A DNA stretch of 64,000 nt, from assembly GCA_951230915.1 (NCBI GenBank), contig OX579636.1:8819001-8883000 (forward strand). Direction: 5' to 3'. Within the stretch, counting starts at the first letter, position 1. Each line of letters starts with the position of its first letter. The DNA comes from Antitrichia curtipendula (lineage: Eukaryota; Streptophyta; Bryopsida; Hypnales; Leucodontaceae). Under the pieces are notes generated by a model that worked only from the letters and a program-made list of their open reading frames with translations, did no database searches and had not been told where the DNA came from. Position numbers and translations under genes: made by a program. Of the stretch, positions 1 through 64,000 are shown piece after piece.

Positions 1-2
1 TT

Positions 3-332
3 CAGTCTGTAAATGCATCCTATGAGCATACAGATGTCAGTGTATTCGAAGAGTACGAAGAGCGTTGTGAACAATACTTGAGGGAATTAGTTTTCCATTA
101 TACGGAGCACATGTTGTGGTATAACTTTGGTTTTGTAGACACAAAGAAGTTCATGCCAGACACAGTGGACGACGTCTACAATGAGAACCTATATTGCTTG
201 AGTTGGTTTTATAACGGTTTACTGCCATTCGACACATGGGAACTTGAGTATGACGATTGGTTGGGCAAACAAGTGTTTGCAGCAATGAGTACTGAACATA
301 CTAATGACCGGCAATGGATGCATTGGAAATAG
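3..332 (+). CDS. Unrecognised ORF, truncated by the window edge
   Basis: The reading frame is open from base 3 to a stop at 330-332, so at least 109 residues are visible and the start lies outside the window. The peptide is acidic and rich in aromatic residues (Trp, Tyr, Phe). I recognise no domain. It lies about 0.7 kb upstream of the first CACTA transposase segment on the same strand and may be a C-terminal exon of another protein of that element, or of a neighbouring gene. That link rests on position only. Confidence 0.3.
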   Translation, partial: QSVNASYEHTDVSVFEEYEERCEQYLRELVFHYTEHMLWYNFGFVDTKKFMPDTVDDVYNENLYCLSWFYNGLLPFDTWELEYDDWLGKQVFAAMSTEHTNDRQWMHWK

Positions 333-1010
333 TTCACTTCTTTTTCAGAAGCAACTTCTGTTAGAACATATGTACAGTACAATAACAATGTGGTCTGATG
401 TTTAGATTTCTGTTCTATAGTACTACGTTTTGTACGGAAACACCACTGATAGTGTCAGCAGTTGTCAGTGCGCACCTATACAAGATAAATACAATGAAAA
501 ACAAGTTGTATAAACTTGTTGGCTATCATTGTCAACCTTACAGTTGAACCCTATATACTTTAGGTAAGTGCAGCATACGTGAACTGCAACTAGTAGTTGC
601 TACTATAGTCTTCTTAAAATTGACAGTGACTCCTATGATGTTATTACTAATTTCCATTTCATACTATGTATTAGGAATGTAGCACCTAAGATCTTTTTAT
701 TTCCTCATGTTCTCAGGAAGTACATGTAAGAATAGGAAATACTGAAAAATGGTAAAACAGAGTATAGAAAACCATAGCGTTCATCAAAAGATTGATCATG
801 ATTTCTTGTGAAATACATGCATTGTATCCGGAATTTCAAGTCAGTACTTTATAGATATTAAGTGTTCATTATTTTTGGAGTTATAGATGCTCTCTGTGTT
901 ACTTTTGAACGTAATGCACAAAGTGATTTCAACATGTTCTGAAGTTGTTATCCTGATGTTCCACGGTCCTTTCATATGTCACTTCGTATAGGGCTTCTAT
1001 AAAAACGACT

Positions 1011-1958
1011 TTGATCATGTCTGCTGTGAAAGAACATTGTGTTGTACACTACATCAGTATCATGAACTCATCAATCGAAGAAGGACGTGCCCGCATTTGT
1101 GTTACGCCAGATGGACGTACAGAACGGCATATTTCCGTCGGTGACTTGATTCTACAAACGGAATTGCGTGTTGCAACTCAGTTAGAAGTACAAGCATTTC
1201 GATGCCCGTGTAAAGATTGCCATGGCGGACGATGGAAGTCCATAGATGTCATCAGAAGGCACCACGCAGCAGTGGGTAGAGATCCGTTCCTTATGAAATC
1301 TATGATAGGAGGCGATCCTCCTGGCGGTTATCCATTGCGTGGCTTGTGGGTGGAAGATGTTGCGTACGACAATGATATTGTCCAGGAAACAGATGACCAT
1401 GCTAATGACACGCGCAACGATTTGCCTAAAGTACATAATTCACACGGAAATGAGGACGAAGAGGACCGTGATAATCCTCTTGATGAATATCATGAAGTGC
1501 AGAGGCAGGTTATGGAGGCCTTCGATCGTGGAGATGCTTTACACATGGAAGCTGAAGACGAAGCTGATGTTCCGGAAAACAAAAATTTGGAGAGTGATAC
1601 CGTAGACGGCTTGGAGGAATTGTATGAGCAAGCGACCACTCCATTGTATGCCGGCTCTAAGTGCACTGTTGTATCAGCGACAATAATAATCATGAACATG
1701 TGCACTGTATTCCGAGTGAGCAACAAATTTACAGACGAATTATTGCGTTATTTGTCAACAGATTTGTTGCCAGCGGATAACAAAATGCCGAGTACTTATT
1801 ATGTTGCGCGTCGTAGTATTCGAAAACTGGGTTTGAATTACAACAATGTGCATGCATGTCCAGACGGATGCATGCTGTATGAAGAGGATATGCTACTCTG
1901 GACGCTTGTCCGAAGTGTAGTAAATCACGATGGTCAGAAGGAAGTGCTTCAATCCTAG
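1011..1958 (+). pseudogene. CACTA transposase N-terminal segment (transposase-associated plus start of tnp2)
   Basis: A 315-codon frame contains a Cys cluster of the form CPCKDC, as in the transposase-associated domain, then an acidic linker. After that comes the typical tnp2 opening: ELYEQATTPLYAGSKCTVVS-like sequence, a YY-ARR-KLGLNY segment and CPDGCMLY. The frame ends at a stop at 1956-1958. The protein resumes in another frame with a KVIRHFPLIPRLQRM-like stretch, so there is a frameshift just after 1950. Known for the family: this is the start of the transposase that cuts CACTA ends. Here it is a fossil. Confidence 0.7.
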
Positions 1959-1959
1959 C

Positions 1960-2860
1960 GAAAGTCATTCGCCACTTTCCGCTTATACCTCGCTTGCAGC
2001 GCATGTAGAGGTCAAAAGAGATTGCAGGAATGCTAACTGGGTACACGAAGCACATTAGCGAAGACGGCGTAATGCGGTCTGTGGTGGACAGTCTAGCTTG
2101 GAAACATATCAACAACAATGTTGTATTCGACAACTTCGGGGTAGAAGAGCGGAACATGCGTTTTGCTTTATCGCTGGACGGTGTCAATCCATTTAAATTG
2201 AACAACACAAATTGGTCGACATGGCCAGTGCTTATTCTGATATACAATTTTGAACCGTGGTTCGTTACAAAGAAATTCTTCATTTCTTTGTGCATTTTGA
2301 TATCAGGTAAGCATTCGCCGACTTCGAAAAACATGGATGTTTTTCTCCGACCGCTGTTGAGGGAGTTGCTAGAACTATGGGAAGGCGTTCCGGCTATGGA
2401 TTTTTCTCATCCGGAAGGTTCAAGAGGCTTTACACTACGAGGTTTAGTAATGTGGACTATCTCAGATTTTCTGGCGTACGGTTTGATATCAGGACTTTGT
2501 TGTAAGGGTTACAAGGGATGTCCGCCATGTGGACCAGAGACGGATGCACGTATGGCTAGAACAGGTGATGTATTAGCCGACCGCTCCACAAGAGGTTCAA
2601 AAATTGTATAAAGCGGTGTACGTCGTTATTTACCACGTCACCATCCGTACCGTCGGAACAAAAGATTCAATGGTGCCAACGAACAGCGAACAAGTCCGCC
2701 GGTAGTGTCTGGATTGGACATCATACAATATGCAGCGTGGCGACAATCATATCTGGATCTAGGTGGAAAAGAGAACGGAAAGGATGACCCAATACACAGC
2801 ATTGGGGTGAAGCGTCTAAGTGCACTATACAAACTTCCATATTGGCAAGTACAACTTTAA
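1960..2860 (+). pseudogene. CACTA transposase core segment (Transposase_21/tnp2)
   Basis: This continues the preceding segment after a frameshift. The frame around 1960-2611 carries the tnp2 signatures D-G-V-N-P-F, W-P-V-L, LC-LISGKHSP and a DFLAYGLISG-like stretch. Its TAG near 2010 sits where a Tyr is normal (RM-stop-RSKEIAGML). The stop at 2609-2611 sits where KIVY is expected (KIV-stop-SGVRRYLP), and the frame then continues with H-PYRR and a HSIGVKRLSALYKLPYW-like end near 2855. Two point stops and the frameshift make it non-functional. Confidence 0.7.
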
Positions 2861-3242
2861 TTTTGGTCCTATAATTTCAGTTCTAAACAGGCAATGCATT
2901 AGATTTAAATAACGTTGCAGTCCCAAAACCCAGCTTGACATGTTCACATTTTTTTTTGTGTCCATCGCTAACGTTGGACAAAGCAGTATTTTTCGTTGGA
3001 GATAGCAAACGCATTGAACATATGAACATGGGTTCTCTAACTCCAAAATAGTTATTATCTAATAATGAGAATTTCTTACATGTATTGAAAAACACAACTA
3101 CTACCAATTGTAGTGGAAGTACAATGTCAGAACAAATGTTGGGATCGCATGTTAAATTTTAGTGTAGAAGTGAAGAAATACAGCATAACAGTTCATGCAA
3201 AGTACGTTCGAGAGCGGGGTTGTTCTAAAAGTGTGTTGTTGA

Positions 3243-3626
3243 TTGTTTGGACAGTTTCTATTGATACGGCATTTATTGGACGTCATGCACTGCGAAAAGA
3301 ATCTATGTGAGAACATAGTAAAAACTTTGATGGCAATGACAGACAGTCCTGGAAGTCATCAAGATGCACAGAATCTGGGCATTCGTGAGGAAATATGGTT
3401 GCAAGCATCCGCACGAGCGAATGCTGATTTCTACATGCCGCACGCACCATACATATTGAACTCAAATGAGCGAAAGGAGTTCGTGAGCATCATCTCAAAC
3501 ATTTGTACGCTGACAAATTACGTGGGTTCTATTCACAAACGATTGAAGGATGGGAAATTGCAGTACATGAAAACACATGATTACCATGTTCTCATGCAAC
3601 AGGTACTACTCATAAGCACGTACTAA
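3243..3626 (+). pseudogene. CACTA transposase segment (HLLDVMHCEKN motif)
   Basis: A 127-codon frame contains HLLDVMHCEKNLCENI, a hallmark of plant tnp2 transposases, followed by the region leading into DUF4218 (Y-M-P-H-A-P-Y, LTNYVGSIHKRL, KTHDYHVLMQQ). The preceding 2860-3240 is AT-rich without coding sense and may be a former intron. The frame ends about 200 bases before the next segment. Confidence 0.65.
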
Positions 3627-3819
3627 TAGAAGTGCATAGAACATTATACTCATTGAATTGTTTAGAATTTATGAAGCATGTATTATGTGAAGCATACACA
3701 ATCATCGAATATGAAAAGTGCTGTTGAAGACTTCGGCAAGCTAGGACAGCTAGAAGTGACAACGTGCAGTATGTAAACCGACATTTAAAGATTTTGAATT
3801 ATAGTACAGAACACAAAAG

Positions 3820-4446
3820 ATGCTAATAACTAGCATATATGAAAAGTGGGAAAAACATCTAGCTCAACGACAATTAATTTTTAATGTACACCTGTGCATG
3901 CAGATACTTCCAGTTGCTGTTCGAAATGTATTGGACGAAAATGTGCGTGTGGCAATCATCAGAATGTGTAGAGTGTTCCAAAAACTTTGTGAAAAAGAAG
4001 TGAGGTCAGCAGACGAACCCGATATGATGAAGAATGTGGTCATGGCAATATGCATGCTGGAGAAGGAGTTCCCTCCAACGTTCTTAAATGTCATGACGCA
4101 TTTGCCCGTGCATCTAGTGCAACAATTATTCATGTGTGGACTAGTACATTGTCGGTGGATGTCTCCTATTGAGAGGTACATGAAAACGTTAAAAGATTAC
4201 GTCAGGACTTATGCACATCCTGAAGGGAGTATTGCCGAAGGGTATAGAATGGAGGATACATTGGGTTTCTGCACTGAGTATATGAAGCAATTTAGAGGAA
4301 CCTCGCACAGAGTGTGGGACTCAACAGAAGATGCCATCATAAATGATGAGGTTCTATCGGTTCATGATTCTAAGAAACAGAAGATGTCACAGGATATGAG
4401 AAGTTATGCACATGCTTTTGTTCTTGAAAATGCGGCAAGTTTATAA
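3820..4446 (+). pseudogene. CACTA transposase segment, DUF4218 domain
   Basis: A 208-codon frame opens with LPVAVRNVLD and continues with LCMLEKEFPP-, FLNVMTHLPVHLVQQ- and CGLVHCRWMSPIERYMKTLK-like blocks, the pattern of DUF4218, which sits C-terminal to Transposase_21 in plant CACTA proteins. The stop at 4444-4446 is followed by about 0.6 kb without a clear frame. A short RARRWEDREAYRLQN-like stretch can be read near 4800-4850. Confidence 0.7.
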
Positions 4447-5027
4447 CAGTGGCGAGAGTAAGTGCCATGCACAAAAAGTTTTCAATTGAAAACGAAGTGC
4501 ACATAAGTAGTATTGGATAACATGTTTTCGTTCAAAGGAAGTTGTTTCCTTTGAATTCTAGCAATTTTACTTCAAGTACATTGTATTAGTCAAAGTACAA
4601 TAAGTGCCCAGCAGCACAGTGTCAACTATATAGAACGTCAGTTTTTGGAATAATGCAAGAAGAGTACTGTAGTATTCAACATAGACGGAGAGTTCACTAA
4701 ATGTTTCTCAGAAAAAAGTGCAGTTGCAGATGCTTATGAAATGTGTGAATGTCAGTGATTAACGCATAATGTTTTCATGTATGTAACAGACAGTATGCAA
4801 CTGAGAGAGCACGTAGATGGGAAGATCGAGAAGCATACAGGTTGCAGAACAGGCGTCGACAAGTAGGGGGAGGCATAAGGTATCCGCTGGAATTGAGTGA
4901 ATTACCATGCTTCGGAGATTGGTTTCGTTCACGCATTTGAAATGCACAGAATGCAGGTGAAGAATTAAATGAAGATGTTCTACAATATAGTGAATCCCCG
5001 GAGATAAATGCAACATCTCACAGGCAG

Positions 5028-5633
5028 ATGTATTGTTTTGGAATGCATTTCCGCGTTCGCAGCTCCAAAGCGTCTCTAGTAATGAGAGACTCTTGTGTGG
5101 TAGCCTCTTTCACACGTCAACTGAGATGGGGGCTCAGAAACGGAAGGCCTATGGAGAGCACGGATGAATATGTGGGTTACATTGAAGAGATACTAGAGTT
5201 GGATTATCGAAATCATTGCATGGCTGTCTTGGTCTATGACTGGGTTTGTGCATCCAAAGATGCACGAACGCCTAATGTAGTGCGAGATAAATATGGATTC
5301 TTGCTTGCAAACTTCAATCACATGGATGGGAAAATCCATGCAGATTCCTTTGCATTCCCTCTTCATTGCCAGCAAGTGTTCTTCTCAGACGATCCCCAGC
5401 GACGAGGTTGGAAAGTGGTGTACAGAACCGACGTCAGAGGGAGACGGCAGGAATTCCAATTCGCATTGAGCACAACCAATGTATTGCGTATTGGGAACGA
5501 CGCAGACTTTGTGGGCTTGCAAGCAACAATGTTAGAATCTGAGCCACAACGTGTTCCAGCAACAATAGGAGGCATGTACATTAGAGCAACCGAGAGACAA
5601 CCTGTAGAACAACGAGCGGGTGATGAAGAGTAG
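5028..5633 (+). pseudogene. CACTA transposase segment, DUF4216 domain
   Basis: A 201-codon frame contains Y-V-G-Y-I-E-E-I-L-E-L-D-Y, V-Y-D-W-V near its middle and a D-P-FAFPLHCQQVFFSDDP-like stretch. This matches DUF4216, the usual C-terminal module of plant CACTA proteins. The first ATG of the frame may be internal because upstream coding sequence has decayed. The C-terminus is polar (Gln/Glu-rich) and ends at 5633. Confidence 0.65.
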
Positions 5634-5939
5634 TCTATGGCATGTATGAAACAGTACGCATATAAAAAGACATGGACAAATGAATATGAAATGGATGAAT
5701 GATAGCTACAACAAAAAGTACAGAATGTGCAGTTCATTCTCTTAATATGACGAAAGCCTTTGTTGTATGGTGTGTGCATCAAGTCACAGCATGTAGAACA
5801 ATGAAAGTTGTGCAGGGCATACAGTTATGTTGTGCACCACAGTTTTTTGAGATGCAACGTTTATCGAAATGGAAGGAAATGACACGAAAATATGAAATAG
5901 CAATGTTTTATGAAATGTTCATGCAGACAAAGGTATAAC

Positions 5940-7258
5940 ATTGTAGGTGATATATTCAATGTAAAAGTACAAGCATACGATCGTCACGCACAGTCCATCG
6001 AAAAAGTTGTACACGACATACGCACAAAGCGTTCTTGTTTAAATTCATACAATCATGACTGGAATAAAATGATGCACTCTTAGAAGGTATTGTAGGAAGT
6101 CAAACATGTTCGTATTGTGTTTTCACGTAGTGCGTTGTACTTTTCAGCTGTAGACTCTTGTATGTACAAAATGAATGTTAAGGAAAAGAGTAGGAGTTAT
6201 ATAGAGGAAGAATTCGTAAGCAATACAGGAAGTGCATGACTGGAGTTAAAGGAAAAGGGTATAGTGCTGAATGGAGCAGTAAATGCTTATTTCCGGGTTT
6301 TGAAAGTTTGTCCGACGAAACATTAACACACAAGTCAGAAAGTATGAAAACCTTAATTAGCATAAATAGAGCTGCATGTTTCTTTCAGTAGTAGCTTTGA
6401 ATGTCAGGTATATGACAACAAAATGTTGTTGGCCATGTTTACGAAAGAAAAAATAGTAGGTTTTCTTTTTTGGTTTTAAAAAAAAAAAAATACTTCAGTT
6501 GTCCCCCTCCCCCCCCAAAAAGAAATACTAAAAAATTTAAAATCTAAATGACGTTGTTTTCTGAAATTTGAGTGACATCGTAGTCGAACATGGAAGTGCT
6601 TATAGCAATGTCAACTAAAACGTAGACGAAACTCACAACTACTAACTGTTTTCTTCTAGACATTGGCATGTCATAGTCAACATTATCAAAATTTCTGGTT
6701 CAAACAACTTGCGAACTTGTGACATACAGCTGTTATTTAGGACAACCCTCGTTTTGCCAAAACGCCACCAAAAACAAGGGTTTCTTCTAGTGATGGCAGT
6801 TTTGAGTGTTTTTTGCAGGAAAAACACCATGGTCCTCTAGGGGTTAATAAAAATGAAATGATTTAAAAATTTCAAGGGATTTTCGATGGAAAAAAGGCGG
6901 TCGGGCTTTAGAGCTAAAAGTCTCTAATTTCAAATTATATTTGGCAATCCACATGACTACATCAATTCATTCACTAATCACTATTGTATAAATTGGTGGA
7001 ATTAGGATTTGTAGGCAACATGAAAAAAGTAGCACAAAACCATTCATTTAAATAAAAAATTGAAAGGAATAAAATAAAATTACACTCACTTGTTTAGATA
7101 ATAAACATTTCATATAAGCCAAGTTAGTACAAAATAGATTGAGGCCACAAAGCATGCTACATTGCTACGGATGTCCTCAAGCCTATACCATAATAACTGC
7201 ATGTGCTAAATAAACACTAATTTGGCAACTATAATACTATATTGTAATACACTATTAT
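5940..7258. other. Non-coding stretch between the CACTA body and the kinase-like gene
   Basis: AT-rich sequence with an A-run followed by a C-run near 6478-6520. I see no gene or recognisable repeat. It may include the unrecognised right end of the CACTA element and the 3' flank of the minus-strand kinase-like gene. Confidence 0.4.
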
Positions 7259-8730
7259 CTAATCTTCATTTCCTTCCTGTTGGTCTTCAAGTTCTTGTTC
7301 TTTACGTGACTTGCGGTAGCAATCCACAGGTGGTGTCTTAAACGTCGAAGCACTACTTAGGCGTTTCACAGCATATGTCACCGAGCGTCGTTGTAGTGGC
7401 TCCACCTTGCACAAATCACCTAGTGTTGCTTGAAACGTACCAAATGCTGTATGGTCAGGAATCATCTCTTCATTTACACGATCTTTTTTCCACACCTTCA
7501 TAGCCAATTTTCCTATGGAGTATCCGTCCGTGTGTATACTAACACACAATGGCCTCACCATGCGATTTGGAGATGATGAAGTTCCTGTCTGACCAGTCAA
7601 GTACATCAACTCTGGAGCCACCCACCAACGTTTCGCTTGGGTGGTTTCCAACTTCCTTGGACAATTGAATTGGTAAAGAGAAGGGGTTTCTTCGTTGATG
7701 CGGCTACCCATTCCCCAATCACATAGACCAATCCACACGGTTCTTCCATCATCATTTGGAAAGTGGAGCATAATGTTCTCCGGTGTGATGTCGTTGTGCA
7801 ATACAGAGCATTGCTGCACTACATCCACAATGCAAATCATCGCCTACGCAAGTTCGGTGTGCTTGCGTCTATATGCCATGAGTCGTTTGGCTTCTTGCAT
7901 TGTTTGAGGAGTTGTATAGTAAGCCAACTCCCCAATTTCATCTGGATCTCGATTCTTCTCATCAAGTGTAAACATGGCGCCAAGAGTACCTCCATTCCAC
8001 CATTGAGAATAATATTCCATGGTCATGTCATTTATAGCAAAGAATTTAATGACCCCTGGATGATCACATGGACAAACCAATGCCTCAATAGACAACTTCT
8101 CTCTTGACTTCTTCAATTGATCAACGTGCAAGGCTGACTTCCCAGCTAATGCCATCTTCTCGGGAATGTGTTTTGAATTTTGAAGACAAACCTTGCGCAC
8201 CCTTTCGTTCCCCCCTTGTTTGGTATGGCCGGACAAAGGAACCACCACCACTCCTCTTTCAAGGAAAACCACTCCTCCTGCAGCCACTTGACCAAACACC
8301 AAATTTTGACTTCGTTGAAACCACGGAGCAGAACGGATGTTGTGTGAAGATAGTGGTCGCATTGCGTCATGCTACCAATACACCTTCTTGTGCAACAAAT
8401 TCAATGCTTGTTGCCTGGGCACTACACTCCTTTGAAAGCCTTTTATTTTTTCCGCAACTTGGGCAAGATTGAAGACACACGTTTGCACTTGTGCATCCAA
8501 CCAACGAGTGAATTCTTCCTTTGTGCGGTCTTCCAGCCACTCATCCCCGCTCACTGATGTCCAAAACATGTGGTTCAACTTGGCTTTAATGGCATCCACG
8601 CCCTGTGCTCCGCGTGATACGTATGTTGTGTTCAATTGTCCAATCGAATACTGCTCCAAAAAACCCAATGCCACTTCATGCAATTTGCGCGTTGCAACCT
8701 TGCTTGGCCATTTTTCCGGATTTGCGGCTT
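7259..8730 (-). pseudogene. Divergent protein-kinase-like gene body with two internal TAG stops
   Basis: On the minus strand a single frame runs from a probable splice acceptor (TAG at 8733-8731) to a TAG stop at 7261-7259, broken only by TAG at 8374-8372 and 7846-7844. The N-terminal ~110 residues are unrecognised. The second part resembles a kinase N-lobe (VAAGGVVFLE, then HPGVIKFF and YYSQWWNGGTLG, like the hinge region). The last part has a catalytic loop LHNDITPENIML near 7798 (the HRD and Asn positions are met), CDWGMG in place of DFG, VAPEL for APE, and DGYSIGKLAM for subdomain IX. Family knowledge: Ser/Thr-kinase fold; activity is uncertain because DFG reads DWG. The acceptor implies upstream exons I could not find. 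Its neighbour upstream on the same strand is the ParB-methyltransferase gene. Confidence 0.65.
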
Positions 8731-8732
8731 CT

Positions 8733-10499
8733 AATTTATTATAAGATTATCTTCTAATTTATTATAAAATCAATTAAACCACTAATTTACTATGTTTATT
8801 TTTCCTATTTTAGTGTTTCTATTATTATGTATAACATCTTTTGGGTACCCTTTTGGGTACATAGTGACAAACTGTTGAATTATATGAGAAATTATCATGA
8901 ATAACAAAAAGGGGACACATGCCATTTTTCCATTAGTTGCAAAAAATTTATACAAATTTTGAAATGGATACAATACTCATTATTCTATTAAATTCAAAAA
9001 TTCTCACAAGGATAAACAATGACTACAAAAACTAAGTCTATACTTTGTTCAATTTCACTCCATGCACCATACATTAAAAATAAATGAATAAAATCCAAAT
9101 GACCAAACATGAATGTTCTAGTATCCTCTGTATTACTGTATACTACAATTTAAAAAAAACTTGAAGCAAAAAGAAATCACGGGTTGGAGGTAAATTAATT
9201 TTAAAGCTAACCACCCCATAGATCCAATTGTTGAGGCAGATTTGGTAATCACTCCAAAATTTTGGTATCAAATTGTTGTTGTCATATCATATTAAACCAC
9301 CTTTAATCCAAACAAATATACTATGGAAATGTCCTTACAAACAAATATCTTGAATTCAAAAAGATTGTAGTGAAAATAATTGTTTTGGTTGCTAAATATA
9401 AATTAAAAAGATTTATATTAATTGTCTAACAAGACAAATATCTTCAAATCTATTCTAAGTAGATGCAACAATGGGTCAAATTGCAACATATAGATCATCT
9501 ATGATAGTAAATGAAATCTCAAATCTTTGATTCATTAAAAACTTTCAAATTCCATTCAAATTAATTTTATCTATTTTTTTCTCTATATATAATTTTTTTT
9601 GAAGCAAATGTAGGTCAACTTTTTACAACAGGGTTGCTAGCGTGTGAGCCTATGAGCCTATGAGCCTGTGAGCGGGAAAGTTTTGTTAGAAAAAAGTAGA
9701 TAATAGACCTATGACCGTGGATGTAGGTATTTTAATTTTTTAGAAATGGGAGTTCATTTTCCCAAAATTTTAGTCACTTACAACCATTTAAAATAAAATC
9801 ATTGCCCCAACTAATAGGATATCACCAGAATTTGATGTCCAAGAATTTGTTTGTACTTTTTTTGTCTTCAAAAGATTCATAACACATTTGAAGGGGTTTT
9901 ATTTTTTAGAAACAAAAAAAATAGAATCAAAAAAAATAAAAAAATAGGGCATTTGGAAGATCTACGTAGTATTAAGATTTAATCAAAAAATGGAAGTCAA
10001 AACATCTTATACCTTTTAGAAGTGGATTAGGGATTGCCTATTTGTACAAATGTGGAGAACATAAAATTATAGATTTCATGATGCCCATTGCAAAGAACGA
10101 CTCCACTACTTATAGAAATTGACTACAAAATTTTATATAAAAATCATTAAAGTCTTTCGGTGAATATTATTAAAAAATCCAAAATCTACAAATGTGACAA
10201 ATTAACAATATAGGCTTTGAAATTCTCAAAAATATTATAAAGTTCTTGAAAAGAAAGGATACAACATCAATCAAAACTCTACAGACAATTGTTTTGTTAT
10301 GTGTTATGGGACATAATTAAGAAGTTATAACAATAGATCATAAAATCACTATAAAAATGATAGTTCATTTTGGCAACAACCCGAAACTGCATGTAGAAAG
10401 AAATGACACCCAAAATGTAGCCATAAAACATACAAATCCAATCATAATGGAAGTCAATACATAATAAACTAACTCAAGAGATATGTCAATCTTCTGAGT
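8733..10499. other. AT-rich interval between the kinase-like gene and the ParB-methyltransferase gene
   Basis: No coding frame of note. It contains one arm (about 9016-9745) of a dispersed repeat found inverted at 34.8-35.4 kb, including a run of GTGAGCCTAT-type short repeats at 9640-9670. If the kinase-like gene has further upstream exons, they should lie here, but none was recognised. Confidence 0.5.
9016..9745 (+). repeat. Dispersed repeat, left copy (inverted relative to 34.8-35.4 kb)
   Basis: The segment starting ACAATGACTACAAAAACTA is closely matched, as reverse complement, by the segment ending near 35357. Matching blocks include the AATCACGGGTTGGAGG and CTAACCACCCCATAGATCC regions (9176-9230), the GCTAGCGTGTGAGC region (about 9638) and GACCTATGACCGT (about 9706). 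The middle part (about 9270-9600) does not match. The two copies could be separate insertions of one repeat family or the ends of a larger unit. Confidence 0.6.
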
Positions 10500-12907
10500 C
10501 TAGGACGCAGTGAATTCAGTCGCGGAATCCTGCGTTGTAGACGACTCAAAAGTCTCTCCACCCTCAGAAGCTAACCTGTCTATAAACTCTAAAACATTTA
10601 AAGCATATGAATGTTTACGAGGTTTTGGTTCCAAGCAACCAAACTCCACGTACTGCGATGCCATTTGCTCGGCATACACGGGAAGAGCCAGAGACTTTCT
10701 AGGACTCAAAAGAAGACTTCGTCTCTTCGTTAATGCAGGAGCATGCATCACTTCTTCACGTCTGAAATCGCAAATTCAACAATGTTAGATTCATACAATA
10801 TATATAATAGCCTATACAAATACAATTTGGAAATCTTGAAACTTACTTACTAGGTCTATCCTTTCGAGCAAACTTCCGAGGCACCATAGTCATGGCATCC
10901 GGATCTTGTGAAGGCTCAACCAACGGCTGCACATTTTTGACTTCAAATGTCACCATAGCCGGAATTATCTTCTTCATTGGTAAAAGGACAGCATTAAAAA
11001 TCTCTTTGTCCGCCTCCAAAGCTAGAATGTGGCGTCCAGTGCCACGACATGCTATAATGGATGCCCCTATGATAAACAATATGCAATTCATTAGTAAAAT
11101 AATTCATGAAATGAATATAAATTGAATGCACAATCATTGAAAACAAAACTTACCAGTAGATGTTGAGCAATCTAGAACCACATCTCCTTCATCAGTTGTC
11201 CCTTTAATGAAGAACTGCAAGAACCTAGCATCTTTTTCGCGAGCCCCCCGCCACGGCCTGGAAGTTGCCTCGTTCATCAATTGGGTGTCCTCTATGGTAT
11301 AATTGATGTACATGTCGTCTTTTCGAAGGTTCACTCTTCCCTTGACCATTGCCTCTGACCACCTATATTGGAAGCTTGCTTTTCCCTTTTTGGTAATATC
11401 CTTCACCAAGATGGTGATTCCAAACTTCAAAGTCTGCACATGTTGGAATTAAAATACATCAAAAACAATAACATAAAAACAAATGTCAAATGATAACCAA
11501 ACCACACGGATTTTGGAAAAAAGTACCGTGGTCATCTTGTCCAAGGGTGACGTCAAATGCATCCGGTTCATGCCCAGCCAATCTTCTTTCTCCACCAAAG
11601 TAGGGTACATCTTACACAGTCCTGCAATGTTGCTCTTTGAAGCGCCACAACGGGAATGAAAAACAATCAAACATCCATTGTCCTGCAAGTGCTTCTCAGC
11701 AAACAGAAACACATTATTCAGTGCCTCACATTCCTTGTCTAAGTTCCACACAGGCACCGCTTGATTGGGGAGTGAGATCTCTGGAACAGGCAAGTTCTCC
11801 GGGCAGTCAAAAAAAATGAGGTCCACTCCTGGATGAGAGTTCACTACACCGTCATCACTTCGAGTCTTCCCTACAGCCATCTGCAATCCCACAATTCTCC
11901 AGGAAGTCAATCATTGCCAAAAATCATCCACATCATTCAATAATACAATCTATTTGTAGATTTTAAAAATAAAATCTTACCTTGCTCAAGAAGTCCATGA
12001 CGTCGGTGTAGCAGTTTGGTTCTTCTTCATTTATGTTATCTTGAACTTTGATAATGGACACGTTTAGAATCAACTCCTCCGACGTGACATCATCATCACC
12101 AAAGATTATTACTGGAATACCTTGCGTGATCATGTCCTCCGTGAGCTCTTCAAGTACTGCTTTTCGCTTCATTCCACTTTGAGATCCGCCTTGCATCTGC
12201 GAGCCTTGGTCTACAATGGATGATGCTACAACTTGACCACCACCTTCGACCTTCTTCTTGCCTTTGCCATTTCCCTTCTCTTCATTCCCTAACTCTTTCT
12301 CCTTCTGTTTCTCTGCCAACTTCACAAACCGCTTCGCTTCTTTCTTCTCTTTGTTTGCCAAAATCTCTTGTTCCTTGTCTTCTTTTTTCTTGTCAGCAAC
12401 GGTCCTCCTAGCAATGGCCCTCTTCTTCTGCGTATCATTGAGAACAGCAAATTCAGGAACATCCAAGTCAATAACCCCGAGGCCTTCCAATGACTTTTGA
12501 AAAGCTGTCTTGGATGGATGGGTGAATGGGAGCGGACAATCAAGGTACCACCCTCCACCGGAAAGATGTGCCGTTGTGAACGTCCGAAGTTGGCTTGCGG
12601 TGTACATGCACTCCTCGGAACTCCGGTCTAGCCATGTGGATAAGAATGGAGGAAGATCCTCTTGAGAAATTGCGTTCTTTGTTACAAGCTCAAACTTGAA
12701 GTAACTGCAAAATAAGACACAAAATTGCATTGGTGACTCTAATGCAATTTCGATTAAAAGCGCATACAATTTAAGTGTAGCTTGCTTGATATTGCGTTGC
12801 TACAAACTATAGAACCAATGCATGCGACTCTAGATAATCGATGAAAATTACATCAATACACAATCAGCATGTTAATAAGGAAATAAAAGTTTTTGAATAT
12901 TTACGTG

Positions 12908-13003
12908 TGAACCAAAAGTTGGGGTACCACAAGGGACTCCAAATACCCCTTTCAGATCCGAGAGGGGTATATGGAGTACCTCATGGTACCCAAACATCTG
13001 GTT
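12908..13003. repeat. Hairpin repeat, copy 1
   Basis: A near-palindrome of about 95 bases: arms GAACCAAAAGTTGGGGTACC ... GGTACCCAAACATCTGGTTC, centre CCCCTTTCAGATCCGAGAGGGG. It lies in the intron between exons 6 and 7 of the ParB-methyltransferase gene. Confidence 0.7.
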
Positions 13004-13286
13004 CGGACGACAATATTCATAAAAATATTGCTCTATAGCAATTGAATGTTCAATTGCTTAAAAAATGCATCTCTTAGAATAAATTTAGCAAGATTGAAAG
13101 AGCTAAATGTAGTCTAGAAAAGCATCTCAAATAATTGCATGCGTGTCAACATTTCAATGCATGATGGAGCAATGCTCTACCTAAACAACCGTTTGATTCA
13201 TAAAAAGAATCAGGACCAAAACTGCCATTATACAAACTAAATCTTCTAAAAGAGTCTAAAATAACTATAATGATTATAGTAGATAA

Positions 13287-13383
13287 CCAAAATCGGGGGT
13301 ACAATGAAGTGCTCCAAATACCTCTTTCGGATCCGAAAGGGGTACTTGGAGTACTTCACGGTACCCCAACCTTTGGTTCTTCG
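13287..13383. repeat. Hairpin repeat, copy 2
   Basis: Arms AACCAAAATCGGGGGTAC ... GTACCCCAACCTTTGGTT around a centre TTTCGGATCCGAAAGG. It is in the same intron as copy 1, about 380 bases away, with different loop-proximal sequence but the same architecture. Confidence 0.7.
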
Positions 13384-15529
13384 GGTGAATCATAAAAAAT
13401 TGTCTCTAAGAAAATTTCACTACTAATCCTACAATCAATAAATCACATTATATGAATGAAAAAATGAGTGTAAAAGTTAAATTTTGGTACCGGAAAATAA
13501 CTCTTCGAACAACTTGATCTGCTCCATCATAAATAGAAAATTTGTCTGATTTCTTGAATTGTCCTTGTGCTTTTAAAGTAGGACCAAATGCTTGATCCCA
13601 TATCTTCCTCCTCCATCCTTCAAGATACTCTGGAAGATGCTCTGGTTGAAGTGGGGAACTCATATTGATGTTGAGGTTGTCGTCCTTTACCACCTTGGCA
13701 AAGTAGTCAGTAGCAGTATCTTGGATCTGAAAATACATTGCACCCAAATATTCATAGTTAATTTAAAAGCAAATGAAAATTAAGGAATTGAAGTTCTAAA
13801 CATTCATTCAAACAAAATTCACATGCTTAATAGTTGAGAAAAATTACAAAGATTATGCTCACCCCTACCCACTAGACGCACTTGTTCAGAAAGGGCAGAA
13901 GCCTGTCTTCGGAAACAGGCCTCGGTGGAAATCGATTTGCTTCTCGAGAGGCCATAGATGAATTCCACCACTTCAAGAACTTGGTTTTCTGGAATGGGGT
14001 AGTGTTGCACGTGGCTACCATCTGCAACTTCTCTAGTGTCATCTTTGGGACTTCGTTCATTGTCCAGTGCCTTTCAACCTGAGAAAATTGAATTTTTCTT
14101 CATTACTACCAAACTTAATACGCCCCAATAGAAATTCAAAATTCTTTAGTGACGTAGAGACAAGACAAACCTCTTCGAGAAATCCGGGACCGTGGTTAGG
14201 GTTTGCAACAGCCAACAACTTCCCCGTCTTTGCATACAACTTGCCCGCCATTAGTTTAGCTCCTGCTCTCATTGCTTCGGCAATACCCTCAGGACTCCTT
14301 TTCTCCTCATCTGTTGTCTCATGGTACTTCCTCACTGCTGCATCTGCTGCCTGTGATATCTCTTGCTGCAAAAGTTCAAGAGCATTTGAATCTCCAATCA
14401 CTAACTCTAATCAAATCCAACTATGCACTATGATCAATTGAAGTATCAAGATTCAAAATCATCCAAGAAATAAGATTCTCACCCGAAACAGGAATGTTGT
14501 GAAAACATCTTGAGGCATAGAGTACCAAGTCTTCCTCGCAAACTGAACACCACAACGTTTTTTTTCCGATGGCCTCAACATTTCATTGAAGCAGTCATAC
14601 GGAAGTTGCCCATATTTTTGAACTCGGTATAGAGTGTGTACCAGGTTGGTCTTCACATGAGAGTCCTCCGTTAATCTGCAATTCAAACACTTGAATAAGT
14701 GATTTTTGAAATGTACAATGATTAGAGTGCATCAAATTCAAATGCGCCACATATAAGATACAAAAACCTCAGATGAATCAATATTACTCACTTGTTTATG
14801 TCATGCATCATCTGCATGACTAACTCGATTCTTCCTTTTGTGTCCAAAACAATACTATCAACCGCATTGTGAAAAGTTGGGTCCCCAGTATATTTCCGGT
14901 CAATCAAATTCATCCATGCAATGCGACGGTGATTACCATCACATACAAAGAACTTCAAATTCTTCATGAACCTCAGTTCGGAAATTGACTCCACATATTC
15001 AACAAATTCATTGTTCAATTTCTTCCACAAGGGGCTCTAGCCGTTCATCTCTTCCTCAGTAAATTCTAAGCTCTCTCCAGCTTCGTTTGTGGTGGAAACA
15101 TAAAATACGGTGGCTCCTTCGCGATATCCATGGACAAACTCATTCTCCAACTTCACAAGGTCTGAAGAGAGTGTCGGCCTTACCATTGGCATTGCCACTA
15201 GTCTGATAAGTGGAATGTTTAGCCGTGAATGTATCTCGGGCCTCATCCTCAAGCTAGCAATACTAGCCACACAATCCACCTCCTGTTGTTGCCGGAGCTC
15301 ATCTTCTAGCATTTCTTTTTCTTCCTCCACATCATCCATGCCATCTATAGCAAGATCTCCTTCATCTTGGCCACCAATCTCTAGCTGCATAGTCTCATTT
15401 GTCCCCGGTGTCATGTAAATTTGTTCATAGTATAAAAACATATTATAATATGTATTGTTGAGTAGCTTCATGGTGACGCTATTTTGTTGAATAACTTCAA
15501 GATGACGTTTCGTGAAGGTTCATGTTATC

Positions 15530-15537
15530 TATTTAAA
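15530..15537 (+). promoter_or_regulatory. TATA-like box in the 5' LTR
   Basis: TATTTAAA followed by AGGACGG, about 70 bases upstream of the LTR ORF start. If it sets transcription about 30 bases downstream, U3 is short (about 150 bases) and R-U5 long, putting the LTR ORF first in the genomic transcript. An identical copy is at 23858-23865. Confidence 0.4.
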
Positions 15538-15605
15538 AGGACGGCTTTGCTTTAGAGTTTCATTGAAGTCCATTAGTGATATTAATTTTCCACTTTATAG
15601 TCAGA

Positions 15606-16064
15606 ATGTCGAACTGGAGGGTTTTTTCAAAGTCCCAAGAGGAAGAAGTAGAATCGGAGCCTGGATTTGAATTTTCATTGTCACAACTACCAGATCAACC
15701 TCTTCTGCCACTAAGTCTTGCGCCGCCGCATGAGCATCTACAAGAAGAAGCTGGGCCTTCTCGTCCGCCAAAGCAACCTCGTGTGGAGCGGCGATGGCAC
15801 GGGAATCTTCAACGTGACGCTCGGGCACTGGTGATTTTGTTGCAGGTTGGATGTGTTGAGCCTGGCAGTCGAGATGTGACATTTGAAGGATGTTTCGAAG
15901 GTCTCAACGTTGATCAATATTACTGTATGATGAAGCCTACTGAAGGAAGTCGTGGTCACCATCGTTGGTTAGAAGGGCCAATGAATCCTTTAACGAAGGC
16001 AGGTCGTGTTGATTACATCGCTGCGACTATCAAGCGCATTCTCAAGTTCTTGCAGATGGAGTAA
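15606..16064 (+). CDS. ORF inside the 5' LTR, 152 aa, unknown function
   Basis: The ATG at 15606 opens a 152-codon frame. The protein has an acidic, Ser/Glu-rich start (MSNWRVFSKSQEEEVE), a Pro-rich middle (SLAPPHEH, GPSRPPKQPR), a basic patch (RVERRWHGNLQRD) and a more ordered C-terminus with CCM-K-P-T-E and an AATIKRILKFLQ amphipathic end. I recognise no domain. The same ORF stands intact in the 3' LTR with one residue changed (His to Arg in PPHEH). Long ORFs in LTRs are uncommon. Either it is an accessory protein of the retroelement made from the leader of its RNA, or it is chance coding in a young repeat. Confidence 0.45.
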   Translation: MSNWRVFSKSQEEEVESEPGFEFSLSQLPDQPLLPLSLAPPHEHLQEEAGPSRPPKQPRVERRWHGNLQRDARALVILLQVGCVEPGSRDVTFEGCFEGLNVDQYYCMMKPTEGSRGHHRWLEGPMNPLTKAGRVDYIAATIKRILKFLQME

Positions 16065-17550
16065 AAAATAGTCTTGGAATTCTATTTTTTTACCTCTAAT
16101 AGGCATTGGTTTAATGTTAGTACTTCAATCCATATTTGAAGTATTTTGTTGAAACTATTTTGTTTGGTTATAGTTGTAGAAGGAAAGAATGGAAATAGTT
16201 TGGACTTTGAAGTGATTTTCCTTCTAAGTTAAAGATAAAGATTTAGATGTGGGGCCAAATATGAAGGCCATTAGGTGTAAGTTGACTTTAGGAGGGAGTT
16301 AAGGGCTGATGTACACTTGTTTAGGTGGGGCAAAAGGTGTTGGAAAAGGGGAGGAAAAGATGGACACTATTCATCTTCTCTCCCAATGTTGTTTTGGGGG
16401 AACCGAGTGTTTGGAAGCTCATTGTGTAATGGGTTTTTGGAATTTGGTAATGAAGATTGGAGGAGTTGTTTATCATATTGTTAGCTTTTCAAATTGTTCT
16501 CTCTTGCTTTATTTGAAGTTGTGAGTTGAGATTTGTGCTTGTTTGAGTGGAGGGAGGTCTGCTGCCTCCTATGAAGAGGGGCTGAGACTTCGACCGACCA
16601 TAGAAAACAGACAGGTCTTTTGTTTAGAATGAAACTTTGATGGAGTGTAGTACATGTTGTTAGCTTTCTATAAAGCTATCATTCATTCAATTTGGAGCAT
16701 TTATGAGTGAGTTGTGAGTGTGAGAAGGTGAGAGAGTCTCTTGTTTTTACCATATATGGACCGAAACTTTGAGAGGTCATAGAAGTTGGACAGAGTTTTG
16801 GAGTGACTTGAAAGTTGTAGGAGTGATAGGAAAATTTGTTAGCTCTTAGAAAAGCTATCAATCTTTTAATTTGAAGAAGAAATGCAAAAGTTATGAGTAT
16901 GGAAGCATAGGAAGGTCTGCTGCCTTTTCTTTTTGAGTGGAGTTTAGGTAGTTTGAAGGTGAAGTTGGAGTTCTTTTAGAGTTTTGAAGATATTTTTGAA
17001 GATGTGAAGGCTTAAAGACTTGAAGATGAAGATTTGAAGAGCTTTGAAGGTCTCCAGTGTGTTGTGGCTTGTGGTTCGTTTTCATTTCTGTTATTCCTAG
17101 CCGGATTTGGAGGCTAGTTGCAATTCAATTTCTGCATTGTAAACTTGTTGCGAGCCGTGGTTATCCAGTAAGCGCTCCTTTTTGTGTTTGTGGCGACGAA
17201 GTGGGGTTAATGGCCCACATGGTCGATCTTATTTGTTGTTCCCACCGGTGAAAGGCGCTTCCTGGTCACCGTGGGTTTGATTTTAGGAGCCAATCTTTCG
17301 GACGGCCAACTCGTGGTTTGGTTGTCCCGTTTTACCCGTCCGAGGCCTTGTTTCTTATAACACACCTTTACCTTTGGCCCTATAGAACCACCACAGGATA
17401 GGTCAACAGAAGATTGAAGTGAAGATCAAGCGAAGATTGAAGAAAAGATTAAGTGAAGATTCAAGTTTTGTTACTTAACTTTCATCTACACTCACAACCT
17501 GCAGCCAGACACCTCGTGTGTTCCCTAAGCGCGCTCCTCTCTACACGACA

Positions 17551-17572
17551 TTTGGTGCTTCCACTGAGAGAG
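17551..17572 (+). other. Probable primer-binding site
   Basis: Directly after the 5' LTR comes TT then TGGTGCTTCCACTGAGAG. Primer-binding sites begin with TGG, matching the CCA end of a tRNA, within a few bases of the LTR. I cannot name the tRNA. Confidence 0.5.
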
Positions 17573-17597
17573 CTTAGGGGCGGTTGTTGAGTTGAAG

Positions 17598-18761
17598 ATG
17601 GGAGACCATGGAGATGATATTGGTGAAAGAAGTACCGAAGATCCTCAAGTTCCTATGGAGGAGCTTTTGGGAGCTTTCACCTTATTCATGCAACAACAAA
17701 GAGTCAACCAGGGTGGGCATGATGCTACCAAGGCTCTCAAGTCTGTTGTTGCCAAGATTGGGAGATTTGACAGTAAAAACATTTCCAAGTTCCTGAGAAC
17801 TTACATCTGTGAGATGGAAGTACAACAAATCGATGAGGCCCGCATGTTGCAGACGTTTGACATGGCGGTTGTCCCTGACATCAGAGAACGAGTACGAGAG
17901 ATTCGTGCGGGTGTTGTTTCTTGGGCAATATTTGCTGAGCACTTGCGAGACGAGTTCTTTGAAGAACACTCAGAGAGGATGACAAAAAGATCCTTCCTTG
18001 AGTGGGTCGAGCAACAACCGGGCAATAATATGGGTCCAACTGAGTTGCTCAGAGATTTTGAGAAGAAATATGCTCAATTACCCTTAGCAGAGAGGCGTCT
18101 TCTTGATACAAGGAAGGCAGAGTTGTTTCTTCAAGCAACTGATGAGGTGCTTGAAGATAGACTTCTTCTTTTGCTTGGAGATCGCACCACTGAAGAAGGA
18201 TTCACCAATGATTGGAGGAGGGTAGAGGAGACGGTTACTCTCTTGGCCAAACAACGACGTGTAAGGTCAAGAGGAGTAGGAGTACGGGTTGACATGGGTC
18301 CTCTCCATGCTCCTAGGACTCCTAAGGTGTCTTTTGCTCCTTCACCTTCGACAACTTTATCTCCTACGATGAAGAGTACCAAGACCAATGTAGAGAATGC
18401 TCTAGAAGAACTTATCAAATGCTTTAAAGAGCTAAGGGTTGAGTTCACAGAGTTGAAGAAATCCAGGGGTTCTTCTTCTTCTTCTCAACCATCAGAGGGA
18501 GCAAGAAAATTTGCTAGAAGATGTGTTTGGTGTGATGAGGAGACTGACCATACTTTGAGAGGGTGCGAATCTTATGAGGAGATGCTCAAGAATGGCCAAG
18601 TCTTCTATAAAGATGGCAAAATTCACGATGCATCTACAGACTCACCTTTGAGAACCAACTTTGGAAGAGGAGGTATGAAAAAGTTCATAGAAGAGAAGGT
18701 GGGAAGATCTAGCCTTGTACAAGTGCAAGGATCTGAGACTTATCACATCCAAGTGGAATAG
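17598..18761 (+). CDS. gag polyprotein of the Ty3/gypsy element
   Basis: The first ATG after the primer-binding site (17598) opens a 387-codon frame. The middle (about residues 50-200) is a retrotransposon gag-like helical region with F-L-R-T, W-A-I-F-A-E-H-L-R-D-E-F-F and FEKKYAQLPLAERR-like stretches. A zinc-knuckle-like CVWCDEETDHTLRGC (C-x2-C-x5-H-x4-C) starts at 18522. The frame ends at TAG 18759-18761 and continues open in the same frame for about 440 bases into pol, a layout compatible with stop readthrough. Gag packages the element RNA in cytoplasmic particles. Confidence 0.8.
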   Translation: MGDHGDDIGERSTEDPQVPMEELLGAFTLFMQQQRVNQGGHDATKALKSVVAKIGRFDSKNISKFLRTYICEMEVQQIDEARMLQTFDMAVVPDIRERVREIRAGVVSWAIFAEHLRDEFFEEHSERMTKRSFLEWVEQQPGNNMGPTELLRDFEKKYAQLPLAERRLLDTRKAELFLQATDEVLEDRLLLLLGDRTTEEGFTNDWRRVEETVTLLAKQRRVRSRGVGVRVDMGPLHAPRTPKVSFAPSPSTTLSPTMKSTKTNVENALEELIKCFKELRVEFTELKKSRGSSSSSQPSEGARKFARRCVWCDEETDHTLRGCESYEEMLKNGQVFYKDGKIHDASTDSPLRTNFGRGGMKKFIEEKVGRSSLVQVQGSETYHIQVE

Positions 18762-20119
18762 TATGCAATTGATGCATCTCCTGTTGAAACTCATGTAGTA
18801 ATGAGGAGAGGAGCCCAAGCCATCAGAAAAGCAACTAGATGGGAAGATCCTGTTGATGCAAGAAGCATCAGAGCTTTCTTACAAGAAGAGGAAAATCATG
18901 ATGAGGTCTATGATGCTTTGGTTGAAGAGAAGCGTGTGAGATTTGATGATCAAGATAGTGAAGAGCCAGCATCAAAAAGAAGACCTCCAGTACAAAGTGA
19001 TGTTGCAAAGGAGATGAAGAAAAGAGTTCCTACAAGGTCGAAGACTGCTAGTCCTGAATTGTGCACCCTGGGGATGCTCCGCTTCCTGACAAAGACTGGG
19101 GACAGTTTAGTGGGAGCAGAAAGGACCAAGAGAAAGAAAACTCTAGCAAGCCAAAGGGGAAGGGTCCTGCTTATAAGCTCCAGTCGGACATTGAGACTTC
19201 CATTGACTTGAAGGGAGTTTTGGAGGAAAGAATCTTGGATGCCAAGATTGAATTCACCTTGAGAGAGGCACTTGGCATTGCCAAGAAAGATTTTCATGAG
19301 CTGATCATAGACATTATCAAAAGAAAGAGGCAGATCACTGCCGAGGCTGTGATGGTGAGTGCTTTAGACACCCACATGACCAAAGATGAAGAAATAGAGA
19401 TTGGTGAAGTTTTTGCCAAGATGGATGAGCCTATGGCTGAAAGAGGAACTGATACGAATCTTCATGTGGTGAAAGAAAGACTAGAGAGGGTGGCCAATTC
19501 AAAGATGGAGGTCAATACTTATAATGTGAAGATTGAAACATTGGAGGAGGAAAATTCAAAGGTTGAGACTCAAACTTTTGAATGTGCCTATGACCACCAT
19601 GTGAAGGGAAAACATGACGAGAAGGTTGAATTTGACCTTCCATTTTGGACTAGAGCTACCACTGAGACCAAAGTGAACCTTGAAGGATTAGATGAGTCTG
19701 TATTTGCTCTTGTTGATCATGGCTCTGAGATCAACATCATCTCTAGAGATGTGTATGAGAAGGGCAAGTGGCCAATTGACACTGAGCATGGTTGGATCAT
19801 GAGAGCAACTAATAGTGGGCGCACTCGATTGCATAGAGCTTGTCCATCTCTTTCTACAAAGATTGGAGATGTAAATGTTGAACAAAATTATTTTGTTCAA
19901 AATTTTAGTGCATATCCTGTGCTTTTGGGCCAACCATTCATCACTGCTTCACGAATGGAGACTAAAGTGTTGGATGATGGATCTCACTATGCCCGAATTC
20001 GAAGCATTGATGGAAAGAAGTCAGTACAGTTTCTAACTGTAAGACCTAATAATGAAAGGCACCGGCTCCAACTTAGGGAGACTCCTCTTCCTACTTCCAT
20101 CAATTTTCCAAATTTCTAG
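18762..20119 (+). pseudogene. pol N-terminal region and aspartic protease
   Basis: After the gag TAG the same frame runs to 19211, but protein sense shifts to another frame near 19055 (HPGDAPLPDKDWGQ onward) and stays open to TAG 20117-20119. The protease has ALVDHGSEINIIS at 19715 (D-H-G instead of the usual D-T/S-G), then PVLLGQPFI as the flap-distal block and a basic tail. The upstream part is charged linker. A further shift lies in a T-run near 20210 before the reverse transcriptase frame. Whether the first shift is programmed or a mutation cannot be decided here; three breaks in pol favour mutation. Confidence 0.7.
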
Positions 20120-20211
20120 AGGGCACAAGTGGAGTATGGGGATCCACTAGTGCCAAGAAATTTGAGGGTGATAGAGTCCCCAATGTACATACCAGTGTTG
20201 GGTGTGGATTT

Positions 20212-22173
20212 TTGAGTGTGACTAGAAATGAAGTTATCAGTATTACAAGTATTCAAGACTTGGACCCTGTATATAAAAGATTTGTGAGAAAAATGGAGAA
20301 AAACCTAAAAAGAGTGAAGATTTTAGAAGAAGAAGAAAGCATTTCTGGTGTTTACGAAGAGAATGGTATGCCAGATGATATCTTGCAAACTTTGCAAGAT
20401 ATAAAGACAAATGAGGATGCAGAGAGGACTACTCATTGTCTAATCAATGTCCACACAGCTGCAATGCATCATGAGATTTCCATGGCAATGACAAAGCTGT
20501 GTTATTCCAATATTGATGAACATAGATCAGAAGCTGCAGTTCATACAAAGTACAAGACTGTGGCAAAAAAGGTGAAGCCGGTGGCTACTCAGCTACCATT
20601 TCACACTCAAGATCACATCAAACAAGCTGAGAAAGAGCCAAGTTTAAGAGAGTCAAGGAGGATTGGACACAAATTTACAAAAAAGACTCTAACTGATCTA
20701 AAGATTGGAGGAGATGATTTCTTGACTGAGCCAGAGAAGAAGAAGTTTCAAGACATGCTTTTGATGCATGGAAAAGCTTTTACTTCTTCACCGGATGAAA
20801 TTGGATGTGTCCATCCCAGTATAATAGCGCCAATGGTAATTTTCACGGTGCCACATGTACTGTGGGATTTGAAACCAATTCCGATACCACGAGCTCTACT
20901 TCCCAAACTGGTTGAATTGCTTAAAGAAAAGATGCACATGGGTATTCTTGAGCCTTCGATGGCTCCATATTCTAATCGATGGTTTACTGTATCAAAGAAG
21001 TCAGGAGCATTGAGGTTCATCCAAGACATGCAACCCGCAAATGGGGTAACAATTAGAAACAAAGGTTCAGGACCTATTGTTGATGAAGTGGCAGAAGCGT
21101 TTGCGGGGCACGCTATTTATTCCATTGGAGATTTATACTCTGGTTATGATCAATTTCAATTAGCTGCTGAGAGCAGAGATTTGACAACCATGAAAACTCC
21201 ACTTGGATTGGTTAGAATGTGCACATTGCCTCAAGGTGCCACAAACTCAGTGGCGTACATGCAAAATGCCATGAATCAAATCTTACGAGATTTTGTTCCT
21301 AAAAAGACAATACCTTTTGTGGATGATATTCCAATAAAAGGTTGCAAGGAGGTCATTAGAGACTTAACTCTTCAAGATAATGGATGTAGAGCATTTGTCA
21401 ATGATCATATCAATGATGTGGACAAAATCTTGATGAAACTTGAAGAGGTGGATTTGACTCTTTCTATTGAGAAATCAAAATTTGGAGTTGATGAGATTCT
21501 GGTGGTTGGACATCTATGTGGACGATATGGACGAAAATCCAACCCTGAGAAAGTGGATGCTATTGGAAGAATGAAACCATGTAGCAGTGTCACCGAAGTA
21601 AGGAGGTTTCTTGGGGCATGTGTCTTCTATCAGATTTGGATTTCCCACTTTGCTCACATATCGGAACCTCTTTACAAGTTATTGAGGAAAAGAAACAAAT
21701 TTGTGTGGCAATATGAGCAAGATTTGGTTATGAAAGAATTGAAGAAGACTTTGAAATCACCACCGGTTCTAAAACAAGTTGATTATGGAAGTGGTAGACC
21801 GGTGATTATAACCGTTGACACAAGTCCAATTGCCATTGGATGGGCAGTTGGGCAAGATGATGTAGAGGGGAGAAGATTTGCCATCCGATTTGGGGCAAGG
21901 ATCCTTACAGAACGACAGAGAGCATATCCTCAAGTGAAAAGAGAACTTTGGGGTGCGCTTACAGCGTTGAAAGCAGATAGAAATTATTTGATTGGAGCCA
22001 ACGTTGTATTGGAAACTGATTGCTTACCCCTACTTGGCATGATAGCTAATTGTTCTTCCCCGGATATTGCTATGCTTCGGTGGATAGCGTACATCAAATC
22101 TCTAAATCATGTTTTGATGCACATTTCTGGGAAACAAAACTCACTAGTAGACATGCTATCGAGAGCTAGATAA
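20212..22173 (+). CDS. pol: reverse transcriptase and RNase H
   Basis: A 653-codon frame. Reverse transcriptase blocks run from GILEPSMAPYSNRWF through FIQDM, YSIGDLYSGYDQF, LPQGATNS to the catalytic FVDD at 21316-21327 (Tyr of YxDD replaced by Phe). RNase H follows with VIITVDTSPIAIGWAVG, then RELWGALTALK and LETDCLPL, ending in SGKQNSLVDMLSRAR. It copies element RNA into DNA and removes the RNA strand. The frame ends in TAA at 22171-22173, and integrase continues in the same frame, so an ordinary fused pol would have been cut here. Confidence 0.85.
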   Translation: MSVTRNEVISITSIQDLDPVYKRFVRKMEKNLKRVKILEEEESISGVYEENGMPDDILQTLQDIKTNEDAERTTHCLINVHTAAMHHEISMAMTKLCYSNIDEHRSEAAVHTKYKTVAKKVKPVATQLPFHTQDHIKQAEKEPSLRESRRIGHKFTKKTLTDLKIGGDDFLTEPEKKKFQDMLLMHGKAFTSSPDEIGCVHPSIIAPMVIFTVPHVLWDLKPIPIPRALLPKLVELLKEKMHMGILEPSMAPYSNRWFTVSKKSGALRFIQDMQPANGVTIRNKGSGPIVDEVAEAFAGHAIYSIGDLYSGYDQFQLAAESRDLTTMKTPLGLVRMCTLPQGATNSVAYMQNAMNQILRDFVPKKTIPFVDDIPIKGCKEVIRDLTLQDNGCRAFVNDHINDVDKILMKLEEVDLTLSIEKSKFGVDEILVVGHLCGRYGRKSNPEKVDAIGRMKPCSSVTEVRRFLGACVFYQIWISHFAHISEPLYKLLRKRNKFVWQYEQDLVMKELKKTLKSPPVLKQVDYGSGRPVIITVDTSPIAIGWAVGQDDVEGRRFAIRFGARILTERQRAYPQVKRELWGALTALKADRNYLIGANVVLETDCLPLLGMIANCSSPDIAMLRWIAYIKSLNHVLMHISGKQNSLVDMLSRAR

Positions 22174-23454
22174 TTTAATGAAAAAGAAATGATGGCTCAT
22201 GAAGATTGTGAAGAATTCTCAGATGGTAGCTACGTCTTGGCTACAAATGGAGAAAGCTCTGCTAATGAAGTCTTACTATTCAAAGAAGAATTATATGAAG
22301 GAAGACTCAAAGAGATCGGGCTTTATTTGAGCACTTTGAGAAGGCAAGAAGGTTGGCTGGACAAGACATTCAAAGACATCAGACATCAATCTTACGGATA
22401 CCTTTTGAAAGATGGATTTTTATGGAAAAGGGCAAAAAGAAAAGATGAAATGCCATTGAGAGTAGTTGGTGATTCTGAGACCAAATCCAAAGTTCTTGAA
22501 GAATTTCATGATACACTTTGGGCTGGTCACAGAGGAGTTTGGGCCACATATACTAAGATCAAAGAATGTTATTGGTGGAAGGGGTTGTACAAAGACGTTG
22601 AAGAGTTTGTGGCTTCTTGTGTAGTGTGCCAACTACAATCTAAGGTGCGGCATAGAGACGAATTACATCCGATTTATCCTTTGGCAATCCATTTTCAATG
22701 GATGATTGATTTGGTTGCCATGCCAAATGCAATATGGGGAATGAAGTACCTTGTTTTGGCACGAGAAGAGCTCTCAAACTTTGTTGAGGGAAGAGCTTTA
22801 AGGACCAAGACAACAGAAAATATATGTCGGTTTATACTTGAAGACATCTTCAGTCGTTATGGCAGCATTGGCCGGATGAGGGCTGATAGAGGAGAGTTGA
22901 ATGCTATTGAAACCAAAGAGTTCTTCAAACGATATGGTGTACAGTTGAAATTAACAACCGCTTACAATCCTGAAGCAAACGGCAAGATTGAGAGGGGACA
23001 TCCTCCAATTATTCATGCTCTAGTCAAAGCCTGTAAAGGCAAGCCTAATATGTGGCCAAAACTGTTACCGTTTGCGCTATGGGCAGACAGAACCACACAC
23101 AGCACAGTTACTGGTTACATGCCTGTGGAACTTATGCATGGGCAAAAACCAATTATGCCGGCGGAGGAAGATATCCCAACATGGGTGTTTCTTTCATGGG
23201 AGGACGGTATAAGCAGAGAAAGGCTGTTGGAACTTCGCATTCAACAGCTTGAGAGATTGCCAGAGAACCTTGACATTGCACTGGAGAAAATGAAGGCAGC
23301 TAGACTCAACAACAAAGAGCGGTTTGACAAGACACACCGATTGAGGATGAAGAAGATTACAGAGGGTGATTGGGTCTTTGTGTTTGATAGCACTTTGAAG
23401 CATCAACACAGTACAGTGCGAAAATTTGCAAAAAGATGGTTGGGCCCTATGTAG
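22174..23454 (+). pseudogene. pol: integrase
   Basis: The frame is shared with the reverse transcriptase but separated by the TAA. The zinc-binding HHCC region includes WAGHRGVWATYTKIKECYWW and CVVCQ. The catalytic triad is visible: Asp in MIDLVAMP (22708), Asp in RADRGEL, Glu in PEANGKIERGH. The frame stops at TAG 23452-23454 after KRWLGPM. The expected C-terminal module (GPYVVIKVHTNGTYSLREL) is in the next frame, 23436-23690, so one base appears gained or lost in the GGGCCC run near 23445. I see no chromodomain. It inserts element DNA into the genome. Confidence 0.75.
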
Positions 23455-23690
23455 TGATTAAGGTGCACACCAATGGCACTTATTCACTTCGGGAATTGGA
23501 TGGGACTTCTCTACGCGTGCCTGTAGTTGGAAAGCGGATCAAAGCCTTTCGACGCAGTGGAAGATTTCATCATGAAGACTTTCAAGAGAATTTTGATCAA
23601 CAAGATATAGATGATGGTCAACAAGATGAAGAGGATGACGAAGACTTGGAGGATGCAGTTGACGAGACCCAAAATATTTTAGAAAACTAA
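23436..23690 (+). pseudogene. Integrase C-terminal module, shifted frame
   Basis: This 84-codon frame overlaps the end of the integrase frame by 19 bases and supplies the GPY/F-like module (VGPYVVIKVHTNGTYSLREL, then KRIKAFRR), followed by an acidic tail rich in Asp, Glu and Gln. It is the natural continuation of integrase after the frameshift near 23445. Confidence 0.65.
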
Positions 23691-23719
23691 ACTTGGCACA
23701 TACCGGAGGATGTGCAGGT

Positions 23720-23733
23720 TTAGAGAGGGTGAA
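23720..23733 (+). other. Probable polypurine tract
   Basis: TTAGAGAGGGTGAA lies immediately upstream of the 3' LTR. A purine-rich run at this place primes plus-strand DNA synthesis in LTR elements. Confidence 0.45.
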
Positions 23734-25878
23734 TGTCATGTTGTAAATTTGTTCATAGTATAAAAACATATTATAATATGTATTGTTGAGTAGCTTCATG
23801 GTGACGCTATTTTGTTGAATAACTTCAAGATGACGTTTCGTGAAGGTTCATGTTATCTATTTAAAAGGACGGCTTTGCTTTAGAGTTTCATTGAAGTCCA
23901 TTAGTGATATTAATTTTCCACTTTATAGTCAGAATGTCGAACTGGAGGGTTTTTTCAAAGTCCCAAGAGGAAGAAGTAGAATCGGAGCCTGGATTTGAAT
24001 TTTCATTGTCACAACTACCGGATCAACCTCTTCTGCCACTAAGTCTTGCGCCGCCGCATGAGCGTCTACAAGAAGAAGCTGGGCCTTCTCGTCCGCCAAA
24101 GCAACCTCGTGTGGAGCGGCGATGGCACGGGAATCTTCAACGTGACGCTCGGGCACTGGTGATTTTGTTGCAGGTTGGATGTGTTGAGCCTGGCAGTCGA
24201 GATGTGACATTTGAAGGATGTTTCGAAGGTCTCAACGTTGATCAATATTACTGTATGATGAAGCCTACTGAAGGAAGTCGTGGTCACCATCGTTGGTTAG
24301 AAGGGCCAATGAATCCTTTAACGAAGGCAGGTCGTGTTGATTACATCGCTGCGACTATCAAGCGCATTCTCAAGTTCTTGCAGATGGAGTAAAAAATAGT
24401 CTTGGAATTCTATTTTTTTACCTCTAATAGGCATTGGTTTAATGTTAGTACTTCAATCCATATTTGAAGTATTTTGTTGAAACTATTTTGTTTGGTTATA
24501 GTTGTAGAAGGAAAGAATGGAAATAGTTTGGACTTTGAAGTGATTTTCCTTCTAAGTTAAAGATAAAGATTTAGATGTGGGGCCAAATATGAAGGCCATT
24601 AGGTGTAAGTTGACTTTAGGAGGGAGTTAAGGGCTGATGTACACTTGTTTAGGTGGGGCAAAAGGTGTTGGAAAAGGGGAGGAAAAGATGGACACTATTC
24701 ATCTTCTCTCCCAATGTTGTTTTGGGGGAACCGAGTGTTTGGAAGCTCATTGTGTAATGGGTTTTTGGAATTTGGTAATGAAGATTGGAGGAGTTGTTTA
24801 TCATATTGTTAGCTTTTCAAATTGTTCTCTCTTGCTTTATTTGAAGTTGTGAGTTGAGATTTGTGCTTGTTTGAGTGGAGGGAGGTCTGCTGCCTCCTAT
24901 GAAGAGGGGCTGAGACTTCGACCGACCATAGAAAACAGACAGGTCTTTTGTTTAGAATGAAACTTTGATGGAGTGTAGTACATGTTGTTAGCTTTCTATA
25001 AAGCTATCATTCATTCAATTTGGAGCATTTATGAGTGAGTTGTGAGTGTGAGAAGGTGAGAGAGTCTCTTGTTTTTACCATATATGGACCGAAACTTTGA
25101 GAGGTCATAGAAGTTGGACAGAGTTTTGGAGTGACTTGAAAGTTGTAGGAGTGATAGGAAAATTTGTTAGCTCTTAGAAAAGCTATCAATCTTTTAATTT
25201 GAAGAAGAAATGCAAAAGTTATGAGTATGGAAGCATAGGAAGGTCTGCTGCCTTTTCTTTTTGAGTGGAGTTTAGGTAGTTTGAAGGTGAAGTTGGAGTT
25301 CTTTTAGAGTTTTGAAGATATTTTTGAAGATGTGAAGGCTTAAAGACTTGAAGATGAAGATTTGAAGAGCTTTGAAGGTCTCCAGTGTGTTGTGGCTTGT
25401 GGTTCGTTTTCATTTCTGTTATTCCTAGCCGGATTTGGAGGCTAGTTGCAATTCAATTTCTGCATTGTAAACTTGTTGCGAGCCGTGGTTATCCAGTAAG
25501 CGCTCCTTTTTGTGTTTGTGGCGACGAAGTGGGGTTAATGGCCCACATGGTCGATCTTATTTGTTGTTCCCACCGGTGAAAGGCGCTTCCTGGTCACCGT
25601 GGGTTTGATTTTAGGAGCCAATCTTTCGGACGGCCAACTCGTGGTTTGGTTGTCCCGTTTTACCCGTCCGAGGCCTTGTTTCTTATAACACACCTTTACC
25701 TTTGGCCCTATAGAACCACCACAGGATAGGTCAACAGAAGATTGAAGTGAAGATCAAGCGAAGATTGAAGAAAAGATTAAGTGAAGATTCAAGTTTTGTT
25801 ACTTAACTTTCATCTACACTCACAACCTGCAGCCAGACACCTCGTGTGTTCCCTAAGCGCGCTCCTCTCTACACGACA
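23734..25878 (+). repeat. 3' LTR
   Basis: Begins TGTCATGTTGTAAATTTG and ends CTACACGACA. It is three bases longer than the 5' LTR near its start. Noticed substitutions against the 5' LTR are in ACCGGATCAACC (5' copy ACCAGATCAACC) and GAGCGTCTAC (5' copy GAGCATCTAC). Flanked on the right by CCGG. Confidence 0.93.
23934..24392 (+). CDS. ORF inside the 3' LTR, 152 aa, unknown function
   Basis: The duplicate of the 5' LTR ORF, intact and identical except for Arg instead of His in the PPHxR segment (one substitution is silent). The copy keeps the TATA-like box at 23858-23865 about 70 bases upstream. Because LTR copies are made together at insertion, intactness here is not independent evidence of selection. 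Confidence 0.4.
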   Translation: MSNWRVFSKSQEEEVESEPGFEFSLSQLPDQPLLPLSLAPPHERLQEEAGPSRPPKQPRVERRWHGNLQRDARALVILLQVGCVEPGSRDVTFEGCFEGLNVDQYYCMMKPTEGSRGHHRWLEGPMNPLTKAGRVDYIAATIKRILKFLQME

Positions 25879-26485
25879 CCGGTGTTTCGATTGGTTGATC
25901 TTCTTGTGTCGAAGCCAGAGGGGACTCATTCTACAATGTAAATTATGAAATTGAAATTATTCTCAAAATTCAATTAATACAAACTTATTAATACAAACCT
26001 TGGTTTGTAGACCCTTATCTTTATCCATATATTATTATTCTAGATTAAATTCATTAGCATTTACATGTTTTAGATTAAATATATTTTGCCTTGAAACTCA
26101 GAAATGACTGGTATGTTGTTCTTCTAGAGGAAATCTACATCAAAAATATTTTGTTCCAATGAGTAAAAGAAAAATTTCAAAATGTAAATGTGATTCTAGA
26201 TCAATTTTCTAATTTTCTAAATATGATAGATTTATTAAAAATACTCCAACGCCAGTCAAATACATATGGTATTTATGAATTTCGAGAATCTATCAAATGG
26301 TATAGTATGAACAGAATTTAGATAAATAAATCTTACAACCAACATATTCATAACAAGCCTATCTCAATCATTAAATTGAAAATATAATAAATGAAGATTC
26401 CATTCTACTCCAAGCCCATGGAGGAAGTGAAACAAACAAATGTCCAAAAAAACAAAAATCAATTTAAATCATCTATGAATTCATG

Positions 26486-26600
26486 TTCTTTGACCGAAAA
26501 CCTTGGTAGAGGGAGCTACCCCCATGAACCCCGTCGGGTCCGACAGGGGTCATGGGGATAGCTCGTGCTACCAAGGTTTTTGGTCAAAGAACTGGAAATG
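26486..26600. repeat. Hairpin repeat, copy 3
   Basis: Arms of about 44 bases (CTTTGACCGAAAACCTTGG ... CCAAGGTTTTTGGTCAAAG) around a centre CGTCGGGTCCGACAGGGG, roughly 89 percent complementary by eye. In intron 1 of the ParB-methyltransferase gene. Confidence 0.75.
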
Positions 26601-27079
26601 TCCCAAAGTGGTGGGTTGCCAACCTTACCTCATTCCTTTTTTTAAATTCTTGGCACAAATAAATATGCATAGTTGTCATTTTCTTTAGATATTTAGGGCT
26701 CTTTATGAATTTGGTTCATCTATGTGAAAATCACTTGTACTCATGCAGCTAAAAGACCTAAATTAGCCGAGATTCTGCTTAATAGAATCTAGCTACCTAA
26801 TATTCTCCCTTTTGGTTCATCATGACAGCCAAATCTGAGTTCCCGGTAGTATTTACGATTCAAAGAACACTAGCAAATACGGCAACATTTCGATAGTGCA
26901 GAAACAAAATCATAGGCATTGCAACAGCACAAAACTGGAAGAAAAAGCAATTTAGTAGTAACCACAGCGGATGCGATTACAAACTAAGAGCTTGCCAGCT
27001 AAATTAAAAACCATGATTCCCTGAGCTTGACCAAATTGTAGATGGCATTCATGCTCTTCACAAAGATCAAAATGATAGC

Positions 27080-27185
27080 TTTTACTGAAAATTGGGGTAA
27101 CGGCAACTACCCCCATGACCACCATCGGATCCGACAGGGGCTGTGGGGGTGGTTGCCGCTACCCCTAATTCCGATCACGGAAGTC
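27080..27185. repeat. Hairpin repeat, copy 4
   Basis: AATTGGGGTAACGGCAACTA ... GGTTGCCGCTACCCCTAATT around ATCGGATCCGACAGGGG. Within tandem unit 1. Confidence 0.7.
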
Positions 27186-27383
27186 GAACAGCTAATGATC
27201 AAGGAAATATTTGGCATTGCAGCCGCGCAAAACTAAAAGAGAAAGCAATTCAGAAGTAACCAAAGCGGATGCGATTTCAGACTAAGAGCTTGCCAACTTA
27301 ATTAAAAACCATGATTCCCTGGGCTTGACTGAATTGCAAATGGCATTGATGCTCATCACGAAGATAAAAATGAAAGCTATGAC

Positions 27384-27482
27384 TGACACCGGGGGTAGCG
27401 GCAACAACCCCCATAACCACTGTCGGATCCGACAGGGGCAGTGGAGGTGATTGCCACTACCCCCAATTCCGATCATGGAAGC
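27384..27482. repeat. Hairpin repeat, copy 5
   Basis: GGGGGTAGCGGCAACAACCC ... GTGATTGCCACTACCCCC around TGTCGGATCCGACAGGGG. Within tandem unit 2. Confidence 0.7.
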
Positions 27483-27683
27483 CGAACAACTAATGATCAA
27501 GGAAATAATTGGCATTGCAACCGCGCAAAACTAAAAGAGAAAGCAATTCAGAAGTAACCAAAGCGGATGCAATTACAGACTAAGAGCTTTCCAGCTAAAT
27601 TAAAAACCATGATTTCCTGGGCTTGACTGAATTGCAGATGGCATTGATGCTCATCACGAAGATAAAAATGAAAGCTATGACTA

Positions 27684-27780
27684 ACACTAAGGGTAGCGGC
27701 AACTACCCCCACGACCATCGTCGGATCTGACAGGGGTCATGAAGGTGGTTGCCGCTACCTCCAGTGTCAATCACGGAAGT
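27684..27780. repeat. Hairpin repeat, copy 6
   Basis: GGGTAGCGGCAACTACCCCC ... GGTGGTTGCCGCTACCTCC around CGTCGGATCTGACAGGGG. Within tandem unit 3; the core has one base changed. Confidence 0.7.
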
Positions 27781-28445
27781 CGAACAGCTACATCCGGCGA
27801 TATTTTTAACTCAAATTTCAAACTCCCGCAAGTGCGTTGGCTGATCCTTGACTTCGTCGACTGGGGTTGCCTCTATCAAAATTTCGGCAGATCAGTGCCT
27901 TGGGCTGGCCAGGAGACAAGATTCTATGATCATACGAGGAAGCAAATCGATTCAACTGATGTCTAACGACCACTAATACTATACAGTCGAATCTGCAAAT
28001 GAACTTGATGCATCGTGCATCTGACGACAACAAGGTTCAGGAAGCCAGTCATTTGCCTGACGGTGCACTTCTCTAAACGGTGCGAAGTTTGATTTGGACA
28101 AAACTTGACTGCAGGTGGGTGATCGAGCTTGAACTTCAATCGGTAACGTAGACCTCAAGAAATTTTGTGTAAATCTGGACTTCCTTAATGAAAAAAATGC
28201 TTCCCATTACGCAAGTCTTACTATGATGTCTGTACATCTGAGAGGATCGGCAGCACTAATTTTAGTCTCTGGTCGCTCATGTGCTTGCTCGTACAACAGC
28301 AGTTGAGAGAAAATAAAGACCGCACCAGAAATTTGACCAAGAAGCTTACCTCGGGGACATCTGTGGAAGGCGGTGGCGTCGCCGCTTCCTCCTCCGAAGT
28401 TGAATCCTCTTGCTCCTTGGCCTGGCTCCGTGTTCTTCTCGTCAT

Positions 28446-29617
28446 AGCTGCAGTGTCTCTCTACACGACCAAGCATGTATATAAACTGAATTCAGTCAAG
28501 GCAAAGTCACGAGAACTCAATGGCGCTGCAAGTGCAATTCAAAGAAATCTAATTGTGAATTTCGAACTCAGTAGGGAGACGAGTTCATTCGGCGGAGAAG
28601 AAGCTCGGCGGTCTGTCGTGATCTTCGGGTGGTGGCAAAGAATTAGCTCAGCAGTCTGTCTTGATGGACAAGTGATGGCGGAGAAGTAGCTCGTCACTTA
28701 GCAGGGTAGGTAACCAATGAAAGCTGCCTCGATTTAAATGCGCTAGTGGAGTTCGGTGAGCATGATTCATAATTTTTGCTCAGAAATCCTTAGGAAAGCG
28801 CACTCACTAAGCTTGCAAAATCCAAAATTAGATGTGTCATTGGATGGTCCAATGTGCACCAACAAAATCTATATTATCGTCCAGGAACTAGAAGTTGTCC
28901 ATAATGCGGATCAGCCTCGTTAGAGTGCCACTATTAATTCGTTAGGCAATTGTAATCACGATCTCATTCTATTGTCAGAAGAGAAGCTAATTTTAATACC
29001 AAACTCTGCTTAAAGGACTAACTTCTGATTTTACAGTTCAGCAGTGGGACCTCTAAAGCAAGTTTGATGATTTCATGGTCTAAAACTTGAAGCAAATTAT
29101 ACACTGGAATAGTAGTTAAATATTTACAGGAATAGTAGCAACTGATACTTGAGAAAAATATCATTTTAATAAAATATCTTTGGATTTTGAACATGAATTG
29201 ATACCCTACTAAACATGTGAAATCCTAAACCCTAAACCTTAGTCATGATGTCCTTAGACTACAGAACAACAAATATTGTTAATGACCTCTTTTTCTGTAT
29301 ATCTAGAAGAATTATAAAGAAATTTTTTTAGTAATAGAACATAATCACTTTTGGCTAAAAGATGTGGGATTTTAATGTTTTAACCATCATCAATTACCTT
29401 TTGTCCCTCACTATAAACTACCTCCTGTATAATACTTCTTTAAATATGAAATTTTTATTAATTTAGATTTTTCTTGGACTACAATGAACATAGCCCAAAT
29501 GTACACTATTGCTTTATATAAGTTTTTTTCTCAACACTTACAGGCTCTAGATAACATGTGAATTAAATTTCAACTAAAGATCTATAGGAACAACCAGGAG
29601 TTTCCAATTCATTTATA
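28446..29617. other. 5' flank of the ParB-methyltransferase gene, no gene seen
   Basis: The first few hundred bases upstream of the ATG at 28445 (minus strand) should hold its promoter and leader. No clear TATA box was picked out. The rest is AT-rich without coding sense. Confidence 0.35.
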
Positions 29618-29756
29618 GTACACTAGAAGAAAAATGGGTCCTATGCAACTAGCCGTTGCAACTAAAAATTGTCCATCCAAACCCATTTTGAGCTGCAGTG
29701 GACACTTTTTTGTTGCAATGGCTAGTTGCATAGGATCCATTTTTGTTCTAGTGGTA
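29618..29756. mobile_element. CACTA-type MITE with 3-bp target duplication
   Basis: A 133-base element (29621-29753) starts CACTAGAAGAAAAATGG and ends CCATTTTTGTTCTAGTG. The inverted repeats extend about 40 bases each side (including ATGCAACTAGCCGTTGCAAC and GTTGCAATGGCTAGTTGCAT). It is bounded by GTA on both sides (29618-29620, 29754-29756). CACTA termini with a 3-base duplication are diagnostic of the CACTA superfamily. It has no coding capacity, so it needs a transposase in trans. Confidence 0.85.
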
Positions 29757-30121
29757 GCAAGTAGTTCCCGGTTGTACTTGTAGATGTTAAGCCATTCTCC
29801 ATGAATTCTCTTATAACTGTTTAGGTTAGAAGAACCAAACATTATGTTATAACATAACTGGTAGCATAGTGAAAGCTTGTAATTATATTTCTTTATGCGT
29901 TCACTGAAATATAAGGGTATTCCACCTGAAGCATTCTCACAAATATGTTCCAAAAATATATTCTGAACAAGTTTATGCATTCAATGCGTATTGTTTGGAT
30001 ATTATTAGCATGCCACAGCCTAAGCTTCTTATAAAGTTATTACAAGTTCGAGCTCGAAATGCCGCTCAGGAGACTACAGGAAGAATGCACATCTAATACC
30101 ACTTTAAAGAAAAACAGATTC

Positions 30122-30810
30122 TCACATTGGTACATGCTTCAACAAGAAAACAACAGAATCAACACAATAAAAATGTATCAAAACAAGGAAATGGTATAGA
30201 ATAATACTTACTTGAACAACTTGTACGGTACTTGTATCTTCACTCATTTCATCGATTGAGTCCATGTTCTGCGGCATACCTTCCTCTGCTACACCACTTC
30301 CCTCTCCTTGAAAGCAAAGAGCTTTTTTTAAGTTCCTAGATAATGACTGACTTGTCTTCGACACAACTTTTTTTCTTTGAGTCATTCTTGATCTTCTAAG
30401 TGCCTTCCTAGATGAGAAGTATAGAGGGATACGCTTCCTACGTTGATTGGACTGCTTTGGAACAACAGTTGGAGAGCTATAATCTTCTATATGCATGAAG
30501 CGGCAGCAAACAAATGCTAACTACAACAGAATGGAGCAAGTGGCTCTGAACTATCTGATCTTCCAAGAGCAGAAGTAAAGAGAAATACGCTTTATACAAA
30601 GAACAGATTGCCTTGGAACAACAGATGTAGAGCGACAACCCTCTACAAGTAAAGTGCAAGCCAAGACAACGATAAGAAAAAGAAGCGAGATAGAAATGGC
30701 TCTCAAGTATCAGATCATCTTAGAGGAGATGTAAAGAGACCTACGCTTCCTACAATGATTGGACAGCTTCGGAAAAATAGATGGAGAGCTGTAATAAACC
30801 CTAAAGCATC
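30122..30810 (-). repeat. Three diverged tandem units, one with an open exon-like frame
   Basis: On the minus strand, sequences of the form GCTCTCCAACTGTTGTTCC ... GGAAGCGTATCCCTCTATAC recur about three times (near 30790-30720, 30640-30580 and 30480-30400) with heavy divergence. The last unit lies in a 124-codon frame (30496-30122) that is basic (QRRKRIPLYFSSRKALRRSR) and then acidic, with a plausible donor GTAAGTATT near 30212. I do not recognise the product. It may be an exon of a decayed gene or a repeat only. Confidence 0.35.
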
Positions 30811-33786
30811 AAGTGGGAGCATACACATGCTCGCTAGAACAGCCAGAAGCTAATGGCTTGCAGCTATGAGATAATGGAGAAAGACTTAGCTCTGAAGAAG
30901 TTGAGAGCACTTATAAGTACTAGAGGAAGCTCAACATTTAGCCACTAATGCAACAGTCTAGAATAGGTCTATTAGTTTCGGTGCCATTTCAAATTGGCAG
31001 CCATAACACCTAAAAATTCTTTCACGTGCCGTTAATAATGATGACAGAACAACGGCAACTGTAAATAGCACTGCCACTATAACCATTTCCAAGGTGCCTC
31101 AATTTAATTTAGAAGGAACTGGATATGGTTTTGGGTGCGTTGAAATTCAAACTGCAAGCATTTGGATTGTATCTGGCATAGCCGCCTTGCTCACTTTAGG
31201 ATTTCCTAAATGCTGCTCACTTTAGGATTTCCTAAGTGCTGCTCACTAATACAAGGCTTGGTAGGTGAACTCCCAACTCTGCTATTAATTCATTTTTAAT
31301 CTAAATCCACCGGCTTCCATCAACGTCTCTTCATCATGTGTCGACAGTAAAAGGCTTACAAAGGTTAAAGTATTTATCTAAGATCAATCACCACTGCTGA
31401 AGAATACATATCTTGCATTTGTCTAATTTTGTAAGTGAGTTTTGTTAATCATGGCTTCTATTTGCGTAGATGGTCATGAGGTTCCCCTTCTGTTTCCTGT
31501 AGTTGAGGCAGGTCGTGCAAAAGTTTCCAGCCATCTTCTTCACGTCCGCTTTAGATTTGTAGAATCTTCTGTCTATGTCGAGGAGGAAAGGAAGTCGGTA
31601 TCAGGTGAGGTGCTCCAGTCGGTTCCCGTAGTCAAGTCGATGGAAGAAGACGGTCATTGCTGGTATCTTGCTGTAGGAAATTACAGAGCATACGGCCTTC
31701 CTCTGTCCAACAACACAACTTCAGCTGAGATATTGAGTCTCCAGTCTGATGCATCCACAGTTGATATGCCTTACATCACGCAAAATATCTCTCCTAGCCC
31801 ACCTTGTCAGGTTTTTCTAGTCCTTCGTGAGCCAACAATTCTCCGAGCAGTGAAGGTTGAGAAGCTAGATCCTATCATAGAGTTGTCTAGCGAATCGGAA
31901 GGAGAGTCCTCAGGTTTGACACTTCTTAAGCAGTCGATCTATGTGCAAGTTGAATCGCATGAAGAGACTATGGTGAACTTGGTATATAATACCCCATCCA
32001 ATAGTCCTGCGCAATCTCTGTCATCACGACCACTGTTGCATCCAAGTCCAGTTGATAGAGTTAGCATAGTGGAGTGCTTGAAGAGATTGTCCGGTATGCA
32101 TCGCTCTAGAAATGAATTGTCCACAGTGGATTTTAACACAATGAAGCATCATCGTGTTCAGTACCTTCCAGCAATATTTGACAAGAATGTCATATTTGAA
32201 TTGCCTCCGTGCCGCCCATCTTCGTCTTCCTCTGCGGTCCGAAATTTAGAGGGAATGGACCGGCGTTATGATGGACACCCATGGTGCAAATTAATTACGA
32301 CAAACATTCACAACTCTAACAACCTCAAGTTGCGTAAGGCATACTGCGCCGGATTTCTTGCTTGTGACAATCCAGACTATGACTACTTGAAGAGGGTTTC
32401 CAAACGCAATGAAACAAAGTGGATTGGTTATACGTTGTTTCCTATTACAGTAGGAGATAGTCCTTCGAAAGAGTGTACTTCTAGTCTGTAAGTTATGTAA
32501 GAAACCACCTATGTGTTTAGATACATGTGCTGCTAGAATTTACTACTGTTACAGTAGTAATCTGAAAATGAGTAGGGCAGCAATTCACTTTGGAGAACAT
32601 GCTCACCCTGTAGCGAAGGGCATCTATAGAGATTCTACAAAGAAAATTTGCGGACTAATTGCAGAGCAAGTCGCCAAAACACCAACAGCTACAAACTCCG
32701 CAATTGCTCTTTCTGCTAGCAAAGACTTCCTGTCAAGCTATCTTTTTCACATTGGAGAAGGAGAGAAGGAGATGTTGAAGGGAGAAGAATTGGAAGAGGT
32801 CATGGTTCGCTATCAGTATTTAAGCACTCCGAATATCCGGAATGTCATATCTTCATTTCGCTCAAACAATTGAGGAGGTGTTATCGACAACATAATGACG
32901 ATGAAGAAGGAGTTGAGGTTTGAATACATTCACGACAGCATCTTCCTTGGCCAAGGGAAAGAGAAAGTGTACATTTTCAAGATGCTCACTGAAGAGCTAG
33001 GAAGTGGAGTGGATCTGGTGAAGCGGATGCGACCAGGAGGAAATCTGCAGAATGCATGGATGATGTTTGACCACGTGAAACGTGTGAAGGACTAGACCAC
33101 AATGGCTTGCCACGTGTACGATCCAAAATATAAGAAGGTGATGACCATTTCAACATACGATATGCAATCTGAGGATACCGAGATCCAAGTGCAATTTTGG
33201 AAGTGCCTAAATACTGTCATGTCATTACACGTAATAGATCACCCAAATTTCAAGGGGTTCATGGCAGATAGCACAATAGCCAATTGGAATGCGGTCCGTA
33301 TTGTCTACGGATCAGGTTCTGCCAATGACAAAATGGATAATCGTGAAAGGACGTGCTTATTGCATTGGAATACTTCTCTTCAAAAACACACTCAGAAGTA
33401 TATCAAGGAAGCATTCCAGCAGCAACACAATACATTATACAAACAATACAAAGATGCAAGAGTATGGAGGAGGCAGAGACACGTTACCTTGCAATTTGAT
33501 CTTGGTGGTTATCTTCTGGAGCAGCCATTGAGGATGCACTTCATCACTTAGACCATTGGCTTGCATTTTGGCATTTCAGGTATTGGTAATGGGGAGGCTT
33601 CATGCAAATGGTGAGTACATACAAAATTAAAATGTTTAAGTTATATTATTTTATTTTGAAATCTAATAATCAAATTCATTTTCATCATATTTGGTTTGAA
33701 GTGTGCATGCGTGAGTAATGAGTAAAAATTTATAACTGATGATGACCATTTTTTTTTTTTTTTTTTTAATTTTTTAATTTTTTTGC

Positions 33787-33893
33787 GATTGACTAGAAAT
33801 TGGGGTATTGTGAGGGAGACAAAATACCCCTTTCAGATCCGACAATGTTTTTTTGGCTACCTCATAGTACCTCCATTTCTGGTCAATTGTTGG
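33787..33893. repeat. Hairpin repeat, copy 7
   Basis: ATTGACTAGAAATTGGGGTA ... TACCTCCATTTCTGGTCAAT around CCCCTTTCAGATCCGACAATG. The right half is more decayed than in other copies. It lies inside the transposase pseudogene. Confidence 0.6.
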
Positions 33894-34002
33894 ACAAAAA
33901 TGAAAAAATCAAAGAGCAATATTAAGAATTGTTTTCTTCTTGTTTTATAAGTGAAATTCAATAGTAGTTGAGATGTTCCTTTGTAGAGAAATAAGATATA
34001 TA

Positions 34003-34058
<56 letters not shown>
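34003..34058. repeat. TG/TA dinucleotide microsatellite
   Basis: A short TGTGTG run passes into a long (TA)n run. Simple repeat, probably length-variable. Confidence 0.9.
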
Positions 34059-34062
<4 letters not shown>

Positions 34063-34814
34063 TCATATTTTGAGCATTGAAATGTTCTTTGTTCCATTTG
34101 CATTGGATATGAACTTAGTTGTTTGAGTTCATAGTAGTTGTGTGGTTTGATGTATGAAATGTAACTAATGTAATGATGTTTTTCCGGAATGGTTTTGTAA
34201 GATTGAAGTTTGGAGGAACTAGCAGATATGCCTTCGTGCAACTTGTCAAAAACAATTCATAACAAGTTGCTTCAGATGTCTGGCAACCGGGGCAACAATT
34301 TGTTTGATGCCACTTGCGATGACAGTATCCGTGCATGGACACAAATGACTAACTACCGTGCTTACTTAAAAGGCTATACATGTGGATCTGGTCCATCCAA
34401 AGGTGAGTTGAAGTTGAGAGCTGCACGGCAAAGTGGAGACCCGAAGAAAATGGCAGAGGCTCTCAACACATTACCTAGAACTGAGGGTGTTGTTTGTTTG
34501 CTGTTTTTTCCTTTCCTATTTCTTTTACATCCCTTTTTCCTATTATATTGCTTCATTTATCAACAATGCTAATATGTGAGCACATAGTATTGATAAGTTT
34601 GAGACTGAGAGTCATTTCTCATTGAGTCTAACCTTAAGGATTTAGGGTCTAACTGGATTTCAAAGGCAAATGAAGAAAGCTCATAAACCAATTGAGTCAA
34701 AGTCTGTCCATGCTTTATTTATTATTCTGTACGTGCTTTATCTATACATCTCAGTCTTACTATGTAAAAGATTCTTTTCTACTACAAAGAATTCAAATAC
34801 CACATAAAATATTT

Positions 34815-35357
34815 ACCAATCCACAGTCATAGGATATACGGTCATAGGTCCCAAATTTACCATTAATAGTAAAAAAAACTCAATTTTTTGAATTCTTTTA
34901 CCAAAAAAAGAAATTTTAGAAGCTAAAATGGGATTTTTTTTTTCCCAGGCTCTAGGCTCACAGGCTCCACGCTCCATGCTCACAGGCTCACGGCTCCCTG
35001 CTCACACGCTAGCGTTGTTGCTTTTTACAATACCAATGGGGATAGGTTTTAAATGATGTACAATGACATGCAATAAAATAATAAAGTTATTGTGGCTCAA
35101 ATAAGAAGCATAGATGATTTTTGAAGTGATTACCAAATCCGCCTTAATAATTGGATCTATGGGGTGGTTAGCTTTGGAATTAATTTACTTCCAACCCGTG
35201 ATTGTTTTTTGCTTCAATTTAAAAAAAATTGTAGTATACAAAGGATACTACAACATTCATATTTAGACATTTGGATTTTATTCACTCATTTTTAACGTAT
35301 AGTGCATAGAGTGAAACTGAACAAAGTATAGACCTAGTTTTTGTAGTCATTGTATGT
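34815..35357 (-). repeat. Dispersed repeat, right copy (inverted relative to 9.0-9.7 kb)
   Basis: The reverse complement matches 9016-9290 at roughly nine bases in ten by eye, including CTAACCACCCCATAGATCCA and AATCACGGGTTGGAAG. It also matches the GCTAGCGTGTGAGC short-repeat block (34955-35025) and GACCTATGACCGT (about 34838-34850). Sequence outside 35357 and 9016 does not match. Confidence 0.6.
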
Positions 35358-37261
35358 GTAGTCTTTTTTTTAAAACTTCAAAATATTCATTTCCAAGTGT
35401 TTAAAAGAAACCCATAGTCATCATAGACTGAGCTTGTAATATTGTTGGAAGCTTAACCCCTGAGTGCCCTGCTCAAAATGGCCCAAATCTAGCCACACAT
35501 GATGACCCCAAACCTCAACAGCCCCCGCAGGTGAAAAAACAACATCCACAAGATTTCACCGTTGAGTACGCAAGTCAAGTATGATCTACAAGTGTTGTGC
35601 AAATTTCGGGAGGGTTGACCGTGGAATCAAAAGTTTATGACGATCAATTAAGCGTTGAAAAGTGCTACCACGATGATTTTTGGGAGATTCTTGCACTTCG
35701 GGACCACGCTAGGGTCGGAAGAATTGCTTTGACGCTCTAAAATTTGGATAGTGGGTGGGGTTGGAAATCAACAACAACCCTACCAAATTTGAGGACCTTA
35801 TTACCCCAATCATGCAAGATCTGGGGCCTTCAATTTGGAGAGGTCAAGCCAATTCGACAAGAGTAGACTGGGAGTTGCGTACGGTGCTCACTGACACAAC
35901 AACATGCATCGGCGATATAGAAGGGATCGCCATGCCAGGTCAGAACTCCCACGAGTGTTAGTTCAAATGCCAACACCAATTGAAAACCGACTTCTAGGAC
36001 TGTAGCAAATACTCAAGCCACAAACCTCCATTGTAGGTGGCAAGGAGTCCGGAGCTCAAAACTATATATTAGTTCTTTGAAACATGATAAACTATCGTTG
36101 GGATAGACAAATTGCAATGCCACTCTCAATACAAGGTAAATTCTCATAGTACAAAAGATAGTAAATTGCAAAAGGAAAGATGCTAAATCTTGTCAAAGGA
36201 AGGAATACATAAATTGCCAAAAGACATAATGAACTCGCAGTCATTGTGAAAAGAATCAATAATTTGACAAAGGAAGAAATCAATCACTCAAAAATAAAAA
36301 TACATACTCTGTCAGAGGAAAGACTATATAAATTGCCAAAGGAAATAAATTACAAAGTGCCAAAAGGAAAGAATAGGGTGTAGGGCAAATGACATAATAC
36401 ATAACCTCCAGAATGGAATAACCACATATGCAGGGATTCCAAATACAATCCCAAATGATCAAAATAGCAAGGACTACAAATGTGATGCCAAATGATGACA
36501 CAAAGCATACTCAAAAACGTAACATGATTCACCTCAAACGTTTAGAATGGAAATGACTTCATTCAAAAAAGACAACTTCAGAATATGTTGAATTTCAAAA
36601 TTAAGGTAGCTTCCGCTACTCAGCATCTAGCGAGTACCCGACACTCTCAAAACCCCTACTCGTGGCAACTGTTGTCTATTCTAACTAACCACGACCAACT
36701 GCTCTCGGTGTACACCATGCTTAAACTACCACGCCCCTCAAGTTATGACTAAATTTCAGAGAGGAGTTCCATTGAATTTTTTATGACATTATGAAAGACC
36801 CTCTCTGAAATTTAGTCATAACTTTTGATTGGGGACTTAAAATTGCAAACGGATTTTTGGAGATGAAAGATACTTGTATGTAGCAACTTTTCTTAGTTCA
36901 AAGTTTTTAGAAAAAAGTTTTTTTCCTATGCCTAAATGGTCTTTGAAGTCTGCTGACTTTAAGAATTACCAAATTGGGAATGATTTTTTTTTCCCCATAA
37001 ACAAACTATTTATAGAATACTAACTATGATAATTTACACATTTTTTCAAATAAAAAAATTTACTTGAGAAATTTTTTAGTCAAAATTAACAAAAAAGTGT
37101 TGAGTTTTTGTTAATTTGAAAATGCAGTACCCAAATTAACAAAAAAATTTGTTGATTTGGGCAGTTTTTACAAAAATCAACAAAAAATTGTTAAAATGGA
37201 CGATGCAGTACCCAAATCAACAAAAATTTGTTGATGTTTTGTTAATTTTGGCACTGTTTTT
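35358..37261. other. Repeat-rich interval without a gene
   Basis: The ATTGCCAAAGGAAAGA-type motif recurs irregularly at 36150-36370. Short palindromic A/T repeats built on CCCAAATCAACAAAAA and TTGTTGATTTGGG lie at 37080-37260, ending TTCTAGTAGTG. A 68-codon frame at 35755-35961 is unrecognised. No supported gene. Confidence 0.4.
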
Positions 37262-38343
37262 CTAGTAGTGATCATCCAAGCCTACAGTTAGTTTCCGCAC
37301 CACTTGTTTACTCTGTCGCACTTTTGAACCTCCTAAAGAATCTACATAAATTATGATGTTCAATATATATCGAGATGGATTGCACACCACAGTAAAAATC
37401 TTGAATCCATACTTTATTGGCTTAGCTGGCATGTATTGCCGAAATCTGGAGTAGTGGCCATAGTAAGCCACCATAATCTCATCACATGTGATAAACTTTT
37501 CTGGGTTATACAATGCACGACTTTTTGTGACAAAGTAATCTATTATTCAACGGACTTTTGTTAATTTGTCGTATTGTGCTGAGGATTGATCACTCTCTAT
37601 TGTCTCATTGTTCACCAAATGGAGACACCATAGTAATGACTTGAACCGGTTGCAAGTGAAGACCCATAGTATCAAGCTATACAAGAAGAATTCCTTTCAT
37701 TTCTAGTAGTCTTTTATGGTAGGCAAGACCTTGACCCCCATGAAAGTGGTCACTCCTATGAAGGTACCGATGGAGTTCCAATGGACATGTAGGAACCTAC
37801 AAAGGGCCACCATTTATGTCCTATGATTGCTTTATACCCTGTTGAGAGGCATACAAGTTTGTTTGTTCCACCATTCGTTGTACTACACTATCATCAAAAA
37901 AACAACTCAAAGAACTAAAGGGCGGAAGGTTTATTAAGAGTGACCCTAGCCTTGGGGCCGGGATGTGGGCCACAGAAGGATTAAAGGTCCTCAAATAGAG
38001 TGGTATTAGAGCTCAGCCAAAACCAATCGTGATACCTAGCACAAAAGTCTAGCTCATCTAAATTATTGTCCCCCTTATAATACTCTATCTTGTGATGCAG
38101 ATCAATGCTGCTACTCTCTGAATCAGACTGAGAATTGGAAAAGTCCAACAAAGAAGCATCACCTGCGTGGTCACGCCAATTTGCTCTCCAATCGGAGTTG
38201 CTGGCGTGATTGGAGATGCCTGCTATGAACGGCTCTACTTTCCCACCTTCCACTATCAATGGGCAGCTGCTAGGTGTTGTCGACACATTATCCTTGGTCA
38301 CCACCGTGTTGCAGCCACTCTTATACTCTAGCAGATGCTGCAA
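37262..38343 (-). pseudogene. PiggyBac transposase remnant
   Basis: Minus-strand fragments in order: an acidic Ser/Asp-rich frame (38343-37981) ending in a DLDELDFC-RYHDWFW-like stretch; then, near 37890, DDSVVQRMVEQTNLYASQQG, which matches the start of the PiggyBac DDE domain; then 37513-37262 with ITCDEIMVAYYGHYSRFRQY, MPAKPIKYGFKIF and YILNIIIYVDS. These match the PiggyBac pattern of Asp-Glu followed by K-Q-Y-x-P-x-K-P-x-K-W-G. The frames are broken and the C-terminus is missing. No TTAA ends were sought successfully. PiggyBac is sparse in land plants, which makes the call worth checking. Confidence 0.65.
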
Positions 38344-40320
38344 ATGAATCTTCCAAACCCCACATTGCTGACCCTAGGAGCCGGCCACCTTTAGCCCTAG
38401 CTCTACAAATAATAATCCTTCAAAAAGTGAGAAAGCCAAAAAAGGGTAGGATTATCTTGTGCTAATTGAGGTTTGTTTACTACATTGTGTTTTTTTTAGG
38501 GGGGAATTTGAATTACTATAGTACTCCAGTAATCTATGATTCAGCTTTCACATAAATGCAATGACACTCACAATATAAAATGATTTGTGCAATTCATAGA
38601 ATACAATAAAATGGTACAAAAAGAAGTGGGATTTGCAGAACTCATCGGCTCTATCTCGTTCACCTCCATCGGTGATGGTGGCTAAGTGCCAAATTCGGAG
38701 AGAAATCTACTAGCGCCACTTCATTTCCTATGACAGTGGATGTAGGACCGCCTTGGGCAGCTTCTCTACCTCTAAGTCGCGGCCTTCGCAAGCAATGCGG
38801 GGACCTACTTGCCTGTCGAATTGGAGGCAGAGACTACTCCGACGACGGATCTGGAACGAGGACATCTAACTTTGATCGCCCCTCCGACTTAGTGCTCTAG
38901 TCCTCCGTCTCGCTGACCAATTTCTCCTTCCCCGTCCACCGCCTGAACCGCCTCTCCCTTCGGCGTGTCCTCTGCTACGCCTAATGTTGTCAGATTCCCC
39001 TAGGATATTAGTTGTGTGATTGTCTCCTGCACCTATTGTTGAGTGTCATCCACGTCTAAGCCCTCGTATCATAATTAGGTAGTCTTGAGGCTACTGGTCA
39101 AGATTTTGCTCCACTTCACCAATATCATCACCATTCAAATTTAGCAATACATTTAGGTCCAATAATCCAGCCACTCGATTTACATCAAAATTGAAGGCAC
39201 CAAGATGCTGCCCCTGACCATGCCCTCCGCTTCTTGCAAACCTTCGATTCAAACCCCCAATCCCCCTACGGCCGTTCCCGCGGCTACGCCCCCGATTTGG
39301 AGGAAGCTCAAGAAGAATCTATCGGGGCCCCGATGTTGGGTTGCCTGGTTGGTCACACCTTGCCCCGCGCTGCTTGCAATCTACGTCGTTGCTCTTAATC
39401 TACGTCACAGCCGTTTCCAATGCATCAACAAGCTGCCCCACTCTACATTATGAATACCTATACATATTTGTTCCATGTACAAATTTTTAGATTGTATAGG
39501 TCAGATTTGGCTCCTTTTCAAGTTCAAAGAAATCTTGAGTGCCCATATTTGGGGTGCTGGGATGCTTAGGGGTTAAGTTTTGGGGCATTCTGCAACTGAA
39601 TTTTTGAATAACCTTAAGCTCTTTGTGTGAGTGTTTCCCACTGTATGTAGAAAGAAACACCCAAGAATTGGCCGGTGGGGAATGTATGGGACTCTACCTA
39701 GATTGCCTTCCAAGCAATGGACTCCTAAATAAGTATTTTGTGGTAAATTTTGACCTAAACGGCCCTAAGTGAATGTGGGGCAGCACCCCTAAATTACCCA
39801 ATTCTATGTCCTAAAATCCTATATCCATCCTAACACATGTTCTAGAAAGCTGAGACCACCTCATAGGCCAGAATTCCAACTAAATTGGCCTTATGGGAAC
39901 CAAAAGGGCCCAAATTAACCCTAAAGGAGAGTTACAGCACATCCATCCATCCACAAACACCACAATTTCACATGCATTGTCCTAAATAAATTTACAATTC
40001 CTTTTAAGTCTCCAAGGTTTCTTCCTAGGGCTACGTTCTCCTAAATTCACCTTCAGGGCCTCAAAATGGGCCCTAATTGAGATCTAACTTAAAATTCCAG
40101 CACCCTACCAATCCTCCAAACATCCAAATTCAACATGCATGGACCTCAAATGCATTTGCAATTCAACCTAAGTTCCAAGGTTTAATGATAGGACATCATT
40201 TCCCTTTCCCTCAAGAAGATTCCATGCAACCATAGTGAATCATTTATTCAAACATGCAAAAACACCCATACATTGTAACAAGCATTACATTTAAAATTCA
40301 ATGTCACCCAACAAAAACAA
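38344..40320. other. Interval without a supported gene
   Basis: Includes a GC-richer patch (38640-39450) with an 82-codon Pro-rich frame (39205-39453) of no recognised family, then sequence of even composition without coding sense. Confidence 0.35.
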
Positions 40321-40324
40321 GGAA

Positions 40325-40745
40325 TTACGAGTAGGGCAACCAATCACCACTAAGAATAGTTGACCTCTCTTCACAAGATGGGCCACCATTGCCTTGTCCT
40401 TGCTCCAATTGGAACAAGCTTAGTTTGTACAAAAAATTGACGTCAAGGCGCACCACCTCTCCAAATTTTAGCTCCATCCGTCTTGCCAATTTTCCGTAAT
40501 TGCTTGCCAAAGTTGGCGGTTCCATTTGAAGGCGGCAGCTAATCTCTCTCTACAAAAATGTCTACCATTTCTTTGTCCTTGCTCCAAATTGATCAAGCCA
40601 TAAGTTTTTGAAAAGCTGACTTCAAAGCACACCACCCCTCTAAGTTTCAGCTCCATCCATCTTGTTGATCTTCCGCAATCGCTCGTCAAAGTTGGCCGTT
40701 CCCTTCGAATTTCAAAAAACCTTAATACTCTTCCATCCTCCAATC
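40325..40745 (-). repeat. Two tandem units of about 190 bases with parallel open frames
   Basis: On the minus strand both units read as similar peptides (RWMELKLRGVVCFEVSF / RRMELKFGEVVRLDVNF, then LEQGQRNG / LEQGQGNG). The DNA blocks TTGTCCTTGCTCCAA and AGCTCCATCC also recur. The protein-level likeness suggests a repeat of coding origin, but neither unit starts or ends like a gene. Confidence 0.6.
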
Positions 40746-43700
40746 CAATTTCCCATCTGACCTAAATAAACTCACGTTTCTTCACTCATTTTTCACCAAA
40801 AAATGGACCTACTTTGACAAATTGTCCTACATAGTTTCCTTCCTTTATTTCTCTTAGTTAACGCTCATAATCACAACAATGATCTCCAAAACACACACAC
40901 ACCAAAAACTTGCAAGAAAGGAAAGAGAGAGAGCAATCCTAATTTTTTAATATCCACCATTTAACGAATTATTTTTTTCTGATTCCGTTCATCCATCATT
41001 GCTTTACTGTAAAAATGCTAATTTGATGTAAAATACGCCAAATTAGTGAAAACTGCGCTAATTTAGTGTAAATTACTTTAAATTACTTTTTCCCCCTACT
41101 TTAGTGGTTCCTTCACTATTCTAATGTTCTAGTAGTGATAGTTTTAAGTTTGTTACCTTGTTTTGTGTTTTTTCATATTTATGATTTTTATTTTATTTTT
41201 AGCTTCATTTCCTACTTGTAGTATTTTGGTTTTCATTTTTTTTTAAATATTTTTGTACTTTCTATTTTTGTTTTTTGTTTTATTATTTTTATACTTGATA
41301 TTTCTTTTTGGTTTCTCTAATATCATTTTTCATTTGTAGGGTTTTGTTTTCCCAAACATTTTACTAGTTGCCTAATTTGGTTACTTTACCAAATCTTGCT
41401 TTGAGTATTTTTAATTTTAAACCCCTGTTTTTTCTTAGAATTTTCCCATGTTTTCTCCTAATTGCATTTTAAAGCTTTTCATCCTAAATTCCTAAAGCTC
41501 CTATCACTATCTAACGGAAAACTCCCTAATTTGTAATTATGATTTAATCTAGAGTACTAACACTTCCGGACTTGTAAATTCACGAACATTGTTTATATTT
41601 TCCATTTTATTAAATGTGAACCAATATGGTGGTTCATAGGTGTCAAAAATCTTCGGAACTCAAGAACCTAATCTCTTCAACCATTCATGTTCAAACTCAT
41701 TGTCTCCTCCTTCATCTCTTTCTAATTCTTGTAATTATTTGCAAATGAAGATAAGAGCGTTTTGAAATACAAAAATATGTGAATCACAAAGCATTAACAG
41801 CAACAAATTCAAAGCCAAGTTTCAAATTGCTCAAGTGTAGGTTAAGCCCAAGGCACCATCAAGTCTACCATCACAAGATCTAATTTGTTTGCATGATCAC
41901 GCTTGGAAGTAGAACAAAAAAGAGTCAACTGACTTGTCTTGTGAAAGATAGACTTGGACTTCCACTAGAACCTAATTGCTTCATGGCATAACGCCCAAAC
42001 ACTCCTTGTCATGTACACAATTTTTGAAGTAAAAATCTGAAAGTAAGATATCTACAATTATGTGTTTAGAAATCGATAACACCTACTTGTAAGGAAGCAT
42101 TCAAGGTTTTCAAAGCATCTACAGCCTCTAGGACGACGGCGTGCAAGAAAGCATTCAATGGCTTGTACAATCCCATTGCACCATCGTCCACGGCAATCAC
42201 ATTAATACATTCAAATTGTTTTGCTTGTAGTGTCGTCCCTTCTACCTTTGTGATTGTGCTTGTCTCTTGGTTACTAGCTCGGTTCACATAAATCCCAAAA
42301 GTAAATTGCGTATTTACGATAAAATGCAATATCTGCACGAAATGAAATGAAAACCTAAATTCATCAGAATTTCACAAATTTCCGATAAAACAAATAAACT
42401 AGACACAAAAAATTGTGGATGATCACGGATAATCGCAAACCATTCACCTAGTCTGCCACACCAAATTGACAATGCTCCACATAAATACTCAAAATACTTT
42501 GTCTCGTGAGTGTTTTGCGATGATCATATACAATCTTGCTACGCTTGTCCAAATGAACTACAACACCACAACTGTGTTGTCAGTGAATTGCCAACCTAAA
42601 TGCACTTATACAAACAAAATGCACCATTTCCTCGTACGCGCAAAACAAGCAAGCACATAGCAAAACATACAGATCTCTGCAGGAGCTTTGAACCCTAATT
42701 TCTTTCTCTCAACACTTGAGATTCAACGCCTCTTTGATCAATGGTGGGTTTGTTTTTTAAAAATCAACGGCAACAAGGAGGGTTTCAAATTTATTTATAA
42801 GCACATCGACGACTGGTATTTGAGATCAGTAGAGTTCTTAACTTTTAATCGATGACAAAGAAATGATTTTCAATTTCATTAATTTTTAGATCAATGGAGC
42901 GGTATTTTTCAGAATAAACTAAAAGAGTGGCAATCAAGCAAGCGGGGTAGATCACATCTTCTAAGTTACATAGGTATATAGTTACTATGTAGTAGTAGTT
43001 TTTATTCTATTCATTGTTTTTGTGTTTTTATTTTATATTTTTATTTGTTATTTTTTGGTTTCCAAATTATCTCTAATGTCATTTCCTACTTGCAGTACTT
43101 TCTTTTTAATTTTCTTTTGTATTTGTTGTATTTGTTATTTTTTGATTTGCAATTTAGTGATCTAGTCCTAATGTCATTTCCTACTGGTGTTATTTTGTTT
43201 TCATTTTCTCACCATTCTTCCATTTTTTTAATTTGGTTACTTTATCAAATCTTACTTGAAGTCTTTTTCTTTAAAACTCTCATTTTTTCCTAAAATTTTC
43301 TCCTTGTTTTTTCCTAATTGAATTTTCTAATCTATTCCCAAATCCCCATTGCGATCCAATTGGGAGTCCACTACTTTGTAGGTATAAATTAATCATTTTT
43401 ACTACTATGTGGTACTTCTTAACTTGTAACTTCATCCAAATTGTTTAACTGCTAAATCAATCCATAGTTTTTTTTTAGCTTCTTGAAATTTGCTCTAAGT
43501 TAAACACAAAGCCAACACTGTGATAAGTTTTATTAATTTTCTTTGAATTGTAACTGTACATGTACAGCCCCAATCAATTTACGGCTTCTCAAAATCTACT
43601 CTACAATTTTTTTAAATGAATTTCTAATGAGATTTTTTCTCCAAGATCTAGTGTATTTGAGATTCATTTCCAAGAGCCTCAAACTAAAAAATCAAGATTT

Positions 43701-44694
43701 GCAATGGCCCCCTTGCACAAAATCTTGAATAGAAAAATCATAATCATTCATTTTCAAAATTGAATTTCGTATTCTAAAACTAGACTTCAAAAAAATTCAA
43801 AAATAAAAACTAACAAAAACAATAACATTTGAAATGTTGTAATAAACAATCTTTGTCCTATGTTTTTGTTTTTATTTTTCAAAATACTGAAAATTGAATA
43901 AGATAAAGGACTTCAAAGTTTATTTTAGAGTAGAGAATCCATAACTACCCGCAAACTAAAATTCTTCATAACTTTTGACTCATTGGTCAAAATGGAATGA
44001 TTCAAAGCTTTCCATATATATATAACTCTAGAAAACCAATTTCGAATTTTTGTTTATGAAAAAAGTGATTTTTTCTGATCTGTCTGGACTACCCGGCGAG
44101 GGGAAAAAGTATCATATTAGGCCATAACTTTTGACTCGTATTTCCAAATGTTGTGAAATTTAGTGCATATGAAAGATATTCCTCGTGCACAGCTTCTATT
44201 AAAATTTCAGCCAAAAATATGCAAATCTCCAGTCACAGATATTTGCCCAAAAATTTTATATTGCCAAAAAACGCATATTGGTCCTTTAGGGGACAATTTG
44301 GTGCCTCGGGCATTTAGAAGTTAAATTTTCCACGCTCTATTGTGGTGGCTCACATATGGTACTTAGTTTTCTTACTCAGTGTAGCACATTCTAAAAGTAA
44401 ATGTCTATGTAAATAGCATATCTTCGTAGACTATGGTGGGTGTTGGTAGATTATGCTGATCTAGGGGTTGGATAAGTATATTCAAGAATCTTCAATATTG
44501 AAAATTATAGCTCAACTCTCCAGACCAACTGCTCTTGGAAGACGAAGCATGGCCGTCCGCGGAAGCTGTCTGTCCTTGCGAATTTGGTCGAGGACTGATC
44601 GGGGCATGATCGAGCATCGACATTAGCATTCGCGTTCCAGCGTTTCCACCATGTGAGCAATCCATTGCTGCAGTAGAGTTCCATCTTGGCAGCT
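40746..44694. other. AT-rich interval without a supported gene
   Basis: Includes T-rich stretches (41140-41350, 43000-43280) that partly repeat each other (TTTCCTACTTGTAGTATTTTG / TTTCCTACTTGCAGTACTTTC), possible CACTA-MITE-like ends (TTCTAGTAGTG near 41128), and a 90-codon minus-strand frame (42338-42066) that I do not recognise. The last few hundred bases should contain the INTS2 promoter. Confidence 0.4.
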
Positions 44695-47600
44695 ATGGCG
44701 GATTGCGGAGGAGCGGAAGCGGTGCTCAATTTGCTTCGTTCGGGGGCTCCTCTGCCGGAGTCCTTCGTGGCCACGGCCGCTGCCATCGCGCCCTTCCTGC
44801 CCGCGTTAGCACTGGCCGCGCACGATTCCGCGGCCGTCGACCCTCGCCTGCTGGCCGCACTCGCCTGCCACCCCGACACGCCCTGCGCTTTTGCCTACGC
44901 GGGGCTCGACCTGGGAGAGTCCTTTCTTTCCCGCATTCGGGAAACCCTAGCGTGCTCGGAGGGAACAAGCTCTCGGAGGGAGGACGACGAGTGGACGTGG
45001 AGTGAGGAGGGCGAGGACGGAGGGGTGGATGAGTGCGACGCGTTTCAACAGGGAGACGAGGTGATGTGCGTGGATTGTAACGATCTTTTGATAATTTATT
45101 TTTTTCAATACGAATATACACTTATAAGGTCATGATTGGCAATCTTTTGGAAGTCGAATTGCCGTTTCTAGTAAGCAGTGCACTTTTAGGTCAATTGGCG
45201 AGTTAGTATGGTAAAGACAAATATTCTGTTCCCAGCACATTACTGAATTTGGAGGATGAATTTGAGCATTGCATCTCTTTGGAGGACCATGGCGTGAAGC
45301 TCGCTGCCTGATAAATATACGTCTAAGAAATCTTGAGGTTTGTTTAATCAGAGAGATTACGTCCTTCACTAGCTTTGTGACTTTGTCCAAGAATTCGAGA
45401 AAACGCAGAAGCACGGTTGATTAGCTGGTTGACTTGGTGTTCAGTATTTGTCTGAGTGGGTTGGTGGATGTCAATCGGCGAGCATTGCCGTTATTTTAGT
45501 GGTTTGGGTTTAAGATTGAACTGGAGGTTTGTGCTGGTGGTGGTTTTAGTTGGCACTTAAAACTTAGCAACTAATTGTTCTTATCGTAGTCTGCACTTGG
45601 CCTGCTACCATCTTGAAGCATTCTGTGGACTTTGGACTTAGGGGTCGGATAGTTTGTAGGGCAAAGCGTGGCACCATGTTATGGTTATCAAGTTGTATGT
45701 TGCGAGAAGCCGTTCTAAACGGGGTTTGTGTATGTTCATAATGCATAGGCAGAGCGTGTCAATGTGGCAGTAATTTCTGTGCATCGGCGTGCCGCCTTGT
45801 TCGACGCGAGATGGGTACATGGCGAAGCTGTAGAGGAAGGAAAATTTGCAGACCCAGAAGAGGACAACGAAGGCAGCATATGGAGCAATGAGGCTTGCTT
45901 GCCGGAGTTGTCGCATCTCTTACCCATCGTGACTTCTCGATGCCCTACTCTTTTGCCTCCAGGTATCAACCTTTTCACCACCCTTAACACTGGCCTATTT
46001 CCCATTTGGACTGCTTGAGATCCTCGATGCTTTTTGTACGATGAAATCGGGTAATAACAGAATGAAGGATGCAGACTTTCTAATTGAGCATACTTCTGAG
46101 TTGTCTATACTCGCATTTGGACAAGGATGAGGATGTAATTGCATGTTACCATTTGCAAGCGTGTGGTCTACGCGAACAGCCTTGCTGATTGCTGTTCATT
46201 CTGACGCAGAGGTATTGACCAAGGGTTTGCTGACAGCCCGAAATGGTTGTCTCTTGCTTGTCACCACGTTGGCGAACAATCCCAACCTTGTAGATCGCGG
46301 AGCCCACTTTCTCTGCCACATTCTTAGAATGCATGCGGATCTTTCCGAATTTCAACCCAGTAGTCCCCACCTCCAAGATAATACTGCCAAAAGTTTAACA
46401 GGTTTGTGTTGAGACCAAATTTTCTGACGCACATTTTTAATACTGCTACGATTCCAACTTGAGAGCCCTATTGGTTGAAGAGGATAGATCAATCTAGTGT
46501 ACCTCTGTCATGTGTTTGGATGAAAAGAATTATGCCAGGAGATAAGTGATAGGCACATGTGGGAGATCTTGGGCGTGCTTCTACAGAAGGTCCCTCTCTT
46601 CGGTATTTTGTTTTTTGTTTCAGTTACTACCGTTCCGAATTTTGGTGATTGGATTTGTCTCTCATCAGATGTTGGAGAGGTGTGGTCTTGAGGATCGTCT
46701 GTATTGTCAAACTCTCAATTCAGTTCTCTCTTGCTCATGCCTACAGGTCTTCCCCGGCAACAGACTGGACCAATTCCTTCTCAGATACCATTTCAATATA
46801 CTGAGCATGCTGATTCTGATGCAGCAGCGTTGATACTCATGAAGTTGTGTCAAATCGCACCATCAATAGCATCAGTATGTCGTGAGGCACTTGTTAATAC
46901 AAGATCTCTAGTCGAACTGGCTTTGCATATCACCATTGAGATCCTTCACGATGAATTAGAATTCTTGTCCAGGTTAATTTTTTCTAGAGAGACAACTTCG
47001 CAATGGATCTTGCATCATGTAGGAGCCAAACAGAAGTTTGGCGAGTCCCTAGCTGTAGGTGAGCACAAACCTGCTCGTTGGGGTGTCAGTGACTCCAGTC
47101 GATATAAAGAGAAGGAAGGGTCTGTAGCCCGTATTCGGGATTCTTTGCTAGCAGACGCGAGGCGCGTTTGGCAGGAAGATGGGTGGGGAGGTCGTCTTCA
47201 TGCCCATTTGAGGTTGTATTGTGTCCTTGTCCGTGTAGGGGAATTATCGCCAACTCATGAAGAGGTACGTTCGTTACGGACTGTCGTTTTATTTCGTATA
47301 TCCCATTATCTTTACGTTGTCCGGAAGTTCAGCTTTCACCTATAGCAGATTCTGTGTTGAGTTATATGGTAATAATATCTGATACCTTTCTTCAATCTGT
47401 TTCCGAAGGTGGTGTTGGCAATGTTTTTTATTTTCCTACTTGCCTAGTGCAGGTCGACTTTTGGCTTAAAGCCTTAGGGAACAGCTTAAAGGACACAGAA
47501 TTCGTCAGCATTCGTACGCTTCAGCTTGGAATGGCTTTTGTTTGTTTGGTATCTGGACTCGCAGGACCATCGACCAAAAATCTTTTTCACTCAGCCATGG

Positions 47601-50600
47601 GCTGCTTATTAAAAGCGGCTACCGTTACAACCACGCCTGCCTGCACACCTGCTAATGTCGAGCTTGCTGTGTGGTTGGCTGTCCAATTACTGCTCCGGAA
47701 GTTTGCAGAAATTGCAATGGTATTATCTCAACTCTTTGACCTGAAATATTGCTGGAATTGTTTTTTCCTGAAAATTGGCCTCCAATGTGCCTTTTACTAA
47801 GTTGCAAAGTTGAGGTAAGAGGCATAGTAATTTTTCTGCAGTCACTGATATTAGTCTTACCTGCAGCTTGTCCGAGAAGCGGTGGGAATGCATGTTACGG
47901 TCCCGAATTCATTGATGCGTGATGTTGCTGAGGCTGCTTCAGGTGCTGGGATCATTACTGATGCCTCTCTTGTTGCAACTGTCGTGGCTAACCTCCGGTC
48001 AAGTACACCAATACTGGCCAACAAGTAAGTGGCCATCTTTGTCCGCCCTCCTTGAATATTGGAAAATGGTCCTTGTGCAGACATTCTGTTTTTATTTAGA
48101 GTTTGAGTCGATCTGTAAGCATTCACTTCTGGTCATACTGGTCACAATTTAGTATTTTGCTAATGAATACCCCATTTGAAGTTGTTCATTCTCTCGGGAT
48201 GGGGGAAACAGGAAGCAATTAGACTTGGCTCTAAAATGTATTGACCAGTTGATGAACACGAACACCTTCAACTTCTCACGTTATGGGGTGGACATCTCGG
48301 ATACTCTTATGCACTGCCTTTGTTTGGCACAGACACCTATCCACCCTGTAAGCCCTTTTGCCCTTGCGTGAACTTCACTTGCTGTAATTTCTGTCTGACA
48401 TCAGTCAGTTCCACACTTCTATTACTCACGACCTGGTCAGATGAGACCATTATTTAGACCTTTTCTCAGCATTGATATTGTCTTGATCTTTGGTTAAGCC
48501 GCTATCATGTTGGAGAGCGTATGCTTGTACATTGTTTTGCGCTACGTTGGGCTAATCAAATGACATTATTGTATACTAGCTTAGCTTGAACATGTGGTCC
48601 TTATTCTATTTTCTTTCTTTTTTGACTGAGCTAGCTGGGGGATTGTGTCGACTTGTTTTTGGTGTTATATGCACCTCTGGAATATAGAATTTGCTGTTAT
48701 GTTGATTTTCTGCTTTTCCTATGTCGACTCATGCAGGTGTTACCTCAGCTTGTCCAAGCGTTTGCAGACATGTCTGCAACAGCTCCTCGAGCAAGGGGAG
48801 CAGTACAGCCATTCAAGATGCGACCTTTCCCAAGAGATTGGTTGGTTGCAGCTATTGCTCCTACTGGCTTTCTATTGAGTGGTGTGATAACGGCAGCTAA
48901 TGTTAAGTCACCCCAGGTTCGTTACACAAGGCATAAAGTGAGGATCTCCAAAATCGTTGGAACTCAAACACCAGAAGAGACTCAGAGTGATTTCAGAGAT
49001 GGGGCTACCATGGCAGCAATTGGAGATCCGTTGGCCACAGCAGCATTGGCAGTGTACTATATTCTATGTCGGGAGCAGGTATTTAGGAATATGGGGATTG
49101 ATGGTGGTTTGCATGGTTGGGATGCCTCACAAAGCGATGCTGGGGAAGAAGGCAATTGGACAGAGTTGCTTGCGTGCCTGCCGTTGATGCCCCTCATCAG
49201 GCATATGGAAGATCAATGGATATCCTACGAGAACCTATTACCGCAGGTAGCAACGGCGTTGAGAATTTGTGTGGTAGGATGTTCTTGTTTACAGATTTTT
49301 ACCAGCCAAAATGTTTTCTTAATACTCTTCTTGAGCGCATCTTGGAGGATGGCTGATTTCATGTACTCTGCAACACGGTAGGAGGGGGGCACATCCGACC
49401 CTCCTCCGGGTCGGCTCGGTCTAGGACCGGGTGTTAACCTCCCTTATACCATGTTGCCATGTACTCTTCCTCACTGAGATGTTAGATAGCCTGCGGCCGT
49501 TATGAAAATGAACCCAGGTATTCAGTGATTTGTAATAGTTTCAGTATCTAGCTTTGAGTATTCTGGGGTGCTCATTCACAGAGTTGAATATTTTACTTCG
49601 ATGGGCATTGTCTTGCAGGTGCTTGCTGTTGCCTCTGTGGTTCTTCCTGAGAGGTTTTTGGCTTCAACTCTTCTTGAAGACTCTGAGATTCGAGGATCTA
49701 CCTTCACCCCATTTATTGAGGGTGTAGCAGCTACTTCGGATCTGACCTGGGCTGCACCTTTTGATAAGAATATCACCAAATCTCCCATTGCAGACTTACA
49801 CAGCACTGATACCAACATAGAAGACCAGTTGCTGCCATTTACGGATGCGATGGTCAGTGTGCAAGAAGACATCGAGATGACAGTCGATGCTGTGGTCATA
49901 ACCATGAAGAGTGCTTTGAGTGTGCCATTGCCTGCACTAAGAGTCTTACTGGCTTTGAATAGAACCTCAACGAGATTGGGAGGGGTCAATACTAATGAAA
50001 ACCAGCTAGGACTAGGTGCGAAAGTGTGGGACAAAGAAGCAGGTGTAGTTAGAGAGCTTGTTCCCCTCCTTTTGGATTTTAAGTGTTCGCGCCTCTTACA
50101 AGAGACGTTCTGCTCATGGTGGCGATCGCTACCAGCAGCTGCTAAGGAGTACCTCATACCTTTGCTTGTGATTAGCCTACGAGATCCTACAGGGATTTCT
50201 AATGGCCTAACCACTTTTGGAAGCAAGAAGAGTGCATTGTATTCCCAGAAAGTCAAAGATCCTCAACTTCTCTCTCTCTCTGCAAGCGGCCTGCAACTAG
50301 AGCCTCTCAGCCTATTGGCTTGTAGCCCTAAAGTGTTCAGGACACCAATACTTGGAATAGTGCTCGACTTGCTGCTGGAGCTCTTGACAGCAAGCAGAAG
50401 AATATGTTTGGCAGCTACTACGGAAGGAGGAAGGGATGGCGGCATTAAAAGAGAGGAAGTTGCTGTAGCTCTCGCAGTACAGGACAGGTAGACCAACTAA
50501 CGCTTTGATAAAATGATGAGACATTATAACTGAGACAATCAACAACAGGTTTGGCTGTTGAGCGGAATGCTGTGCTATATGGGTCCTAAGCTGGAGTATT

Positions 50601-51556
50601 CTTAATCATACTGATGGTTTACTCATCTGCTATCTTTGCAGTGCTGCGTGCCAAATTTTACTGGAGGCTTGTCTTCCAGATAGCGAAATGGGAGATGATA
50701 CGGAACCGAGGCCTCTTTTGGAGGCACGAAGTCTAATATGTGCAACAATTTCCTCTCTAATACATAGCACTCCTTTACTTCTCAAGCTGTTACATTTCCA
50801 GGTAATTGTTGTTTTGACAGTTTGTTGATGCCCTTCTTGACGTGGATATAGACCGATTGCCAGATAATACTCTTCAACTTCCTTAGTCAAATTGGATCAC
50901 CTCTTTCAAGCTAACAAGGCGCTGAATTTTTTTGTATCTGATAGTTCTGCATTTTCGATTTACAGGGTTACGAACCTTCTTTGGTACCAATGATGGTGGA
51001 AGGTGTGCCTAGTATGGTTCAGTGTCTAGAGTTTGTAGGAGAGCTTATGCAGCAGCCATCACAGCAGTGCCAGGTGTTTGCGGTTATTCTGACCTCGCAC
51101 ATTGTCTGTTCTCACTCTGCACTTCCTCAAAGTCTTAACGCAGCGCAGCAGGTAAGCAACATGTTGGTGATGAAGAGACACAAGACCTTGGTGGTATTGG
51201 CAGAAAATATGACTCATTTCATGCTCATTGTAAATTGCTAAGTTGATCTTGTACTTTGATTTCCTATGCAGGTTGTGGCACATGTGTCCCACGTACGAAG
51301 CAAAGTAGCAGGGTGTGCCCCATTTTTACAAGAGGTTTTGAACCCACTGGCTCTCTGTGCAGTAGCCTTTCCGCAACTGATCCCTCCTGTTGTTACCATC
51401 CTTCAAAGCTGTGCCCAGGCTGGGGGTCCTCTTATCAAATCTGGACCAGCTAGGGACCCTGATCTTCAGGCCTCAGCAATTGCAGCTTTCAAGCAACTTA
51501 TCCACCGCAAGCTTCTGCATGGACGACCACCTCCCTTGCCAACTGCCTTCTCTTAA
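44695..51556 (+). CDS. INTS2: Integrator complex subunit 2 (INTS2), 12 coding exons, 1284 aa
   Basis: Exons: 44695-45060, 45755-45962, 46210-46401, 46747-47264, 47453-47719, 47867-48024, 48212-48347, 48737-49246, 49619-50487, 50642-50801, 50966-51151, 51272-51556. All introns are GT-AG and phases agree, giving 1284 residues (animal INTS2 is about 1200). Recognition rests on conserved blocks: LLTARNGC, HLRLYCVLVRVGELSPTHEE, AVQDSAACQILLEACLP, LLHFQGYEPSLVPM-EGVPSM and SHSALPQSLNAAQQ. INTS2 is a helical scaffold protein of the nuclear Integrator complex, which attaches to RNA polymerase II and cleaves nascent RNA. The N-terminus is Ala-rich and GC-rich, followed by an acidic patch. The first exon's 3' border is the least certain (donor GTGATG). 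No defect seen. Confidence 0.88.
49376..49452 (+). repeat. GC-rich hairpin-like insert in INTS2 intron 8
   Basis: ACGGTAGGAGGGGGGCACAT through CCGGGTGTTAACCTCCCTTA, with partly complementary ends (GGTAGGAGG / CCTCCCTTATACC), stands out from the AT-rich intron. Probably the remnant of a small mobile repeat; no family recognised. Confidence 0.35.
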
Positions 51557-54500
51557 TGACAGGATGTTTAGGAGCTGCTAGTTTGGTTGTACCACTCGGT
51601 ATTCAATGCTAGAAGTGGTATCCTTATGGTCAGGGGGGGGCCTCGCTAACTGAAACTGTTGTTATCCTCCAGAGGCCAATTTGGAAATATTTGAAATGGA
51701 CCTCAACCCATAGATAATCTCAGTTATGGAATTGGATGAGTCCTCTTCTTTCCAAGTTGGAGCAGGAGCCAACTACTCTTCTGGACGCTGCACCAAGGGT
51801 ATGAACTGGGAGCTACTGAGCTGTCCCGTATCTTTGCGAATGTGCCGCTTTCCTGATAAACTTTCCTGATAGTGGACATTTGGATGCCTTGTAATGCAGC
51901 GGCAACTATCGAGAAGGGTGTACTAGCGATGCTTCCAGCAAGCTATTCAAGGTCTTGAGACTACAGTACCGCAAGTAGAATTATTTTCAAGGCCTAATAT
52001 GTGTTTCTCTGACCTTGAACAGATGTAGCCAATGACCCAATGCCCAATTGAGATGGGTATGAAGAAGTGACTTGAATGACCGGCTACAATGTGACATACT
52101 TTGAGGGATTTCTCGAGTCTCTTTGGAGTAAATATTGAGATTCGACTGTAGCAAATTCTAGTCGAAGGGCAATCGTGTCTCTAATTTTGAGATTCCATTG
52201 GGCTGTGATTCTAATTTTGCTGTTATGTACCATTGACGTTTTGTTAGACCGATGTGACCATACACAATTCGGGTTTCATTGCTTTGGTTAGCTTGGCAAG
52301 TCTGAAGTGTTTTCATATGATCATTGATCTTCCGTTGAAAGAGCCCGTACGGTAGTAGGAAGCCCATATTCTCTGTTCTTTACACCCCAACATAAGTGGA
52401 GGTATCTTTTCCAATGTTAGAGACGCCTTCGCATTGCAGAATCATGTGCTCAATCAAATACATTGAGGAAAGTTACTGGGTTACGTGGCCTTATGGTCCT
52501 TTCGGGGTAAAGAAAATCAGAACACAAAAGAGACATTTGGGACGAGAGAGACTGTTGACCTTAGGATTTGTCTTACCGTTGAGACCTATGTTCCAGCCAA
52601 CTATCTTCATGTTGTGGCCATGTTAAAAAATATTGTGAATGTTTTAGGTCTCATGGTTACACTTTTGGTTGGTTTTGGGATAGCCCGAAGGCCTGAGGAG
52701 GCCAATAGCCCAATACACTTCAGAAATTCATAACAAATTTGTACTTTGCAAAAAAAATTCAATTGCTCTCTATTTCTCACATTTGTCTTTATATGGACAA
52801 AAATTCATTAATTTTTAACAATGCCAACAGTGCAAACCAGTCATTCTGCCTGTCATAGGCTGGATTACCTTAATTGATAACTGACTACCTTTAAAATCCC
52901 CACCGGAATTAATTAAAAAGCGTGCCATAGCTGGAAGCAGGCCATAGGCCGAGAGATTTTAGTACACCTGCATTAATGACTGGATACCAAATGCAACGTA
53001 AAGCGTGAACTTGTTGACAGCATTCCCCCAGCAGCGTGATCTGTAGCTCAGCAATTCAACGTTGAGAAAGCTCTTTTCAAGAACTACCGCTACAAACGTT
53101 TTATTCAGACCGAGTCGGTGTCTTTGCAACTACCGTGCAACCTAAACACTGTCCGTCTCCGCGACTAACAAATTAAAGAGGCAACATACAAATCACAGTA
53201 GATACAAATCAAGTCGCATCGCATCGTACACTGGATTGATTGTGATACCATCATGCACGTGAGTGGCTCCTACTGTACTTTCAATGCTATCACCAAAGTG
53301 CATTAAGAGAAATCCAAAATGTCCACAGAGCCAATTCCATAGTGAGTGGAACGATGCAAATTCACAGCTTCAGTATGGAATAGATCTAGCGAGGGATTCC
53401 ATAATCAAGATGTGAAAGCCCAGAGTTGCTCTTTGGAAATGGGTAAAAGAATTTTTTGGATTTCTCTGGTGGGAAGACCAGTACATCTCAAGCAATGACC
53501 ACCTTTTTCATGCAGACTCCAATCCAACACCGCACCTGCATTCAAACTCATCACAAAGAGGCACTGAATGTCAACGTGGATTCTGTTTAAATTAGTAAGA
53601 GATCATTCTGACTGGGAAGATTTGCACTGTCACGTGTTGTTCAGATTTGACTGAGAACGAGTTCGGATGGCGCATGAAGTGTTCGGTAACTGAAGGTCCC
53701 TGCGGCATGCGACCGATTTGGGGAGAGACCGTCCGGCACTTGTTGTACTTCAAGCTGGAAAGAAATTTTGAAGGTTTGGTGAATGCCCATGTTTTCGTTC
53801 TTCTGATGGCTGAAAAAGTCGTGTACACGAGCTCGAAATGTGAAAACCTAAAACGAAATGGAGCCTTTGGTGGATCACGTCAGGGCAGGTGTGGAAGCTG
53901 CTGCCAGAATTGACCATTCTTTGCTGTTGTTCAGCAGGGGAGTGAAACAGCAAGCTCGGAGGCGGAAGGACCTGGAGCCACGAGTTTTTCAAGTGCATAT
54001 CTCTTAGTTACATCATACATGTGCTGTGCTCAGCAAGCTTCGGTGAACTGGCTGGTTTTCTTGACTGGCACCTCCGAGATTTTCATGTCGTGTAAGGCGT
54101 TCTTGTAAGAAAATACTGGCTTTTCTATAATACGACACTTTTCTGGGCAATTGCTGTGGACAACACTGAAGTTTACAACAAATATTTAAATGTATCATTC
54201 ATGACGTTATGCTAACTAATGGCCATTCTGTTTTTAAGTGAGTTCGAAATAAGTGAGTTTAATTACTTCTGATTCAAATTTGGATGTCAAAGTAAAATAT
54301 ACTCTTTCGACGGGCTTTGGTCCGCAGGAATCGCTCAAGAAAGTGCAGTTTTCAAATTATTGTTTTTTTTAGGTGCTCAAATGCTTGTGGCTTCCTGCAG
54401 AGGCTCAAAATGAATCGTTAAGCCACTGGAGCTTCAAAAAATATTTTTGACTTGAAACGGAATCGCATGTCCACTCTAACGGAACATGAGATTCTACATT

Positions 54501-55921
54501 CTGTCCCGCACGAAGTCGTCGGTGAGAGTCCGCCATAGCTATGAGTATTTCAAGCTCATGGAGCTTCATCACCGTGCTTTCGCGTTCTCGGAATCGCAAT
54601 TCTCATTTGCCATTTAGGGTAGAGTGAAGTTCTGGACTTGTTTCGAGAGTCTCCTTATGCCAGTGAAGGCATAAATTTCAGGGGTGATGTTTCCCTTACC
54701 AATTTTTAGAATGTTGCAGGCAAAAAAAAGACTTCGGTCATGTTGCACAATTTGACTGGCATGGTCTCATTGCATACAGACAGACTGCTTATAGTTCGAC
54801 GATCTTATCAACAAGGGAGAGAGATAGCTTACTGGCAATTTCAAGACTAGCTCGTGATGTTCTACTCTATCAGCGTCATAGTGGCACTCGAAGTGGGAAG
54901 CTCCAAGTCTGTACGAGTCTTGAGCTCCGGATGCCTTCACATATCCTTCGTCACACCTGCAGAGCTCCTGGACGCTAATGCTGCGTAGCTGGTTCACCTG
55001 CACATTGGATGCCAGAAATACTACAGAGCACGATTGGCTTGCGAGCACTGGGCCAGTGTATGCGCACTAACTTAAATAGAGGCCATGTAAAATGCAACTG
55101 ATTAAGACCAGCGTAGGACGACTGTACAAGAATCTCGCAGGATTTTGACCAGGTTGGAGCCAAGAGCGTGCTTTGAAGTTCGTGACTCTGCAGTCGATTA
55201 TTTTGGAGTATTGGCAAGCGAACAGTGGCACTTTGGCAGGTGTTTTTCACTGGATGTGCAAGTATTACAGTATTCGAGGCATGGATTATGCTGTAATGTT
55301 ACAGAGCATTCTGCTACAACAGTTCTGGTAAATACCATTATTCAATTATTTTTCTTTACGTCCTTCACTTGCAGGATATTCTCAGTAAGTACTGGCATTG
55401 CGGTTTTATGACGTAAATTCGAAGTTATTTACTCGTGTGTGATAGTAGGAGCTCCAGTGGTATCACTCTAAATCCTCTAATGCAGAGAATGTGTGTGGAG
55501 CTTCTGTCAGTTTTAATGGTCAAACGGAACTTACTGAAGTTAACCGTTGTTGGCTCCAAAGCTTAAGATATCGGCCCTGCACAACCCTTCTTGCTTTGGG
55601 CTCTTTGATTTTATGGTGTGTTGGAATTTCAAACCATACATAAGAATTGGAGGGCTTTCTACGTACTTTTCATTCACTAAAGCTCATCTCTGACTCTGCT
55701 CTGTCACCCAAGCGTGTATGACCAACGATTGGTTCTTGGGATTCTTCACGAATAATCCAAACTGAAGTTTTATCTCGCCTGTACGTGTCAAATTAATCTT
55801 CAAAGGACAATCAATCATGGTAAAACAGGGGTTTTAGACCATAAAGAGTTAGTTGATGTAACTGTCTGGACTGTACATGCATTAGCTGTCTGCCTTCGAC
55901 CTGTCACTAGAGTAATCAGAG
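51557..55921. other. 3' flank of INTS2 and interval without a supported gene
   Basis: Short frames on both strands (for example 53647-53913 plus, 54975-55250 minus) show no recognisable domain, no consistent splice structure and no repeats. The INTS2 3' UTR must lie in the first few hundred bases. Confidence 0.35.
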
Positions 55922-56575
55922 CTAGACAAGGACGGGCTCTGCATTGCTAGACACTAGGACACCGCCATTAACTTCTCCATTAACGCCACCTGCAGTTGCA
56001 TTAGGGCATTTGCGAAGTGGTTTGGGAGCTTCCGAAAAGACAACGAGGGAAGACGGTTGCGGGCGGCAATGCACTAAATGGCTGCTGTTTTCACTTGCAC
56101 TGGAACTAAAGCTGGATGGCCGGCTGTCACCCCTGCCTGCCGAATCCTGATCCAAATGTTGAGGACTTCTAGATCGTCTGTAGTCAGTGTAGTGTAAGTT
56201 ATTTGGCATGTCTTAAACTTTGAGCCTCTTCACGCCCCCCAAAGCTATTCGGTACGTTCAGTTGACAGACCTGCATACAGTAGTCTTCCAGGTTCCGTTC
56301 AGATTGGGAACTATCAAATAGATGATGGCGAATCAGTGCCCTCGATGAGCGCAAAATCATGAACCCAAGATGGCAAGTCACCAAAATTATGCCTTTCTCT
56401 GCTTCCTTAATTATAATTCCAAGTCCTGCAACAACTGTAAAGAGCACTGGAACGCATCCCAAGATGGAGTGGGATAGAAGCACCCATATCCAGTTCTCCA
56501 CAAACCCCACTGCAAAGAGTCGATCCAATGTAGCAGGTCCAATTATTGCTCTATTAGTTACAAAAATGTATCCAT
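55922..56575 (-). CDS. Possible membrane-protein exon(s), unrecognised
   Basis: On the minus strand a frame open from about 56565 to 56199 has hydrophobic stretches (NWIWVLLSHSILGCVPVLF, VVAGLGIII, GIILVTCHLGFMIL) followed by a basic-polar tail. A second, Ser- and Pro-rich frame (56209-55922) overlaps its end in another phase and could be a cytosolic tail exon. I could not find a donor/acceptor pair that joins them in phase. A further minus-strand frame at 57154-56819 could be an upstream exon. No family recognised; this could be chance. Confidence 0.3.
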
Positions 56576-57154
56576 AATGATGGGATGAAAGCAGTTAGTA
56601 CCTCCACTTCAATGCAAAGTAATAAGCTTTAACTTACCCCATGGTCTAATGAAACTGCGGCATTAAGTTCAATGTATGATATTTAACAAGGCGTTTGTAC
56701 TACAAGGGCTGATCTTCACATCAGGCAGGTTACAACTGGTCAGGAAGCAGAACTGACTACCTGAGAGAAGGAGCAGCTGCGTTGCCACTGGCATGCACCG
56801 TCGTCCTCGTCGTCGCCGTCAGCGCATTGCCGTTGCCTGCCGTAACCTGCCGTTGCTCCCGTCAGTGGCCGTTGCCAGCAGGCTCCCAAGTCCCAACGCT
56901 CTAAAGCTTGCAGCTGCTGACACTCGAAGCATGCCCTCAGCTAATGATAATCCCATTGACACTGATGCAGTCATTTCATCAATTGCTAGCTTCTTCACAT
57001 CCCCGCTACGTAGCTTCGTTTTCTCTCCAGACAATTGGATATTTTGTTGGTGATACATATTCACCATATCGACTGTGACGTTCCAGCTGGTGGTATTGGC
57101 ATCTCGAGTACAGATGCTTTGAAAGGTATGGCCGCTTCTTCGCTTCCTTCCCAC

Positions 57155-58026
57155 GTCAGTACGTGTGATCAGGCTGTGACTTAGTGAGTAGAATCATGCC
57201 ACGATGTCGTAGAGACATGTTTAATATGCTGTACCTACGGACAGGCATGGTCGAACATGATGCTGATGGGAAGCAAACTTTCAAGTGAGGTGTTAAGAAG
57301 ATGGTCAGCTATTTCATTGTGCGCCTCCTTCAATGCTGGTGTGTCAACTTTAATGCAGCTCTGGAAGCCGTATGTTGAAATTGCTTATACTATAGTTCCC
57401 AGTTCAATTATTGAGGTAATGTCGCTGGTCGTGTTGCGCATTCTGAATTGTAGAACATAACAGCTTGAACCTCTTGCTTTTGACTGAAGCAGGTGGCTAT
57501 TCTCCTTGCATCGAGGAGTTTGGAACGATCGAGAGATTTCACCAGGGGCTTGGAGAGAAATTGTGTCGAGGCGCCGGCATCGTCTGGTATTTCGCTTCAA
57601 CTATGACAAATAATTTTCACCAGTTTTCTTGTTTAGAAAGGCTTGCCTTTCGGTTTTGCTTCATTCCTCGTGGTCGTTCGGAAACCATCATCTCTAACCT
57701 CTTGTCTATGGTGTAGGGCTGTGGCCACTACGTTACATAAGCACTGACCTGAGGTCTGACTGAGCGTTTTCAGTCTCCTAATTGAACTACACTCGCACAA
57801 TTCTTTGTCGTCAATTGCATCCGTTAGAGTCTCACGTCGGTTGGCCTCCCTGCTCCACTTCAACAGTAACCCGTTTGGACCGCCTTCATACATTGTAGTT
57901 TCGCCGTCACGCACTGTTGCCAGAGTGCGCTTGGGTATAATTTTTCACTATCACTCTCTGGAGTCATTGTTCGGAGTCGTCTCCCTAATATAACCAATCT
58001 ATTTTCCATCTGTGGTTGCAGCAGGT
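57155..58026. other. Upstream region of the proline-rich protein gene
   Basis: Short frames on both strands without a recognisable domain. TTGCAGCAG directly before the ATG at 58027 looks like a splice acceptor, so the leader of the proline-rich protein gene probably contains an intron here. Confidence 0.4.
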
Positions 58027-60372
58027 ATGGCCGCTCCATTTGGGCTGACAAGGATATTCGTCAACATCATCGTCCTGACATGCAGCTCCCAAATTCTGTT
58101 CTTAGCTAACGCAGGGTGGTCTGGGTGAGTGCACGCCCCAATACTCAAACCCCTTCATCCTTACCACCCTCGGTTCAACTTCTTCACAATGACATAGTTT
58201 GAAAGTGTGGAAACGGTGTACAGTCTATGTCAGTGTTAGAAATGTCACCCTAGAGAAGGGCATAAGAGAGGTTTTGTGTGTACATGTCTGAGAATGCGAC
58301 ACTGGTGCTACATTCAAAGTCCGTGTGGCAAGCCCTATGTGCAGGGTACTCTAGAATGTCACCGTGAAGAAAAGTCTAAGGAAAGAGCCAGTTGGAGTGT
58401 AGTTTGCTGAGGTAATTGAAATGGGAAACTCTTCGCTTAGAAAATTCCAGTTTCCATAGACATTGCGATCTCACTGTTGCTTTTGATTTGAACTTGCAGT
58501 CCAACGACAGCCCCGGCATGGACGCCATATTACCCTCCCAAGGCACCCTCCCCTTACTACGCCCCTTACTCTCCTCCAGAGGATACCGTCCCTCCGACAT
58601 GGGCGCCCTACACACCACCAGAAGCGCCCACGCCATGGACATCTCCTGTTGCACCAGCGCCATGGACCCCTCCTGCTGCGCCAGTGTACGCTCCGTGGAA
58701 AGCCCCCGTTGGTCCCGCACCTTATCAAGCTCCTGCTCCCTGGACCGACGCTGTTCCAGCTCCATATTACGCTCCCGGTCCCTGGACGGCGTCAGGTCCT
58801 GCACCGGAAGAAGGTCCTGTGGGTTCGCCTGTCTATGAACCAGTGTCAGCGCCTGCTTACGCTCCATTCGTGGCTCCTGTTGCTCCTGTTTACGCTCCTT
58901 GGACGTCTCCTGTTGCCGCTCCAACTCCTACACCGACACTGACTCTAACGCCAGCACCAACGCCAACACCAGTATACGTCCCATCGCCCACGCCTGGTAT
59001 ATATATCAACATTCAATTCACGCATAGAATCTAATGAATTATTGTTTAAGGCTGTCGGTCTTCAGCAGTTGTGGCAGTGAATCACTGTTTTCATTTACGT
59101 ATTGGTTTCGGGAAGGCCGATTGAGTTGTCGCATTTTTAGCCTTGTTACGAGATAAAATGTGCTTGTGGTATGTTATTTCTGTAACGAGGCTGTACTTTT
59201 GTGTTACGGATGTAATTGACCTTTGTAGTTAGATCATGTTGAATTTAAGGATAGAATTGATAGAGCTAAAATGGACACCATATCATGATTAGGAGACATA
59301 AGCATGCCCAGCATATCCAATGATGGGTTGCCACTTCTATTGACATGGGCTCCGGTGAGGATCTGTGTTGATAGTTTACTGTAGGGCACTGTTATGAGTA
59401 TGTGACCTTAAATGGATGTTTAAGGTGCAAGAGCACAGATCTTGCGTTTATTTCAAGAGCCCAGATCTCGAGCATAGACCCATGTGTGGGTCTGGTATTG
59501 GGGAAGATGCACAGAGCAGAGGAGAGATCGCTTCACAGCTCTATGCATTTGGTAGACGGAAATCTTGTGGTTCGGTCTGATTCTTGCGCTTTTCTTAAGT
59601 GGGAGGTTGAGACCAGCATAAGTGACAGTAGGAGACCCCATTTTGATTCTGAGATCACTGTTGACATTCAGCCGAGTCATGCGTACACCATGTACTTGCT
59701 AGTTGAAGGTTGACCAGCTGAATGAGCGCTCGAAGGGATGAGTTTGTATTTTCAAACAGGGCCCAGTTCAGGAGACGGTGTAGTAGTCTTAATTAGTACC
59801 CTATATGTTGCACGTACCTAATGAGTTTACCTGGGATTGTGCTTTGCAGTGCCATCCCCTGCAGATTCACCTGTACCAGCACCCTACACTTATGCTCCAG
59901 TATCGTCCCCACCAGCCCCCACGGCGTTCGCTCCTGAGTCGGACGTTCCGTTATCCAGCGAACCGGATTCATCTCCGGCTACTAACACGGTACGTCTTAA
60001 TATGATTCGCTTCCAGAATCCACCATTAACCAGGGTTTTAGCAGATAGAATAGTGCAGGTGAATTATTCAATTTTATTTACTTTCTGATCAATTCATGCA
60101 AAGGTTTTCATTGATTCTCGAGATGTGATAAATTGATCCATCTGAATTGCATTTTTCCCATTATGATCAATTGGGTTGGCCAGTGCTTGGTCCTTCAATT
60201 CTTGCTGACCTTTCCTTCCGTTAGTATGTTGTTGAATTCCGTTATTCGTGCTCATGAAACGGTGCTCATTTTTGTGGTTTTGCAGGGTGTCCCATCAAGA
60301 CTCGCGCAACCATGGAGGCTGTTTGCAATGACTATGGCTACTTGCCTGATTGTGGCATTCACTCTATTATGA
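58027..60372 (+). CDS. Secreted Trp/Pro-rich arabinogalactan-type protein with GPI-type tail, 273 aa
   Basis: Exons 58027-58124, 58500-58996, 59850-59989, 60286-60372; GT-AG introns, phases agree, 273 residues. Residues 1-29 form a signal peptide (FVNIIVLTCSSQILFLANA). The body (about 34-245) is built of Ala-Pro, Thr-Pro, Ser-Pro and Val-Pro dipeptides, the context for Pro hydroxylation and arabinogalactan attachment, interspersed with Tyr and a recurrent Ala/Thr-Pro-Trp motif (TPWTSP, APWTPP, YAPWKAP, YAPWTSP). The C-terminus ends in a basic spacer and a hydrophobic LFAMTMATCLIVAFTLL, typical of a GPI-anchor signal. It should be a cell-surface or wall glycoprotein. There is no fasciclin or other folded domain. 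Trp is unusual in this class. Confidence 0.8.
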
Positions 60373-63300
60373 ACAGATTGGTAGTATTAGTTCACATTTT
60401 TATTTGCAGCTAATGATTCCCCGCATTTCACATTTAGGGCCTGGAAGTTTTTTAGTTAGCATTTTGAGATACGAGACACTCTTATAAAGAATTTGCACCA
60501 TTCTGATTGAGCTCCTAACTATCAAATTGACACATGAGTTTAATCCAATCCGTTTGCACCAGTTCTGGTTTCATGTTGCTACTTGATCACGTGAGGGTTT
60601 GCTTTCCCAGTGGAGATATGGTACTCATGTGATGTGAGGTTCACATCGTTAATACATGTTTTGAGTATAGTGTACCACTTTAGGGAGGATTGTTAGATCA
60701 AGTTTTATGCTTATGTTGTACCAAACCATTTCCTTGGGGAGTGCAAAGGCAGCCCAATGAACTTAACCGACTTTAAGCTGTTTTTTTATTCCTACTTGTA
60801 ACAGTGACATGCAGGTAGTACCCTAACCAGAAGATTCGCCCACAATAGTGCCAATTAATCCGAATTTTAAGTAGGAGAAGTGATTGTCAGTCATGTGAAA
60901 ATATCTGTGACACCTTCGCACACGAGAATAAATAACTGTAAATTGACATGAGATGCTCACACAAGTGCAAATCCAGATTAAGTTTGCAATAAATATCTGG
61001 AGTCCATTCATGTGAGGATCAGAAAACCTTGACATGCCAGATATTGCTCACAGCATCTGTATAATGTGAAGTATAGGAGAACACAAATTCCAGAACCTCA
61101 ATTGAGTTGCAAAAATTATCAACTATATCCCAAATGAGTAGGCACTGCAATCATCTCTAAATATCATCAATATCCCATGTGAACATGAAATTTCACTTCG
61201 GCGTATGATCACATTGCACCTAGTAGTTCCATCTAGACACTTATCTGAAATGGACATTCTCTACATATGAAAGTGTAGGGTCGATGTAAGTACTCCTAAT
61301 TTCAGCACTTTAAACGTTCTTAGTTACTTCATTACGAGTTAAAAAAATGTATTCCAAAGGGAATTTGCAATCTCTTTCTAACTAACAACGAGATCCACAA
61401 AAAGCTTTCTCCGTTCAGTAGAAACCGCTCACAATCAAGGTATTTGCAACTTTGATTTCCCAGATTTCAGTTTACCATCGACAAGACTGCTGACTGCGTG
61501 TACGTGTGTAGTTGTCACCTTCCACATGGACGGAAAGATTTTCAGGAACTGTACAAGATATGGCACACTAACACCTCACACTTCACCCTCGTTTAATAAA
61601 TGTGACTGTCTTCAATTGCTTGTATCTTATTCCACTTGAGGCCCTGACGGTGTAATGTTTATCGTTTGTTTGCACGGTGGAGCGCTTTCATTTGGAATTC
61701 TTCATAGTATTGTAGTCAATCCTCATAATTTATTGAATTTTCAACACTCCACAACAGCAACATAAATTGTAGTGTGGCAGACAGACTTCGACCCCTGTTG
61801 CATATTATGTCACGCGGCTCGCAGTCCCACTCATTCCTCAACGACGAGTGCATGTACCGGTGTTGAACTTCAAATTTTCATGTGAAAAAGAACGAAAAAG
61901 AGACGAAAAGAAGTGGCTGGGAACTGAAGGCTGCTTAGAAAGCTTCCCTGCAAAGCTGAGTTACGTAAGCTTATCATGGCAACTGTGGAAGAAGCATGAG
62001 CTGAGGGCCACAGGCAAAGGGACAAGTGGACCCCTGCTTCCAACCTGGTTTGCTGGCTTCCACCTGGACCACAGGAGGAGCCAACTGGACTAAATCCAGT
62101 CGATGAAAAAGACGCATTCTCATTCATCCATTCCACACGCACGAATTCGTCCGTCCGCCGCGTCCCGAGTCTTTCAAACCGCGCGCCACTCCCAGTTTGC
62201 CGTGCAGTTACGATAGCTGTGTCCCAAACTGCGGCATGCAGCCTCCGCAGCCCCGGCGGTCCGGGCAGTTCGCTTCAGCATGTTGACTTGCAAAATTTGT
62301 GAAGTGCGGTAGATTATGAGCATCCCCTACGGCCCTTCAAATTCTGGTCCTCCAAACTTACGAAAAGTGGCCTTCCAAATTGATTGGCGTTGGAGGCATG
62401 CATGAGAACAATGCAACTCAAACATCAACACACCTCATTCTACAAAACAGAGATGGACAAAAGGAGGAGGGCCAATTATATAGCAAAAGATAATCAACAT
62501 GTAGTCATAAAAATATTTTGCCTTGTCTTTTCCTTTTGAAGGCTTGCCAGAGAGAGCCCACATAGCATAGTAGTCATCAAAAGTTAGCGGGCCCAAGTTA
62601 GTAGTGCACTTGTTAGCAAGGAGAAGGGGATCTAATTTGTTGCAAAAAACTACTAGATCTTCAAGTTAGCACTCCAAGCAGCCATTCGAAGGACCATATG
62701 GAATGCTCTAAGGTTTTAATCTAATTTTTTGCATATTAAACCTTCAAATTAGTGTTGCAAGCAATCATTTGAAAGACCATAGGGAATGCTCTAATGTTTG
62801 AATCCTTGTATTGATTGTTGAATTGTTAGCTTTGGTGAGAATATTGAAATAAAAAAAGCATCACAATAATTTGTAACATTAGACAATACATTAGTGGTTG
62901 TGTAGATGTTAAGGGATTTATAATAACTTTTGACATTGCCAATTTGGATTTTTAAATTGTTAAAGCCCGTGTCAAAGACAACTAGTTGGCAAGTAGAAAT
63001 TGAATTCTAAGTGCAAATATTAGAAAATAAGCAACATGTCATTTGGCAGTGTTCATATAGGAATTCAAGATGTATCTCTAGTAGTTTCCAAATCGATTTT
63101 GCTTCATGTTGTTTCAATCGCTTAAAATCTTGATCTTCTAATTCAATTGGCACCACAATTATGAGAGCGTAAGTCCATCATATTTACATTCATCCAATCT
63201 TGTGTGATTTGTTGTTTTTTGAATGCAAGTCACACCTTTTTAAAAGGGTGTGTGACTGGCCACCATCCTCCTTATAAATTTTGATTTTTTTAAATTATTT

Positions 63301-64000
63301 TATATGAAGTTCCAACAACTCATTTGTAAGTTCTTCCCAAATTTACGATTACTTACTTTATAAGTGTGTTTGATTCCTTGATTAGAGTTTTTGGATTATT
63401 GTCTGTGTATTTGGTGTGTTTTGCACAAAATTGTGGGAATTGTGAAGAAAGAGATTTGAATAAAAAATTTGGTGAGATCCAGTGACAGCAAACACATGAT
63501 CGAGTTCTGATACTGGAGAATCCAAAGGCACAACAAATTGAACTTGATTTGGGAAGAAACAATCAGAAACAACAAAGGAGCAGTTGGTGCAGGATGCAGC
63601 AAAAGAAGAAGAAAATTCTTTTTAAATTTTGATTGGGGAAGGAGCTTCGGCACAATCCGAACACCCCAACAAGATGCAAAATTTTGAGAAATCCTTGGGT
63701 AGATTGATTGAGAAGAATGGTGGTTTTTGACTGATCCAAGGCAAATGATTGTGCACGATTACGAGATTGGAGAGAGAGGCTAATTTGGTGGCAAAGGAAC
63801 CAAATTGGTGAAGTCAAATCCAAGAAGCGTTGACGTTCTAATCGAGAGTAGTGAAGAAGAAGAATTTTTTTTTAATCCTAGTTTGCACCCTGATCAGTGC
63901 AATTCACTATGCATAATTGTTTGAACCCATTGTGTGTTTGAGATTCTTTGTACAAATTCAATGAGCACGATGCGAACCGCTCAATTTCAAAATTTATAAA
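60373..64000. other. Right end of the window, no gene seen
   Basis: 3' flank of the proline-rich protein gene, then AT-rich DNA. An imperfect tandem duplication of about 89 bases lies at 62631-62808 (TCTAATTTGTTGCA ... GGAATGCTCTAA, repeated from 62720). Short minus-strand frames at 63353-63823 are low-complexity and unsupported. Confidence 0.4.

Follow-up and report, generated by a model that had tools for sequence, protein, structure and literature searches.

The window, a 64,000-nucleotide stretch of the Antitrichia curtipendula genome, contains a decayed Mutator-like DNA transposon that carries two genes in divergent orientation, referred to here as gene A and gene B. The features of this copy are as follows (positions are those of the window).

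9619–9628, no strand assigned: left target-site duplication CTTTTTACAA, from border comparison among copies
9629–35020, no strand assigned: full extent of the Mutator-like transposon, 25,392 bp with the LTR insert and approximately 14.9 kb without it, from collinear copies, with ends from copy comparison
9629–9648, plus strand: left terminal repeat CAGGGTTGCTAGCGTGTGAG, short and imperfect, from copy comparison
10500–10761, minus strand: gene A exon 11 with stop codon
10847–11066, minus strand: gene A exon 10, remaining SAM-binding half (GRHILALEAD)
11154–11433, minus strand: gene A exon 9, with the motif I position (VVLDCSTSTG) at its end
11527–11880, minus strand: gene A exon 8, encoding the N-terminal half of the methyltransferase-like domain, with FFDCPENLPVP at the motif IV position
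11981–12704, minus strand: gene A exon 7
12952–12961, no strand assigned: palindrome core TCAGATCCGA, gene A intron 6
13327–13336, no strand assigned: palindrome core TCGGATCCGA, gene A intron 6
13491–13726, minus strand: gene A exon 6
13881–14078, minus strand: gene A exon 5
14171–14365, minus strand: gene A exon 4
14483–14675, minus strand: gene A exon 3
14792–15405, minus strand: segment of gene A exon 2 on the downstream side of the LTR insert, with the HRR-type motif and an in-frame TAG
15409–25878, plus strand: Ty3/gypsy-like LTR retrotransposon, a secondary insertion that does not belong to the transposon, type judged by eye from its open frames
25879–25930, minus strand: segment of gene A exon 2 on the upstream side of the LTR insert, from the uninterrupted site in a C3 copy
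26534–26543, no strand assigned: palindrome core TCGGGTCCGA, gene A intron 1
26907–27800, no strand assigned: tandem array of three 298-bp units within gene A intron 1, every unit having a palindrome centred on TCGGATCCGA
28350–28445, minus strand: gene A exon 1
31451–33610, plus strand: broken first exon of gene B, encoding a DDE transposase of the Mutator/IS256 type
33833–33842, no strand assigned: palindrome core TCAGATCCGA, gene B intron
34207–34490, plus strand: remnant of a gene B downstream exon, from copy comparison
35001–35020, minus strand: right terminal repeat, reverse complement CAACAACGCTAGCGTGTGAG, from copy comparison
35021–35030, no strand assigned: right target-site duplication CTTTTTACAA, from border comparison among copies

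Stretches from C3 and C10 align to the window over 9647–35020 with approximately 93–95% identity, indels aside, with lower values (91–92%) in part of intron 1, and both are without the LTR element found in the window copy. The transposon starts with CAGGGTTGCTAGCGTGTGAG at 9629, followed by subterminal repeats of the GAGCCTRT type, and finishes with CTCACACGCTAGCGTTGTTG at 35020. Its terminal inverted repeats of approximately 20 bp are imperfect and fall within the 14–500 bp given for Mutator-like elements (MULEs) in the available part of PMC6446971, where the target-site duplication is put at 8–11 bp. A 10-bp duplication was observed in all five copies of which both ends were read, the sequences in the four other copies being AATTATAGGA, GAATTAATAG, GATGGACATC, and TAGTGGTATC. 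For two C2 copies the reading covers just the left end, their right ends lying outside the stretch examined, and no ends were found in the one C1 copy of a more distant subfamily in which they were sought. A 240-nt inverted repeat (9016–9259/35119–35353, approximately 90% matched), which closely flanks the element at its two borders, was rejected as the element ends because similarity among copies stops at approximately 9629 and 35020; it is perhaps an older element that served as landing site of the Mutator-like element.

Several other features occur in the window. Genes of a CACTA-type transposon were located outside the element at 957–5633 (Transposase_21, E = 3e-48; DUF4218, E = 1.8e-30), and a protein-kinase fragment at 7259–7843 (E = 3.3e-8). 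A weak match to Integrator subunit 2 at 46692–47345 (23.8 bits against 25) is probably an ordinary host gene. A MITE-like foldback (CACTAG...CTAGTG) occupies 29621–29753 within the element. Elsewhere in the genome, an L018-type copy of gene A in L039 (C3:42414462–42420461) has CACTA-type transposase-like open frames, recognized by eye, upstream of it, probably as a nested insertion.

All eleven minus-strand exons of gene A that had been proposed in the original prediction are present. Exon 2, however, is split by the LTR retrotransposon at 15409–25878, which had gone unmentioned. Downstream of the insert, ten pieces can be joined into a single frame of 1091 codons and a final stop, coming close to the predicted single frame of 1146 codons when the upstream pieces are included, but the frame contains an internal TAG at 15037–15039. 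Likewise, GT–AG borders were expected throughout and occur at eight of the nine junctions downstream of the insert, the exception being exon 5, whose donor (13880) is not GT. With the LTR retrotransposon in exon 2, the in-frame stop, and the aberrant donor, the window copy is a pseudogene; instead of the single intact gene that had been assumed, it is a broken member of a multicopy transposon gene family. The LTRs of the insert, approximately 2.14 kb each, differ at only 2–4 positions (two mismatches within 15414–17550; four in an alignment of 2140 bases that takes in the edges), indicating that the insertion is young, and a C3 copy has the same exon 2 site without interruption. In a distant C10 copy (L040 and L036), all ten exon queries (exons 2–11) match in order with 35–65% identity by exon, and a C5 copy (L041 and L035) has counterparts for nine of the ten. 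Taken together with the genome matches to exons 8–11 described below, these ordered counterparts indicate an exon structure beyond chance.

Gene B is also defective in the window, with a frameshift near 32480 and stops at 32871–32873 and 33093–33095. Approximately 1.3 kb is missing at 34490 that is present in three other copies (C10, C3:33.5M, and C4; L042, L044, and L046), and within this segment the downstream exon of L044 displays a SWIM-like CxC..CxH stretch (12.4 bits, below the cut-off of 19.6). By structure comparison the gene B product has the IS256-like DDE fold of a Mutator-like transposase, and it resembles proteins with a GCM/WRKY-type finger; no Pfam family matched the transposase at cut-off. 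A protein search with gene B returned 198 proteins at E ≤ 1.

A search of the moss's own 400-Mb genome with exons 8–11 of gene A gave at least 241 matches, and a search with gene B gave 68. Among the 95 gene A matches listed, a gene A match was located within 15 kb of at least 45 of the 68 gene B places, within 25 kb of at least 46, and within 50 kb of at least 51; for the 25-kb distance, random placement (300 trials) yielded 0.85 on average and never more than 5. For 17 of the 68 there was no gene A within 50 kb among the matches listed. The linked pairs were divergently arranged every time, as in the window. Genes A and B thus travel together in many copies. The eukaryotic mobile element that the original prediction had offered as an alternative is borne out by the copy number, the target-site duplications, and the transposase linkage, and we are highly confident that the locus is a Mutator-like transposon carrying gene A.

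Codon comparisons (n = 20) were performed on exons 7–11, codons with stops being excluded. The dN/dS ratio was 0.15 and 0.16 for close pairs in two other subfamilies (L018/L025 and L017/L022, respectively), 0.19–0.27 at a dS of approximately 1 to 1.4 in six comparisons between the subfamilies of the window, L018, L017, and L027, and 0.24 in two comparisons with L036, where dS was near saturation; for two comparisons with L037 it was not computable. Higher ratios occurred in the window's own subfamily (0.33–0.49, seven pairs) and in L017/L028, a close pair with stops (0.89), as is expected if many copies decay after insertion.

In the C-terminal part of gene A, motif IV precedes motif I (exon 8 holds DCPE and exon 9 finishes with CSTSTG), in line with the beta-class methyltransferase-like order noted originally. 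A profile built from seven sequences identified six chains, the best being CcrM, matched over the whole domain (E = 2e-8), along with DpnA (E = 8e-6, two chains), MboIIA, a putative modification methylase, and an N4C methyltransferase. Scores against PF01555 were below the cut-off of 26.7 bits for the window gene A (20.1 bits) and the L018 subfamily (16.4 bits) and above it for the distant copies L035 (41.4 bits), L036 (37.8 bits), and L037 (38.1 bits). Searching the moss genome with PF01555 gave 112 matches at E ≤ 10, one of them over the cut-off; nearly all fall on the motif I portion of the profile, and the first four loci were read. A protein search with a profile of exons 8–10 returned nine proteins at E ≤ 0.001. 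With the spliced gene A protein, none of 6284 candidates from 5.8 billion proteins reached E ≤ 0.001, which we attribute to a length limit, since the exons are far shorter than the query and both gene B and the exon 8–10 profile gave matches. In exons 3–7 (11981–14675), no known domain was found.

The canonical catalytic motif IV was defined as (D/N/S)PP(Y/F/W). In the profile alignment, DPPY of CcrM pairs with DVPE of the seven-sequence profile. The corresponding position reads DC(P/L/Q)E in 20 and DCPK in one of 21 genome rows (a 22nd row had no coverage), DVPE in L036, DVPD in L037, NLLD in L035, and D(V/I/M)P(E/D) in the seven of nine database proteins that cover it; the aromatic residue was found in none of the 21 rows, three distant copies, and seven proteins. 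Motif I ranges from the canonical DIFAGTGN (L035) through DCTAGTG (L036) to DCSTSTG in the window, and many gene A copies are also without a glycine of this motif, while the first D and the P of D-x-P-E are retained in many. Based on these profile and motif comparisons, the domain is homologous to the beta-class enzymes, the C-terminus of gene A descending from beta-class N6A/N4C DNA methyltransferases, but none of the sequences read at this position has the standard catalytic motif. In this enzyme family, changes such as loss of the motif IV aromatic residue or of a motif I glycine are generally known to abolish methyltransferase activity. It is doubtful that the element carries its own modification enzyme, as had been suggested, the catalytic motif being non-canonical in every copy and database relative read. 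The L035 piece matched 706 phage records at E ≤ 1, all with less than 60% identity (best E = 0.01), and most of the 15 listed are annotated as methyltransferases.

The N-terminal part of gene A contains the motif DGNHRRIAW in exon 2, previously described as ParB/sulfiredoxin-like. The motif itself is conserved in two distant copies, as NGNHRRIAW (L040) and DGNYRLLAW (L041), where the MVRPTL-type stretch ahead of it also recurs; the N-terminus carries a domain of the DGNHRR type that is conserved but uncertain in fold. Profile searches, however, gave no support for ParB: the ParB_N profile gave no hit in the moss genome at E ≤ 0.001 (10 of 14 control genomes gave matches), Pfam and PDB searches gave no ParB match, and a PDB profile search gave no hit at all. 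The nearest library match, DndB, was sub-threshold (E = 0.0075, 0.02, and 0.041; 15.8 bits against a cut-off of 29.1), as was DGQHR (E = 0.15; 11.8 bits against 58.85). A single-sequence model of the exon 2 domain was of low quality (pLDDT 41.8); nothing can be read from its Foldseek matches, the best of which had E = 0.29. The ParB-like label is a suggestion at the level of the motif. Profiles of the HRR and methyltransferase domains showed no relation to each other, and the HRR piece had no match in phages. In viral and prokaryotic contigs, 119, 15, and 121 stretches fitted the patterns and none was confirmed. As no close phage or bacterial relative was found, a recent transfer is unsupported.

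With at most one mismatch, TCGGATCCGA occurs eight times in the window against 0.65 expected. Seven of these sites are located in introns of the element, where they centre longer imperfect palindromes; three of the seven share one tandem array and are not independent. Similar palindromes occur in L031–L034, L042, and L046, with a variant core in L041, and are absent from several other copies and stretches examined. We can only guess that the gene A protein might bind them, an idea taken from VANC targets, which are often arranged as tandem repeats (available text of PMC5735166). Other explanations for the intronic palindromes exist.

As the best explanation of the whole, we propose a Mutator-like element in which gene A is selected, binds its own DNA, and counters silencing through the methyltransferase-derived domain; we consider the chances of this proposal about even. 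Action of the gene A protein on the element's own DNA is the more probable part, whereas an anti-silencing role, drawn by analogy, is tentative. Selection would keep gene A during multiplication of the element since the protein would help the element. The protein would bind element DNA, plausibly at the intron palindromes, and its domain, without canonical methylation, would protect or mark the element against host silencing, in parallel to the VANC proteins of Arabidopsis VANDAL elements but by other means. It is a speculative extension that a bacterial beta-class methyltransferase has turned into a self-recognition protein, the N-terminus of which would read the palindromes while the methyltransferase-derived domain, having ceased to be a standard methylase, would alter or hold the chromatin or DNA state, allowing the element to escape silencing.

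The strongest competitor, which we rate as rather unlikely, is that gene A, like accessory proteins of other two-gene Mutator elements, would be a structural partner in transposition that, for example, binds the ends or selects targets and plays no part in silencing. The constant divergent two-gene layout and the subterminal repeats at the element ends would fit such a role, for which a methyltransferase-derived domain is, however, an unusual choice. Slightly less likely still, gene A may be an active N6A/N4C DNA methyltransferase that marks element DNA with an altered but working motif IV. The SAM-binding half is kept, with a canonical or near-canonical motif I in L035 and L036, and D and P of D-x-P-E persist in many copies, but the fourth residue of motif IV is not aromatic in any relative read, and a motif I glycine is missing in many copies. 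Chance retention of gene A as a passenger caught by one element lineage is very improbable: MULEs tend to pick up host gene fragments (PMC6446971, as far as available) and many copies are broken, but dN/dS is low over a large divergence and conservation extends exon by exon into distant subfamilies. Least credible of all is a domesticated host gene of bacterial origin amid accidental repeats, which the bacterial relatives of the domain and the many introns might suggest but which the multiple copies with the same borders, the transposase linkage, and in particular the target-site duplications contradict.

The proposed element, a Mutator-like transposon with a gene A that would act on its own DNA, shares with MULEs and the bacterial IS256 family transposases the IS256-like DDE fold, a resemblance to the GCM/WRKY-type finger, a 10-bp duplication within the 8–11 bp given for MULEs (PMC6446971, available part), and a SWIM-like CxC..CxH stretch, sub-threshold, in the downstream exon of a copy. 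It differs from MULEs in a transposase without a Pfam match at cut-off, short terminal repeats, and a methyltransferase-derived second gene. CcrM, DpnA, and MboIIA, all DNA adenine methyltransferases, are similar by profile over all or part of the domain; gene A differs in having no DPPY, in its fusion to a long N-terminal region, and in being eukaryotic and spliced. The many natural gene A copies would offer a test bed for whether a methyltransferase fold is able to work without its catalytic motif. A beta-class N6_N4_MTase is also known from a eukaryote, the bdelloid rotifer N4CMT, described as an allelic pair that has the SPPY motif and is active in E. coli; according to the available text of that 2022 study, its domain had no eukaryotic homologs (PMC8885841). 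Gene A shares with it the PF01555 family, the permuted motif order, and introns, but is multicopy in a transposon and has no SPPY, and would show a eukaryotic branch of this domain family. In the parts of the literature available to our search, we recognized no description of a transposon carrying a gene of this type. The VANDAL/VANC system likewise combines a Mutator-type element with an accessory gene, a likeness of description; its targets are often tandem repeats (PMC5735166, in part), as are some of the palindromes here, whereas the accessory protein here is methyltransferase-derived. Epigenetic tools described on transposons in the accessible text of PMC12730594 comprise VANDAL, SET carriers (in the HarbingerS and MuDR families), and fungal TET/JBP dioxygenase carriers; the latter DNA transposons also carry an epigenetic modifier gene but differ in enzyme family, hosts, and transposase lineages. 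To these few known systems, the gene A element would add a new tool.
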